A stretch of 47,065 nt of DNA from a bacterium (GTDB lineage Bacteria; Planctomycetota; Planctomycetia; Planctomycetales; Planctomycetaceae), in assembly GCA_016124895.1 (NCBI GenBank), contig WGMU01000143.1:1-47065 (forward strand), written 5' to 3'. The notes under the pieces are model-generated. The model did not search any database. It was not told where the DNA came from and saw nothing but the letters and a program-made list of their open reading frames with translations. Below are positions 1 to 47,065 of the stretch, piece by piece (position 1 is the stretch's first letter; the number at the start of each line of letters is the position of its first letter). Made by a program: the position numbers and the translations under genes.

Positions 1-190
1 AGTTCCGTCAACGGGTCCGGCGGCGCAAGCGACGTCCACAGCAGAGGAACGGACACCAGCCGCCCGTCGTCGTCATGAAAATAAACCCGCTGCTCACCCC
101 AGTTCTGACGACACGTCACCAGCCGCAGCTCACGCCCGGCCTGCGGATGAAACGGATGAGTGATCCGAAACACTCCATCCCCACCGTCGC
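1..190 (-). pseudogene. DUF5372-like protein, fragment running off the left edge
   Basis: Read on the minus strand, this stretch is open and gives V-F-R-I-T-H-P-F-H-P-x-x-G-R-E-L, then N-W-G-E-x-R-V-Y-F, and near the edge S-L-A-P-P-D-P. These are the hallmarks I recall for the DUF5372 family, small proteins found beside transposase/recombinase genes. The frame stays open rightward past base 210 without a convincing ATG; a GTG just before FRITH is the nearest start. The C-terminus is outside the window. It lies head to head with the integrase fragment at 197, which suggests a rearranged mobile element. The family call rests on remembered motifs; the function of DUF5372 is unknown. Confidence 0.5.
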
Positions 191-196
191 AATCCG

Positions 197-478
197 GTGC
201 AATCGACAGCGTGCGTAAACGGCAGGTGCGAACGGTTCATAGGGACGTTACGCTGGGAATGCCTGGACAAGTTCGTCATCTTCGGCAAGAAGCATTTGGA
301 CCATCTGCTGGCTGAGTTCACCGCCTATTACAACAGCAGCCGATCGAGCATGGTCCGAGACCATCTTCCGCCGATTCGTGAGATTCCCGATGAAGTCGAG
401 ACGCTGAAACTCGATCAGATCGCAGTGCGGCGGCACGTCGGTGGACTCGTCTCGTCGTTTGAACGACGGGCGGCTTAA
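197..478 (+). pseudogene. Transposase fragment, C-terminal part of an integrase core (IS relic)
   Basis: The 93-residue product matches the end of a DDE integrase core as found in IS3-like and related transposases: N-G-x-C-E-R-F-I-G-T-L-R-W-E-C-L-D, then F-G-x-x-H-L-D-x-L-L-x-E-F and Y-Y-N-x-x-R-S. The helper helix with the catalytic Glu is present (ERFIGTLRWECLD), but the upstream catalytic Asp residues and the N-terminal DNA-binding part are missing, so this is a remnant. It begins with a GTG at the junction with the oppositely oriented DUF5372-like fragment. Only a database comparison could name the IS family. It cannot be an active transposase as it stands. Confidence 0.7.
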
Positions 479-672
479 ATCGCTCCAGCTTCGCGACCTT
501 CGGTCGTCATTCAGAGTCACTGACGACGCAGTGCGCCCTCTGGCTGACCATGTTCCTCGTTTGGCTGCCGCTATCGCGATCGTCGTCGGTCCGTACTGCT
601 GCACTCAACAGTTTCTCGACAGTGTTTCCGCACCCAACTCTGTTCTCAGCCAGCACTTTCAGGTCGGCACAT
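479..672. other. Intergenic, remains of mobile element flank
   Basis: No supported gene is seen between the transposase fragment and the stop codon of the small lipoprotein gene. Short overlapping open frames on both strands have no recognisable motif. The stretch may be decayed flank of the left-edge element. Confidence 0.4.
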
Positions 673-1089
673 CTATGGAACAGCGCGGACCTTGGCAACC
701 TTTTCGTTTGCGTAAAGCCCCATCGTTAGTCGTTTGTGTTCTTTCGCGACGCTTCTCTTGTCACCTTCAGAAAGCGTCGTGAAGTCAGAACCGTAAAGTC
801 TTTCGGCGAATGTCCAGTTGTCCCAGTAATAGTGGATCGCATCTGGCCCGCGCATCTGGCGGAGGAGTTCGAAGTACGCTTCTACGATTCTGGTCGGTTC
901 CTGTTGCGTAGTTAGGTCGTCTATTTCACTCGTTTGAAGCTCACTTTCGCCCGGACCGAGTGCCGGAATCATGGCCGATTGTGGATGATTATCCGGAACA
1001 GAGCGTGATGGTGAGGACAGGGGAGCAGTCGGTCCGCAGCCAACCACGAAAATCAGAAATATTACGCATCGGATTAGCAACGACTTCAC
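673..1089 (-). CDS. Small putative lipoprotein, unknown function
   Basis: A 138-residue protein starting at GTG (1089), with AGGAAA a few bases upstream as a weak ribosome site. It opens with a basic N-terminus and a hydrophobic stretch ending in V-V-G-C-G, a plausible lipobox with Cys18 as the lipidated residue, so it is probably anchored on the outer face of a membrane. A Ser/Pro-rich spacer follows, then a charged, probably helical segment (about residues 65-138) with R-I-V-E-A-Y-F-E-L-L and Y-Y-W-D-N-W-T-F-A-E. I do not recognise the family. The protein ends abruptly close to the decayed element at the left edge, so a C-terminal truncation is possible. Confidence 0.5.
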   Translation of the reverse strand: MKSLLIRCVIFLIFVVGCGPTAPLSSPSRSVPDNHPQSAMIPALGPGESELQTSEIDDLTTQQEPTRIVEAYFELLRQMRGPDAIHYYWDNWTFAERLYGSDFTTLSEGDKRSVAKEHKRLTMGLYANEKVAKVRAVP

Positions 1090-1101
1090 GGGACCTGTTT
1101 C

Positions 1102-1308
1102 CTAAGTGAACGGAACAGTGGAAATAATTGTGGTCAGATTGCCCAGCAACAACAGCTTTCTGAGGTCGACGATCTTGAATTCTTGCCGAGTGTCTACAAT
1201 CGTGGACTCGATTGTCCAGATGTCTGCCTGAACTTTTCCGTACAAGATTACCTGGTCGGTCTCAGCGATCTGGTGTCCAGAGGCGGGATTCTGGCTGACT
1301 CGACACAC
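1102..1308 (-). CDS. Doubtful small ORF, unknown
   Basis: A 68-residue frame lying 12 bases upstream of the lipoprotein gene on the same strand and overlapping the 3' end of the methyltransferase by 47 bases in another frame. The sequence (I-L-Y-G-K-V-Q-A-D-I-W-T-I-E-S-T-I-V-D) is protein-like, but there is no known motif and no obvious ribosome site. It may be real, the relic of a longer gene cut by the junction near 1260-1310, or noise. Confidence 0.2.
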   Translation of the reverse strand: MCRVSQNPASGHQIAETDQVILYGKVQADIWTIESTIVDTRQEFKIVDLRKLLLLGNLTTIISTVPFT

Positions 1309-2071
1309 CAGTGCGTGGCACTCGCCGGGCTTTCATGCGGACGTAGGGGGGGATGTAGCGGCCGCGGTGGCGGAAGTGGCCGGGGGGGGCGTTCGGGTCG
1401 CCTCGGTAGGGTTCTCTCAGGTCTTCGATCACGAAGCCGCTGCGGCAGAGTTCGCCGACGATCTGGTCCCAGCGGTGCAGGTACTCGACCGTGCCGTCTT
1501 CGCGGTAGGACGTATCGGCGGTCGGTGGGAGTGGTTTGCCCTCGCAGTAGTACTCGACGCCGATCACGTAATGGTCGCGCTGGTCGCGGCGGACGACCTG
1601 CAGGCTGGTCGGCTGCTTGTGCTGGCTGATGTAGACGGCATTGTCCTTGGCCACGCGAGCGATCTCGCGGTACACGCGACCGATGTCCGGGACGTAACAG
1701 GTACTGACCGGTTGATGGATCAGGTCGAAGCTGGCCTCGTCCAGCGGCGAGAGGTCGTCCATTGAGGTCGCGACGATCCGCACGCTGACGCGGCGGCGTT
1801 CGGCTTCGCGGCGATCGAGCGCCAGCATCTGCGGGCTGAGATCGACGACCGTGACGTTGGCACCAGCGACGGCGTACAGAATCGACTGCCAGCCGCCTCC
1901 GCCCGCCAGACACAGGACGTTCAGCCCCTTCACCGAGTGCGGCAGCCACCCGCGCGTATCGAGCGTACGCAGCGGATCGCGGAGTTCCTCGTCCGTTGCC
2001 ACCTTGGCGAACTGGCTGCCGGTATCCGCCAGGTGGTTCCACGCAGCGCGGTTGCGATCCTGAAAGGTCAT
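1262..2071 (-). CDS. Class I SAM-dependent methyltransferase
   Basis: A 269-residue Rossmann-type methyltransferase. Motif I is L-C-L-A-G-G-G-G-W-Q (about residues 53-62), followed by V-T-V-V-D-L-S-P (73-80), whose Asp should bind the ribose of SAM, and F-D-L-I-H-Q-P at the motif IV position. The substrate is not evident; the architecture fits small-molecule methyltransferases of the UbiE/Methyltransf_11 type. Its ATG overlaps the stop of the upstream secreted-protein gene as ATGA, a sign of translational coupling. The protein should end near R-Y-I-P-P-Y-V-R-M-K-A-R-R; the last 20 or so residues look like read-through into foreign sequence, so the 3' end may have been altered by a rearrangement. 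Confidence 0.85.
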   Translation of the reverse strand: MTFQDRNRAAWNHLADTGSQFAKVATDEELRDPLRTLDTRGWLPHSVKGLNVLCLAGGGGWQSILYAVAGANVTVVDLSPQMLALDRREAERRRVSVRIVATSMDDLSPLDEASFDLIHQPVSTCYVPDIGRVYREIARVAKDNAVYISQHKQPTSLQVVRRDQRDHYVIGVEYYCEGKPLPPTADTSYREDGTVEYLHRWDQIVGELCRSGFVIEDLREPYRGDPNAPPGHFRHRGRYIPPYVRMKARRVPRTGVSSQPESRLWTPDR

Positions 2072-2796
2072 CGCCAGCCTTGTCCGTACGGGACGATGAC
2101 GTTGTGCAGGCTCATATTGAGACGGTTCTGGTTGTATCGGTTCTGGTTATAGAGACTCGGCTGCGGGTAGCTCTGACCACTCCGCGACTGATTGTACCGC
2201 GAGTAGCCGAGGCGATTCTGATTGAAACGGTTCTGGCCGTACGACGAGATGCCGGCACGGCTCTGCCCGTAGTACGACTCGCCGTAGCCGCGGATGTCGT
2301 GCCAGAACCGGCGCGCCTGAGGCGTTTGAAAGGCCGCCGCATTCTGCTGCTGCCAGGACTGGTACGGCGATGGCTGGTACAGAGACGCAGCGTTCCGAAC
2401 AGCTTGCTGCGCGGCTGGCTGGGACTGCAGAGTCGGCTGACCGGCGGCACTCTGAATCGGCAGCCTCGTGCGCGGATCGATCACTGTGCCCGGTACAACC
2501 TGTCCGGAAAGCGGTCCGGACGACGGCTGAAGCCATGGACCGGTCTGACTGGGTGTCTGTGTCGCCGGGATCCGGGGATTCTGCAAGGCCAGCGGTGTCT
2601 GATAGTGCCACACGCCGACGCCTGGTTGATTCGTGCCGTACACCGGCTGCGGAGGGACTGGCTGCCTTCCAGCGAGCGGGTTGAAGACGCCGTTCGACTG
2701 CGGTGCTCCCGGAAAAAACTGGTCCTGGGCGAGCGTCGGAACGGCCGTCAGCAGGGTGAGGCTGGTCAGCAGGCAGAGTTGGAATGCGCGGTTCAT
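2068..2796 (-). CDS. Secreted Gln/Asn/Tyr/Arg-rich repeat protein, unknown function
   Basis: A 242-residue protein. I chose the ATG at 2796 because it opens a classic signal peptide (M-N-R-A-F, a Leu/Thr-rich core, cleavage after T-L-A-Q); the frame is open further upstream without such a start. The mature part is low complexity: a Pro/Gln/Gly-rich first half, then from about residue 180 to 232 a run of short repeats of the form (Y/F)-x-Q-(N/S)-R, seen as YGQSR, YGQNR, FNQNR, YNQSR and YNQNR. Many Tyr, Gln, Asn and Arg residues suggest a flexible surface or matrix protein. It is the first gene of a two-gene unit with the methyltransferase (4-base overlap). I know of no named family. Confidence 0.75.
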   Translation of the reverse strand: MNRAFQLCLLTSLTLLTAVPTLAQDQFFPGAPQSNGVFNPLAGRQPVPPQPVYGTNQPGVGVWHYQTPLALQNPRIPATQTPSQTGPWLQPSSGPLSGQVVPGTVIDPRTRLPIQSAAGQPTLQSQPAAQQAVRNAASLYQPSPYQSWQQQNAAAFQTPQARRFWHDIRGYGESYYGQSRAGISSYGQNRFNQNRLGYSRYNQSRSGQSYPQPSLYNQNRYNQNRLNMSLHNVIVPYGQGWR

Positions 2797-3347
2797 GTCA
2801 GGCAGTCTCGTTTCACAAATGTCGACATCGGGGCGAGCATCGAGAGAACTCCGATGGCATTTGAAACTGGAAATCTGAGGTTGAAAACTGGTGATTGATC
2901 CACACGGCTCGGCTCTGGCCCGGCAACTCCCAGCTCTCCTCCCCATTCTATCGACACAGTCGTTGCAGGTGACACAACCAGCTCTGCCGGGCGCAGTAAT
3001 TACGATCCGAACGTCCGATTTGACCGAAATAACCAGAATAGATTGTGCGACCGGACCCGGATGGTCGATGAAACAGGAGCAGTCCGAGTGTGGCTGCGGC
3101 ATGGCCGGCGTGCTTCGACGCGAATTCAGGGAAGGATCGCGGCGGGGCGGCTCGCAGAGCACGGCGGTGCCACCGTCCGGGGGAACTGGTGCAGGATGCG
3201 TCCGGTACCGGGGCGGCGAGGCAGCGGTTCGAACGTGTGGAATCGGCAGGGACGCGGATTCCTCGAACTGCAGAAGCTGACGGGCGGTGCTGGTCGAGAC
3301 GACCGGTCTCGTCAGGGAGAACAGGGAAGCATAAGGAGAGTCCATCC
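2797..3347. other. Divergent intergenic region, 551 bp
   Basis: It separates two divergently read secreted-protein genes and should hold both promoters. I could not single out a convincing pair of -35/-10 boxes. Frames that run through it on both strands are extensions or shadows of the flanking genes and lack protein-like motifs. An AAGGAGAG ribosome site at 3332-3340 serves the downstream gene. Confidence 0.4.
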
Positions 3348-4730
3348 ATGCTGGTGTATCGCAAGTGGGTCCTATCGCTGGGTATTGCCGCAGTGACTCC
3401 GGGGATCACACTGGCCGGACCGTTTTCGTTCTTCAAGTCCGACCGGTCCGCCCAGGAATCTCAGGCGGTCGACAATCAGAAACTGGCCGAACAGGCCGCA
3501 GCCAACCTCCGGGCAGCAAAGCTTCGAGGCTTCGACATGGAGATCGAAGTCCAGAAGGGTGTTTGCACGCTGAAGGGCAAAATTGCTTCGGCACAGCAGA
3601 AGCAGCAGGCGGAAGCGGCCTGTCTGGCCGTTGCCGGAATCAGCAAAGTCAACAACCAACTCAGCGTGCTCGAAGGCACGCCGGCTCAGGACGCTCAGCC
3701 GCAGTCGGCGCCCGCCCAGTCCACGCAGCCGCAGGCCGCACCGTCTCAACCGGTCGCGAGCCAGCCAGCTCCGAGTGCCGCGCCGAAACTTCCCCAGGAG
3801 CCGGTCCAGCAGGCCGTCGCTCAGGGGTCGCCGACAAAGTCTGTCGAGCAGACTGGATTTCTCGGCTTTGGCCGTAAAACCGAACCGCAGCAGTCCGCCG
3901 CGAACGAGCAGCAACTGGCGAACGCGGTCGCGATGGCGGTTCAGCAGTCGGGCCTGCACGGTCATGATCTCAACCTGAAGGTTCAGAACGGGACCGCTGT
4001 TCTGTCCGGCCGGGCTGCCTCGCCGCAGGACGTCGCTGCCCTGACGCAGATTGCGTCGCGAGTGCCCGGCATTCGACAGGTCCAGAACAACGTGCTGGCT
4101 CCGGGAATGCGGGCTCCTGCTCCGCCGAAGACGCCGAACCAGCACGTCGCCGAGCAGATCGCGAACGCACTGGCCGCGAATCATCTGAGCGGTCTGGACA
4201 TTGAAGTCCGCTACAACAACGGAACAGCGACACTCAGCGGCATGGTTCCGCATCCGCAGGTCAGAGAGATCGCTCAGCAGATCACGGCGAGCGTTCCCGG
4301 TGTCCAGCAGGTAGCGAACAATCTGATCGCTCCGGCAGCTCCACAGGCGGGTCCTCAGGGATATCCGCAGGGAGCCCCGGTGCAGCAGGTTGCGTTTCAG
4401 CAGCAGGGTGGTCCAGCAGGTGCTCCGCCAATGATGGCACCTCCGGCAATGGCTTCCGCAGGTGGAGCGTCGCACATGGCCTACGACCTGCCGCATCTGC
4501 CGGCGTACGCCTGGCCGAGCTATGCCAGCTATCCGAACTCGGCTCAGATCAGCTACCCGCAGGAATACAGTGCGAGTGCCTGGCCGTACATTGGGCCGTT
4601 CTACCCGTACCCTCAGGTTCCGCTCGGCTGGCGTCAGGTGCAGCTCGAATGGGACGACGGCAACTGGAACCTCAACTTCCGTCCGCGAACCGAACGCTGG
4701 TTCTGGTTCCTCGACTCGAACAACTGGTAA
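3348..4730 (+). CDS. Secreted protein with three BON domains
   Basis: A 460-residue protein. The ATG at 3348 follows an AAGGAGAG site by 7 bases and opens a signal peptide (about residues 1-23, ending T-L-A-G). Three BON domains lie at about 43-110, 186-252 and 264-330, each with the pattern of a helix, a strand such as D-I-E-V, then N-G-x-x-x-L-S-G and a closing V-x-x-V-x-N-N. They are joined by Pro/Gln/Ala-rich linkers. The C-terminus (about 380-460) is rich in Tyr, Trp and Pro and ends G-W-R-Q-V-Q-L-E-W-D-D-G-N-W-N-L. BON domains are thought to bind membranes or phospholipid, so an envelope role is likely. It is a single-gene unit with its own terminator. Confidence 0.85.
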   Translation: MLVYRKWVLSLGIAAVTPGITLAGPFSFFKSDRSAQESQAVDNQKLAEQAAANLRAAKLRGFDMEIEVQKGVCTLKGKIASAQQKQQAEAACLAVAGISKVNNQLSVLEGTPAQDAQPQSAPAQSTQPQAAPSQPVASQPAPSAAPKLPQEPVQQAVAQGSPTKSVEQTGFLGFGRKTEPQQSAANEQQLANAVAMAVQQSGLHGHDLNLKVQNGTAVLSGRAASPQDVAALTQIASRVPGIRQVQNNVLAPGMRAPAPPKTPNQHVAEQIANALAANHLSGLDIEVRYNNGTATLSGMVPHPQVREIAQQITASVPGVQQVANNLIAPAAPQAGPQGYPQGAPVQQVAFQQQGGPAGAPPMMAPPAMASAGGASHMAYDLPHLPAYAWPSYASYPNSAQISYPQEYSASAWPYIGPFYPYPQVPLGWRQVQLEWDDGNWNLNFRPRTERWFWFLDSNNW

Positions 4731-4767
4731 GCCAGCCCGGTTCGAGACCTGCGGATGACGAATTCAG

Positions 4768-4803
4768 CAGCCCGGCTTTCTCTTGAGGGAGCCGGGCTGT
4801 TTT
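4768..4803 (+). terminator. Intrinsic terminator of the BON protein gene
   Basis: A perfect 10-bp stem, CAGCCCGGCT at 4768-4777 paired with AGCCGGGCTG at 4790-4799, with a 12-base loop, followed by TTTT. It begins 38 bases after the stop codon of the BON gene. There is no T-tract on the other strand, so it acts mainly on plus-strand transcripts. Confidence 0.85.
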
Positions 4804-4868
4804 CGTTCGAGGGAGCAGAGACCTGACAGAGGGACAATCAGCAGAAGCGAGAACCTGCTTCGGCCGCT

Positions 4869-6266
4869 TCAGTGGCTGCTGGCTTTGACGATGACGATTG
4901 TGATGTCGTCCGATGGGCCGGCGTCGCCTGCGAATTCCAGGCACGCCTTCTTCAGAAAGTTGACGATCATTCGCGGTGGCAGATCGCGGTTCCGGCGCAC
5001 GATGTCGAGCAGTCGGTCAAGGCCGAACTGTTCGCCAGTCGGCGAAACCACTTTCTGGGCGCCGTCGGTCGTCAGCAGCAGCAGATCGCCAGGACGGAGT
5101 TTCTGCGGGTCGCCGAGTGGGATGACGGTCTCACGCCGCAGGCCCAGCGGCATCCCGGTACTCGGCAACGGCGTCGCCTGACCGGATTGGCTGACAATAT
5201 GCGCCTGCAGTCCAGCGCTGCAGTAACGCAGCGTCTTCGTCATCGAGTCGATCTGGACGAGCATCAGCGTGACCAGAAACTCCTCGTCGCCGATGTCGTC
5301 CGTGATCAGTGTGTTGGCTTCACTGACGACTTCAGAAACGTCGAGCGAACGGCGTGACAGCACACGCAGATACGCTCGCAGAGACGACATCAGAATGACC
5401 GGAGCGAGTCCGCGACCGCTGCACTCGCCGATTGACACGGTCAGCAGGTCGTCGGCCATCGGCAGGTAGTCATAGTAGTCGCCACCCGTCGCTTCGGCCG
5501 AAATCGACAGCCCGGCAACCTCGTAACCTTCCAGCAGTGGCGAGCCGGGCGGCATCAGGTCTTTCTGAACACGGCTGGCGAGTTCCTCGTCCTCGATGCT
5601 CTGCTGTCTGATTTGCTGAGCAAGCGGTGCCGGAGCCGACTCGACCACCGTAGAGCTGGCTGGCTCGTCGGCAGGTTGAAGGGATGCTGCAGTCACCTGC
5701 GAACTCGACTCGTCTGGAAGGACGATCGCGCAGTTGGCTGGCACCTCAGCCTCGTCATCCATGGAATGCGCTGGAATGACGACCGGAGTCAGCTCTGCAG
5801 TTTTCGCTTCGGCAGCGAGCTGTTCCGCCTTGTGCAGGCGTTCGAGTTCGCGGCCCTGCTCGTCAAGCATGAGCCGCAACGACGCGACTTCGATCGCCGA
5901 CCGCACGGACTGCTCAAGCAACTGCGGGGCAAGCGACTCGCGAAACAGCCACTGGGTCATGCCGTGTGCTTCGCCGAGTTGCCGCTGCCGGGCGTCAAAC
6001 CCGGACGCGAGCAGCAGCAGCGGAATGCGATCCTGCTGCGTCTGCGGGACGATTGACTGCAGGACTGACTCGGCACAATCGGCTCCGACATCAAGCAGTA
6101 CGCAATCGATGCGCTGAGTCGCCAGCGAGTCAGCAGCGGAACCCGCTCCAGCCGCGTCGACGATGACGGGATCACGAAACGCCGCGCCCAGCATCCATCC
6201 GAGTGCTGCTCGCGTCTGCTGACAATCGCTGACCACCAGCACCACCAGCGACGATGGACTGGACAT
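4869..6266 (-). CDS. SpoIIE/RsbU-type PP2C phosphatase with N-terminal receiver-like domain
   Basis: A 465-residue protein. I chose the ATG at 6266 (M-S-S-P-S-S-L-V-V-L) because the domain starts there; the open frame continues upstream into rpsD's terminator region. Residues 1-125 look like a response-regulator receiver with a candidate phospho-acceptor Asp59 in C-V-L-L-D-V. A short coiled coil (about 125-160) and a variable linker follow, then the phosphatase domain (about 265-463) with G-G-D-Y-Y-D, T-T-D-G-A and a final D-D-I-T-I. The usual G-D-V-S-G-H-G motif reads G-E-C-S-G-R-G, replacing a metal-ligand Asp by Glu and the His by Arg, so activity may be altered. The family dephosphorylates anti-sigma antagonists in partner-switching; no partner is nearby. 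Confidence 0.85.
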   Translation of the reverse strand: MSSPSSLVVLVVSDCQQTRAALGWMLGAAFRDPVIVDAAGAGSAADSLATQRIDCVLLDVGADCAESVLQSIVPQTQQDRIPLLLLASGFDARQRQLGEAHGMTQWLFRESLAPQLLEQSVRSAIEVASLRLMLDEQGRELERLHKAEQLAAEAKTAELTPVVIPAHSMDDEAEVPANCAIVLPDESSSQVTAASLQPADEPASSTVVESAPAPLAQQIRQQSIEDEELASRVQKDLMPPGSPLLEGYEVAGLSISAEATGGDYYDYLPMADDLLTVSIGECSGRGLAPVILMSSLRAYLRVLSRRSLDVSEVVSEANTLITDDIGDEEFLVTLMLVQIDSMTKTLRYCSAGLQAHIVSQSGQATPLPSTGMPLGLRRETVIPLGDPQKLRPGDLLLLTTDGAQKVVSPTGEQFGLDRLLDIVRRNRDLPPRMIVNFLKKACLEFAGDAGPSDDITIVIVKASSH

Positions 6267-6335
6267 GGCAAGACTCCCGAACCTGACTGGCCCGCTCAAT
6301 TCGGTCGGCGGGAGCGTAGGGGAACTCGCCGCCAC

Positions 6336-6364
6336 AAAAAAAGGCCACTCGAAACCGAGCGGCC
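6336..6364 (-). terminator. Intrinsic terminator of rpsD
   Basis: Read on the minus strand, a 9-bp stem (GGCCGCTCG with CGAGTGGCC, one G-U pair) and a 4-base loop are followed by seven T. It lies 43 bases past the rpsD stop codon and before the start of the phosphatase gene, so the two genes are probably separate transcripts. Confidence 0.85.
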
Positions 6365-6406
6365 TGTGGCATTCTGCTGTGCGGAAATCTGACTCTGCCG
6401 TCGCAG

Positions 6407-7015
6407 TCAGCGGGACATGAACGCAACGACCTGGCCGACTTCGACCGGCAGACTGACGTCGTCCATCGTCGGCGCGACGGTGACCGACGCCTTCAGTTCG
6501 TTCTGGTCGAAGGACAGCCATTCGGCAGTCGGTGCCGTGTTGGCTTCGGCCAGCTCTTTGTAAAGCTTCTTGAGATTCGGTCGGTTACGAACTGTAATCA
6601 CATCGCCCGGCTTGACCTGGATCGACGGTTTGTCGACCGTCACACCATTCAACTGGAAGTGGCGGTGCGTGATCCCCTGGCGAGCCTGCGGGCGAGTCGA
6701 ACAAAAACCAGCGCGACGAACAACGTTGTCCAGCCGGCACTCGCACATGACGAGCAGGTTCTCTCCAGTATTGCCGGGTCGCCGACGGGCGACGCTGAAG
6801 AAGCGACGCAACTGCTCTTCCCGGAAGCCGTAGTAGAACTTGATCTTCTGCTTTTCTTTCAGAGCGATGCCGTAGTCAGACTGCTTGCGACGACGCTGAG
6901 CCATTCCCGGCGGAAAGTCACGAGCTTCAAACGCCTTCTGAGCCCCCGCGTTTTCGAACACGACAGCACCAAGGCGACGATTGATCCGGCCTTTAGGTCC
7001 GGTGTACCGACCCAT
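6407..7015 (-). CDS. rpsD: 30S ribosomal protein S4
   Basis: A 202-residue protein, the usual length for bacterial S4. The ATG at 7015 (M-G-R-Y-T-G-P-K) has a GGAGAAG site 5 bases upstream; the frame runs 16 codons further but without homology. The N-terminal part lacks the Cys residues of the zinc-binding form (G-P-K-G-R-I-N-R-R), so this is the zinc-free type. The S4 RNA-binding domain follows with L-D-N-V-V-R-R-A-G-F and R-Q-x-I-T-H-R-H-F-Q-L-N-G. S4 binds 16S rRNA early in 30S assembly. It stands alone here, away from rpsM, rpsK and rpoA, with its own terminator. Confidence 0.97.
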   Translation of the reverse strand: MGRYTGPKGRINRRLGAVVFENAGAQKAFEARDFPPGMAQRRRKQSDYGIALKEKQKIKFYYGFREEQLRRFFSVARRRPGNTGENLLVMCECRLDNVVRRAGFCSTRPQARQGITHRHFQLNGVTVDKPSIQVKPGDVITVRNRPNLKKLYKELAEANTAPTAEWLSFDQNELKASVTVAPTMDDVSLPVEVGQVVAFMSR

Positions 7016-7235
7016 CGAGACTTCTCCGTAACAGCTTATCTGACAACGTGTTGAGATTTGCAAACGCCCTGACGCCGGTCGCGGGGCGGATTTTCCGTGC
7101 GGGAAAGCGGGGAACTGTAAGCACCTGCGACCAGCGATTCAAGCAATGGGTCGGACACCGATCGAAGCAGAGCGCGGTCCCGATGGGGCTTCTGACGCGT
7201 CTGCCACTGACTCGGACAGTGCCGCCTTCGATCAG

Positions 7236-7260
7236 CACTGGCCAAGCCAGTGGCACACGA
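7236..7260. repeat. Short palindromic dispersed repeat, copy 1
   Basis: CACTGGC at 7236-7242 and GCCAGTG at 7246-7252 form a 7-bp stem, followed by GCACACGA. The same element occurs at 40957-40981, with an inverted partial copy at 40902-40925. It lies just downstream of the DUF1501 stop codon, between that gene and rpsD. Confidence 0.75.
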
Positions 7261-7269
7261 GGGTTCGGC

Positions 7270-8736
7270 CTACCCGAACAGCTTCAGACACGGCTCACCT
7301 TCGTTGAGCGTTGGCCGTTCGGGACGGCCGTTGTAGCGGAACGTCAGAACTCGATGATCCAGGCCCATGATGTGCAGAATCGTGGCGTGAATGTCGTGAA
7401 CGTGCATCCGGTCTTCGATCGCGTGCAGGCCCAGTTCGTCGGTCGCTCCGATCGTCTGTCCGCCCTTGATTCCCGCTCCGGCCATCCACATCGTAAAACC
7501 CGTCGCGTTGTGGTCGCGGCCGTCACCTTTTTCGCTCATCGGAGTCCGGCCGAACTCGCCGCCCCAGACGACGAGCGTCGAGTCGAGCAGACCGCGGCGT
7601 TTCAGATCCTTCAACAGACCGGCGACGGGCTTGTCGCTCTGGCCGCAGTTCGTTGTGTGGTTTTTCTCGATCGCTGAGTGCGCGTCCCACTTGCTGCCCG
7701 TACCGTGATAAAGCTGCACGAATCGGACGCCGCGTTCGACGAGCCGCCGCGCGAGCAGGCAGTTGCGGCCGAACGTCTGCGTCTCCTTGTCGTCCATGCC
7801 GTACAGCGACTGCGTTTCGGCGGTCTCTTCGGTCAGGTCGATCGCTTCCGGAGCCGACGCCTGCATCCGGAAGGCCAGCTCGTAACTGGCGATGCGGGCG
7901 TCGAGTTCCGTCTGCTGCGGACGTTTCTCAGCGTGTCGCCGGTTGAGCGTATCGAGCAGGCCGAGCTTCGCCTGCTGCCGTTCTGGTGTGACTCCCTTCG
8001 GCGTCGAGAGATTCGCGATCGGATCTTTTCCCGTGTGGAACCGCGTGCCCTGATAAGCGGCCGGCATGAAGCCCGCTCCCCAGTTGCGTGGCCCGTTCAC
8101 CGGATCGCCGGGCAGGTCCGGGATGACGACAAAGGCCGGCAGGTTCTGGTTCTCCGTGCCCATGCCGTAGCTGACCCAGGCTCCCAGCGACGGGCGGCCG
8201 GCGGTGAACACGCCAGTGTTCATCTGGCAGACGCCACCGGAATGGTTGATGCCGTTCGTCCAGCAGCCGCGGAGCACCGCTAGATCGTCGGCACACTCAG
8301 CCGTATGCGGCAGCCAGTCGGAAATCCACAAGCCACTTTCGCCGTGCTGCTGCCACTTGCGCTTTGAGCCGAGCAGTGCCGCGTCGTATTCGCCCATCGG
8401 TGTGATGACCGGCTTGAACGATTTCGGCAGCGACTGTCCGGCCAGTTCGTTGAGGAGCGGTTTTGGATCGTAGAGGTCCATATGCGAAGGTCCACCTTCC
8501 ATGAAGAGGAAGATAACGCTCTTCGCACGCGGTACGACCTGCCCGAGCTTCGGAGAAACCGGCGATTCGAGGAGTTTTTCCGCTGCCGACAGATCAGATC
8601 GCCGGTCGTCTGCCAGCAGGCCCGCCAGAGCCAGAACTCCGAACCCGCCACCCGCTCGTATCAGCATCTCGCGCCGCGTCTGCGGCTGCTCGCGATGAGG
8701 GATTCCAGACATTTGAGCGAGTCGGGAAGTTGCCAT
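7270..8736 (-). CDS. DUF1501 protein, Tat-exported, sulfatase-like fold
   Basis: A 488-residue protein typical of planctomycetes. The ATG at 8736 follows GAGG at about 10 bases. Residues 20-43 form a twin-arginine signal (T-R-R-E-M-L, then Gly/Ala/Leu-rich), so it is likely exported folded. Family motifs include V-I-F-L-F-M-E-G-G-P-S-H-M-D-L-Y-D-P-K-P near residue 75, H-G-T-G-S-K-W-D-A-H, V-V-W-G-G-E-F-G-R-T-P and G-R-D-H-N-A-T-G-F, the metal-site pattern shared with alkaline phosphatase/sulfatase-like enzymes. The substrate is unknown. Family members usually sit next to a DUF1549/DUF1553 cytochrome-like gene; none is adjacent here. Confidence 0.93.
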   Translation of the reverse strand: MATSRLAQMSGIPHREQPQTRREMLIRAGGGFGVLALAGLLADDRRSDLSAAEKLLESPVSPKLGQVVPRAKSVIFLFMEGGPSHMDLYDPKPLLNELAGQSLPKSFKPVITPMGEYDAALLGSKRKWQQHGESGLWISDWLPHTAECADDLAVLRGCWTNGINHSGGVCQMNTGVFTAGRPSLGAWVSYGMGTENQNLPAFVVIPDLPGDPVNGPRNWGAGFMPAAYQGTRFHTGKDPIANLSTPKGVTPERQQAKLGLLDTLNRRHAEKRPQQTELDARIASYELAFRMQASAPEAIDLTEETAETQSLYGMDDKETQTFGRNCLLARRLVERGVRFVQLYHGTGSKWDAHSAIEKNHTTNCGQSDKPVAGLLKDLKRRGLLDSTLVVWGGEFGRTPMSEKGDGRDHNATGFTMWMAGAGIKGGQTIGATDELGLHAIEDRMHVHDIHATILHIMGLDHRVLTFRYNGRPERPTLNEGEPCLKLFG

Positions 8737-8760
8737 TAGTCAAGATCCTCAATTCCGTCC

Positions 8761-8828
8761 GTAGGGCCGGTTCCAACCGGCCGAAGTCTCAAGGACGTCG
8801 ATCACTGGCCGGTAGGAACCGGCCCTAC
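8761..8828. repeat. Inverted repeat between DUF1501 gene and ndk
   Basis: Perfect 14-bp arms, GTAGGGCCGGTTCC at 8761-8774 and its complement at 8815-8828, enclose a 40-base centre that itself contains CCGGCC and GGCCGG. It occupies most of the 107-base gap between the ndk stop and the DUF1501 start. No T-tract follows, so it is a dispersed palindrome more than a classic terminator, though it could stabilise the ndk transcript end. Confidence 0.8.
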
Positions 8829-8843
8829 GTGTCGCGGCAGTTA

Positions 8844-9311
8844 CTACTTCTCATCGTCGGCACAAACCCAGCCGCCGAGGGTGGGCTGGTAATCGACCAG
8901 TTCGTTATCGGCGAAGTAAATCGCGATTTCGCGGGCGGCGGCTTCCGGGCCGTCGCTGCCGTGGACGAGGTTCATCTGGCGGCTGATTCCGTAATCGCCA
9001 CGGATCGTGCCCGGAGCGGCTTCGCGGCCGTTCGTCGAACCGAGCATTGTGCGTACGACCGAGATCGCCTGCGGGCCTTCAACGACCAGAGCGACCACCG
9101 GGCCGGCGGTGATGAACTCTTCCAGCAGCGGATAAAACGGTTTTTCGAGATGTTCTTCATAGTGCCTGGCGGCAAGTTCTTTTGTCACGGACAGCATTTT
9201 CAGGCCGACGATCTTCAGGCCGCGACGCTCGAAACGGCTGTAAAGCTCACCGACCAGGCGGCGCTGTACGGCATCGGGTTTGAACAGAACAAAACTGCGT
9301 TCAGTGGCCAT
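8844..9311 (-). CDS. ndk: Nucleoside diphosphate kinase
   Basis: A 155-residue protein of normal family length. The ATG at 9311 (M-A-T-E-R-S-F-V-L-F-K-P-D) matches the conserved beginning; the open frame upstream is repeat-derived. The phospho-acceptor His117 sits in N-L-V-H-G-S-D-G, and the nucleotide-binding R-x-M-x-G and P-G-T-I-R-G-D-Y motifs are present. It transfers the gamma phosphate between nucleoside triphosphates and diphosphates in the cytoplasm. Inverted repeats lie on both sides of the gene, and the neighbours suggest no shared pathway. Confidence 0.97.
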   Translation of the reverse strand: MATERSFVLFKPDAVQRRLVGELYSRFERRGLKIVGLKMLSVTKELAARHYEEHLEKPFYPLLEEFITAGPVVALVVEGPQAISVVRTMLGSTNGREAAPGTIRGDYGISRQMNLVHGSDGPEAAAREIAIYFADNELVDYQPTLGGWVCADDEK

Positions 9312-9751
9312 TCCTGTGGGCTCTCTCTGATCTGCGTAGGGTGCGTGGAACGCAGCGGAACACACCGTCTGTTTGATTTGCGGTGCGTTCCGCTGCGCTC
9401 CACGCACCTTGATAACTGCTACGAAGCAGGTTTCTTTCGTCAGAATCCCCATTCGGCACGAGCGAGCAGGCTATCGAAGTCTGACACTGGTCCGCAACGC
9501 CCTCGCGTTCCCCTGACCACCGATGGGCGAGCCTTGATCGGTGGCAACCCTTTGGTAGGATTCTGCCGCCTGTCACCGCCCGGTCTGCCATGTGTTCTTA
9601 TGCTTTGCAGAATGTGCCGGACGGAGAGACAGGATTAACCGCAGCCTCTCGTGATCAGAAGACTTCAGGTTTCGAGACGGCGGTACCTGTGTGAGTTCGC
9701 TTGCCGGGCTTTTCCGGTGAGTGCGTGAAATCACCCGATCGTGACATCCCG
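9312..9751. other. Intergenic region upstream of ndk, 440 bp
   Basis: It holds the inverted repeat at 9341-9407 and presumably the ndk promoter. No tRNA, known RNA or further gene could be supported. Short frames on either strand have no motif. Confidence 0.4.
9341..9407. repeat. Large inverted repeat upstream of ndk
   Basis: The left arm (9341-9366, starting GTGCGTGGAACGCAGCGGAA) and the right arm (9382-9407, ending CCGCTGCGCTCCACGCAC) are complementary over about 26 bases with two mismatches, around a 15-base centre. It starts 30 bases before the ndk ATG, so it could fold in the leader of that mRNA, but its form is that of a mobile palindrome. Confidence 0.8.
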
Positions 9752-10100
9752 ATGCTGGTTTCCTTTCAGACTGCGGCGCTCGCTTATGCGGGTGTGCTTC
9801 TGCTGCTGGTTCTGGCCGCCTGGCTGCTTGTGCTGCAGCCGGCAGGACGGCGGGCTCGCTTTGTGCTGATCGATGCACTGGAGCCTGCGCTGATTCCTGA
9901 CGGTCCGGTCCTGCGCTGTCATGCCCGTCGCAAGTGGCACCCTTTAGCGGCCCGTCGAGGTTCGCCGGAATGCGTCATTGCGCAGCTTCCGGAAGACCGT
10001 GCGGGAACTGCGCGCCGATTCTGAACTGCTCTCCTGGCCCGCTGTCTTAAAACTGTCTCGACGCGACCGCCCGATCGCAGGGCTCGCCGCCGAGCGCTGA
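9752..10100 (+). pseudogene. Small membrane protein, probably frameshifted
   Basis: From the ATG at 9752 the frame gives a clear transmembrane segment (A-Y-A-G-V-L-L-L-L-V-L-A-A-W-L-L-V-L) and then a soluble part up to H-A-R-R-K-W-H-P, ending at 10024. In another frame, from just after a TAG at 9945 to a TGA at 10100, the translation is strikingly protein-like (R-S-F-R-K-T-V-R-E-L-R-A-D, then L-L-S-W-P-A-V-L), whereas the end of the first frame there is not. A single indel near 9930-9950 would join them into one protein of about 115 residues. It may be a decayed gene, a sequencing error or chance. I do not recognise the family. Confidence 0.35.
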
Positions 10101-10227
10101 AGTATTCTGTTCGAGATGACGCGTGACCGTCGCCTGGCGAGGGTCCGCCGACATCGCTGCCTGGCTGAATCGGCCCCGTGCCGGCAGCAGGAGCGGCTGC
10201 GTCATAAGGGTCGAACGAGGACGCAAC

Positions 10228-11766
10228 ATGGACCCAATGTCCGCCGCCATTGGCGTGCTGCTCGGTGCAGCCGTGGGCTTCTTTTTCGAGCGGATTCGTC
10301 GCGGATCCGCTTACCAGGACCGGGATCAGATCCTGGAACAGGCCAGACGCGACGCCGAATCGCTCCGCAAAGACGAGGAACTGAAATCACGTGAAGATCT
10401 GCTGAAACGCCGCGAGGAACTCGAAGCCTCGCTCGCCGAAACCCGAGACGCTCTGCACCAGCGCGAACGCGAACTCGATCGCCGCGAAGCCGGACTCGAT
10501 GACCGCAATGAGGAATTCCAGAAGCGTGAAAAGATGGTCGAAGGGCAGCAGCAGAAGCTGGCGGCCCGGTCGAAAGCCGTCGACGTGAAGGAAAAGGAAC
10601 TCGATCGCATCCTCGCGGAAGAGCAGCAGCAACTCCACAAGATCAGCGGCTTGAACAAAGACGACGCGACGGAACTGCTGCTCAAACGCCTCGACCGGCA
10701 GCTCAAGGACGAAGTCGGCGGCATGATTCTCAAGTATGAAGGCGAACTGAAATCGCGGCAGGAAGAGCTGTCCCGCGAAATCCTCGGCATGGCGATTCAG
10801 CGTGTCTCCTCGGCGCATACGTCCGAGATGACGGTCTCGACCGTCGATATCCCGAACGACGAAATGAAGGGCCGCATCATTGGCCGCGAAGGTCGCAACA
10901 TCCGCGCGTTCGAGAAGATCGCCGGCGTCGACGTCATCGTTGACGATACTCCAGGCGTCGTTGTCGTCTCAGCGTTTGATAAAGTGCGTCGTGAAGTCGC
11001 GCGGCTGGCGCTGGTCAAGCTGATCGAAGACGGCCGCATTCATCCGACGCGGATCGAGGAAGTCGTCAACGAAACTCAGAAAGAAATGGACGCGTACATC
11101 CGCCGGATGGGCCAGGAAGCGTGTCACGAAGCCGGCATCGTCGGCCTGCACGACAAGCTGGTCGACCTGATGGGACGGCTGCACTTCCGCACGAGTTACA
11201 GCCAGAACGTTCTGCGACACTCGATCGAGGTCTCGCACATCACCGGGCTGCTGGCCGATCAGATGGGCCTTGACGGAACACTCGCCCGCCGCGCCGGCTT
11301 TCTGCACGACATTGGCAAAGCGGCTGACCATGAAATGGAAGGCGGACATCCGGCCGTCGGAGCGGAACTGCTCAAGCGGTACCACGAGGGCGAAGTCGTC
11401 GTTCACGCTGCCGCCGGGCATCACGACGACATCCGGCCCGAGTTTATCTACACCGTGCTGGTTGCCGCAGCCGATGCAGCATCCGCGTCACGTCCGGGGG
11501 CTCGTCGTGAAAACCTCGAAAAGTACGTCAAGCGGCTGGAGGAACTCGAAGCGACCGCCTGCGGATTCCCCGGCGTCGATCATGCTTACGCCGTTCAGGC
11601 GGGCCGCGAGATCCGCGTCATCGTCGACTCAGCCCGAGTCACCGATAACGAAGCGGCAAAGATGACGAAGGAGATCGCTCAGACGATTGAAGACAACCTC
11701 ACCTACCCTGGCGAGGTGAAAGTCGTCGTCCTGCGCGAAACGAAAGTCGTCGAGTACGCCCGCTGA
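10228..11766 (+). CDS. rny: Ribonuclease Y
   Basis: A 512-residue endoribonuclease that starts mRNA decay at the membrane. I chose the ATG at 10228 ([10 protein letters not shown]) because it opens the N-terminal membrane anchor (about 5-20); GAGG lies upstream. A long charged coiled coil covers about 28-185. The KH RNA-binding domain (about 200-270) shows [12 protein letters not shown]. The HD phosphohydrolase domain has R-H-S-I-E-V-S-H near residue 331, L-H-D-I-G-K near 361 and A-A-G-H-H-D-D for the metal site. All key features are intact. It stands as a single gene, convergent with pgi across a repeat-filled gap. Confidence 0.96.
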
Positions 11767-12072
11767 GTTCGGATTCTGAACCCGTAGGGTGGGTCGAGCT
11801 TCGCGCGGGCGCAGCAGCAGGTACCGCCAACGGCCAGTTCAGAGCCTCTCTGATTCCGGCTGATCCCAGCCGCGGAGCGGTGGCAGCACGTAGCTGCGGG
11901 CGGCAGCCCGCAGCTCGGAAACCAGCTACGTCCGGAAGCCGCGAAGCGGCGGCAGAAACGTACTCTGCTGCCGCCGCTTCGCGGCTCCTGGATACCATGC
12001 GGAGTCAACCGCGGGCTGACGCCCGCGGCTACGTGCTTCCGTCGCTTCGCGACTGAAGTGATGGACTGCGTC
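11767..12072. other. Intergenic region between rny and pgi, 306 bp, filled with repeats
   Basis: Nearly the whole gap between the two convergent genes is made of GC-rich palindromic repeats (see the repeat entry at 11872-12055), with a further segment at 11787-11810 (GTAGGGTGGGTCGAGCTTCG) of a type that looks dispersed. No gene or T-tract terminator is visible. Confidence 0.6.
11872..12055. repeat. Dispersed palindromic repeat cluster, family A, copy 1
   Basis: Several nested hairpins: GCTGCGGGC/GCCCGCAGC around 11893-11913, AGCCGCGAAGCGGCGGCAG at about 11937 with its complement CTGCCGCCGCTTCGCGGCT at about 11970, and CCGCGGGCTGACGCCCGCGG followed by CTACGTGCT around 12010-12040. The second half (about 11935-12050) is closely similar, in the same order and orientation, to 44190-44313, so it is one mobile or amplified element. 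Confidence 0.8.
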
Positions 12073-13491
12073 CTACTTTGCCAGCAGCGCCATCGTGTTC
12101 TTCTTGTAGGCTTCGACACCCGGCTGGCCGTACGGGTTGATGCCGATCAGCCGTCCTTCAAGCACCGTCGCGAGCATCAGCATCTGGAAGAACTGGCCGA
12201 GTGTGTGCGCGTTGAGCGTTGGCAGGACGAGGTCGGCGGTTGGACGGTTCGCGTCGGCGTACGCCTGATTCGTGCCCTGAATTGCCGCCGACAGCACATC
12301 GGCAACCGTTTTGTTCGAGTACCGGTTCAGATCGTCGAGATCGGACTCGAAGTGCGGCACGGCGAGCGGTTCGCTGTTCGCCGATTTGACGATGACGTTG
12401 GTGATCAGCTTATCGAGCCGCCCTTCCTGGTGCTGCTGCCCGCGGCTGTGCAGGTCGCGCGTGTTGACTCCGGTGATCGGCGTCGCGCCTTTGTACTCGC
12501 CATCGTCGCTCGTTTTGCCGAGGCTTTCCGACAGAAGCTGGTCGTACCACAGACCGGCAGCTTCCAGTCGTTTCCCCCAGGTCGACAGGACGCGAATCGT
12601 CGCGCCGCGATTCTCGAACGCGTGACAGACGGCAGTGTAGTCGAGTACCGGGTTGCTTCCGGCTGCGGCGGAACGAAAGCACTCGGTCATGTCAACCGCT
12701 CCGCGGAGCAGTTCGCGGATATCGATCCCCAGAATCGCAGCCGGCAGCAGGCCGACTGCGGTGAAGATCGAGAACCGGCCGCCGACGCCGTCCGGAATCG
12801 GGTAGGACGCCGCATAACCCTGCTCGCTGGTAATGTTCCGCAGTTTGCCGACATCGCCGGTCACTGGGACGATATACCGCTTCACCTCGTCGCTGCCCGC
12901 TCCGTAATAGTTCTCCAGAGCCTGGCGGAAGAGCCGGAACGAGATTGCCGTTTCGAGCGTGCCACCGGACTTGCTGATGACGACCGTGGCCCAGCGATCG
13001 GTCACATTCTTCGCAGCCGCCGCATCGCTCGGCAGCATGGTGAGCAGCGCTCGCTGGACGTCGCTGTCGACGTTGTTGCCCTCGAAGTAAATCCGTGGCA
13101 CGCCGCCGCGGGCGTCGCGGCTCAGTTCGTTATGCCAGGGGTGGCAAAGCGCCTCGAACAGCGCCCGCGCTCCCATGTACGAACCGCCGATGCCCAGCGA
13201 GACGACTCGGTCCACCTCGTCACGCAGCATGGTCGCCGTCGCCTCAATCTGCGCGAGCTGACTGCCGTCGCCGTTTGAATCCAGTTCGTCGAGCAATTGC
13301 TGCGGCAGATTGATGAACCCGGCGTCGAGCGGCACCTTCGCCGCTGGCACTTCGCCTCCGGTTTCAAACAGTTCGATATCCGCCAGCACCTCCGCCCGAG
13401 CCGCCTCCAGCGCTGGCGTGAGTCTCGCGACGCCACCTTCCGGCAACAGCTTCCACGCGGCAGACGGATCGTACTTCAGCGAGGCAGTCAT
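12073..13491 (-). CDS. pgi: Glucose-6-phosphate isomerase
   Basis: A 472-residue protein, in the range of the shorter bacterial form. The ATG at 13491 has GGAG six bases upstream. Motifs: V-S-L-G-I-G-G-S-Y-M-G near residues 97-107, I-S-K-S-G-G-T-L-E-T at 172-181, G-G-R-F-S-I-F-T-A-V-G at 237-247 (family signature 1), and G-Q-F-F-Q-M then G-V-E-A-Y-K-K near the C-terminus (signature 2 region with the catalytic Lys). It interconverts glucose-6-phosphate and fructose-6-phosphate in the cytoplasm. No other glycolytic gene is adjacent. Confidence 0.96.
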   Translation of the reverse strand: MTASLKYDPSAAWKLLPEGGVARLTPALEAARAEVLADIELFETGGEVPAAKVPLDAGFINLPQQLLDELDSNGDGSQLAQIEATATMLRDEVDRVVSLGIGGSYMGARALFEALCHPWHNELSRDARGGVPRIYFEGNNVDSDVQRALLTMLPSDAAAAKNVTDRWATVVISKSGGTLETAISFRLFRQALENYYGAGSDEVKRYIVPVTGDVGKLRNITSEQGYAASYPIPDGVGGRFSIFTAVGLLPAAILGIDIRELLRGAVDMTECFRSAAAGSNPVLDYTAVCHAFENRGATIRVLSTWGKRLEAAGLWYDQLLSESLGKTSDDGEYKGATPITGVNTRDLHSRGQQHQEGRLDKLITNVIVKSANSEPLAVPHFESDLDDLNRYSNKTVADVLSAAIQGTNQAYADANRPTADLVLPTLNAHTLGQFFQMLMLATVLEGRLIGINPYGQPGVEAYKKNTMALLAK

Positions 13492-13837
13492 GGTTTACTC
13501 CGTGAATCGGGGCAAGCGACCGACCAATCGGTCCGCTCGGGCGCTCTTCAAGCCGGCAGATTTCGGCTTGTCTGGATCACAGAATAGCCCCGCCTCGTCA
13601 GACCGCGAAGCAGACTGGCCAGCTAATCTTTCGCTTCTCACGATTCGCGGCATCAACGCATCCTTGCCGGCTGATGCGACTCTGGAATACGCTCGCCGAT
13701 TCAAAGTGCATTCCGTCTTATCACCGGGTGGCCGGGGTTGGAGCGAGGTACGAGCGAAACCCTCGGGCTTCCTTCGCAGGCTCAGTCCAGCCCCGGCCAC
13801 CCTGCCTGGGTTCCGTTCTGGATCTTAAAGAAGTGCC
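13492..13837. other. Divergent intergenic region upstream of pgi, 346 bp
   Basis: It should carry the promoters of pgi (minus) and of the PPC-like protein (plus), but no clear boxes were identified. Its last quarter is the family B repeat at 13726-13802. Nothing else could be recognised. Confidence 0.4.
13726..13802. repeat. Dispersed repeat, family B, copy 1
   Basis: The element is bounded by 12-bp inverted ends, GGGTGGCCGGGG at 13726-13737 and CCCCGGCCACCC at 13791-13802, with an internal part reading TTGGAGCGAGGTACGAGCGA. The whole unit occurs in the opposite orientation at 41901-42004, and its left part again at 43964-43998 inside the amidotransferase gene. It lies 35 bases upstream of a start codon. 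Confidence 0.85.
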
Positions 13838-15928
13838 ATGAGACATCTCATTTTCTCACTGACCTGTGCCCTCGCTCTGCTGCCGCTGACGGCTCTCGCG
13901 CAGACGGGCTATCCGATGGTGATGAGTCTGAAACCGGTCGCTGTGCAGGCCGGACAGACGTCGGAGGTCGAGTTCAACTCGCGGTACAGCATGCTGGGCG
14001 CGTATCGCGTTCTGGTGTCGGGGCTCGGTGTGACTGGCGAAGTCGTCCCGCCGGAAGTGAAGGAAGGCGAGAAGCCGAGCATCACGAAGCTGAAAGTGAA
14101 ATTCACGGTCGAGTCAGATGCGTTGCCAGGCGTTCGCGATGTCCGGCTCGCCACGCCGCAGGGGGCGAGCACGATCGGGCAACTGGTCGTCGTCCGGGAT
14201 CCAGTCACTTACGAGTCCGGCGATAACAACTCGCGTGAGAAGGCAAATGAGCTGACGCTTCCGGCGACGGCCTGCGGCGTGATTGAGAAGAACGAAGACG
14301 TTGACTTCTTCAAGTTCAGCGTTGAAGCCGGAGTGGAACTCAACTTCCACTGCCGCTGTGGTCGCCTTCAGGACCGTATTCACGATCTGCAGAATCACGC
14401 GGACCCGCTGATCACGATCCGCAACGCAATGGGTGGCACTGTCGCAGCCAGCGACAACTTCTTCTTCGGCGACCCGTTTCTGTCGGTCAAATTCGAGCGG
14501 GCTGGCGAATACTTCCTCGAAATCCGCGACGTCCGGTATGAGGGCAACACCTACTGGGAGTACGCCGTTGAGATTACGAACCGGCCGTTTGTCTCCAACG
14601 TCTACCCGCTCGGCATTGTTCGCGGTCAGGAGACGCCGATCGAGCTGATCGGGACTCAGCTTCCGGATCCAAAGACGGCGATGCTGACGCTCAATGCTGA
14701 CTTGACCGATGGTCCGTCGTGGGCTCAAGTCAGACTCGGTGACGACTTCTCAAATCCCGCGCCGGTCTATGTGACATCGCTCCCCGTCGTGCTCGAAACG
14801 GCCGAGGAGAACAACGCGCCGGAAGCCGGCCAGATGGTGACGCTGCCTACCGGCATCAATGGCCGCATCGCCACAGAGAGTGACGTCGACTGCTTTCGTT
14901 TCGAGGCCAAAAAGGGCGACCGGTACTCGTTCGAGGTGCGGGCACGGCGTTATCAGTCCTCGATCGATCCATACATCCGAGTGTTGAGCGCCGACGGAAA
15001 GCAGCTATCCGAAAACGACGATCTGCGCGACTTCAAGCGTGGTTTCGCGGATTCGCGGATTGAAAACTGGACGGTCCCGTCCGACGGAATTTACGTGCTC
15101 GAAATCCGTGACATGCATCTGCGCGGCGGCGACAGCTTCGTCTACTTCATCGAAGCCACGCGGGCCGAGCCACACTTCACGCTTTATGCGGACACGGACA
15201 AGACACTGTTGACGCCGGGAACCAACGGCGTCGTCTTCGTGCAGCTCGAACGCAAGAACGGCTTTACTGGCGAAGTGCAGTTGCATATCGACGGTTTGCC
15301 GCCGGGAGTCGAAGCCATCTGCGGACGCATCCTGCCGGACAAGGGCCGCGACGGCTGCATCATTCTGAAGGCCGCTCCGGACGCGAAGCTCGACATCGCC
15401 AATGTGACCATCAGCGGTACGTCAAGCTGGAAACCGAGCGAAGACGCCGCGCCGCTCGATCTGGCTGCTGTCGCAACAATCTATCAGGAGATGTATCAGC
15501 CAGGCGGCGGTCGCGGTCACTGGCCCGTCGAAGCGCACGCCGTGTCGATCGGCGATCCCTCTGACATTCGCGGCGTCAAACTCAGCGAAAACGACATCGT
15601 GTTGAAGCCGGGCGAGTCAAAACGGATCGACGTCGAAATCGTCCGCTCAGACGAGTACGACAATAACGTGACGCTGGACTGCCGCTTCTTCCATCTCAGC
15701 GAGTTCTGTAACACGCTGCCGCCGGGGGTGAAATTCGACGAAGGCAAAAGCTCGAAGCTGATCACCGGCAAAGACACGAAGGGACACATCATTCTGACGG
15801 CCGACAAGGACGCTCCACCGGTCGATCGTCAGCTTGTCCCGATCACGGCTAATGTATCGCTGAACTTCGTGATGAAAACCAACACGTCCGCCGACCCTCT
15901 GTGGGTCTCAGTCGTCCCTGCGGAGTAG
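13838..15928 (+). CDS. Secreted protein with PPC-like beta-sandwich domains
   Basis: A 696-residue protein with a clean signal peptide (about 1-22, ending A-L-A-Q). After a first Ig-like part, two segments look like bacterial pre-peptidase C-terminal (PPC) domains: about 125-245 (E-K-N-E-D-V-D-F-F-K-F-S, then D-P-L-I-T-I-R and G-E-Y-F-L-E-I-R-D) and about 320-450 (T-E-S-D-V-D-C-F-R-F, then D-P-Y-I-R-V-L and G-I-Y-V-L-E-I-R-D). More beta-rich sequence follows. There is no catalytic domain. Such proteins are common in planctomycetes as exported proteins of unknown role. It is the first gene of a likely pair with the tandem DUF1080 gene 29 bases downstream. Confidence 0.85.
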   Translation: MRHLIFSLTCALALLPLTALAQTGYPMVMSLKPVAVQAGQTSEVEFNSRYSMLGAYRVLVSGLGVTGEVVPPEVKEGEKPSITKLKVKFTVESDALPGVRDVRLATPQGASTIGQLVVVRDPVTYESGDNNSREKANELTLPATACGVIEKNEDVDFFKFSVEAGVELNFHCRCGRLQDRIHDLQNHADPLITIRNAMGGTVAASDNFFFGDPFLSVKFERAGEYFLEIRDVRYEGNTYWEYAVEITNRPFVSNVYPLGIVRGQETPIELIGTQLPDPKTAMLTLNADLTDGPSWAQVRLGDDFSNPAPVYVTSLPVVLETAEENNAPEAGQMVTLPTGINGRIATESDVDCFRFEAKKGDRYSFEVRARRYQSSIDPYIRVLSADGKQLSENDDLRDFKRGFADSRIENWTVPSDGIYVLEIRDMHLRGGDSFVYFIEATRAEPHFTLYADTDKTLLTPGTNGVVFVQLERKNGFTGEVQLHIDGLPPGVEAICGRILPDKGRDGCIILKAAPDAKLDIANVTISGTSSWKPSEDAAPLDLAAVATIYQEMYQPGGGRGHWPVEAHAVSIGDPSDIRGVKLSENDIVLKPGESKRIDVEIVRSDEYDNNVTLDCRFFHLSEFCNTLPPGVKFDEGKSSKLITGKDTKGHIILTADKDAPPVDRQLVPITANVSLNFVMKTNTSADPLWVSVVPAE

Positions 15929-15957
15929 CGTCAAACAATTCCCTCTGGATTCCTGCC

Positions 15958-17121
15958 ATGAAATCCCGCCCTGCTTTGCTCCCTCCATTTGTTGCCGTTC
16001 TGATCCTGACCACGGCGACAGTCGCACCGGCAGACGAACTTTCGTTCGAATACGACCTGTTCGACGGCCAGACGCTCAACGGCTGGAAGATCGAAAACGA
16101 ATGCTCGGCCGAGGTGCAGGATGGAATGCTGTTGCTCAAAGACGGTGACGGCTGGCTGAGGTCGGACCACGAATTCACAGACTTCGACCTGCATGTCGAA
16201 TGGAAGGCGCTCAAGGCCGAGAAATACGACGCCGGCATCTACGTCCGCACGAAGGTCGGCGGCGGACCGTACCCGAAGAACGGCCATCAGATCAATCTGC
16301 TGCAGGGTCACGAAGGCGATCTGGTTGGCAGCAAAGAGGGAACCAGCCGCGGTCTGATCAAAGTCAGCGACTGGAACACGTTCGACATCTCCGTGCGCGG
16401 CCAGAAGCTCTCGCAGACAATCAACGGCAAACATGCGTGGTCTGTTGAGGGACTGAAGAACGATACCGGGCATGTCGGCTTTCAGATCGAAGTGCCGCTC
16501 GGCGGACAGTTTCTGATCCGCAGCGTCCGGATTCGCGAGGTCGGTTCAGCGAGTCTCTTCAACGGCAAAGATCTGGCTGGCTGGGAAGGTGCAGGCAAGC
16601 CGGCTGACGTCTGCTGGAAGGTCGAGGACGGAGAGATCGTCTGCACTGGTGAGAAAGGCGGCCCGTGGCTGCGAACCGACAAGGAGTACGGTGACTTCAA
16701 TCTGCGGTTCGACTATCAGGTCTCGCCAGGCGGTAACAGTGGCGTTTACGTCCGTGTTCCGGAAAACGGCCTGCACCATCGTGACAACGATCAGGAACCG
16801 GAAGCCGGCTTCGAGATCCAGGTGCTCGATGACGCCGCCGAGCAGTACCGCAAGCTGAAACCATATCAGTACTGCGGCTCGCTGTACGACATCTGCGGGG
16901 CCAGCGAGCACGTTGGTCGACCGGCTGGCGAATGGAACACGCTCGAACTGAACTGCCGCGGCCAGAACGTCTCAACGATTCACAACGGACAGTTGATCGT
17001 CGACGTCAATCCGGAAACGTATCCGCTGATCAGTCTGCGAAAAACGAGTGGCTTTCTGGGCCTGCAGAACCACAGCACCGTCGTCCGCTTCCGCAATCTG
17101 CGCATCGGCCCGGCCCGCTGA
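15958..17121 (+). CDS. Secreted protein with two DUF1080 (3-keto-disaccharide hydrolase-like) domains
   Basis: A 387-residue protein; the ATG at 15958 opens a signal peptide (about 1-25, ending V-A-P-A-D). Two DUF1080 domains lie in tandem at about 30-198 and 203-385. Each starts with L-F-(D/N)-G-(Q/K)-x-L-x-G-W and contains W-L-R-(S/T)-D and F-x-L-x-(V/F). These are concanavalin-like folds; some family members cleave 3-keto-disaccharides, others have unknown roles. The second copy is more canonical (G-G-N-S-G-V-Y-V-R, E-x-Q-V-L-D-D). It probably shares a transcript with the PPC-like protein upstream. Its stop codon is one base from the stop of the convergent UPF0102 gene. Confidence 0.9.
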   Translation: MKSRPALLPPFVAVLILTTATVAPADELSFEYDLFDGQTLNGWKIENECSAEVQDGMLLLKDGDGWLRSDHEFTDFDLHVEWKALKAEKYDAGIYVRTKVGGGPYPKNGHQINLLQGHEGDLVGSKEGTSRGLIKVSDWNTFDISVRGQKLSQTINGKHAWSVEGLKNDTGHVGFQIEVPLGGQFLIRSVRIREVGSASLFNGKDLAGWEGAGKPADVCWKVEDGEIVCTGEKGGPWLRTDKEYGDFNLRFDYQVSPGGNSGVYVRVPENGLHHRDNDQEPEAGFEIQVLDDAAEQYRKLKPYQYCGSLYDICGASEHVGRPAGEWNTLELNCRGQNVSTIHNGQLIVDVNPETYPLISLRKTSGFLGLQNHSTVVRFRNLRIGPAR

Positions 17122-17122
17122 C

Positions 17123-17656
17123 TCAGAACATCTGACCGAAGTCCGTTGACTCGAACGCGTTTTCAAAATGCTCGATCTGCGGCTGCTTTGATTCGTCGGG
17201 CCAGACGATGGCAACAATGTCGAACCGGGCTCGATGTTCCAGCAGGTTGTTCTGTTTGAGCCAGTAGAAAGCCGCCTTGGTCAGATGAGCCTGTTTGCGG
17301 GCGTCGACGGCTTCACCCGGTTGCGTTGTCGCGGCAGAGCGGCGCGTCTTGACTTCAACGAAGACGATGCAGTCTCCATCGAGGCAGATCAGATCGAGTT
17401 CTCCCCATCGCGTTTCAAACTGCTTTGCCAGAATGCGGTAGCCCTTGCGTTTCAGAAACTTCGCGGCCTCGTTCTCGCCGCGGTCGCCGAACAGCCGCCG
17501 CAGGAAACCGGCACGCTGCGATTTGCTGGAGTGATCGTTCACGCGGGACTGCTCGGCTACGAAGGCTCGACGAAACCGCTTGCGGAAAACGAAGATGCGG
17601 CGGTCACTGCGTTCAGGCTGCGACCGCCGCGTCGGATTTTCAAGCGAGAACTGCAT
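17123..17656 (-). CDS. UPF0102 (YraN-like) protein, nuclease-like fold
   Basis: A 177-residue protein from the ATG at 17656, which lies two bases past the TAA of the upstream gene. The conserved domain starts only at about residue 55 (G-D-R-G-E-N-E-A-A-K-F-L-K-R-K-G-Y), so the GTG at 17542 is an alternative start closer to usual family length. Family motifs G-E-L-D-L-I (85-90) and F-V-E-V-K-T-R (99-105) carry the acidic residues and Lys of an endonuclease-like fold. The cellular role is unsettled. The basic N-terminal extension, if translated, is unusual. It is likely co-transcribed with the secreted protein upstream. Confidence 0.88.
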   Translation of the reverse strand: MQFSLENPTRRSQPERSDRRIFVFRKRFRRAFVAEQSRVNDHSSKSQRAGFLRRLFGDRGENEAAKFLKRKGYRILAKQFETRWGELDLICLDGDCIVFVEVKTRRSAATTQPGEAVDARKQAHLTKAAFYWLKQNNLLEHRARFDIVAIVWPDESKQPQIEHFENAFESTDFGQMF

Positions 17657-17660
17657 TCGG

Positions 17661-18947
17661 TTACGGAAGGATAAAGACCAGAGCCGTCGCTGCTCCACCC
17701 TGAGCCAGAGCACCGGTCAGGCTGATCGGCAGCAGCGGAATCGAATATGGCACGCAGGTGCCGGGGCGATCGTTGCCGAGATCGTAAACCGTGTGGCACA
17801 TGCCGTTGTTTTCCGTCGCCATCTGATACGGCAGCGTCACGATGTTGCCGGCAAAACGAGCCGCGGAAACGACCGGCTGCACATACGCGATCTCGTTGCC
17901 GTGCCGCTCAAGCTGCGGATCCTCGAAGTACAGCGGGTTGTATTTGAGGGCCGGAGCTTCCCAGGAATACGAGATCGGTTCCCAGCCACGTCCGAAGCCC
18001 ATTCTCTGATTGACCTGCGGGACCCGCGCGAAGATCCGCATTCCTCGGGCTTCCGGGAGTTCCTGTCGAGAGCCGTCGCGATCCATCAGCGGCGGAGCTG
18101 CACTGAGCGTCGGGCCTCCGAGTGATCGCCAGACATGCGGCTGCTGTTCGATCGTGTTTTCCAGCGATGGCGACTCGGCAATGATGTCCGGCACTGGCTG
18201 GCTGCCCGGCTGCCACGCCGCCACCTGCTCGTTCGCTGCCTGCTCGAACTGCAGACTGCGGACGATCTCGATCTCATCAATGAGCAGTTGAGAGTTTTCC
18301 TCGAAGAGAGCCAGCGGGACCTCACGTTCGGCCGCGGCTTCAGCAAACGCGTGAGCCATCGCGACGTCGCCCTTTTCCAGTTCCCGGCGAGCGCGCGTCA
18401 GGAGTTTTTTCACTTCTTCACTGCCCAGCACAAATGCCCGCGGCGCCGAGCCACCTTCAGCCGCAGAAGCTGGCGGGGCTGGGTGTCGCTGAACAAGAAT
18501 CGGCCCCTGATGCGTGATCGTCGGACCGGACTGCAATTCCGGGTACGGTTGCGACGGAGTCTGTGGTAATGCTCGTGAGAGCCGCTCTGGAAAGATGGAT
18601 TCGCCATCGATTGACTCGATGAGGTCGGCCGCTGAAGCTGGGATCGGTTCGAGTTTGGCAGACCTCGTGGCCGCTGGCGATGACGGCTCGACGGCGACTG
18701 CCGGGCCTTCCCACTCCACATCGACCACGTCGAACTGTTTCTGTATCTGGACGCGGGCGGGCACGGGGGTCGACATCTGCGTGCGTTTTCCCAGCAGGGT
18801 TTCCAGCCTGGGCAGTTCGCCAGCGGTCGACGACGCGGTGAGTGCCGCGCCAGCCAGAAGTGCAGCAGCGAGACACAGCGCCGCTCGGCGACCGGCAGTG
18901 GCCGGGCGACCAGAAATCCATTCTCGGACGAGCGTTCGGATGAGCAC
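17661..18947 (-). CDS. Secreted protein of unknown function with conserved-looking C-terminal block
   Basis: A 428-residue protein. I chose the GTG at 18947 because GGAG lies 9 bases upstream and a basic N-terminus plus a hydrophobic signal (A-A-L-C-L-A-A-A-L-L-A-G-A-A-L) follow at once; the frame is open 53 codons further. The middle is Ala/Glu/Pro-rich with a helical segment (S-E-E-V-K-K-L-L-T-R-A-R-R-E-L-E-K-G) resembling a tetratricopeptide-like hairpin. The last 110 residues (Y-N-P-L-Y-F-E-D-P-Q-L-E-R-H-G, then A-A-R-F-A-G-N-I-V-T-L-P-Y-Q-M and Y-D-L-G-N-D-R-P-G-T-C-V-P-Y) resemble a block I remember from other planctomycete proteins, with no known function. It precedes the UPF0102 gene by 4 bases. 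Confidence 0.75.
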   Translation of the reverse strand: MLIRTLVREWISGRPATAGRRAALCLAAALLAGAALTASSTAGELPRLETLLGKRTQMSTPVPARVQIQKQFDVVDVEWEGPAVAVEPSSPAATRSAKLEPIPASAADLIESIDGESIFPERLSRALPQTPSQPYPELQSGPTITHQGPILVQRHPAPPASAAEGGSAPRAFVLGSEEVKKLLTRARRELEKGDVAMAHAFAEAAAEREVPLALFEENSQLLIDEIEIVRSLQFEQAANEQVAAWQPGSQPVPDIIAESPSLENTIEQQPHVWRSLGGPTLSAAPPLMDRDGSRQELPEARGMRIFARVPQVNQRMGFGRGWEPISYSWEAPALKYNPLYFEDPQLERHGNEIAYVQPVVSAARFAGNIVTLPYQMATENNGMCHTVYDLGNDRPGTCVPYSIPLLPISLTGALAQGGAATALVFILP

Positions 18948-19165
18948 GGCGACGATCTCCTGCTGGTCAGCCGGCTTCTCCCTGGATCCTGCAGAGAGAA
19001 TCTTCCTGGCTGTACTGGCGGTATCTTCGTCATAAGGCGACCGCCAAATCGAGCACCAGAGAATCGACCGCTGTGACCCTCGCAGGTGTGCCTCGCAACT
19101 TAGCATCCCCGGACTGCGTAACCGGTAAAGTTTGACGGCGTGACGACTCGGAATCAGCAGTCCGT

Positions 19166-19684
19166 CTACGCAATGCTGCCATCGGCCGAGGCACCGTCGT
19201 CGGCAATCAGTTCGACAGAAGAACTCGCCGGCGGGGACGACTCGCCAGATTTCTTCAGATTCAGCCGCGTTGACTCGTCACTCATCATTCTCGTGGGTGA
19301 CTCGAACAGCGACAGATGACTGAGATCCGAAATGTCGCTGCTGTCTGCGCTGACGTCGGCGACGAGGTCGTAGGCAAACCGCAACTCATACGACGCAATG
19401 CGGATGCAGTCATCCGGCTGCAGACGGTAATACCCCTCGATCTTCTGTCCGTTGACCGTCGTCCCGTTCTGGCTGCCGCAGTCGCCGACGTACCAGTCGC
19501 CGCGCAGCCAGACGACCTCAGCGTGATTTCGGCTGCATTTCGGGTCGGGAATGACAATCCGGTTCTGGCTGGCCCGCCCAATCATAACTCGTCGCTGGGA
19601 CTTCAACCGGTAGATATCGCAGGACGAACTGCCGGACGAAACAACCAGATACGACGTTGTCGGAGTGGTGACGGAGCTGCTCAT
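19166..19684 (-). CDS. FHA domain protein
   Basis: A 172-residue protein whose first two thirds is one forkhead-associated domain (about 12-108). The hallmark residues are all present: G-R at 36-37, S-R-N-H at 51-54 and N-G-T-T-V-N-G at 73-79, so it should bind phosphothreonine peptides. The C-terminal 60 residues are Ser/Asp-rich and probably disordered, with several Ser/Thr that could be phosphorylated. There is no other catalytic domain. It lies 254 bases downstream of the giant secreted-protein genes on the same strand; a functional link is possible but unproven. Planctomycetes have many Ser/Thr kinases, which may supply the ligand. Confidence 0.92.
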   Translation of the reverse strand: MSSSVTTPTTSYLVVSSGSSSCDIYRLKSQRRVMIGRASQNRIVIPDPKCSRNHAEVVWLRGDWYVGDCGSQNGTTVNGQKIEGYYRLQPDDCIRIASYELRFAYDLVADVSADSSDISDLSHLSLFESPTRMMSDESTRLNLKKSGESSPPASSSVELIADDGASADGSIA

Positions 19685-19880
19685 GATTGGACTGCACTTG
19701 AAACATGGTTAGAAGGTGCGTCGTCACAGGAAGTCACCGTGAGGGTCTGCAATCGCCGGGCCGTCCGCTTACTGTCCGATCAAATCTGAATAAATACGTC
19801 TCGTTCTGCGAAACTCAGCGCATTTGACGAATCCGCACAGGCGGGTCATCTGCGGCACGGCGGCAATTCTGCGCAGCAGA

Positions 19881-19909
19881 ATGAAACACTCGCGGTGTTT
19901 TCGAGAGTG
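19881..19909 (-). terminator. Weak possible terminator after the giant gene pair
   Basis: On the minus strand an imperfect stem (CACTC with GAGTG, extended by two more pairs across a mismatch) is followed by TTTCATTCT. It begins 30 bases after the stop codon of the 2782-residue gene. The stem is short and the T-tract broken, so this is tentative. Confidence 0.25.
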
Positions 19910-19938
19910 GCTGGCCGGAATCGCGGGAGACGCCTTCG

Positions 19939-22900
19939 TCAGGCAGTCTGGCGAGACCTTGCGTAGCGAGTCATGCCGATCAGCCAGGCAATGACGAAGA
20001 CCGCAAAGCCGAACCCGCTCAGCGGAGCGGGCAGCAGCAGCCAGGCCAGCAGCCCGATCGCGAACGCTGTCCAGACGAGCGTCGGACTGAACCAGTGGCC
20101 GGGGCCGAGCTTGCGGGAGGCCACAATCAGCGCGGCGGCGATCCCGAGCCAGACGACGGTCCAGACGAGCCCGATGCCGCGATCAAGCAACTCGCGCGAC
20201 TGCACTCGCAAACCGAGTCGCGGCTGCCCACTGACTTTTGAGAACGTCAGTCGGTACCCCGATGTTGGAATCTCGACCGGCAGACTGAGACCGCCGACCT
20301 GCGTCCATTCGGGTGACGTCTCGATCCGTTCAAAAACAGGCCCGCCTAATCTGGCTTTTGACTGTGCAATACTCTGAGGATCAGCCAACTCGCCCGGCGC
20401 GACCTTTACCTGGTTGAGTACCGACGCTCCGCTTCCGCCGGTCGCGGTTCCACCTCCTCCGCCGAACCCACCTCCCATGCCTCCCATACCGCCGCCCGCA
20501 CCGAGAGGACGACCGAAAGATTCGGCTCTATCCGATCCGTCACCACCAAGACCACCGCTGCCGAACTTCAGTTCGCCCTGGTCGATCGAGATTCCGCGTC
20601 CTCCGAATTTCCCCAGTCCGGCACCTGCCCGGTTGGCCGCTTCGTTTTCAGACGCTGGCTGCTGTCCTTTTCCCTGATCGAACAGCGAATTCAGGCCGCT
20701 CAGATTGTCGACGCTCTGCTGACGCTGTAACTGGCGGCTGTCGTGCTCTTCGGACTGCTTTTTTACTGCAGACCGTTTGAGTTCGCTCTTGCGATCACTG
20801 CGGGACGCAGGCTGATCGCTCGGGGTTTCAGGTGGAGCGGCCGGCTTCGCGGGCGTCTGGATCGACAGCCGATAGTCGAACACCTCTCCGTCGATCGAAC
20901 GCTCACCGGCGGGCGTCTGACTCTGCCCGGACTGCTGGCTGGAAACCCCAAGCGCTGCCACGTCGACATTATCCAGCACACCGTTACCGTTGAGATCCTC
21001 ACCCGGATCAAGCAGCCCGTTGAGGTTGACGTCCTCACTTAACGATTGAGTAGAGACAGGTCCGTTCCCGAACAGCAGCGCGCGATTGTTGAAATTGACG
21101 CGCGTCCGATCCTGATCGGACACGCTGCCAGAGGTGCTTGCCGCTGCAGCCTCGCCTTCGGCGGCCAGCGCATCAATCTGCCCCTGATTCTCGACGATCT
21201 GCTGCTGCACCTGCTCAAACTGCTGCCGCAACTCTTCCGACTGCAATCCTTCGCTGTAGTTATGCACGGCAAGACCCAACTGCTTCAGATTGTTCGCCGC
21301 GACGCCCTGCGAACGGCGCGAGTAATCGCTGCTGCTCGTCACATTCAGCAGCGCACTCAGGTCGGAAAGCTGCGACTTGAGATATGCCTCCGCGGTGTCA
21401 CTGCTCTTCGCGACGTTAACGTTCGTCCGTTTGCTGTCGTCGATCAGCAGCGCGTCGATATCGCGCGGCAGCCAGACATTCCACAGAGTCCGCGCGACAG
21501 GGATGCCGTACTCGTCGCTCTCGTTGGGAGTAACCACCTGCGGCGCCGGCAGGTCGAGTTCGTCGCGTCGCAGCGCGAGTCCCGCTGGCAGCTCGCGTTC
21601 AAACTTCCCGGCGAAGACCAGCTTCACTGGAAACGAAATGTCGGCATTGCTGGTTTTCGGCAGAGGCACCAGGTGGACGGTCTGACCATCGAGTTCTGTC
21701 AGCACGGGCCGCGACGGCTGATCCTTCACAAACAGTGACAGTAACCGTGAGCCGGCCGGCAGCCTCACACCCAGAAACTGACGTCGCAGATTCCGCACCG
21801 TATAGACCGCCTGGCTGCGCCACGTACCGTCCCAGTGAACGACCAGCGTCAGATCGGCGACGTTGACCGACGCCGCGGCTCCGACTGTCTGCTGAAACCG
21901 CCGGACGGTCCAGGATGGAACCTTCGTAATGTCGCGAACTCGCAGGATCTCAGCCGCCTGGTCGGTCAGATGCGTCCCGATCTGGATCGGAAGATCATCA
22001 ACGAGCACCGCTTCGACACTGCTGTCGTGTTGCCCGGCGAGCTGCCCCTGCGACTGGTTCACGAGGATCGAATACAGCCGCTGCGGATCGACGCTGACAA
22101 ATCCAACCGCGTCGCCGAACTCGTCAAACACCGGTTGCTCGAACCGCACGATCGGCGTTTCAACCGTTGTCGTCGCGGGTGGCAGCGTTGCCGTCGCCAG
22201 TGCGAAGTAGCGATCACGGATCGCATCGTTAAGCTGAATCGTCCAGCGCAGCTCGCCGCCGACTTTCTCGCTGGTCACGCTGCGGATCGAGTTACCTTCG
22301 AGCTTCAGCCGGTTCTCCAGTGACGGCGGCGTCAGGAAGAACAGCCGGTCGGTCGCCGCTGCGTCGATCTTCCAGTTCAGCGCCAGCGAGTAATCCAGAA
22401 ACGTGTCGGCGACAGTCGTCACGACAACCGCGTCAGCACTCAGTCGCGGCTGCGCCTGCATGACTTCAAAGCTGATCACGCCCGCCTCGTCGCCCGTCGA
22501 CTGAAACGCGTACTGCACCGGTCGCGGCTGCTTGTTGCGGATGTCGCCCGGCAGCCGGCTCGGGTCGATCTGCTCCCAACCGACCAGATCGCTGGCCGTG
22601 GCCGAATACGCATCGTCGATCCACACGCCAGCCCACATCGTGCGGCGGGTCATGTCGAGCGGGAACGGCGGGATCACCTCGACAACCAGATCGCGCGGAT
22701 CTTTCGTTGTCCGGCCAGTCACGATGACCTCGACATCGCCAAGCTGCGGATCAGTGAACTCGACTGTCAGCGACCGAGGAGTCACGCCGTCCGATGCGGT
22801 GACGTACCAGTCGGCCAGCGCCGTCGCCTGCACGCTGAGCGGCAGGTAACCGTCGATCAGTTCAAACGTCAGTGCCGATCGCGGAGCCCCCTTCAGCGAC

Positions 22901-25900
22901 GCGACCACGCGCGTGCCAAGCTGCACCTTGCGACGTTGAACGACGATCGCGTGCTCGACGCGGGTCGTCGATTCCGCCTGCCGCCGCGCCGCCACAAACT
23001 GCAGCGAGAAGGGTCGCGCCGAGTAACGCCAGGCAAGCTGTTGCTGCGTTGCCGTTCCAGGTGGAGCGTTCGGCTGCTGTCCGATTTCAATCTGCCGCAA
23101 GCCCTCGGTCTGACCGGCCCGCAGGCTGAAGCTGTCAGTCGTGGAGACGACGATCGTGCCGGCATCGCGAGTCACATCGAGTGGCGCAATCGTCGGCAGC
23201 GAGATTGTGGCTTCGTTTTCGGTCACCGGTTCGGCCAGAAAGAGCTGCGCATCAACAATCGTCTGACCGCTGACTGGTGGGTTGAAAAAGACGCGCAGCC
23301 GTCGCTGACCGTCGACTTCGGCCGACTCCCAGCCGGAAAGCTGCGGCCCCGTGAGGCTGCGGATCTTCAGTCCGTCCGGCACAACGAACGACAGATCGGC
23401 AACGCTACCCTGCGGCACGCTGATCGAAACCCGCGACACTTCCGAGATTCCGCGATCATCCAGACGTACGGTCGTCGCCGTGTCGACATGCACGATGGCG
23501 TCAACCATGCCCTGCTGTTGCGGCGGTCGCCAGGCAATCGTCAGAGGCTGTCCCGATCCGACCGGCACAATGATCGACTCGGACGCTTCCGCGGTCTGCG
23601 GCACGCGACGATACGCACTCGTCGACCCATTCACACGCACCGCGAGGTCTGCTTCCGGCAGGTTGTACAGGACTCGGCCGGACGGCACCGGGAAGACCGG
23701 CACGGTACACTGCCCCGTTTGACCGGACACCTGCGCGGCAACATCGAAGTTCAGATCGAGTGTGTGCAGACCGCGTGTCGGCAGCACGACTTCCAGTACG
23801 CTTTGGCCGTTCGCCTGAGTAACGCGCAGCGCCGCTGGTTTGTCATCGAGCTGCGCCGAATTCAGTGCGATCCCCGACAGCGGCACTGGCAGCGTGATCG
23901 CCGCTTCGCGGAAGTTGAACAGGATCAGCGTGGCTGCAACGGAAACCCGCGCCGACGCGTCGTCCTGCGACTTCAGCTCACACAGATAAAACGCATCCGC
24001 GAGAATTCCGTCGCGCGGAGCCGGCGTTGTGAACTTCTCATCCGGCCGCGCGAGGTTCCATAGATCGATAAACTGTTCGCGCGTCAGCAGCACGCGATCG
24101 GCGAACGCTGGGTTCTGAGCGGGATCGAACGGGACGATCACGTCCGTCCGCGGCGGTTTCTGCACGGGAGGCACCGGCGGCGCAGGCTGAATCGCCGGAG
24201 CGCCGGGCTGCGTGGCAGGCGGCTCGGCTGCGACTGCCGGCTCGCAAAGCACCAGCAGCGCGAGCAGCAGACCGGCGGCCGTGCCGGACGTCCGGCCAAT
24301 CGGCGACGTCAGCAGCGCCTTCAGGCTCACTCGACGCAAAAAGTTCAGCACGGCGCGACCGAGCCACAAACCGACGGACAGCAGCCCGCCGAGGAAGACG
24401 CCGTCGAGCACGACAGACAGTGCGTCCGGCGCGATCGAGACCAGTCCCAGCGGCAGCGTGATGCACAGCACAGCGACGATGGCCCGCATTCTCAGACTGG
24501 CTCCGAGCATCAGCCACAGCACCAGCGCGACCGTGACCATCAGAAACGCGCGTCCCAGATCGCCCGCGTGCCGATCCTGCCAGCGCAGTTGAAGCCCAAC
24601 ACCATCCACCGCGTCCCGCGTCCCGTCATATTTCAGTTCGAGCAACCGCGAGTCCTCCGGCACTTCGAGATCCAGCGCCAGCGACAACAGCCCACCCTTG
24701 TCCCGTTGAACGTCTGAACGACCTCGACGGCGAGCGGTCAGTTCGTCCCAGTCGTTGGCGTCTGACGCTGGCTGATCGTCTGGAACTCGAACAATCGCCG
24801 CCATTTCGACCTCGTCAAGCTGCTGCCAGAAGGACTTTTCCTTATCAGCGGCACGCTCGCGTAGCCTCTCTTCCAGCTCCCGGCGTACCGGCGCGTTGTC
24901 GATCCCGGCGACTTTCGCACCAGCCGCCACCGGCGGAGGCGTCGCTGCAGTGGCCGCCGCTGGTTCACTCGCCGGTTTCGCTTCGTCGAAAGCGGCGCTT
25001 CCTCCGCCTTCAAACTGGCCCTTTGTCGTGAATCGCTCTCCGGACTTCGTCGCCAGACCTTCCATTTCGGACGTGTCGAAATACAGATCGGTCGGCGCCG
25101 GAGGCACCGCAGGGGCAGAGTCCGCCACATCGAATTTCGCCATTCCGCCGCGATGCACCGCCTCACGAGCGCTTTGCACGGCGGGCAGCAGCAATGCGAC
25201 GAGAAAAATGCACACAATTCCAGCGCAGACCGCCACGCCGCAACCGCTAAATCCAATGCGCCCAGACGCGCCGGTGCGTTTCAGTACGACGGTGATTGCT
25301 CCGCTGACCAGCAGTGTGAAAAACGCGACGAGCCCGTTCCGCTGCAGCGTGCGCCGGTTGATCCGCGAAAGCTGTGAACGCAGGTCGCCGAGCAGGCTGA
25401 CGGTGTCGAGGTCGTCAGTCGGGGCAAACGCGCCGTTACTTGCCGTGATCAGAACATCGTCCGGATAGTGCAACTGCCAGGACTGGCTGAGTACTTCGAG
25501 CCGTTGCTCCGATCCGGAACTGTGAATCACGCTGACGGCGGGCGGCGACTGCTCCAGTTCGCCAGACGCTTTCAATGCGCCGCCTTCGGTCCGGTACAGC
25601 AGCGTGAGCCTGCGCCGGGCATCGGGCTGACCGGTCAGCGGGATCGGGACCAGATAACTGTTACCGACCGAGCGAACCTCGATCGGAGTCCCGTCGATCA
25701 GCGCGGCCCAGAGATGCGCCGGTTGAACGGCCTTGCCGTCCGTCGACGTCGGCAGCCGGACGCGCAGGCTTTGAGCACCGACGGCGACAAACTGGAACTC
25801 CGCCCGCTGCTGCCATTCGCCAGTCTGCCCGACAACGCTCTCGATTGAGCTGCTGTAGCAGACAGCCGTCGGCACGGCGACGCGGTCAAACCGTGTTTCG

Positions 25901-28287
25901 CTCAACCCGACCGAATGCCCGGCACTGGTGTAGCGCACGGCGGCGACGATGCGTTCCCGCAGGGCGTAGAGGCGAGGTTCGGGCACATCGACCGGATCGA
26001 CCGAGCGCAGCACTGAACCGTCGGAACGAACGGCCGTGACGTCGAGCTGCTGATCGGGTGCGCCTTCAATCGCGATGATTCCGTTGACGCGTTCGGCCGC
26101 GGGAATCGTCAAGTTGTGAATGGCGAATTCGTCCTCGCCACTGCGCTTCGTTGAGGCATCGACCACAACACTGACCGGCCCGAGCACGCGACGATCGAGC
26201 TTCAGCGTCCACAGCCGCAGACCACCGGACGCCTCGCCGGGAAGCTGCTCAATGATCTGCACCGGAGTGAGCAATTGGCCCTGCGGACCCCGCCGCCAGG
26301 CCGAAAACTGCAGATCTTCGCCCGCCGACTCCGACAGCCCAACCTGCAGCTCGCGCAATCCGCCACCGTCGATATTCAGATCCGCTTCCAGATGCGACCA
26401 CAGCGTCTCGCGATCCAGCCGCGCGTACGTCACCGTGTTGGCGGAAATCAGCGACGGCGTGCGCGAGACCTTAACCGTGCCCGCGTAGTCCGCCTGCTGA
26501 AAGAAGAACCGTAATCGCTCGTCAGCCGCTTTCGATTCGGCCGGATCAAGCGCGAACGGATCGAGCAGCGTGACCGTCAGGTCCGGCCGCGCGGTCACGA
26601 TCAGCGTGCCTTCGACTGTCGACGCTTCGGCGATCGTGATGTTTGGCAGCGGAATCTCGACGGGGTCCGTTTCAATCGGCCAGCCTTCGATCTCCGTGCG
26701 TGACAGAAACTGCACGTTGAGTGACTGTCCGGGTTCCAGCGGCTGCGGCAGGCGCACTGAGTAATCGTTCCAGCCGGCTTCGCGCGAACTGACCAGCCAG
26801 TTCACAGCCTGCCCGTTGATCTGCAACTGCTCGACAATCCACTCGGCCGGCAGCCGGAACTCGACATCAAACAGCGGCTCGAAGCGGCTCTTCAATGCCA
26901 GCGTCGCTCCGAAGGTGATCTGCGTATCGTCGAGGTCAAGCCGCGCCGTTATGACCGCACTGACTTCGCGCCGCCGCGTCTGCGTTTCAAATGCCAGCGA
27001 GAAATTCTCACGCCAGACATCAAAGACCTGCGTCCCCGGCTGCCCGGTCGATGGTCGCACGCCGTCCGACTCGACCAGCCGCATACGACTGCCCGCCGCG
27101 TGCTGCACGACGACTCGCCCGGAATGCGACGTCACGTTGCGGATGACGAGCGCCGGCAGCGACCACGGTTCGCCAACTCCGGTCGCCATCACACCGCGAA
27201 AGACGACGTCCCGCTGTCCATCAAACGGCTGTCGGTAATTCAGTGTGATCTGAATCGCGTTCGCGTCGTCAGGACTGTCGGCGAGTTCCCACGACTCCAG
27301 CCCGTTCGAGCTGACGTCGGTAATCTCCAGCTCGCGCGGCACCAGACAGACCAGCCGGTTGAGCTGCGAACCGAAGACCTGCAGCGTCGTCTTCGCCTGC
27401 CAGGCGATTTCGCCCGGCACAACACTGACACCGTAACCCGTCGCCGCAAACGTCAGCGAATCCGCCGACTGCTGGCCCTGCTGATCGGTAAACAGCAATC
27501 GCAGATCGTGCGCGCCGCCGACTGGAACAACGTACGTTGCAGGCTGTTCGATTGGAGCTGGGCGATCGAGTTGTCGGCCACCAATCCGCAGATGCTTGCC
27601 CGCCGGAGCCGTCACGCTGAGCGTCGCCGACGGCACGTTCAGCAGACGAAACATCGCCGCAAGATCGCTGCCCGTCGCCGAGAGCCGCGTCGACAGGGTG
27701 AGATTCAGAGTCGCTGCGCCCGGTTGATTATGAAACAACAGCAGCGCCGGTTCCGGGAGTCGGCCCCGCATCTGCTCGGCCTGTTGCGGCACTTGAGCCT
27801 GTTGATTGGCGGCCTGCTGCTGCGGCATCGGCGGAACGAATTCCGTGCGAGCGAGCCTGGCCGGCTGACCGTCTACCCGAGCCTGTTCGACTGCTAGACC
27901 GCCGAGCGGCAGCGACAGCGTCTGCCAGCCGTCGATGAACTGCTCAAAGTTTACCGTCGCATCAATCACCAGATGATCGCCGTCGATCCGTGCCGCGTAA
28001 TCGGCCGACGAGACAACAACGGTCGCCGGGACACGCGGCGCCGCCTCGGCATTCTTCTTCGCCGCCGAGTAAAGCTGGTCGAACTCGCCCCGTTCGAGTA
28101 ACACGCCTTCCGCGTCACCCGCAATGACAACATCCAGTTCCGAAGCCGGCACAAACGTCTGCTGCGTCGGCAACGGCGTGTTCGAGTTCGAGTCGCCGCG
28201 GACGCCAGGCTGAGCTTCCAGACGAAGACTCGAAGCCAGCAAGCAGCAGCTACAGACCAGAAAGGTCAGAAGTCGTCGGTAAATCAT
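19939..28287 (-). CDS. Giant secreted/membrane protein (2782 aa), two repeated beta-rich modules, unknown function
   Basis: The ATG at 28287 follows a strong GGAGG site and opens a signal peptide (about 1-25). Module 1 spans about 45-970 and module 2 about 1380-2260; both open with a similar E-F-x-x-L or E-Q-F-I-D-L-W segment and a long beta-rich tract, and end with a related L-R-V-R-L-P or L-G-V-R-L-P-A-G-S-R-L-L strand. Between them lie membrane segments near 981-1003, 1012-1036 and 1240-1310, and a hydrophobic A-G-L-L-L-A-L-L-V-L-C-E-P-A-V-A-A near 1330 resembling an internal signal peptide. DUF1559-like pieces occur at about 1029-1045 (L-L-L-P-A-V-Q-S-A-R-E-A) and 2325-2345 (N-N-L-K-Q-L-G-L-A-V-H-N-Y), an EF-hand-like segment at about 2416-2447, a Gly-rich run near 2600-2625, and C-terminal membrane helices. 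No catalytic motif was found. Confidence 0.8.
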   Translation of the reverse strand: MIYRRLLTFLVCSCCLLASSLRLEAQPGVRGDSNSNTPLPTQQTFVPASELDVVIAGDAEGVLLERGEFDQLYSAAKKNAEAAPRVPATVVVSSADYAARIDGDHLVIDATVNFEQFIDGWQTLSLPLGGLAVEQARVDGQPARLARTEFVPPMPQQQAANQQAQVPQQAEQMRGRLPEPALLLFHNQPGAATLNLTLSTRLSATGSDLAAMFRLLNVPSATLSVTAPAGKHLRIGGRQLDRPAPIEQPATYVVPVGGAHDLRLLFTDQQGQQSADSLTFAATGYGVSVVPGEIAWQAKTTLQVFGSQLNRLVCLVPRELEITDVSSNGLESWELADSPDDANAIQITLNYRQPFDGQRDVVFRGVMATGVGEPWSLPALVIRNVTSHSGRVVVQHAAGSRMRLVESDGVRPSTGQPGTQVFDVWRENFSLAFETQTRRREVSAVITARLDLDDTQITFGATLALKSRFEPLFDVEFRLPAEWIVEQLQINGQAVNWLVSSREAGWNDYSVRLPQPLEPGQSLNVQFLSRTEIEGWPIETDPVEIPLPNITIAEASTVEGTLIVTARPDLTVTLLDPFALDPAESKAADERLRFFFQQADYAGTVKVSRTPSLISANTVTYARLDRETLWSHLEADLNIDGGGLRELQVGLSESAGEDLQFSAWRRGPQGQLLTPVQIIEQLPGEASGGLRLWTLKLDRRVLGPVSVVVDASTKRSGEDEFAIHNLTIPAAERVNGIIAIEGAPDQQLDVTAVRSDGSVLRSVDPVDVPEPRLYALRERIVAAVRYTSAGHSVGLSETRFDRVAVPTAVCYSSSIESVVGQTGEWQQRAEFQFVAVGAQSLRVRLPTSTDGKAVQPAHLWAALIDGTPIEVRSVGNSYLVPIPLTGQPDARRRLTLLYRTEGGALKASGELEQSPPAVSVIHSSGSEQRLEVLSQSWQLHYPDDVLITASNGAFAPTDDLDTVSLLGDLRSQLSRINRRTLQRNGLVAFFTLLVSGAITVVLKRTGASGRIGFSGCGVAVCAGIVCIFLVALLLPAVQSAREAVHRGGMAKFDVADSAPAVPPAPTDLYFDTSEMEGLATKSGERFTTKGQFEGGGSAAFDEAKPASEPAAATAATPPPVAAGAKVAGIDNAPVRRELEERLRERAADKEKSFWQQLDEVEMAAIVRVPDDQPASDANDWDELTARRRGRSDVQRDKGGLLSLALDLEVPEDSRLLELKYDGTRDAVDGVGLQLRWQDRHAGDLGRAFLMVTVALVLWLMLGASLRMRAIVAVLCITLPLGLVSIAPDALSVVLDGVFLGGLLSVGLWLGRAVLNFLRRVSLKALLTSPIGRTSGTAAGLLLALLVLCEPAVAAEPPATQPGAPAIQPAPPVPPVQKPPRTDVIVPFDPAQNPAFADRVLLTREQFIDLWNLARPDEKFTTPAPRDGILADAFYLCELKSQDDASARVSVAATLILFNFREAAITLPVPLSGIALNSAQLDDKPAALRVTQANGQSVLEVVLPTRGLHTLDLNFDVAAQVSGQTGQCTVPVFPVPSGRVLYNLPEADLAVRVNGSTSAYRRVPQTAEASESIIVPVGSGQPLTIAWRPPQQQGMVDAIVHVDTATTVRLDDRGISEVSRVSISVPQGSVADLSFVVPDGLKIRSLTGPQLSGWESAEVDGQRRLRVFFNPPVSGQTIVDAQLFLAEPVTENEATISLPTIAPLDVTRDAGTIVVSTTDSFSLRAGQTEGLRQIEIGQQPNAPPGTATQQQLAWRYSARPFSLQFVAARRQAESTTRVEHAIVVQRRKVQLGTRVVASLKGAPRSALTFELIDGYLPLSVQATALADWYVTASDGVTPRSLTVEFTDPQLGDVEVIVTGRTTKDPRDLVVEVIPPFPLDMTRRTMWAGVWIDDAYSATASDLVGWEQIDPSRLPGDIRNKQPRPVQYAFQSTGDEAGVISFEVMQAQPRLSADAVVVTTVADTFLDYSLALNWKIDAAATDRLFFLTPPSLENRLKLEGNSIRSVTSEKVGGELRWTIQLNDAIRDRYFALATATLPPATTTVETPIVRFEQPVFDEFGDAVGFVSVDPQRLYSILVNQSQGQLAGQHDSSVEAVLVDDLPIQIGTHLTDQAAEILRVRDITKVPSWTVRRFQQTVGAAASVNVADLTLVVHWDGTWRSQAVYTVRNLRRQFLGVRLPAGSRLLSLFVKDQPSRPVLTELDGQTVHLVPLPKTSNADISFPVKLVFAGKFERELPAGLALRRDELDLPAPQVVTPNESDEYGIPVARTLWNVWLPRDIDALLIDDSKRTNVNVAKSSDTAEAYLKSQLSDLSALLNVTSSSDYSRRSQGVAANNLKQLGLAVHNYSEGLQSEELRQQFEQVQQQIVENQGQIDALAAEGEAAAASTSGSVSDQDRTRVNFNNRALLFGNGPVSTQSLSEDVNLNGLLDPGEDLNGNGVLDNVDVAALGVSSQQSGQSQTPAGERSIDGEVFDYRLSIQTPAKPAAPPETPSDQPASRSDRKSELKRSAVKKQSEEHDSRQLQRQQSVDNLSGLNSLFDQGKGQQPASENEAANRAGAGLGKFGGRGISIDQGELKFGSGGLGGDGSDRAESFGRPLGAGGGMGGMGGGFGGGGGTATGGSGASVLNQVKVAPGELADPQSIAQSKARLGGPVFERIETSPEWTQVGGLSLPVEIPTSGYRLTFSKVSGQPRLGLRVQSRELLDRGIGLVWTVVWLGIAAALIVASRKLGPGHWFSPTLVWTAFAIGLLAWLLLPAPLSGFGFAVFVIAWLIGMTRYARSRQTA

Positions 28288-28297
28288 GGCGGCCTCC

Positions 28298-31200
28298 TTA
28301 CTCACCAAACTGGTTACGGAGGTCGTCGAAGACACCCGGCGGCGGGATCACCGCAGCAACGGCCGGCTGGAAGTTCGGCGGGGCAGCCGCGGTTGGCGGA
28401 GGCGGAGCTGACTTCTCAGCGTGCTCGCGCCAGTTGAACAGCAGATGCAGCATCCAGATTCCAGCGAGAGCAAACACGCCGAAGCGCGCCGTCGAGACGA
28501 TCTCGGCTGTCCAGCCGGGAGCCGTCAGGCCGCACAGTGCGACTGCGAAGCCGGCCACCAGTACCAGCAGTAGCTTCGTGTCCCATGACAGGCCACGCAG
28601 CAGAACGGCGATGACCACGAGCGCGCCGCTGTACAGCCACGTGTAGTTGTGATGGTTGGCGAAGGTCACTTCGATCTTCGGAGCACCGCCCAGACTGCTG
28701 TAGCGGTACCGGTTACCTTCGGTCGGAAAGTCAATGAAGCCGGCTCGCGGCACACCGATCCACTCTTCGATGTCCAGCGAGTCAAAGCCGATCCAACGGT
28801 TCTGATCGGGATTTAACGCCCATTCGAGCCGCATCTGAGTTTCGTTGGTAAAACCCTCAGCATCGTCGACGAGGCGAAATTCCTCGGGCACCCAGATCAC
28901 GGTGTTGAGCTGCTGCAGTGCGACGGCCGAGTTGTCGTACCCGCCGATCTGTGGCAGCCGCAGCAGCAGTCGTCCGCCCCAGGTCTCGACAAACGGAGCC
29001 GCTTCGGCAATCGGCGTCATCATCTGCAGCGTCAGTGAGAACGGCGCATCAGACGCGGCCGGCCGGGCCACGCTGACGAAGTACGAATCCCACTCGTTGC
29101 TTTCCAGCGGCTGACTGTTCCGCTCAGGATTGACCGGCTGTCCGTCGACAAAGACGCCCAGCAGTTCCGAGCCGACTGGCACATCAACCCTCAGCCGCTG
29201 CCGCTCGCTCGACCGGATTCGGTACCGGCAGCGGTAGTTCGCTTTGGTGTCGCGGCGTGTGACGACTTCGACCAGTCCACGCGTGACCACGGTTTCGACG
29301 ACCTTTTGAAGCTCGTGCTTCGTCGCGTCGATCTTCAGACCGACCGGCTGACGGAAGTAGCGATACGCGACCGCGCCGCTTTGCGGCAGCATCTGCAACT
29401 CGCGAATGTCGATGGCTTCCAGTCCTTCGTCGAGCGGCTTTGTCTCGACCGCCAGTGACCGGTCTTTCTGCACGACGACTTCGCCGGCCACGTCGGCGAG
29501 TGCCACTTCCGGTTGATCGCCTTCGCCGTCGAGCCCCAGGACTCGCAGCGTCTGAAACACAAGCTTGATCGCCCTGTTCGTCGCGGCCTGACTGTCAGTG
29601 GCACCACCTGAACCCGTTGCGGGTGCGTCGTCATCAACAGCTCCATCGGCCGCCGCCGCGTCTCCCGGAGCTGGCTCGGGCGGCGCATCCGGAGTCTGGT
29701 CCCAGGACACCTGAAACCGGTGGCTGCCCGAGACCGGCCGCTGCATCGTGACCGTCCAGGTGATCCAGCCATCGACCGCTTCTTCTGCAGGCACGCTCTG
29801 TTTGATCGCCGGGGCACCGCCGCCTTCCAGCGACATGACCTGGACTTTTTCAGAAACGGCTTCCGGGACGGCGAAGCGGAACGTGTCGAGTCCCGCGAAC
29901 TGGACGTCGTACGTCAGCAGTGTTTTGACTTCGACCAGCTCCTCTTTGACGTTGACCGTCGTTCCGACGCGGACGGTCAGTCGAGTCGGGCGGCGTTCGG
30001 TGCGAATCGGAATCTCGACCGGCCGCCGGTTAAACGTCCAGGCAACAACGGAGCGCTGCGCCACAGCCTGCTGGTTCGGGGCGAGGCCGTCGATCGGAGC
30101 CGGCTGCGCGGCGATGACGTTTTCCTGATTCGTGATAATGTCGATGCCCTGCGACGCGACGATCGACACGCGAGCGACTTCGCGTTCAACGTCCAGTGGT
30201 TCAGGGATCGGCAACGTCAGTTCGAGCTGGTCCGTTTTATCTTCGATCGCAACGTGCCCGCGGACCTGCAGAGTGAACTGCTGGGACGGGGCCGACTTCT
30301 GACCGAAGACAACGCGGAGCACGTTCTGAGCGCCATTCTCCAGATGATGCTCACGATAAAGACCGACGTTGTCCGACACGCCGTCAACGATCAGGCCTTC
30401 CGGAATCGCGACCCGCAGTTCAAATACGCCGGCACGCTCGACGGTGTAGTTCAGCGAGGCAAGGAGTTTCAGTTCGTCGTCGGTCAGCTCGAACCGGTAA
30501 TCGCTGTCGACCAGCAGCCGCGGTTCGACCGGCTTCGCGGTCACGATCAGTTCGATATTTGAGCTGTAGAACTTGAAGGTCGGTGTTCCGTCACGACGCA
30601 GCCGTTCAGCGACTTCCGACGTTTCGATCCGAGCCAGCCCGGTCAGCTTGTCAAACTGCAGCGACAGATCGTTCGCCGCCGCGATCGAAATCTGTCCGGA
30701 TTCGCGCACGGCATCGATGGCATGGATCCCGTGATACTTTCCGGCGTCGTCGCGACCAGCCAGCGGCAGAGGATCGGTGCCGAATTCCCGTTCGCTGTGA
30801 ATCTCGATGGTGATGTCATCACGAACCGGATTGAGGAAGTCGATTGTCAGCGTCTGCGCGCCGTCGCCAGGGACCGCCTTCCACCCACGGATTTTCGCGT
30901 TGCCGGACGAGACTCCCAGAATGCGATGCGAAGTCGGGACGGCGATCGCCACAGAAGCCATCTCACCGCGCAGGATGTCGTAGTCGAGCCACGCGTCCGT
31001 ATGCGCGAGTCCGTCGCGCAGCGTCACCTGCTGATGATTGGTGACGGCCGCCAGCAGTTCCATGTCCGGCTTCAGGCCCGTCTTCGCGTGCCAGTTGGCG
31101 GCGATCGACGTGGTCGAGCCGAGCGTCGCCTTGATCCGAGTCCCGCCGGCAGCAGCCTCGACGGGAAGTGAGACCAACTGTGGCGTCAGTTCGACGGTCT

Positions 31201-31930
31201 GATCGGCTTCGGGAATTGCCAGCTCGAACGTCGTGATTCCGACTGGCGGAACCGAGAAGCTTGCCGACCGGCCATCTGGCGACGTGTTGATCGGAACGGC
31301 CAGCTCGAGCTTCACAACGTGTTCGCCTGCCTCGCCGAACACCAGCGAGTAAGTTCCGTTGCCCGTTCCGCGGAGCAGAACCTGCTGGCCATCACCAGCG
31401 GTCAACTTGCCGACCGCGGCGGCTCCGAATTGAACCGGGATTTCGACCCAGGGCTTACCGAGCACCTGCACCGTCAGCTCGGCATCAATCCGCAGCAGCG
31501 ACTGGTCTACTCGGCCGCGATAGTGCGACTGCGTGATCACGCCGTCGATCGTCGCAGCTTCCGGCTCGGTGTCGTGCCAACGTTTCAGATACTCGCTGTA
31601 CGGCAGAAAGACCGTCGAACCGTGCCGGTCAAACGCGTCCTTCAGATTCCGATACGGCAGATAAATCAGACGGTCCCAGACGGTACCGGTCTCGGCTTTC
31701 GGTCCGACGGCACCTCCTGCGTCCAGCTGCGTCGCCGCTCCGACGGGGGCAGAGGTCGCTGGCGTCGGCGTCTCAGGTGGACGCGGAGAATTCGGATTGT
31801 TGTCCTGTGCGAAAAGGCTCCCGCTCAGCAGGATCAGTGCCGTCAGTCCCAGCAGGACACGGTATCCCGACAGGCTCGGCGAGCTGCGCTCTCGGCGCAA
31901 CCTGTTTCCAGTTCGGCTGTTGCCCCACAT
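28298..31930 (-). CDS. Large secreted/membrane protein (1210 aa), same module as the giant neighbour
   Basis: I chose the ATG at 31930 because AGGA lies 8 bases upstream; an in-frame ATG three codons earlier (31939) is possible. A basic stretch is followed by a hydrophobic segment ending S-G-S-L-F-A-Q, a signal peptide with a long n-region. The body (about 75-1060) is beta-rich and homologous in layout to the modules of the gene downstream: it opens with L-P-Y-S-E-Y-L-K-R-W and closes with L-R-V-D-V-P-V-G-S-E-L-L-G-V-F-V-D-G-Q-P at about 910-930. Two or three membrane helices (about 1100-1165) and a Pro-rich tail follow. An acidic Ala/Asp/Gly linker lies near 745-775. Its stop is 10 bases before the next ATG, so the two are an operon. 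Confidence 0.8.
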   Translation of the reverse strand: MWGNSRTGNRLRRERSSPSLSGYRVLLGLTALILLSGSLFAQDNNPNSPRPPETPTPATSAPVGAATQLDAGGAVGPKAETGTVWDRLIYLPYRNLKDAFDRHGSTVFLPYSEYLKRWHDTEPEAATIDGVITQSHYRGRVDQSLLRIDAELTVQVLGKPWVEIPVQFGAAAVGKLTAGDGQQVLLRGTGNGTYSLVFGEAGEHVVKLELAVPINTSPDGRSASFSVPPVGITTFELAIPEADQTVELTPQLVSLPVEAAAGGTRIKATLGSTTSIAANWHAKTGLKPDMELLAAVTNHQQVTLRDGLAHTDAWLDYDILRGEMASVAIAVPTSHRILGVSSGNAKIRGWKAVPGDGAQTLTIDFLNPVRDDITIEIHSEREFGTDPLPLAGRDDAGKYHGIHAIDAVRESGQISIAAANDLSLQFDKLTGLARIETSEVAERLRRDGTPTFKFYSSNIELIVTAKPVEPRLLVDSDYRFELTDDELKLLASLNYTVERAGVFELRVAIPEGLIVDGVSDNVGLYREHHLENGAQNVLRVVFGQKSAPSQQFTLQVRGHVAIEDKTDQLELTLPIPEPLDVEREVARVSIVASQGIDIITNQENVIAAQPAPIDGLAPNQQAVAQRSVVAWTFNRRPVEIPIRTERRPTRLTVRVGTTVNVKEELVEVKTLLTYDVQFAGLDTFRFAVPEAVSEKVQVMSLEGGGAPAIKQSVPAEEAVDGWITWTVTMQRPVSGSHRFQVSWDQTPDAPPEPAPGDAAAADGAVDDDAPATGSGGATDSQAATNRAIKLVFQTLRVLGLDGEGDQPEVALADVAGEVVVQKDRSLAVETKPLDEGLEAIDIRELQMLPQSGAVAYRYFRQPVGLKIDATKHELQKVVETVVTRGLVEVVTRRDTKANYRCRYRIRSSERQRLRVDVPVGSELLGVFVDGQPVNPERNSQPLESNEWDSYFVSVARPAASDAPFSLTLQMMTPIAEAAPFVETWGGRLLLRLPQIGGYDNSAVALQQLNTVIWVPEEFRLVDDAEGFTNETQMRLEWALNPDQNRWIGFDSLDIEEWIGVPRAGFIDFPTEGNRYRYSSLGGAPKIEVTFANHHNYTWLYSGALVVIAVLLRGLSWDTKLLLVLVAGFAVALCGLTAPGWTAEIVSTARFGVFALAGIWMLHLLFNWREHAEKSAPPPPTAAAPPNFQPAVAAVIPPPGVFDDLRNQFGE

Positions 31931-32373
31931 AAGTCTCATCCTGTGTGTACGCGAAGTGCTGCTGTTGCGTGACAGTTTAGGCGGGTTGCAAGGAATGTTC
32001 CATTTGCGGCAGGCAGGCAGAATCCAGTCAATATTCCACCATTTGAATGTAGGGTACGACGACGCTCGCTGCAGAACGTTTGCGGATTTTTCCCAAACTG
32101 GCGGATTGTTCCGACAGCTTACCCGATACGGGGCTCCAAGCTGACGGGTGTCGAGAGTCACGACCGGCTGCCCGCGCAACGTGCCACCTCGAATCAATTG
32201 AGCGCCCATGCGACTCCGTTGTCCGGCGCGGCGTCGGACGCGTCGTTCCGATTTGCCCTTTCGATCCCGTGACGTAAACGAACCGGGGCGCACCACGCGC
32301 CAGCTTCCCGCCGCGCCATCACTGCGTCAGGAAGTACGGTCGCCCGTTACCTCAGGCAAATCGGAACAGCCCG
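31931..32373. other. Divergent intergenic region, 443 bp
   Basis: It separates the giant-protein operon (minus) from the polysaccharide locus (plus) and should hold both promoters. No convincing promoter pair, operator or RNA structure was identified, and frames running through it are extensions of the flanking genes. Confidence 0.4.
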
Positions 32374-35013
32374 GTGGACGACGCAATCGACAACGATCCC
32401 TTTGTGCTGCACGTCAGAACGGTGACGGGAGCTGGCGGGGGACCGGAGAAGACGATCCTCAATTCGCCGAGGTTTCTGCGATTGCTCGGCTACAAGTCTG
32501 CCTGCGCGTACCTGCATCCACCCGACGACCCTGGCTTCGAACCACTCCGCGACCGGGCTCTTGAAGCGGGAGCCGAACTGATCTCCGTTCCCGATCGAGG
32601 CATCTCCGACTTCAGCATTGTCCGACGGCTGCTGCGAATCTGCCGCGAACGTAACGTCGCGATCTGGCACGGTCACGATTACAAGTCCGACGCAATCGGT
32701 CTGCTGCTGCGCTGCTTTCACCCGATGAAGCTGGTGTCGACAGTTCACGGCTGGGGAGTCCGGTCGTGGAAGACACCGCTTTATCACGCCGTCGATCGCT
32801 TTGCTCTGCGGCATCACGACCGCGTCGTCTGCGTTTCCGACGAACTACTGTGTCAGTGCATTAAGGCACGAATTCCAATCGGTCGCTGTAGCGAGATCGC
32901 GAACGGCATTGATCTCTCGGCTTACGACAACCTGCCGGACCGCGTCGCTGCGCGCGTCGAATTCGGCATTCACAACGAGCATCCCCTGCTGATCGCTGTC
33001 GGCCGACTCTCAGCCGAGAAAGGCTTTGACGTTCTGATCCGCGCCGTCGACCAGCTCATCGAGTCCGGGATGCGGGTCAATCTGCTGATCGCCGGAAACG
33101 GCCCACTGCTCGCGAAACTCGAACAGCTCATCGCCAGCACTGGACACGACGGACTGATCCGGTTACTCGGTCACGTGGCCGATCCGCGTCGTCTGTTCGC
33201 CGCGGCCGACGCGTTCGTGCTCAGCAGCCGATCCGAAGGTCTGCCCAACGTTCTGCTCGAATCGCTGGTCTGCCGCGTCCCGGTTGTTGCGACGCCGGTG
33301 GGAGCCGTTCCGAACGTCGCGACCGACGGCGAGGACGCGCTGCTGGTCCCCGTGGACGATACCGACGCACTGACCGTCGCGCTGACTCGTCTGCTGAGCA
33401 ACCCGTCGCTGCATCAGATGCTCGCCGAGAACGGACGCCGCACCGTCGAGCGGCAGTTCAGCTTCGCGACGCGGATGCAGAAGATGGCCGCGCTGTACGA
33501 CAGCCTGCTCGGCCGAACCCGTGGAACAGGCAGCCTGCCAGTTGACAGCCCAGGAACTTCTGACGGGCAGGATTCCTGTCCGACTCGTCCACTCATCCCC
33601 ACGCATTGCGTGGGAACTCAGAACACCGACGCTCCGTGTCGATTCGAACTCTGTCGGAATCAACCGACGGAGAACACCAATCCAATCAACGTGTCATTGC
33701 AGCGCAAAGGCACGAAGCTGCAACGATTCACGAAGGCTTTGCGTTTCTCCGCGGCTTCGCGCCTTTGCGCTGCCGTCAGCCTGAAAAACGACAAGTCATC
33801 ACGAAGGTATTCCTCAGTGGACGCAGAGCGTCCCGGCGAACGTTCCGACGCAGAGGGTGAGAGCGAGTCTCGCAAACGTGGGAATGAAGCCGAATTGCGA
33901 CACGAGGACGAAGTCGCGACCGCAACACTGACGAAGCCGGCCATTGAAAAGTCGACATCATCGCCAGTTGCTGTTCGATACAAGCCACGGATCGAACTGA
34001 CCGCCTCGCCGGAAACCTGGCGCGACTATCTCGCGGCACGCGGGCACGCCGGCTTTTATCAGCGCGCGGCGTGGTCGCGAATTCTCAGTCGCGGTCTGCA
34101 GCACGAAGCGGTCTGTCTTCAGGCACTCGATGGTCCGCAACTCGTTGGCGTGCTGCCGCTAATGTTTGTCCGTAGCCGGCTGTTCGGTCGGTTTCTCGTC
34201 AGCCTGCCGTATCTCAATTCTGCGGGCGTTGTCGCTGACTCGCCCGAAATCGCGACGGCGCTTGTCGACAAGGCAGTCAAACTCGCGGACCAGCTCGACG
34301 TCCGGTATCTCGAACTGCGGCACGAACAGGCGGTTGAGCATCCTGCGCTGACAGAAGCGGTCACCGACAAAGTCCATATGCGGCTGACGCTGCCGGCAAC
34401 GCCCGACGAATTGTGGAACTCCTTCAAATCGAAACTCCGCAGTCAGATTCGCAAGCCACTGACGAACGAACGGCTCAGCGTCGAGTGGGGCAGCCACGAC
34501 ATACTCAACGAGTTCTACGACGTCTTTACACAGAACATGCGCGACCTCGGCACGCCGCCGTTCAGCCGCGCCCTGTTCGCCGCCATGCTCGACGAACTGC
34601 CCGGCGACGCCGAGATCTGCGTCGTGCGTTGCGACGGCCGCGCCATCGCGTCCGGCCTGCTGATTCACGGTCCGGGAGTCACCGAAGTTCCGAGTGCGAG
34701 TTCGCTCCGCGAGTTCAACGGCACGGCCGCCAACATGCTGCTGTACTGGCATCTGTTGAGTCGCGCTATCGAACGCGGCCAGCACACGTTCGACTTCGGT
34801 CGCAGTTCGAAAGACAGCGGCACGTACTGCTTCAAGGCTCAGTGGGGAGCGACTGAATTCCCGGCCGTCTGGCAGCACTACGTGCGCGAGGGATCGGCCA
34901 GTGACATGCGACCGAACAGTGGTAAGTACGACCTGATGATCAACACCTGGCAGAAGCTGCCGGTCTGGCTCACGAAACTGATCGGCCCGTCCATCGTTCG
35001 AGGCATCCCTTAA
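32374..35013 (+). CDS. Glycosyltransferase (GT4) fused to a FemAB/GNAT-like protein
   Basis: An 879-residue frame with GTG start and GGAA 8 bases upstream. Residues 1-382 are a complete GT4 enzyme: G-G-G-P-E-K-T near the N-terminus, A-V-G-R-L-S-A-E-K-G near 207 and E-G-L-P-N-V-L-L-E-S near 287 for the nucleotide sugar. Residues 533-879 resemble FemAB-type proteins of the PEP-CTERM/XrtA group: K-L-R-S-Q-I-R-K-P and D-F-G-R-S-S-K-D-S-G-T-Y-C-F-K-x-Q-W-G. The 150-residue linker is translated from dispersed repeats, including an 18-bp-armed hairpin, so these were probably two genes joined by repeat insertion. A GTG at 33817 with AAGG upstream could start the FemAB part separately. First gene of the EPS locus. 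Confidence 0.85.
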   Translation: MDDAIDNDPFVLHVRTVTGAGGGPEKTILNSPRFLRLLGYKSACAYLHPPDDPGFEPLRDRALEAGAELISVPDRGISDFSIVRRLLRICRERNVAIWHGHDYKSDAIGLLLRCFHPMKLVSTVHGWGVRSWKTPLYHAVDRFALRHHDRVVCVSDELLCQCIKARIPIGRCSEIANGIDLSAYDNLPDRVAARVEFGIHNEHPLLIAVGRLSAEKGFDVLIRAVDQLIESGMRVNLLIAGNGPLLAKLEQLIASTGHDGLIRLLGHVADPRRLFAAADAFVLSSRSEGLPNVLLESLVCRVPVVATPVGAVPNVATDGEDALLVPVDDTDALTVALTRLLSNPSLHQMLAENGRRTVERQFSFATRMQKMAALYDSLLGRTRGTGSLPVDSPGTSDGQDSCPTRPLIPTHCVGTQNTDAPCRFELCRNQPTENTNPINVSLQRKGTKLQRFTKALRFSAASRLCAAVSLKNDKSSRRYSSVDAERPGERSDAEGESESRKRGNEAELRHEDEVATATLTKPAIEKSTSSPVAVRYKPRIELTASPETWRDYLAARGHAGFYQRAAWSRILSRGLQHEAVCLQALDGPQLVGVLPLMFVRSRLFGRFLVSLPYLNSAGVVADSPEIATALVDKAVKLADQLDVRYLELRHEQAVEHPALTEAVTDKVHMRLTLPATPDELWNSFKSKLRSQIRKPLTNERLSVEWGSHDILNEFYDVFTQNMRDLGTPPFSRALFAAMLDELPGDAEICVVRCDGRAIASGLLIHGPGVTEVPSASSLREFNGTAANMLLYWHLLSRAIERGQHTFDFGRSSKDSGTYCFKAQWGATEFPAVWQHYVREGSASDMRPNSGKYDLMINTWQKLPVWLTKLIGPSIVRGIP
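33598..33614. repeat. Perfect palindrome inside the GT-FemAB linker
   Basis: CCCACGCA, one T, then TGCGTGGG. It belongs to a repeat type translated as H-C-V-G-T; a related stretch (GTGGGAACG context, translated T-L-C-V-G-T) recurs near 44010-44035 in the tail of the amidotransferase gene. Confidence 0.65.
33701..33771. repeat. Large hairpin repeat inside the GT-FemAB linker
   Basis: Arms of 18 bp (33701-33718, starting AGCGCAAAGGC, and 33754-33771, ending GCCTTTGCGCT) match with one mismatch around a 35-base centre. The translated text (R-K-G-T-K-L-Q-R-F, then A-A-S-R-L-C-A-A-V) is of the kind repeatedly seen in spurious planctomycete ORFs, which indicates a noncoding dispersed element caught in frame. 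Confidence 0.75.
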
Positions 35014-35014
35014 C

Positions 35015-35082
35015 GAAGTCGGAACGCGGAAGTCGGAAAAGGCGTTTTGCTTCCGACTTCCGACTTCCGACTTCCGACTTCG
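35015..35082. repeat. Heptamer tandem repeat with hairpin between GT-FemAB and flippase genes
   Basis: Four direct copies of TTCCGAC lie at 35051-35078 and end 7 bases before the flippase ATG. Upstream are inverted copies, and GGAAGTCGGAA at 35028-35038 pairs perfectly with TTCCGACTTCC at 35051-35061 over a 12-base loop. No ribosome site is visible between the repeat and the start codon. The stretch fills nearly the whole 72-base gap. Confidence 0.85.
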
Positions 35083-35085
35083 CCC

Positions 35086-36606
35086 ATGTCTTCATTCCGC
35101 GACATTCTGAAACACTCGTCGGTGTACGCCGTCGGGCAGATCCTCAGCCGGATCGCGTCTGTGCTGCTGCTGCCGCTGTATACGCGGTGCCTGAGCACGG
35201 CGGATTACGGGTGCGTCGCGATTCTCGATCTGACGGCCGGGATTCTGGGCATCTTCATCGGTGCTGGAGTGGCGCAGGCGGTGGTGCGGTTTCACTTCGA
35301 TGCCGACAGCGACGATGGTCGCTCACGCGTCTGGTGGACCGGTCTTGTGTGGATGATTGCCGCAGCGTCACTGGTGGCCGGTTCGATGCTGATCGGCCGC
35401 GGACCGCTGGCGGAACTGACGCTGGGGGGCGACGTCGCTGACGGATCGTTCTTCTATCTGCTGGCAATTGCGACCCTGTGGATGAACACGGTCGCCGAAC
35501 TGCTGCAGACCTATCTGCGAGTGCGCAAGTGGTCCGGCCTGTTCGTGCTCTGTTCGCTGGGCCGGCTGCTGCTGAATATCGGCCTCAACGTCTGGCTGCT
35601 GGTCGGTCTCGAACAGGGAGTCAGCGGTCTGCTGGCCGGCAACCTGATTGCCGCCGGACTCAACACAGCCGCGCTCGCCGGCATCTTTCTGGTGACGATG
35701 CCGTATCGCGGACTCGATATCCCGCTGCTGCGTCGACTGTTGTCGTTCGGTTCGCCGCTGATCGTTCAAGCGCTGCTGTCGCTGATGATGCACGAAGCCG
35801 ACCGTTATCTGCTGCGGATCTTCGGCAGCCTGGAACAGGTTGGAGTTTACTCGCTGGCGTACAAGATCGGGCAGGCGGTCAACATGCTGTGCCTGGTTCC
35901 GTTTGCGTCGATCTGGAACGTCGTGATGTACGAGATCGCGGCGCAGCCGGACGCGCGACGCACGTACGCGATTGTGTTCCGGCACTACGTCAACGCTTTG
36001 TTGATTGTGATGCTGGCGGCGTCGCTGTTTGCGTTCGTCCTGCTGCCTGTGCTGACACCGGGTGACTACGCCGCGGCGATCGATCTGATTCCGATCGTAC
36101 TGCTCGCCTTCGTTTTCTTCTCGATGCACGCACAGTTCTGTGTGCCGGCTCTGCTGGCGAAGAAGACGGCCGCACTGATTCCCGCGTCAGCGGCGGGAGT
36201 CATCGTCAATCTCGCGGCAAACATGATTCTCGTGCCTCGGCTGGGGGCCGTGGGGGCCGCCTGGAGCAGCGTGCTGACATACGCGACGTTCTCGTTCGGT
36301 GGGCTGTTGGTCTATCGCCAGCTCGATCGCTACCCGTATCCCTTCGGTCGGTTGTTCGTCTCGACGCTTCTGGTCGGCGCGACATTTGTTGAGGTCCGCT
36401 ACGGCGTGTTCTCCCGGATTGAAGGGCTGCTGACTCAGTTGCTGATTGCGACGCTGGTCACGTTCGTCTGGGCGATTGTGCTCTGCGGTCCGGCCGCTCT
36501 GCCGGTCATCGAGCTTCTCGAACAGAAGACTGGACGACGCCTGATCCCCTCGGCCATTCGACGTCGCTGGATGCCGACTCCACCTCAGCAACCCGCCGTC
36601 GTATGA
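35086..36606 (+). CDS. Polysaccharide flippase, Wzx/MATE-like superfamily
   Basis: A 506-residue integral membrane protein with roughly 12-14 hydrophobic helices, the normal size for O-antigen/EPS flippases. I chose the ATG at 35086 (M-S-S-F-R-D-I-L-K-H-S-S-V-Y-A-V-G-Q-I) because it matches the usual beginning of these proteins; the upstream ATG at 35047 would add only repeat-encoded residues. Typical features are L-P-L-Y-T-R-x-L-S-x-A-D-Y-G near residue 26 and S-L-A-Y-K-I-G near 260. It should move lipid-linked sugar units across the inner membrane. It lies between glycosyltransferase genes in the same direction. Confidence 0.92.
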   Translation: MSSFRDILKHSSVYAVGQILSRIASVLLLPLYTRCLSTADYGCVAILDLTAGILGIFIGAGVAQAVVRFHFDADSDDGRSRVWWTGLVWMIAAASLVAGSMLIGRGPLAELTLGGDVADGSFFYLLAIATLWMNTVAELLQTYLRVRKWSGLFVLCSLGRLLLNIGLNVWLLVGLEQGVSGLLAGNLIAAGLNTAALAGIFLVTMPYRGLDIPLLRRLLSFGSPLIVQALLSLMMHEADRYLLRIFGSLEQVGVYSLAYKIGQAVNMLCLVPFASIWNVVMYEIAAQPDARRTYAIVFRHYVNALLIVMLAASLFAFVLLPVLTPGDYAAAIDLIPIVLLAFVFFSMHAQFCVPALLAKKTAALIPASAAGVIVNLAANMILVPRLGAVGAAWSSVLTYATFSFGGLLVYRQLDRYPYPFGRLFVSTLLVGATFVEVRYGVFSRIEGLLTQLLIATLVTFVWAIVLCGPAALPVIELLEQKTGRRLIPSAIRRRWMPTPPQQPAVV

Positions 36607-36649
36607 CGCGGACTTCCGAATTACTCTCACTCTGCCCCGCACAACTCTG

Positions 36650-37831
36650 ATGAACGACACACCGCAACGAGTTCTGCTGCTCAGCGAAATCTTCCCGCCG
36701 AAGACCGGCGGCAGCGGTCGCTGGTTTCACGAGATCTACAGCCGCCTGCCGCGCGAGCACGTCGTGATCGCTGCTGGCGAGGATCCGCGAGCGGCTGACT
36801 TCGACACGACGCATTCAATGCACGTTGAGCGGCTGCCGCTGACAATGTCCGAATGGGGCATCCGCAGTTGGACGGCAGCGAAGGACTACTGGTCGCTGTT
36901 CCGGCAACTGAAGTCACTGATCCGTCGCGAGCAGATTTCGACACTGCACTGCGGACGCTGTCTGCCGGAAGGCTGGCTGGCATTTTTGTTGAAGAAACTC
37001 TGCGGCGTGCCGTACGTCAGCTTCGTGCATGGCGAGGATGTCGAATCGGCGTCGACCAGCCGCGAACTCACCTGGATGGCACAGCGAATCCTGAGCAACG
37101 CCGACTTTCTGATCGCCAACAGCCAGAACTCGGCAAACTTGCTGATCGACAACTGGAACGTCGACGCGTCGCGCATCCGAGTCCTGCATCCCGGCGTCGA
37201 TGCGAGCCGTTTTGTTCCCGCCGATCGCGACGAAGCCGTACGCGAATCACTCGGCTGGAAAGACCGCACCGTCGTGCTGACCGTCGGCCGCCTGCAGAAA
37301 CGCAAGGGACACGATGTGATGATTCGGGCTTTGCCGACCATCAAAGCCGCCGTGCCCGACATTCTGTTCGCGGTGATTGGCGACGGCGACGAACGAGCAA
37401 ACATCGAACAACTGACTGCCGAGCACGGCGTCGGCAATCACGTGCAACTGCTCGGCGAAGTCGATGACGCGACAATGATTTCCTGTTATCAGCAGTGCGA
37501 CCTGTTCGCGTTGCCGAACCGTCAGGTCGGCCGCGACATCGAAGGCTTCGGCATGGTCCTGGTCGAAGCACAGTCGTGCGGCCGACCCGTTCTGGCGGGA
37601 GCCTCCGGTGGTACGCGCGAAACGATGTGCCTCGGTGAAACCGGAATTGTCGTGCCCTGCGAAGAACCACAGCGGTTGGCGAGCGAGCTGATATCGCTGC
37701 TGTGCGACCGCGACCGGCTTGGAGCGATGGGCCGAGCCGCGCGACCGTGGGTCGTCGCAAACCTCGACTGGAACGCGCTCACCGAGCAGGCTGCGAAACT
37801 GCTTGGGAGTCCGTCCTCAGTTAAGGCTTAA
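36650..37831 (+). CDS. Glycosyltransferase family 4
   Basis: A 393-residue GT-B enzyme. The N-terminal domain starts L-L-L-S-E-I-F-P-P-K-T-G-G-S-G, the acceptor-side loop of PimB/PelF-like GT4 enzymes. The C-terminal domain has L-T-V-G-R-L-Q-K-R-K-G near 208, V-I-G-D-G-D-E-R and E-G-F-G-M-V-L-V-E-A-Q-S-C-G near 300, the E-x7-E nucleotide-sugar motif. The donor and acceptor cannot be told from sequence. It starts 43 bases after the flippase gene and should be co-transcribed. Confidence 0.93.
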   Translation: MNDTPQRVLLLSEIFPPKTGGSGRWFHEIYSRLPREHVVIAAGEDPRAADFDTTHSMHVERLPLTMSEWGIRSWTAAKDYWSLFRQLKSLIRREQISTLHCGRCLPEGWLAFLLKKLCGVPYVSFVHGEDVESASTSRELTWMAQRILSNADFLIANSQNSANLLIDNWNVDASRIRVLHPGVDASRFVPADRDEAVRESLGWKDRTVVLTVGRLQKRKGHDVMIRALPTIKAAVPDILFAVIGDGDERANIEQLTAEHGVGNHVQLLGEVDDATMISCYQQCDLFALPNRQVGRDIEGFGMVLVEAQSCGRPVLAGASGGTRETMCLGETGIVVPCEEPQRLASELISLLCDRDRLGAMGRAARPWVVANLDWNALTEQAAKLLGSPSSVKA

Positions 37832-37967
37832 CAGCAGGGGTCGGGAGTCTTTTTCGGTCCTGGTCTTTCGTCAGTGGAAACTGCCTTGACCAAAAACATC
37901 CCCCAACCCTTTCGTGATCACCTGGACCAAACGGGTTTTGCTGGATTGTGACTGGAAACGAAACGAC

Positions 37968-40607
37968 ATGACCAAACTCGCCACGCAATACGAACCGCAA
38001 CTCGACGCGCCGCCGCTGAGTCTCCCGCTGCGGCAATTGACCTGCCTGAACGTGCGGAATCCGGGCGAGCGTTCGATCGGCACTGCGCCGCTGACGCGCG
38101 GGATCGATCTGCCGCGGGGACTGGCGGCGAACGCCGCGAGGTTGAGTCTCGCAGATGCCGACGGTCGGCCGCTGCCGTTGCAGGCCGAACCGCTCGCATG
38201 GTGGCCGGATGGCAGCATCAAGTGGCTGCTGGTCGACACGCTGGCCCGCGATCTCGAACCCGGCTGGACCGAACTGCCGCTGCTGATCGACGAGCGTGAG
38301 ATTCCGGTCCCGGCCACATCGCTGCTGTCACCCGACGCGACAGTCAGCGATCCGTGCTCGGTCAAACTCATCAAAGACGGACTGCGGATTCGACGTGGTC
38401 GAGCGACGGTCTCGCTTGCCTTTCCGGTGACGACTGAGTGTGGCCGCCGCGTTCTGCCGCGGATTACTGAATCGGTCTGGGAAACCCGTGGTCCGGTTCG
38501 CTGGACGTTGCGGATCGAAGGAATGTTCCCCGGCTGTCGGGGGCTGAGGTTTGTTGCGCGGCTCCATTCGTACTTCCCGACCGGACTTCTGAAACTCGAC
38601 GTACGACTGCACAACCCTCGACGGGCTCGGCATAAAGGTGGACTGTGGGATCTCGGCGACGCTGGCTCGATTCGATTTCGAGCGTTTGACGTGGAAGTTG
38701 TTTCAGACGGAGTCGAAGCCAGCGGCGAATTGGCCTGGCAGTCGGAACCGAATCGCCCGCTGCAGACATCACTGTCCGGTCCAGTGCGGATCTATCAGGC
38801 ATCGAGTGGCAAAGAGAACTGGCAGAGCAGGAATCATGTCAACGCGTCTGGCGAGGTCGCGTGCCAGTTTCGCGGTTACGACATCCAGGCACCGGGACGC
38901 GAGGATTCTGGCGATCACGCTCAACCGCTGTTTCAACTCATGAGTCCGGGCCAATCGGTGAGCGTCTGCGTGCCCGAGTTCTGGCAGCAGTTTCCGAAGG
39001 CTCTCGAGTGGAATAACGACCAGATCCGCATCGGCCTGTTTCCGGCTGAGTGGGACGACGCGTTTGAACTGCAGGGCGGCGAACAGAAGACTCACTCGCT
39101 GTGGCTGAACCTCGCGGAAGCTGGCGAAGAGGATTCGAACGGCGACGTCAGCGAGTCACTCACCTGGGCTGCAGATCCGCCGCAGGTCGTCCTGCCGGCC
39201 GAGTGGCACGCTCAGACCAAAGCCATTCCGTACTTCAATGCGGCAGCCGGCGAGCCACACTCGCATCTGACCGAGTATCTGACGGCGGCGATTGGCGGCG
39301 ACAACTCGCTGCTCGCCCGGCGCGACGTGATCGACGAATTCGGCTGGCGGAACTTCGGCGACGTCTGGGCTGATCACGAGCAGGCTGACTTCAACGGCAG
39401 CGCGCCAGTCATCTCGCACTACAACAATCAGTTCGACGTTATCTTTGGTGGGCTGCTCAGTCAGGCGCGCACCGAGAACCCACGCTGGCGGGAACTGTTC
39501 GATCCGCTCGCCCGGCACGTCGTCGACATCGACGTTTATCACACGACGAAAGACCGCGCGGCGTACAACGGTGGCCTGTTCTGGCACACCGACCATTACG
39601 TCGATGCGGCGTCGAGCACTCACCGGACGTACTCAGCGGTCAATCAGAAATCCGGACGAGCCTACGGCGGCGGGCCGAGCGACGAGCACAACTACACGAC
39701 GGGGCTGCTGCACTGGTACTGGCAGACCGGCAACCGCGACGCGTACGACGCCGTGCGTTCACTGGCCGACTGGGTCATCAACGTCGACGACGGCTCGCAG
39801 ACGATCTTCGGTCTCGTTGACGACGGTCCGACCGGTCGAGCGACCGCGACGGCGGCTTCTGACTATCACGGTCCCGGTCGCGGAGCCGGTAACTCGGTCA
39901 ATGCGTTGCTCGACGGCTGGCTGCTGACCGGCGAGCGGAGGTATCTCGACTATGCCGAAACGCTGATCCACCGTGTCGTGCATCCGGCCGACGAGATTGA
40001 TTCGCTCGATCTGCTGAACGTCGAGCTTCGCTGGTCGTACACCGTGTTTCTCTCGGCGCTCGCAAAGTATCTCGATGTGAAGTCCGAAGCCGGTGAACGC
40101 GACAATTCGTTTTATTACGCGGCAGCGAGCCTCGCTCATTACGGACGCTGGATGGCGGATAACGAACTGCCGTATTTCGATCAGGTCGAGAAGCTCGAAT
40201 ACCCGACAGAAACGTGGGCGGCCCAGGAACTCCGCAAAGCCAATGTGCTGCGACTGGCCGCGAAGTTTTGTGCCGAGCCGGAGCAGAGCCGTCTGCTGCG
40301 CCGCGGTGAAGAACTGTCGGATCGAGCCTGGTCGGACCTCGCCCGGTTTGAATCGCGCTTTGTCGCGCGTTCGCTGGCGCTCGTCCTGACCGAAGGTGCC
40401 CGCGACTGCTGGCTGAGAAGTCAGACGTTTGAGCCTTTCGAGTTACCGCGCGGTATTACGTTCCCGAGCAAAAAACCGTTCATCGATCAGCAGCAGCGAA
40501 TCAAACAGAATCTCAGAACCACCGGCGACCTGCTGAAAAGTCTTCGCCAGGCCGCCAACCCGACCCGCTGGCCACGATTTGTCTGCAGTCTGCTGCGACA
40601 GTTCTGA
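37968..40607 (+). CDS. PcRGLX/YetA-like (RIFT barrel) large protein, possible polysaccharide lyase or hydrolase
   Basis: An 879-residue protein. I took the ATG at 37968 (M-T-K-L-A-T-Q-Y-E-P) because residues before it look noncoding; no strong ribosome site marks either start. The N-terminal part has G-I-D-L-P-R-G-L, then A-D-G-R-P-L-P-L-Q and W-W-P-D-G-S-I-K-W-L-L-V-D, the pattern I associate with the RIFT-barrel domain of exo-rhamnogalacturonan lyase-like and YetA-like proteins. The second half (about 430-780) is alpha-helical with G-L-F-W-H-T-D-H-Y, D-E-H-N-Y-T-T-G-L-L-H-W-Y-W and G-P-G-R-G-A-G-N-S, suggesting an alpha/alpha barrel. There is no signal peptide, which is odd for a polysaccharide-cleaving enzyme. 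Its place in an EPS locus suggests a role in trimming or modifying the polymer. Confidence 0.75.
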   Translation: MTKLATQYEPQLDAPPLSLPLRQLTCLNVRNPGERSIGTAPLTRGIDLPRGLAANAARLSLADADGRPLPLQAEPLAWWPDGSIKWLLVDTLARDLEPGWTELPLLIDEREIPVPATSLLSPDATVSDPCSVKLIKDGLRIRRGRATVSLAFPVTTECGRRVLPRITESVWETRGPVRWTLRIEGMFPGCRGLRFVARLHSYFPTGLLKLDVRLHNPRRARHKGGLWDLGDAGSIRFRAFDVEVVSDGVEASGELAWQSEPNRPLQTSLSGPVRIYQASSGKENWQSRNHVNASGEVACQFRGYDIQAPGREDSGDHAQPLFQLMSPGQSVSVCVPEFWQQFPKALEWNNDQIRIGLFPAEWDDAFELQGGEQKTHSLWLNLAEAGEEDSNGDVSESLTWAADPPQVVLPAEWHAQTKAIPYFNAAAGEPHSHLTEYLTAAIGGDNSLLARRDVIDEFGWRNFGDVWADHEQADFNGSAPVISHYNNQFDVIFGGLLSQARTENPRWRELFDPLARHVVDIDVYHTTKDRAAYNGGLFWHTDHYVDAASSTHRTYSAVNQKSGRAYGGGPSDEHNYTTGLLHWYWQTGNRDAYDAVRSLADWVINVDDGSQTIFGLVDDGPTGRATATAASDYHGPGRGAGNSVNALLDGWLLTGERRYLDYAETLIHRVVHPADEIDSLDLLNVELRWSYTVFLSALAKYLDVKSEAGERDNSFYYAAASLAHYGRWMADNELPYFDQVEKLEYPTETWAAQELRKANVLRLAAKFCAEPEQSRLLRRGEELSDRAWSDLARFESRFVARSLALVLTEGARDCWLRSQTFEPFELPRGITFPSKKPFIDQQQRIKQNLRTTGDLLKSLRQAANPTRWPRFVCSLLRQF

Positions 40608-40987
40608 CAGCGTGCCGCCGAGGCCAATGTTTCGAGAATCGAAGGAATTAACCGAAGACATTCTGCAATACGGCGAAGCCGTTAAACCCGATAGCCAGGG
40701 GTCAGTGCAGCGTCACCCCTGGAAAGCTGAAAGCCCGAAACATTCCCCGCTCACGTCTTCCGAGGAGCCTCTGAAGGCTACACGGGGAGTCGAATCAGAA
40801 TCAATCGCAACCAGGCGTGCGCCGCTGCGCGGCGACACCTGTCTGTTGGATAAAACGGCTTCGCCATAAAGCACTATCACTTTTGACAACGCACAGATCG
40901 GGTGTGCCAATGGCTCCGCCAGTGCCTGCGATTCACTGACAACCCAATAAACGAAGCACTGGCAAAGCCAGTGGCACACGACGGCTG
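40608..40987. other. Intergenic region, 380 bp, with hairpins and dispersed repeat
   Basis: It holds a hairpin at 40695-40722 (CCAGGGGTCA with TCACCCCTGG, not followed by T) and the palindromic repeat at 40902-40981. A 96-residue frame crosses it but has no recognisable motif and ends in repeat sequence, so I do not call it a gene. Confidence 0.5.
40902..40981. repeat. Palindromic dispersed repeat, copies 2 and 3 in inverted arrangement
   Basis: CACTGGC-AAA-GCCAGTG followed by GCACACGA at 40957-40981 repeats the element at 7236-7260. A partial copy in opposite orientation (GTGTGCCAATGGCTCCGCCA) starts at 40902, so the two can pair across about 30 bases. The right copy ends 6 bases before the acyltransferase ATG. 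Confidence 0.75.
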
Positions 40988-41731
40988 ATGTCTGACCTCT
41001 TTCGTGAGTTTGCCGTGAACCGAGCGTCAACCCCCGACTCAACAACGTCTCCCATTCGCCGGATACTGAAAACGGCGGTGAACGCGTTCGCGACCGCGCT
41101 CGTTCTGCCGGCGGTGATTCTCTATCGATTCTCGGCGGCGGTGATCGGATCCGAAAAAGCCTTTCCCGGCTGGAGTCAGGCGTTTTCGCTGCTGCCGGGA
41201 CTGACCGGTCAGTATCTGCGGCATGCATTCTACTCACTGGTTCTCGACCGTTGCGGCGACGGCGCCTGCATCACGTTCGGCACGATCTTCTCGCACGCGA
41301 CGGCGAGCGTCGGCCGGAACGTCTACATCGGCGCGAACTGCTCGATCGGCGCGGCCACGATTGAAGACGACGTACTCATTGCATCAAACGTTTCCATCAT
41401 GAACGGCAGCACGCAGCACGGTATCGAGCGGCTCGACATCCCCATCCGCGAACAGCCCGGCGAGTTCGTTGCGGTAACGATCGGTGAGGGTTCCTGGATC
41501 GGCGAACGCGCGACCGTCGCAGCCGACGTTGGAAAGCACTGCGTGATCGGTGCCGGAGCGGTCGTCACGAAACCGATTCCCGACTACGCCATCGCGCTCG
41601 GCGTGCCGGCCCGCGTCGTTCGGTTTCGCAATGAGGAGACCGGCAACGATTCCTCGACAGGGAGCATCGCCGAACGGGTTTCCGAGGCGGAATCTCTTGT
41701 CAATTCGCTCTCGACTGAGAACCAGGTGTGA
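40988..41731 (+). CDS. Left-handed beta-helix acyltransferase (hexapeptide family)
   Basis: A 247-residue protein with an N-terminal part carrying a hydrophobic stretch (about 30-48) and then hexapeptide repeats from about 90 to 205: (V/I)-G-x-N-V-Y-I-G-A-N-C-S-I-G-A-A-T-I-E-D-D-V-L-I and V-T-I-G-E-G-S-W-I-G-E-R-A-T-V. An external loop carries H-G of the catalytic His type (S-T-Q-H-G). It ends with the usual A-L-G-V-P-A-R-V-V. Family members O-acetylate sugars or amino groups from acetyl-CoA. In this locus it probably decorates the polysaccharide. The polar C-terminal 30 residues are variable. Confidence 0.9.
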   Translation: MSDLFREFAVNRASTPDSTTSPIRRILKTAVNAFATALVLPAVILYRFSAAVIGSEKAFPGWSQAFSLLPGLTGQYLRHAFYSLVLDRCGDGACITFGTIFSHATASVGRNVYIGANCSIGAATIEDDVLIASNVSIMNGSTQHGIERLDIPIREQPGEFVAVTIGEGSWIGERATVAADVGKHCVIGAGAVVTKPIPDYAIALGVPARVVRFRNEETGNDSSTGSIAERVSEAESLVNSLSTENQV

Positions 41732-42070
41732 CCGCGCCAGAGTGAACTCCGTGTCGCCTCGCGGAAGGTGACACAACTCCGTCGCGAAGTGAAAACAATG
41801 AGTGGCAGGAATTCCCTTCGCAGCTCCAGACCTGGATTCGGCATCTATTTTTCAGACGGGGGAATTCCGTTCGTGCTCATCGATCTCGCCCATCGCCGTT
41901 GGGTGGCAGGGGCTCGACTGAGCTTGCGAAGGAAGCCCCGGAACTTCGCTCACTAACGATGCCAACCGGGAATTCGCTCGTACCTCGCTCCAGTCCCGGC
42001 CACCGAAACTGAAACCCACGGCATAACGCACCGCCTGGTGCATGCCATCATTCTTAGTAGATCCTCGCTG
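41732..42070. other. Intergenic region, 339 bp, with family B repeat
   Basis: A small hairpin just after the acyltransferase gene (GTGTCGCC with GGTGACAC, 41751-41774, no T-tract) and the family B repeat at 41901-42004. The remaining 60 bases before the amidotransferase ATG show no promoter I could defend. Confidence 0.5.
41901..42004. repeat. Dispersed repeat, family B, copy 2 (inverted)
   Basis: Read as its complement, it matches 13726-13802 end to end: terminal GGGTGGC and GGCCACC, CTTGCGAAGGAAGCCC and TCGCTCGTACCTCGCTCCA are shared, with about 27 extra bases in the middle. Two copies 28 kb apart in opposite orientation mark it as a mobile or amplified element. Confidence 0.85.
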
Positions 42071-44176
42071 ATGTGCGGCATCGCCGGAATCGTCTATCGC
42101 AACGCTGACCGCCCGGTCGATCGCGACGTGCTCGCGTCGATGGCCGGGGCGATCGCTCATCGCGGGCCGGACGCCGAGGGTTTCTTCGTCGACCGGAACG
42201 TTGGGCTCGCGCACCGGCGACTGTCGATCATCGACCTGACGGGAGGCGATCAGCCGATCGGCAATGAAGACGGCCGCGTGCAGATCGTCTTTAACGGCGA
42301 GATCTACAACTTCCACGAACTGCGTCATGATCTGGAAGCGCGCGGGCATCAGTTTCGAACAACGTCCGACACCGAAGTCATCGTCCATGCGTACGAGGAA
42401 TTTGGCGATGCCTGCGTCGAACGTCTGCGCGGGATGTTTGCGTTTGCGATCTGGGACGCCCGACAGCGACGCCTGCTGCTTGCGCGCGACCGCGTCGGCA
42501 TCAAGCCGCTGTTTGTCTCGCTGAACGGCGAGCGGCTGATTTTCGGATCGGAACTGAAAGCGCTCCTCGCGCACGGCGATGTTGATCGTAATGTCGATCC
42601 GGCGGCGATCGACGACTTCTTCAACTACGGAATGATTCCCGGTTCGCGATCGATCTTCCGCGGCGTCGAGAAATTACTGCCGGCTCACACGCTGAGCATC
42701 GACCTCGACACATGGCGAGTCACTCGTCGCCGCTACTGGCAGTTGCAGTTTGCACCGGACGAGTCGCTGTCGTGCGAGGACTGGCAGGCAGCGTTGCTCG
42801 ACAAGCTGCGCGAGTCTGTGCGAGTTCATCTGATCGCCGATGTTCCCGTCGGCTCGTTCCTCAGCGGCGGGATGGATTCGAGCGTTGTGACCGGGTTGGC
42901 GAGCGCCGCACTGCCGACGCCGATTCAGACCTTCTCGATCGGCTTCCGCGAAGCGCGCTTCAGCGAACTCGACGCCGCTCGCGAGATTGCCGAGCACTTT
43001 GGCACCGAACATACCGAGCAGATTGTCGAAGCGAACGCCGCGGAACTGCTGCCGTCACTCGCGCAGTTTTATGACGAACCGTTCGCCGACTCGTCCGCGC
43101 TGCCGACGTTCCTTGTTTCACGGCTCGCGAGTCACGACGTCAAAGTCGTCCTGTCCGGCGACGGCGGGGACGAGGCTCTCGGTGGGTACTCACGCTACGC
43201 GCACGATCTCAGAGAAGCATCGATCCGCCGACTCATACCGAACTGCCTCCGGCGCCCGTGGTTGGCCGCCGCTGCGAGTCTCTGGCCGAAAGCCGACTGG
43301 CTGCCGCGTCCGTTGCGACTGAAGACGGCGCTGACGAATCTCTCGCTTGCCGACGCTGACGCGTACGCGAATACGCTTTCGCTGTGCCGACAGCCTTTGA
43401 GATCTCGACTGTTGAACGCAGAGCTGCGCGAGCAGCTTGTCAGTCATCGCGGCTCGCTGATTGCCGCCAACGGTTACCGGTCCGCGGCGACGAACGATCC
43501 ACTGTCAGGGATGATCGCTGCCGACATGGCGACGCTGCTGCCGGATGACTATCTGGTTAAGGTCGACCGCGCGAGCATGGCCTGTGGCCTTGAAGTCCGG
43601 CCGCCGATGCTCGATCACGAGTTCCTGGAACTCTGCGCCCGCATCCCGTCGCGGTGGAAGATCCGCAACAACGAGACGAAGTGGCTGCTGCGTGAAACGG
43701 CGAAAAGTCTGCTGCCCGAGTCGATTCTCAAACGGCCGAAACAGGGCTTCGAGATTCCCGTCGATATCTGGCTGCGTGGCCCGCTGCAGGACATGTTCCG
43801 CGAGACGGTTCTCAGCACATCGTCACCAATCAGCCCGTTTGTCGATCAGCAGGTCGCGGCGCGCACGTACGAGTCGCATCTCCGCGGCACCGGCCGGCAC
43901 GGCAGCACACTGTGGAGCCTTCTGTCGCTGGCCGTCTGGGCGGAACGTTACCTGACACCGAACGGGTGGCCGGAGTTGGAGCGAGGCACGAGCGAGGAAC
44001 TCGTTCCTACCCTCTGCGTGGGAACGTCCGGCCCGGACGCTCCGCGTCCCGTGAGCGACGCAGAGCATCGAGAACCCATTGTTCTCACGGAGACCGTGGG
44101 AACGGACAGTCGATCTGTTCCGAGCCGCGAAGCGGCGAAAGCACCTAGCTGCAGGCGTCAGCCTGCAGAAGGATGA
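42071..44176 (+). CDS. asnB: Asparagine synthase-type amidotransferase (XrtA/EPS-associated type), with repeat-derived tail
   Basis: A 701-residue protein. The ATG at 42071 gives M-C-G-I-A-G-I, placing the nucleophile at Cys2 as required after Met removal. The glutaminase domain (2 to about 215) has H-R-G-P-D-A-E-G, L-A-H-R-R-L-S-I-I-D and F-N-G-E-I-Y-N. The synthase domain has the ATP-pyrophosphatase loop S-G-G-M-D-S-S near 266 and S-G-D-G-G-D-E-A-L-G-G-Y near 360. In PEP-CTERM/XrtA polysaccharide clusters such enzymes are thought to amidate sugars rather than make asparagine. The true end should be near residue 631 (Y-L-T-P-N-G); the last 70 residues are translated family B and A repeats, so the original stop was lost. 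Confidence 0.93.
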   Translation: MCGIAGIVYRNADRPVDRDVLASMAGAIAHRGPDAEGFFVDRNVGLAHRRLSIIDLTGGDQPIGNEDGRVQIVFNGEIYNFHELRHDLEARGHQFRTTSDTEVIVHAYEEFGDACVERLRGMFAFAIWDARQRRLLLARDRVGIKPLFVSLNGERLIFGSELKALLAHGDVDRNVDPAAIDDFFNYGMIPGSRSIFRGVEKLLPAHTLSIDLDTWRVTRRRYWQLQFAPDESLSCEDWQAALLDKLRESVRVHLIADVPVGSFLSGGMDSSVVTGLASAALPTPIQTFSIGFREARFSELDAAREIAEHFGTEHTEQIVEANAAELLPSLAQFYDEPFADSSALPTFLVSRLASHDVKVVLSGDGGDEALGGYSRYAHDLREASIRRLIPNCLRRPWLAAAASLWPKADWLPRPLRLKTALTNLSLADADAYANTLSLCRQPLRSRLLNAELREQLVSHRGSLIAANGYRSAATNDPLSGMIAADMATLLPDDYLVKVDRASMACGLEVRPPMLDHEFLELCARIPSRWKIRNNETKWLLRETAKSLLPESILKRPKQGFEIPVDIWLRGPLQDMFRETVLSTSSPISPFVDQQVAARTYESHLRGTGRHGSTLWSLLSLAVWAERYLTPNGWPELERGTSEELVPTLCVGTSGPDAPRPVSDAEHREPIVLTETVGTDSRSVPSREAAKAPSCRRQPAEG
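43964..44176. repeat. Family B partial copy and other repeats forming the 3' end of the amidotransferase gene
   Basis: GGGTGGCCGGAGTTGGAGCG at 43964 matches the left end of family B (13726). After 43998 a different repeat follows (translated V-P-T-L-C-V-G-T), then from about 44125 GAGCCGCGAAGCGGC of family A with a GCTGCAGGC/GCCTGCAG hairpin. All lie in frame with the gene. Confidence 0.8.
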
Positions 44177-44189
44177 ACTACTAATGAGT

Positions 44190-44313
44190 TGAAGCCGCGA
44201 AGCGGCGACAGCGGGTGTGTCTGCTGCCGCCGCCTCGCGGCTCAAAGGAACGCGCGTCTGAAACCGTGGGCTGACGCCCACGGCTACGTGCTGTCACCGC
44301 TTCGCGGCGAAAC
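44190..44313. repeat. Dispersed palindromic repeat, family A, copy 2
   Basis: AAGCCGCGAAGCGGCGACAG, then CTGCTGCCGCCGCCTCGCGG, then CCGTGGGCTGACGCCCACGG followed by CTACGTGCT, in the same order and spacing as 11935-12050. Compensating changes keep the hairpins: CCGCGGGC/GCCCGCGG in copy 1 becomes CCGTGGGC/GCCCACGG here. It fills the gap before the next glycosyltransferase. Confidence 0.85.
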
Positions 44314-44371
44314 ACAGCACTTTTTGCGTTTGTTGCCCAGAAACACTGAGACTGACACGAGACAGAATCAG

Positions 44372-45595
44372 ATGCCGCGTCGAACTGACACCCCATCGAA
44401 GCCGACGATCTGCCAGGTGCTGCACAGCCTGCACATTGGCGGCGCAGAAGTCCTCGCCGCCGGGCTCGCTCGAGCGCTGAGCGACCGGTTTCGGTTTGTG
44501 TTTGCGTGCCTCGACGACGTCGGTTGCCTGGGTGAGCAGCTGCGCGATGATGGATTTACTGTCGAACTGCTCGGCCGGAAGGACGGTATCGACTGGCGCT
44601 GCGGGCGGCGACTTGGAGTGTTCCTTAAGACGCAGCAGGTCGATGTGCTGCACGCTCACCAGTATACGCCGTTCTTTCAGAGTCTCGTCGGACGGCTTTC
44701 GCGCTGGCGAACGCCGATCGTCATCACGGAGCACGGTCGCCACTTTCCGGATTCACGGAGTGCGAAACGAGTTGCCGTCAACCGCCTGCTGATGCGGCGT
44801 CGCGACCGCGTCATCGGAGTTGGTGCCTCAGTGCGTCGAGCACTGATTGCAAACGAAGGAATTTCAGCCGACCGCGTCGAAGTCATTTACAACGGTGTCG
44901 ATCTCAGTCCGTTTGAGGCCGTCAGTAATAACGTGAGCCTCCGCAGAGAAGTCCGCAGTGAGCTGGAACTCGCTGACGACGAACAGACGATTCTTCAGGT
45001 CGCGCGGCTGAATCCGCTGAAGGATCATCTCACCGCGATTTCAGCGGTTCGCAAGCTGCGGGACGGCGGAGTCAGTGCAAGGCTGATTCTGGTGGGAGAA
45101 GGTGAAGAGCGGCCGAAGATCGAAGCGGCTGTTCGCGACGCCGGTCTGCAGAAACATGTCACGCTGCTCGGAGCGCGCCGCGACATCTCCCGGCTCCTGA
45201 GTGCGGCAGATGCGTTTCTGCTGAGCAGCATCAGCGAGGGCATACCACTGACGCTGATCGAAGCGATGGCCGCCGGTGTGCCGGTCGTCTCGACCGACGT
45301 TGGTGGTATTCCGGAAGTCATTCAGCACGGAACTACCGGGCTGCTCGCCCCGGCCCGCGACGACGGCCGGCTGGCGAAGCACCTGCAGCGGGCACTGACG
45401 GATTCCGCATTCCGTTCAGCCGTTATCTCTGCCGCTCAGAACAAAGCCCGGGAACGATTCTCACTTGACGAAATGCACCGGCTGTATGCCGGGGTCTATT
45501 CCGAATGCCTGTCTCCTCGCGGGCTTTTCGCTTCGAGGTCGAAGCCGCGGGCAGCGATCCTCAATCAGTCAGCGACGCCTGTGCCTGCGGGTTAA
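44372..45595 (+). CDS. Glycosyltransferase family 4
   Basis: A 407-residue GT-B enzyme. The frame is open from 44189, but those first 61 codons are family A repeat sequence, so I chose the ATG at 44372 (M-P-R-R-T-D-T) just before I-C-Q-V-L-H-S-L-H-I-G-G-A-E, the typical GT4 beginning. The C-terminal domain has Q-V-A-R-L-N-P-L-K-D-H near 212, V-G-E-G-E-E-R-P-K-I-E and S-E-G-I-P-L-T-L-I-E-A-M-A-A-G-V-P-V-V near 290. The sugar donor is unknown. No clear ribosome site precedes it. It belongs to the same EPS run. Confidence 0.92.
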   Translation: MPRRTDTPSKPTICQVLHSLHIGGAEVLAAGLARALSDRFRFVFACLDDVGCLGEQLRDDGFTVELLGRKDGIDWRCGRRLGVFLKTQQVDVLHAHQYTPFFQSLVGRLSRWRTPIVITEHGRHFPDSRSAKRVAVNRLLMRRRDRVIGVGASVRRALIANEGISADRVEVIYNGVDLSPFEAVSNNVSLRREVRSELELADDEQTILQVARLNPLKDHLTAISAVRKLRDGGVSARLILVGEGEERPKIEAAVRDAGLQKHVTLLGARRDISRLLSAADAFLLSSISEGIPLTLIEAMAAGVPVVSTDVGGIPEVIQHGTTGLLAPARDDGRLAKHLQRALTDSAFRSAVISAAQNKARERFSLDEMHRLYAGVYSECLSPRGLFASRSKPRAAILNQSATPVPAG

Positions 45596-45626
45596 AAGAT
45601 CCTGCGCTGAGTAACAGAGAACGACA

Positions 45627-46877
45627 ATGAGTCTCACAACTGAAACACAACCGAAAACAAAGGCAGCACGGGACACCCGGCCGTCGGTCCTGGTCATCAC
45701 GAGCGAACTGCCGTGGCCGCTCAACACGGGCGGGCATCTGCGGACGTTCCATCTGATGAAGGCGCTGGCCGCGAGGTTTGACGTGACTCTGCTGACGTCG
45801 GTCTCACAGCTCAACGATCCAGGCATCCGCGTGCTCGAGGATCTTGGGCTGACCGTCCGTGTCTGCCGCACGCGTCCGGGGCGGCGAGCGGCCGAACTGC
45901 CGCGAGTCGCGTCGGCGTTTGCAAAGGGCGAGCCTTATGTGATGTACCACCGCCACAATCACCGGCGTATGCGCGATCTGATCCGGCACGAACTCGAAGC
46001 AGGTCAACCGGACATCGTCTATCTCGATCATCTGGACCCGCTGGCGTTCCGCGATCTGTTTCCGAATGCGCCGCTGGTCGCCGATCTACACAACGTTTAC
46101 TCGAAACTGGCGGACCGCGTGGCCGACGAGCGGCACTGGATGGTCAGCCGGTATCTCAAACGCGAAGCCCGGCTGCTGGCGGAGATCGAGCAGCGGATCG
46201 TGAGCGAAGCCGCCGCCGTGATGGCGGTCTCCAGTCAGGAGCAGGCCGAGTTCCGGGCACTCGGAGGCCGCAATGTGCACCTGGTTCCCAACGGCGTGAG
46301 CTGCGAGACGTTCTGCCATATGCCGGTCGGACGTTCGATGTCGCCGCCGGTGCTGCTGTATCTGGGAGCACTCTCCTGGCAGCCAAACGCGAAGGCCGCC
46401 GAGTTTCTCGCCCGCAGCGTCATGCCGAAGGTTCTCGCCGAGCATCCTGATGCCGTGCTGCAGATCGTCGGTCGCAACCCCGGCCCGGACGTCACGTCGC
46501 TGAGTTCGCTGCCCGGTGTCGAGGTTCATCCGAACGTGCCGGACATCGGCGTCTATCTCGAACGTGCGAGCATCCTCGCCGTGCCGCTGGATTCCGGCGG
46601 CGGAACGCGGCTGAAGATCCTGGAAGCCTTCGCCGCTGGCCTGCCGGTGGTCAGCACGCCGATCGGTTGCGAAGGGATCGACTGCCGGCACGGCGAGCAT
46701 CTGTGGGTTGCCGAACGCCGCGACTTCGCCGCCGCCATCCTCGAAGCCGCCGCCGCTCCACAACTGGCAACCGAGTTCGCCGAACGAGGCCGCCAGCTCG
46801 CCCTGACCCAGTACGACTGGCCCGTCATCGGCACCCGCGCCTGCGAAGCCGTCCTGAGCGCCGTCACCGCCGAGTAG
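45627..46877 (+). CDS. Glycosyltransferase family 4, resembling the PEP-CTERM/XrtA-associated type
   Basis: A 416-residue GT-B enzyme starting 31 bases after the previous gene. The N-terminal S-E-L-P-W-P-L-N-T-G-G-H-L-R-T-F and later D-L-H-N-V-Y-S-K-L and V-P-N-G-V match what I recall of the TIGR03087-like glycosyltransferases of exosortase-linked EPS clusters. The C-terminal domain has Y-L-G-A-L-S-W-Q-P-N near 250, P-L-D-S-G-G-G-T-R-L-K-I-L-E-A-F-A-A-G-L-P-V-V near 315-335, the nucleotide-sugar site. Donor and acceptor unknown. It is the last gene of the locus in the window. Confidence 0.93.
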   Translation: MSLTTETQPKTKAARDTRPSVLVITSELPWPLNTGGHLRTFHLMKALAARFDVTLLTSVSQLNDPGIRVLEDLGLTVRVCRTRPGRRAAELPRVASAFAKGEPYVMYHRHNHRRMRDLIRHELEAGQPDIVYLDHLDPLAFRDLFPNAPLVADLHNVYSKLADRVADERHWMVSRYLKREARLLAEIEQRIVSEAAAVMAVSSQEQAEFRALGGRNVHLVPNGVSCETFCHMPVGRSMSPPVLLYLGALSWQPNAKAAEFLARSVMPKVLAEHPDAVLQIVGRNPGPDVTSLSSLPGVEVHPNVPDIGVYLERASILAVPLDSGGGTRLKILEAFAAGLPVVSTPIGCEGIDCRHGEHLWVAERRDFAAAILEAAAAPQLATEFAERGRQLALTQYDWPVIGTRACEAVLSAVTAE

Positions 46878-47065
46878 GACCTGTTCCCACCGGCCAAGCA
46901 ACTACCGTCGCCACGCCTCCGTTCCCCTAGGAGTCTGTCTGAGAACTGCCGGGGTGTGACTGGTGCCAAAACTGGTGTGCCGTGTCCAGCGGGACGGGCC
47001 GGAGTCCGGCGGGATGGAGCGGTTTTCGGGTGGGGATCTGGCGAGCCTGGCGTTGCTCAGGCCGG
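46878..47065. other. Right-edge intergenic stretch, possible start of a mobile element
   Basis: No gene is visible. After a CTAG at 46927 the sequence GGAGTCTGTCTGAGAAC begins, which looks like the end of some insertion sequences, and the following GC-rich sequence differs from that before it. With the window ending here this cannot be settled. Confidence 0.2.

Follow-up and report, generated by a model that had tools for sequence, protein, structure and literature searches.

Two adjacent giant planctomycete envelope proteins share one repeated unit, and the linkers of the larger hold pieces matching secretin, pilin and BamA

Introduction

What are the two giant, adjoining genes of this planctomycete contig, and why does the larger one match secretin, pilin and BamA in its linkers? 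Such in-frame pieces were unexpected. The window analyzed here comprises positions 1 to 47,065 of contig WGMU01000143.1 (assembly GCA_016124895.1, Planctomycetaceae). To answer these questions, we examined the gene pair, its shared unit, its predicted fold and the origin of the linker pieces.

Results

P1 and P2 are adjacent across planctomycetes

An earlier note on this DNA described two giant genes 10 nt apart. We confirmed their coordinates, the 10-nt gap and the minus strand of both, and we call them P1 and P2.

28298..31930, minus strand: P1, 1210 aa; one unit between a signal-peptide-like start and membrane helices
19939..28287, minus strand: P2, 2782 aa; two units within one gene and two long linkers

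The in-frame ORFs permit starts farther upstream (1332 aa for P1, 2798 aa for P2). The starts used here, taken from the earlier note, sit shortly before hydrophobic, signal-peptide-like stretches in a hydropathy scan.

When we surveyed adjacency, P1 was followed by P2 in 76 fetched loci, a count that includes duplicates, the same genomes having come from two collections. P1 matches occurred in 24 of 40 genomes, source genome included, and the family was found in 48 of 148 genomes sampled from the phylum (completeness 90% or higher, up to five candidates scored per genome). Seven P1s were flagged as non-adjacent to P2 despite room. P1 overlaps P2 through start choice in L054 and L090, P2 lies farther along with a shortened start in L117, P1 is split into two pieces in L127, and the contig stops 1.5 kb past P1 in L131; L122 and L132 have P1 without P2 despite room on the contig. 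Eleven further P1s are located at contig ends. Apart from the pair itself, no neighbour was common to more than 4 of the 27 loci in the neighbourhood analysis, which yielded no partner gene. These neighbourhoods therefore provide no genetic tie between the pair and a secretin or pilus locus.

One unit occurs three times, and P2 is probably a fusion

The earlier note held that a single module is used once in P1 and twice in P2. Profile alignment with hhalign bears this out for P1 and unit A of P2 (E 8e-56, 942 columns, 17% identity), P1 and unit B (E 1e-56, 846 columns, 17%) and unit A and unit B (E 5e-54, 1156 columns, 18%). P2 ORFs in the fetched loci score 39 to 376 bits against the P1 profile, and the aromatic opening segments and closing strand pairs quoted earlier are present in the translations.

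24343..28215, minus strand: P2 unit A, including membrane helices and linker 1 (residues 25-1315; hhalign to the P1 unit)
21388..24135, minus strand: P2 unit B ectodomain (residues 1385-2300; hhalign to the P1 unit)
24226..24282, minus strand: internal signal-peptide-like helix preceding unit B (residues 1336-1354; hydropathy)

Consistent with the claim that no named family applies, Pfam and NCBIfam searches gave no family covering P1 or P2. Weak NCBIfam matches to GltJ and FtsL fell far under the cut-offs and were discarded, and PDB sequence searches returned weak matches only.

Unit A is a separate gene in L273, L274, L086 and L090, P2 is split into two genes in L086 and L090, and two other families carry the units as three separate genes. 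Because units A and B exist as separate genes elsewhere, P2 is probably the product of a fusion between two unit genes. The internal signal-peptide-like helix before unit B is likely the fusion point.

The units appear membrane-anchored and resemble chains of beta-sandwiches

Every unit has a signal-peptide-like start and its own membrane helices at its end.

31808..31864, minus strand: P1 signal-peptide-like hydrophobic stretch (residues 23-41; hydropathy scan)
28415..28654, minus strand: P1 membrane helices (residues 1093-1172; AF2 model and hydropathy)
19978..20175, minus strand: P2 C-terminal membrane helices (residues 2705-2770; three hydropathy windows)

The P1 model has four helices at 1012-1091 (model numbering), and hydropathy exceeds 1.6 at residues 1105-1123 and 1120-1138. 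The C-terminal helices of P2 are present in aligned homologs. The envelope location proposed earlier agrees with both hydropathy and the model. Instead of being simply "secreted", P1 and P2 look anchored in the membrane and have large ectodomains.

AlphaFold (AF2) models cover P1 and P2 unit B. In both, the unit is predicted to be a chain of beta-sandwiches like the N-domains of M1 aminopeptidases.

31082..31555, minus strand: first M1-aminopeptidase N-domain-like sandwich of P1 (residues 126-283, model 45-202)
29993..30526, minus strand: further M1-N-like sandwich of P1 (residues 469-646, model 388-565)

The first sandwich matches PepN (4pw4; Z 13.1, rmsd 3.1 over 152 aa), with similar rows for LTA4H and ERAP1, and the further one matches ERAP1 (9gjs; Z 12.7, rmsd 3.7 over 161 aa). 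Chain B of 7edx, which we take to be TAF2, is another M1 N-terminal-domain match. In the unit B model (pLDDT 84.1 across residues 1400-2300), M1-N-like matches occur at three places, with Z about 12 and rmsd 3.7-4.4. Model pTM is 0.42-0.43, so the models do not fix the arrangement of the domains. The HExxH zinc site and the GxMEN motif are absent from P1 and P2. The P1 and unit B models thus look like M1-aminopeptidase N-domains strung in a chain and lacking the catalytic motifs. The earlier interpretation stands as to an operon-like pair, a repeated unit, no named family and the envelope; it was incomplete on fold, fusion and linkers.

The linkers of P2 contain pieces matching secretin, pilin and BamA

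The two linkers of P2 precede the membrane-proximal stretch of units A and B and are poorly conserved (mean column identity 13% and 18%).

25150..25242, minus strand: P2 second membrane helix, DUF1559-pilin-like end LLLPAVQSAREAVHR (residues 1016-1046; hydropathy)
24718..24885, minus strand: own-genome secretin piece, linker 1 (residues 1135-1190; 52% over 56 aa, E 2e-12)
21250..21297, minus strand: DUF1559-like helix NNLKQLGLAVHNY, linker 2 (residues 2331-2346)
20968..21042, minus strand: repeat DVNLNGLLDPGEDLNGNGVLDN, presumably of calcium-binding type, linker 2 (residues about 2416-2440)
20326..20421, minus strand: own-genome BamA piece, linker 2 (residues 2623-2654; 81% over 32 aa, E 2e-11)

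Six-frame searches recovered the secretin piece again and found the BamA piece at E 1e-8. Linker 2 matches PF07596 at E 0.0049 and 17.4 bits, under the 23.3-bit cut-off, and its DUF1559-like helix matches a DUF1559-like ORF (BLAST E 8e-4). The prepilin cleavage motif G-FxxxE is missing; GFSGCG precedes the helix in this P2. Stretches resembling the DVNLNGLLDPGEDLNGNGVLDN repeat occur in other ORFs of several genomes.

Across relatives, secretin, pilin or BamA matches were found in 31 of 66 P2s (non-redundant at 95%), compared with 0 of 92 P1s (redundant) and 0 of 38 other ORFs of at least 700 aa, with a pilin donor set of 4 ORFs only. The 38 controls, 45 minus 7 from loci fetched for carrying or adjoining a piece, are a small set, mostly neighbours of the pair. 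By all three criteria, 20 of the 66 P2s are without any piece. Shuffled linkers matched no donor (0/113). Among 177 stretches from the folded regions of P2 there were 8 matches: five to an L071 paralog, one to pilins (the helix of L104), one to a secretin (L106, a linker outside the drawn borders) and one to an unrelated ORF, L184 (E 6e-4). Nineteen linkers matched ORFs classed as background; for 9 of them the best match is a pilin-like ORF, and for the other 10 it is a macroglobulin/VWA ORF that was fetched because it carries the piece.

Own-genome searches covered seven genomes: G000 (the genome of this contig), G057, G005, G016, G053, G007 and G041. G057, G005, G016 and G053 were picked because a piece had already been seen, and G007 was suspected by eye; the search of G041, with no previously known piece, found none. 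Pilin-sized ORFs, called by size, were matches in G053 and G007.

The secretin donor matches Pfam Secretin above cut-off; we label it PilQ/GspD-type because the PilQ and GspD models also match, below their cut-offs. Among pilin ORFs used as donors, the Pfam check covers L125 only; pilin and N_methyl models match one DUF1559 pilin ORF. At E <= 1, PF07596 matched 6 of 27 linkers, the strongest at 7e-7. The second membrane helix of P2 is pilin-like in 27/61 (DUF1559-type 21/61, PilX-like 6/61) by patterns drawn up after viewing the sequences, which occur 0 and 1 times elsewhere in 151094 residues. L064 has most of a DUF1559 domain at this helix (profile 11-184 of 268, 71.2 bits). The N-terminus of a large L272 ORF matches the second helix of L052; this ORF has no Pfam or NCBIfam match and looks PilX-like by eye, a single case. 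In the portion of PMC2754498 available to us, an older paper, DUF1559 is treated as solute-binding.

The pieces vary from one P2 to the next, the same donor segments turn up in more than one P2, and L101 has two secretin segments in reversed order. The same secretin piece is also present in alpha-2-macroglobulins and VWA proteins. Among the literature matches listed (open-licence, titles and abstracts), neither this pair nor such capture is described, which leaves absence unproven.

The secretin pieces resemble the secretin of their own genome

Of 14 testable cases, 13 had the own-genome secretin as the best of 31; L055 reached a best E of only 0.006, and the own secretin was the sole match for L050, L055 and L066. 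The G046 piece is 85% identical to its own secretin, versus 48-51% to the next three. A tree grouped 13 of the 14 captured copies with secretins and left L105 unplaced. Copies sit beside secretins with supports of 100/98 (G042), 100/97 (G016) and 99/98 (G057 and close relatives), while support for the G053 and G015 copies is lower, at SH-aLRT 56 and 57. The group test set P2 rows against macroglobulin/VWA rows only, and hence gives no count of captures. Together, these ranks and the tree grouping argue that the P2 linker fragments were captured in frame, repeatedly and within genomes, from the own-genome secretin where testable. Assembly error was rejected as their source: the pieces have diverged, and single-contig genomes (G005, G054) carry them too.

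In 6 of 15 pairs, those having dS <2, dN/dS of the pieces was 0.16 to 0.46. The rest of linker 1 gave 0.47-0.66 in the 4 of these 6 pairs where both regions were readable. In separately captured pieces, dN/dS would partly mirror selection on the donor.

Discussion

The reading we prefer, and hold tentatively, is that P1 and P2 form a putative periplasmic scaffold, long and anchored in the inner membrane near pilus/secretin machinery. P2 would have arisen by fusion of two unit genes, and its borrowed pieces may help to hold it close to the pilus/secretin and outer-membrane machinery; this docking is the weakest step. The lack of a shared neighbour, the P2s without a piece and the differences in pieces among P2s speak against scaffold and docking. 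Secretins are present in G008, G017 and G022 without the pair, and in G014 with a weak P2-like match only. The pair is therefore not required for the secretin. In the neighbourhoods and genomes examined, it shows neither the co-location with secretin genes nor the dependence on them that might mark a secretin or pilus component.

The pieces could also be taskless. If the linkers evolve neutrally, low-complexity stretches of large envelope genes could recombine or undergo gene conversion with one another and bring in flanking coding DNA, and this would account for the patches almost as well as the scaffold does; we regard it as a real possibility, though short of probable. It fits the poor conservation of the linkers, the low-complexity stretches that by eye adjoin several pieces in donor or recipient (L101, L201 and this P2), the presence of the secretin piece in alpha-2-macroglobulins and VWA proteins, and the variable content and order of pieces, including the reversal in L101. 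However, the same donor segments were taken repeatedly, P1 has none, the pieces show lower dN/dS than the rest of linker 1 in the readable pairs, and few donors appeared in the own-genome six-frame searches, though most of those genomes were picked with a piece already known. The recurring donor segments and the apparent constraint on the pieces lean towards use over accident. A much less probable account is that the secretin-shared piece is an ordinary domain inherited from a common ancestor, with no capture. The main secretin piece appears TPR-like, TPR_14 weakly matches one linker (E 0.055) and TPR_19 matches the small piece-carrying ORF L187 (E 0.004), but the own-secretin ranks, the G046 identities and the well-supported placement of copies beside secretins led us to reject it as highly improbable.

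Within the large periplasm of planctomycetes, P1 and P2 might instead bind macromolecules, the sandwiches holding polysaccharide or protein and the membrane end passing cargo on. The modelled beta-sandwich chains on membrane anchors would suit this, and planctomycetes take dextran and GFP into the periplasm, according to the portion of PMC5394234 available to us. We nevertheless consider binding unlikely: Pfam and NCBIfam gave no carbohydrate-binding family match, and the 27-locus analysis gave no conserved neighbour indicating a substrate. A bolder variant of the preferred scaffold, for which we see slimmer prospects still, makes P2 a chimera whose linkers are rebuilt again and again from live copies of the cell's secretin, pilin and BamA genes; the giant inner-membrane scaffold would thereby offer baits or surrogate subunits to the pilus/secretin machine, perhaps within the crateriform structures connecting the two planctomycete membranes.

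With these data, a widespread nameless family of giant planctomycete envelope proteins gains an anatomy, a predicted fold and a likely history of three genes followed by fusion. Across many lineages, the linker patchwork offers repeated instances in which in-frame fragment capture can be watched in bacterial genomes with identifiable donors. Pieces in actual use would indicate a partner machine. The available portion of PMC5394234 names no protein for the crateriform membrane contacts of planctomycetes, and P1 and P2 would be testable candidates for them.

Comparison with known systems

Single sandwiches of P1 and unit B share the N-terminal domain fold of M1 aminopeptidases (PepN, LTA4H, ERAP1). 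In contrast to these enzymes, P1 and P2 repeat the sandwich as a chain and add membrane helices, and Pfam, NCBIfam and PDB sequence searches gave no M1 match at the sequence level. The best Foldseek match of P1 is an OST-complex chain (E 2e-11); we take the listed OST-complex chains to be the Ribophorin I/OST1 subunit. Ribophorin I, characterized by two tandem M1-like sandwiches, has the best Z for both models (14.8 for P1, 13.4 for unit B), but rmsd is 19-23 A over the whole match, identity is 8-12%, the P1/P2 system has three units, and no Pfam match to the family was found at E <= 1.

The CAGE complex protein, as described in the available portion of PMC12485934, is likewise large, rich in beta-sandwiches and common in Planctomycetota, with a signal peptide in bacteria where P1 and P2 have signal-peptide-like starts. 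It has several all-helical domains (1, 2, 11, 13, 14), whereas the P1 model is beta save for its membrane end. We set this identity aside on that architecture (PMC12485934, same portion); none of the 50 Foldseek matches listed for P1 is described as CAGE.

Bacterial alpha-2-macroglobulins are also giant, with many beta-sandwiches. P1 and P2 have no MG, MG2 or A2M domain match and no CGEQ thioester motif, but three planctomycete alpha-2-macroglobulins (L178, L181, L182) carry the secretin piece of P2. DUF1559 pilins (PF07596) resemble P2 in its second membrane helix, in the linker 2 helix and in the L064 domain.

The P1/P2 pair and its three units

The window is contig C158 of an 8.1-Mb genome in 195 contigs. 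It carries two adjacent giant ORFs, 10 nt apart, in the place where the earlier note had put them:

28298-31930, minus strand, P1 ORF (1210 aa)
19939-28287, minus strand, P2 ORF (2782 aa)

Neither protein has a family in Pfam or NCBIfam, which gave only weak matches below cut-off; the earlier note, too, knew of no named family. We built separate alignments of the P1 and the P2 homologs and set their profiles against each other. P1 versus unit A, P1 versus unit B and unit A versus unit B (A and B being the two modules of P2) matched with E values of 8e-56, 1e-56 and 5e-54 over 942, 846 and 1156 columns, at 17-18% identity. These profiles show homology of the three units along almost their full length and bear out the proposal of one module used three times. 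Secondary off-diagonal matches among the units reached E values down to 2e-21, and therefore every unit is internally repetitive.

Each unit consists of a signal-peptide-like start (an internal helix in unit B), a chain of sandwiches and a short membrane-proximal stretch. We read each unit as closing with about three membrane helices, and by the positive-inside rule the sandwich chains would face the periplasm. This layout agrees with the envelope location proposed from signal peptides and membrane helices; overall, the two-gene, three-module system is real. Two genes most likely fused to give P2, because the units are three separate tandem genes, one unit apiece, in two genomes from other families (G065 and G066) and because P2 is split at the border between units in loci L086 and L090.

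Beyond the pair itself, no neighbour was common to more than 4 of 27 loci. Nearby in the window lie:

19166-19684, minus strand, FHA-domain protein directly downstream of P2
17661-19106, minus strand, downstream 481-aa protein, no Pfam family at E 1e-5
32374-44176, plus strand, polysaccharide-type genes (glycosyltransferases, polysaccharide synthesis protein, asparagine synthase)

A gene related to the FHA-domain gene also follows P2 in locus L062. In the 481-aa protein, the stretch LLTRARRELEKGDVAMAHAFAEAA resembles, by eye, the repeats of the secretin N-terminus. No polysaccharide-type neighbour is conserved beside the pair.

The pair is widespread in the phylum

All 67 named loci retrieved with the P1 alignment have planctomycete titles. 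At E <= 1e-3 and counting the own genome, 24 of 40 genomes had a match to P1 and 38 of 41 had one to P2, four of the latter weakly only (G013, G014, G045 and G055). By the P1 profile (E <= 1e-6), the family was present in 48 genomes out of 148 sampled from the phylum. P2 follows P1 in 76 fetched loci, and 11 further P1s sit at contig ends; in L122 and L132, P1 has room beside it yet no adjoining P2. The family is unnamed in the libraries searched and is widespread in the phylum. The host genome encodes a second, strongly diverged pair, to which pairs in L075 and L076 are similar; its members, in locus L071 on contig C52, are:

7542-11093, P1-like protein of 1183 aa, 101 bits with the P1 profile
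11248-17688, P2-like protein of 2146 aa, detected by BLAST alone (E down to 3e-5)

P2 linkers carry pieces of other genes

The surprising part of the family is capture in the linkers, the two long stretches of P2 that precede the membrane-proximal parts of units A and B. When all six frames of the own genome were searched with the window P2, two donor ORFs came up, one for a secretin and one for BamA, along with a paralog and a short repeat. Pfam confirmed Secretin and Omp85/POTRA in these donors, which share two in-frame pieces with P2:

P2 1135-1190, secretin piece, 52% over 56 aa, E 2e-12
P2 2623-2654, BamA piece, 81% over 32 aa, E 2e-11

Among 113 linkers from 66 non-redundant P2s, 20 matched secretins, 6 matched BamA and 19 matched a background set (the ORFs hit being pilin-like or fetched for carrying the secretin piece), all at E <= 1e-3. 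Shuffled linkers gave zero matches in the same search. By protein, 31 of the 66 P2s have a piece (secretin 20, pilin 9, BamA 5), whereas none of 92 P1s has one, nor does any of 38 other ORFs at least 700 aa long. When two motif criteria are added, 46 P2s show a sign of a piece and 20 show none. Own-genome searches with P2 in seven genomes, four of them picked because a piece was already known, returned a secretin in five (one with BamA too) and pilin-like ORFs in three; the search in G041 returned nothing.

The same regions recur. In L072 numbering, two segments supply most of the secretin pieces, roughly 1140-1340 and 1630-1690, and one piece comes from 1543-1602; L101 has both segments in reversed order. 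Of the BamA pieces, those of four P2s fall inside 538-681 and that of a fifth inside 720-801. The BamA-like protein of L073 itself contains the captured piece twice (residues 551-582 and 619-650), one copy diverged.

The end of the second P2 membrane helix is DUF1559-pilin-like in 21 of 61 P2s and PilX-type-like in 6 of 61; these motifs, defined after the sequences had been viewed, occur 0 times and once, respectively, in the remaining 151094 residues. This helix matches one other own-genome ORF in G016, and in G053 its region matches 32, nearly all pilin-sized. L064 has most of a DUF1559 domain at this place (E 1.9e-19).

Secretin pieces match the secretin of their own genome

We ranked the own secretin within a set of 31 for 10 P2 linkers and four macroglobulin/VWA proteins. 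It came first in 13 of 14 cases and second in one (L081). For the linkers of L050, L055 and L066, the own secretin was the sole match, and in G046 the piece shares 85% identity with the own secretin across 99 aa, versus 48-51% with the next three. Of 14 captured copies, 13 cluster with secretins in a maximum-likelihood tree built for the main piece (46 rows), and L105 is unplaced. Supports were 100/98 (G042), 100/97 (G016), 99/98 (G057 and close relatives), 99/93 (L094 with G054) and 97/91 (seven P2s with G046), and weaker for G053 (92/56) and G015 (97/57). These comparisons indicate that the pieces originate within the genome that carries them.

Of 41 family genomes, 38 contain the main piece, usually as a single copy in an ORF of secretin size. 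Ten extra copies of it lie in P2 (three), alpha-2-macroglobulins (three), VWA proteins (three, that of L183 weak) and a small ORF (one). Linkers of other giant envelope proteins hold the segment as well, namely macroglobulins L178, L181 and L182 and YfbK-type VWA proteins L179 and L180; the own secretin was best in all four that were rank-tested (L178, L179, L180 and L182). By eye, L181 (about 1290-1370) and L179 (about 180-230) have more secretin-like stretches (PILNKIPYVS; VILGVTPRIIIE).

What the pieces may mean

P1 and P2 would form a long periplasmic scaffold held by inner-membrane anchors, and their anatomy fits this picture. The identified pieces belong to pilus/secretin and outer-membrane assembly machinery, a hint that P2 may work nearby. 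Against this link, some genomes have secretins but lack the pair, and no single locus holds both. Neutral recombination through the low-complexity linkers would also explain the pieces, and we consider it almost as likely as use near the machinery. The dN/dS of the pieces was 0.16-0.46 in the 6 pairs, out of 15, that could be read, a range to be read knowing that separate captures would carry the donor's history.

For planctomycetes, passages of PMC5394234 describe crateriform structures that connect both membranes and can carry pilus-like fibres, and passages of PMC10632474 report many DUF1559 genes, 2 of 68 being essential in P. limnophila. A link of P1/P2 to either is speculation.

The predicted fold resembles M1 aminopeptidase N-domains

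AlphaFold2 models of P1 82-1180 (pLDDT 84.8, pTM 0.43) and P2 1400-2300, within unit B (pLDDT 84.1, pTM 0.42), are chains of beta-sandwiches. Two stretches of the P1 model match M1-aminopeptidase N-domains: residues 45-202 (Z about 13; rmsd about 3.1 across 152 residues) and residues 388-565 (Z 12.7). Three stretches of the unit B model do so too, around 26-190, 195-370 and 371-545 (Z about 12; rmsd 3.7-4.4). The modelled fold is a known one, and the likeness to M1 aminopeptidases is that of single sandwiches to the N-domain; HExxH, GxMEN and CGEQ motifs were searched for in P1 and P2 and none was found. The best whole-model match is to OST-complex chains, which we take to be ribophorin I or OST1, yet the rmsd is 19-23 A, and therefore the agreement is limited to parts. 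Ribophorin I and OST1 are themselves built of M1-N-like domains.
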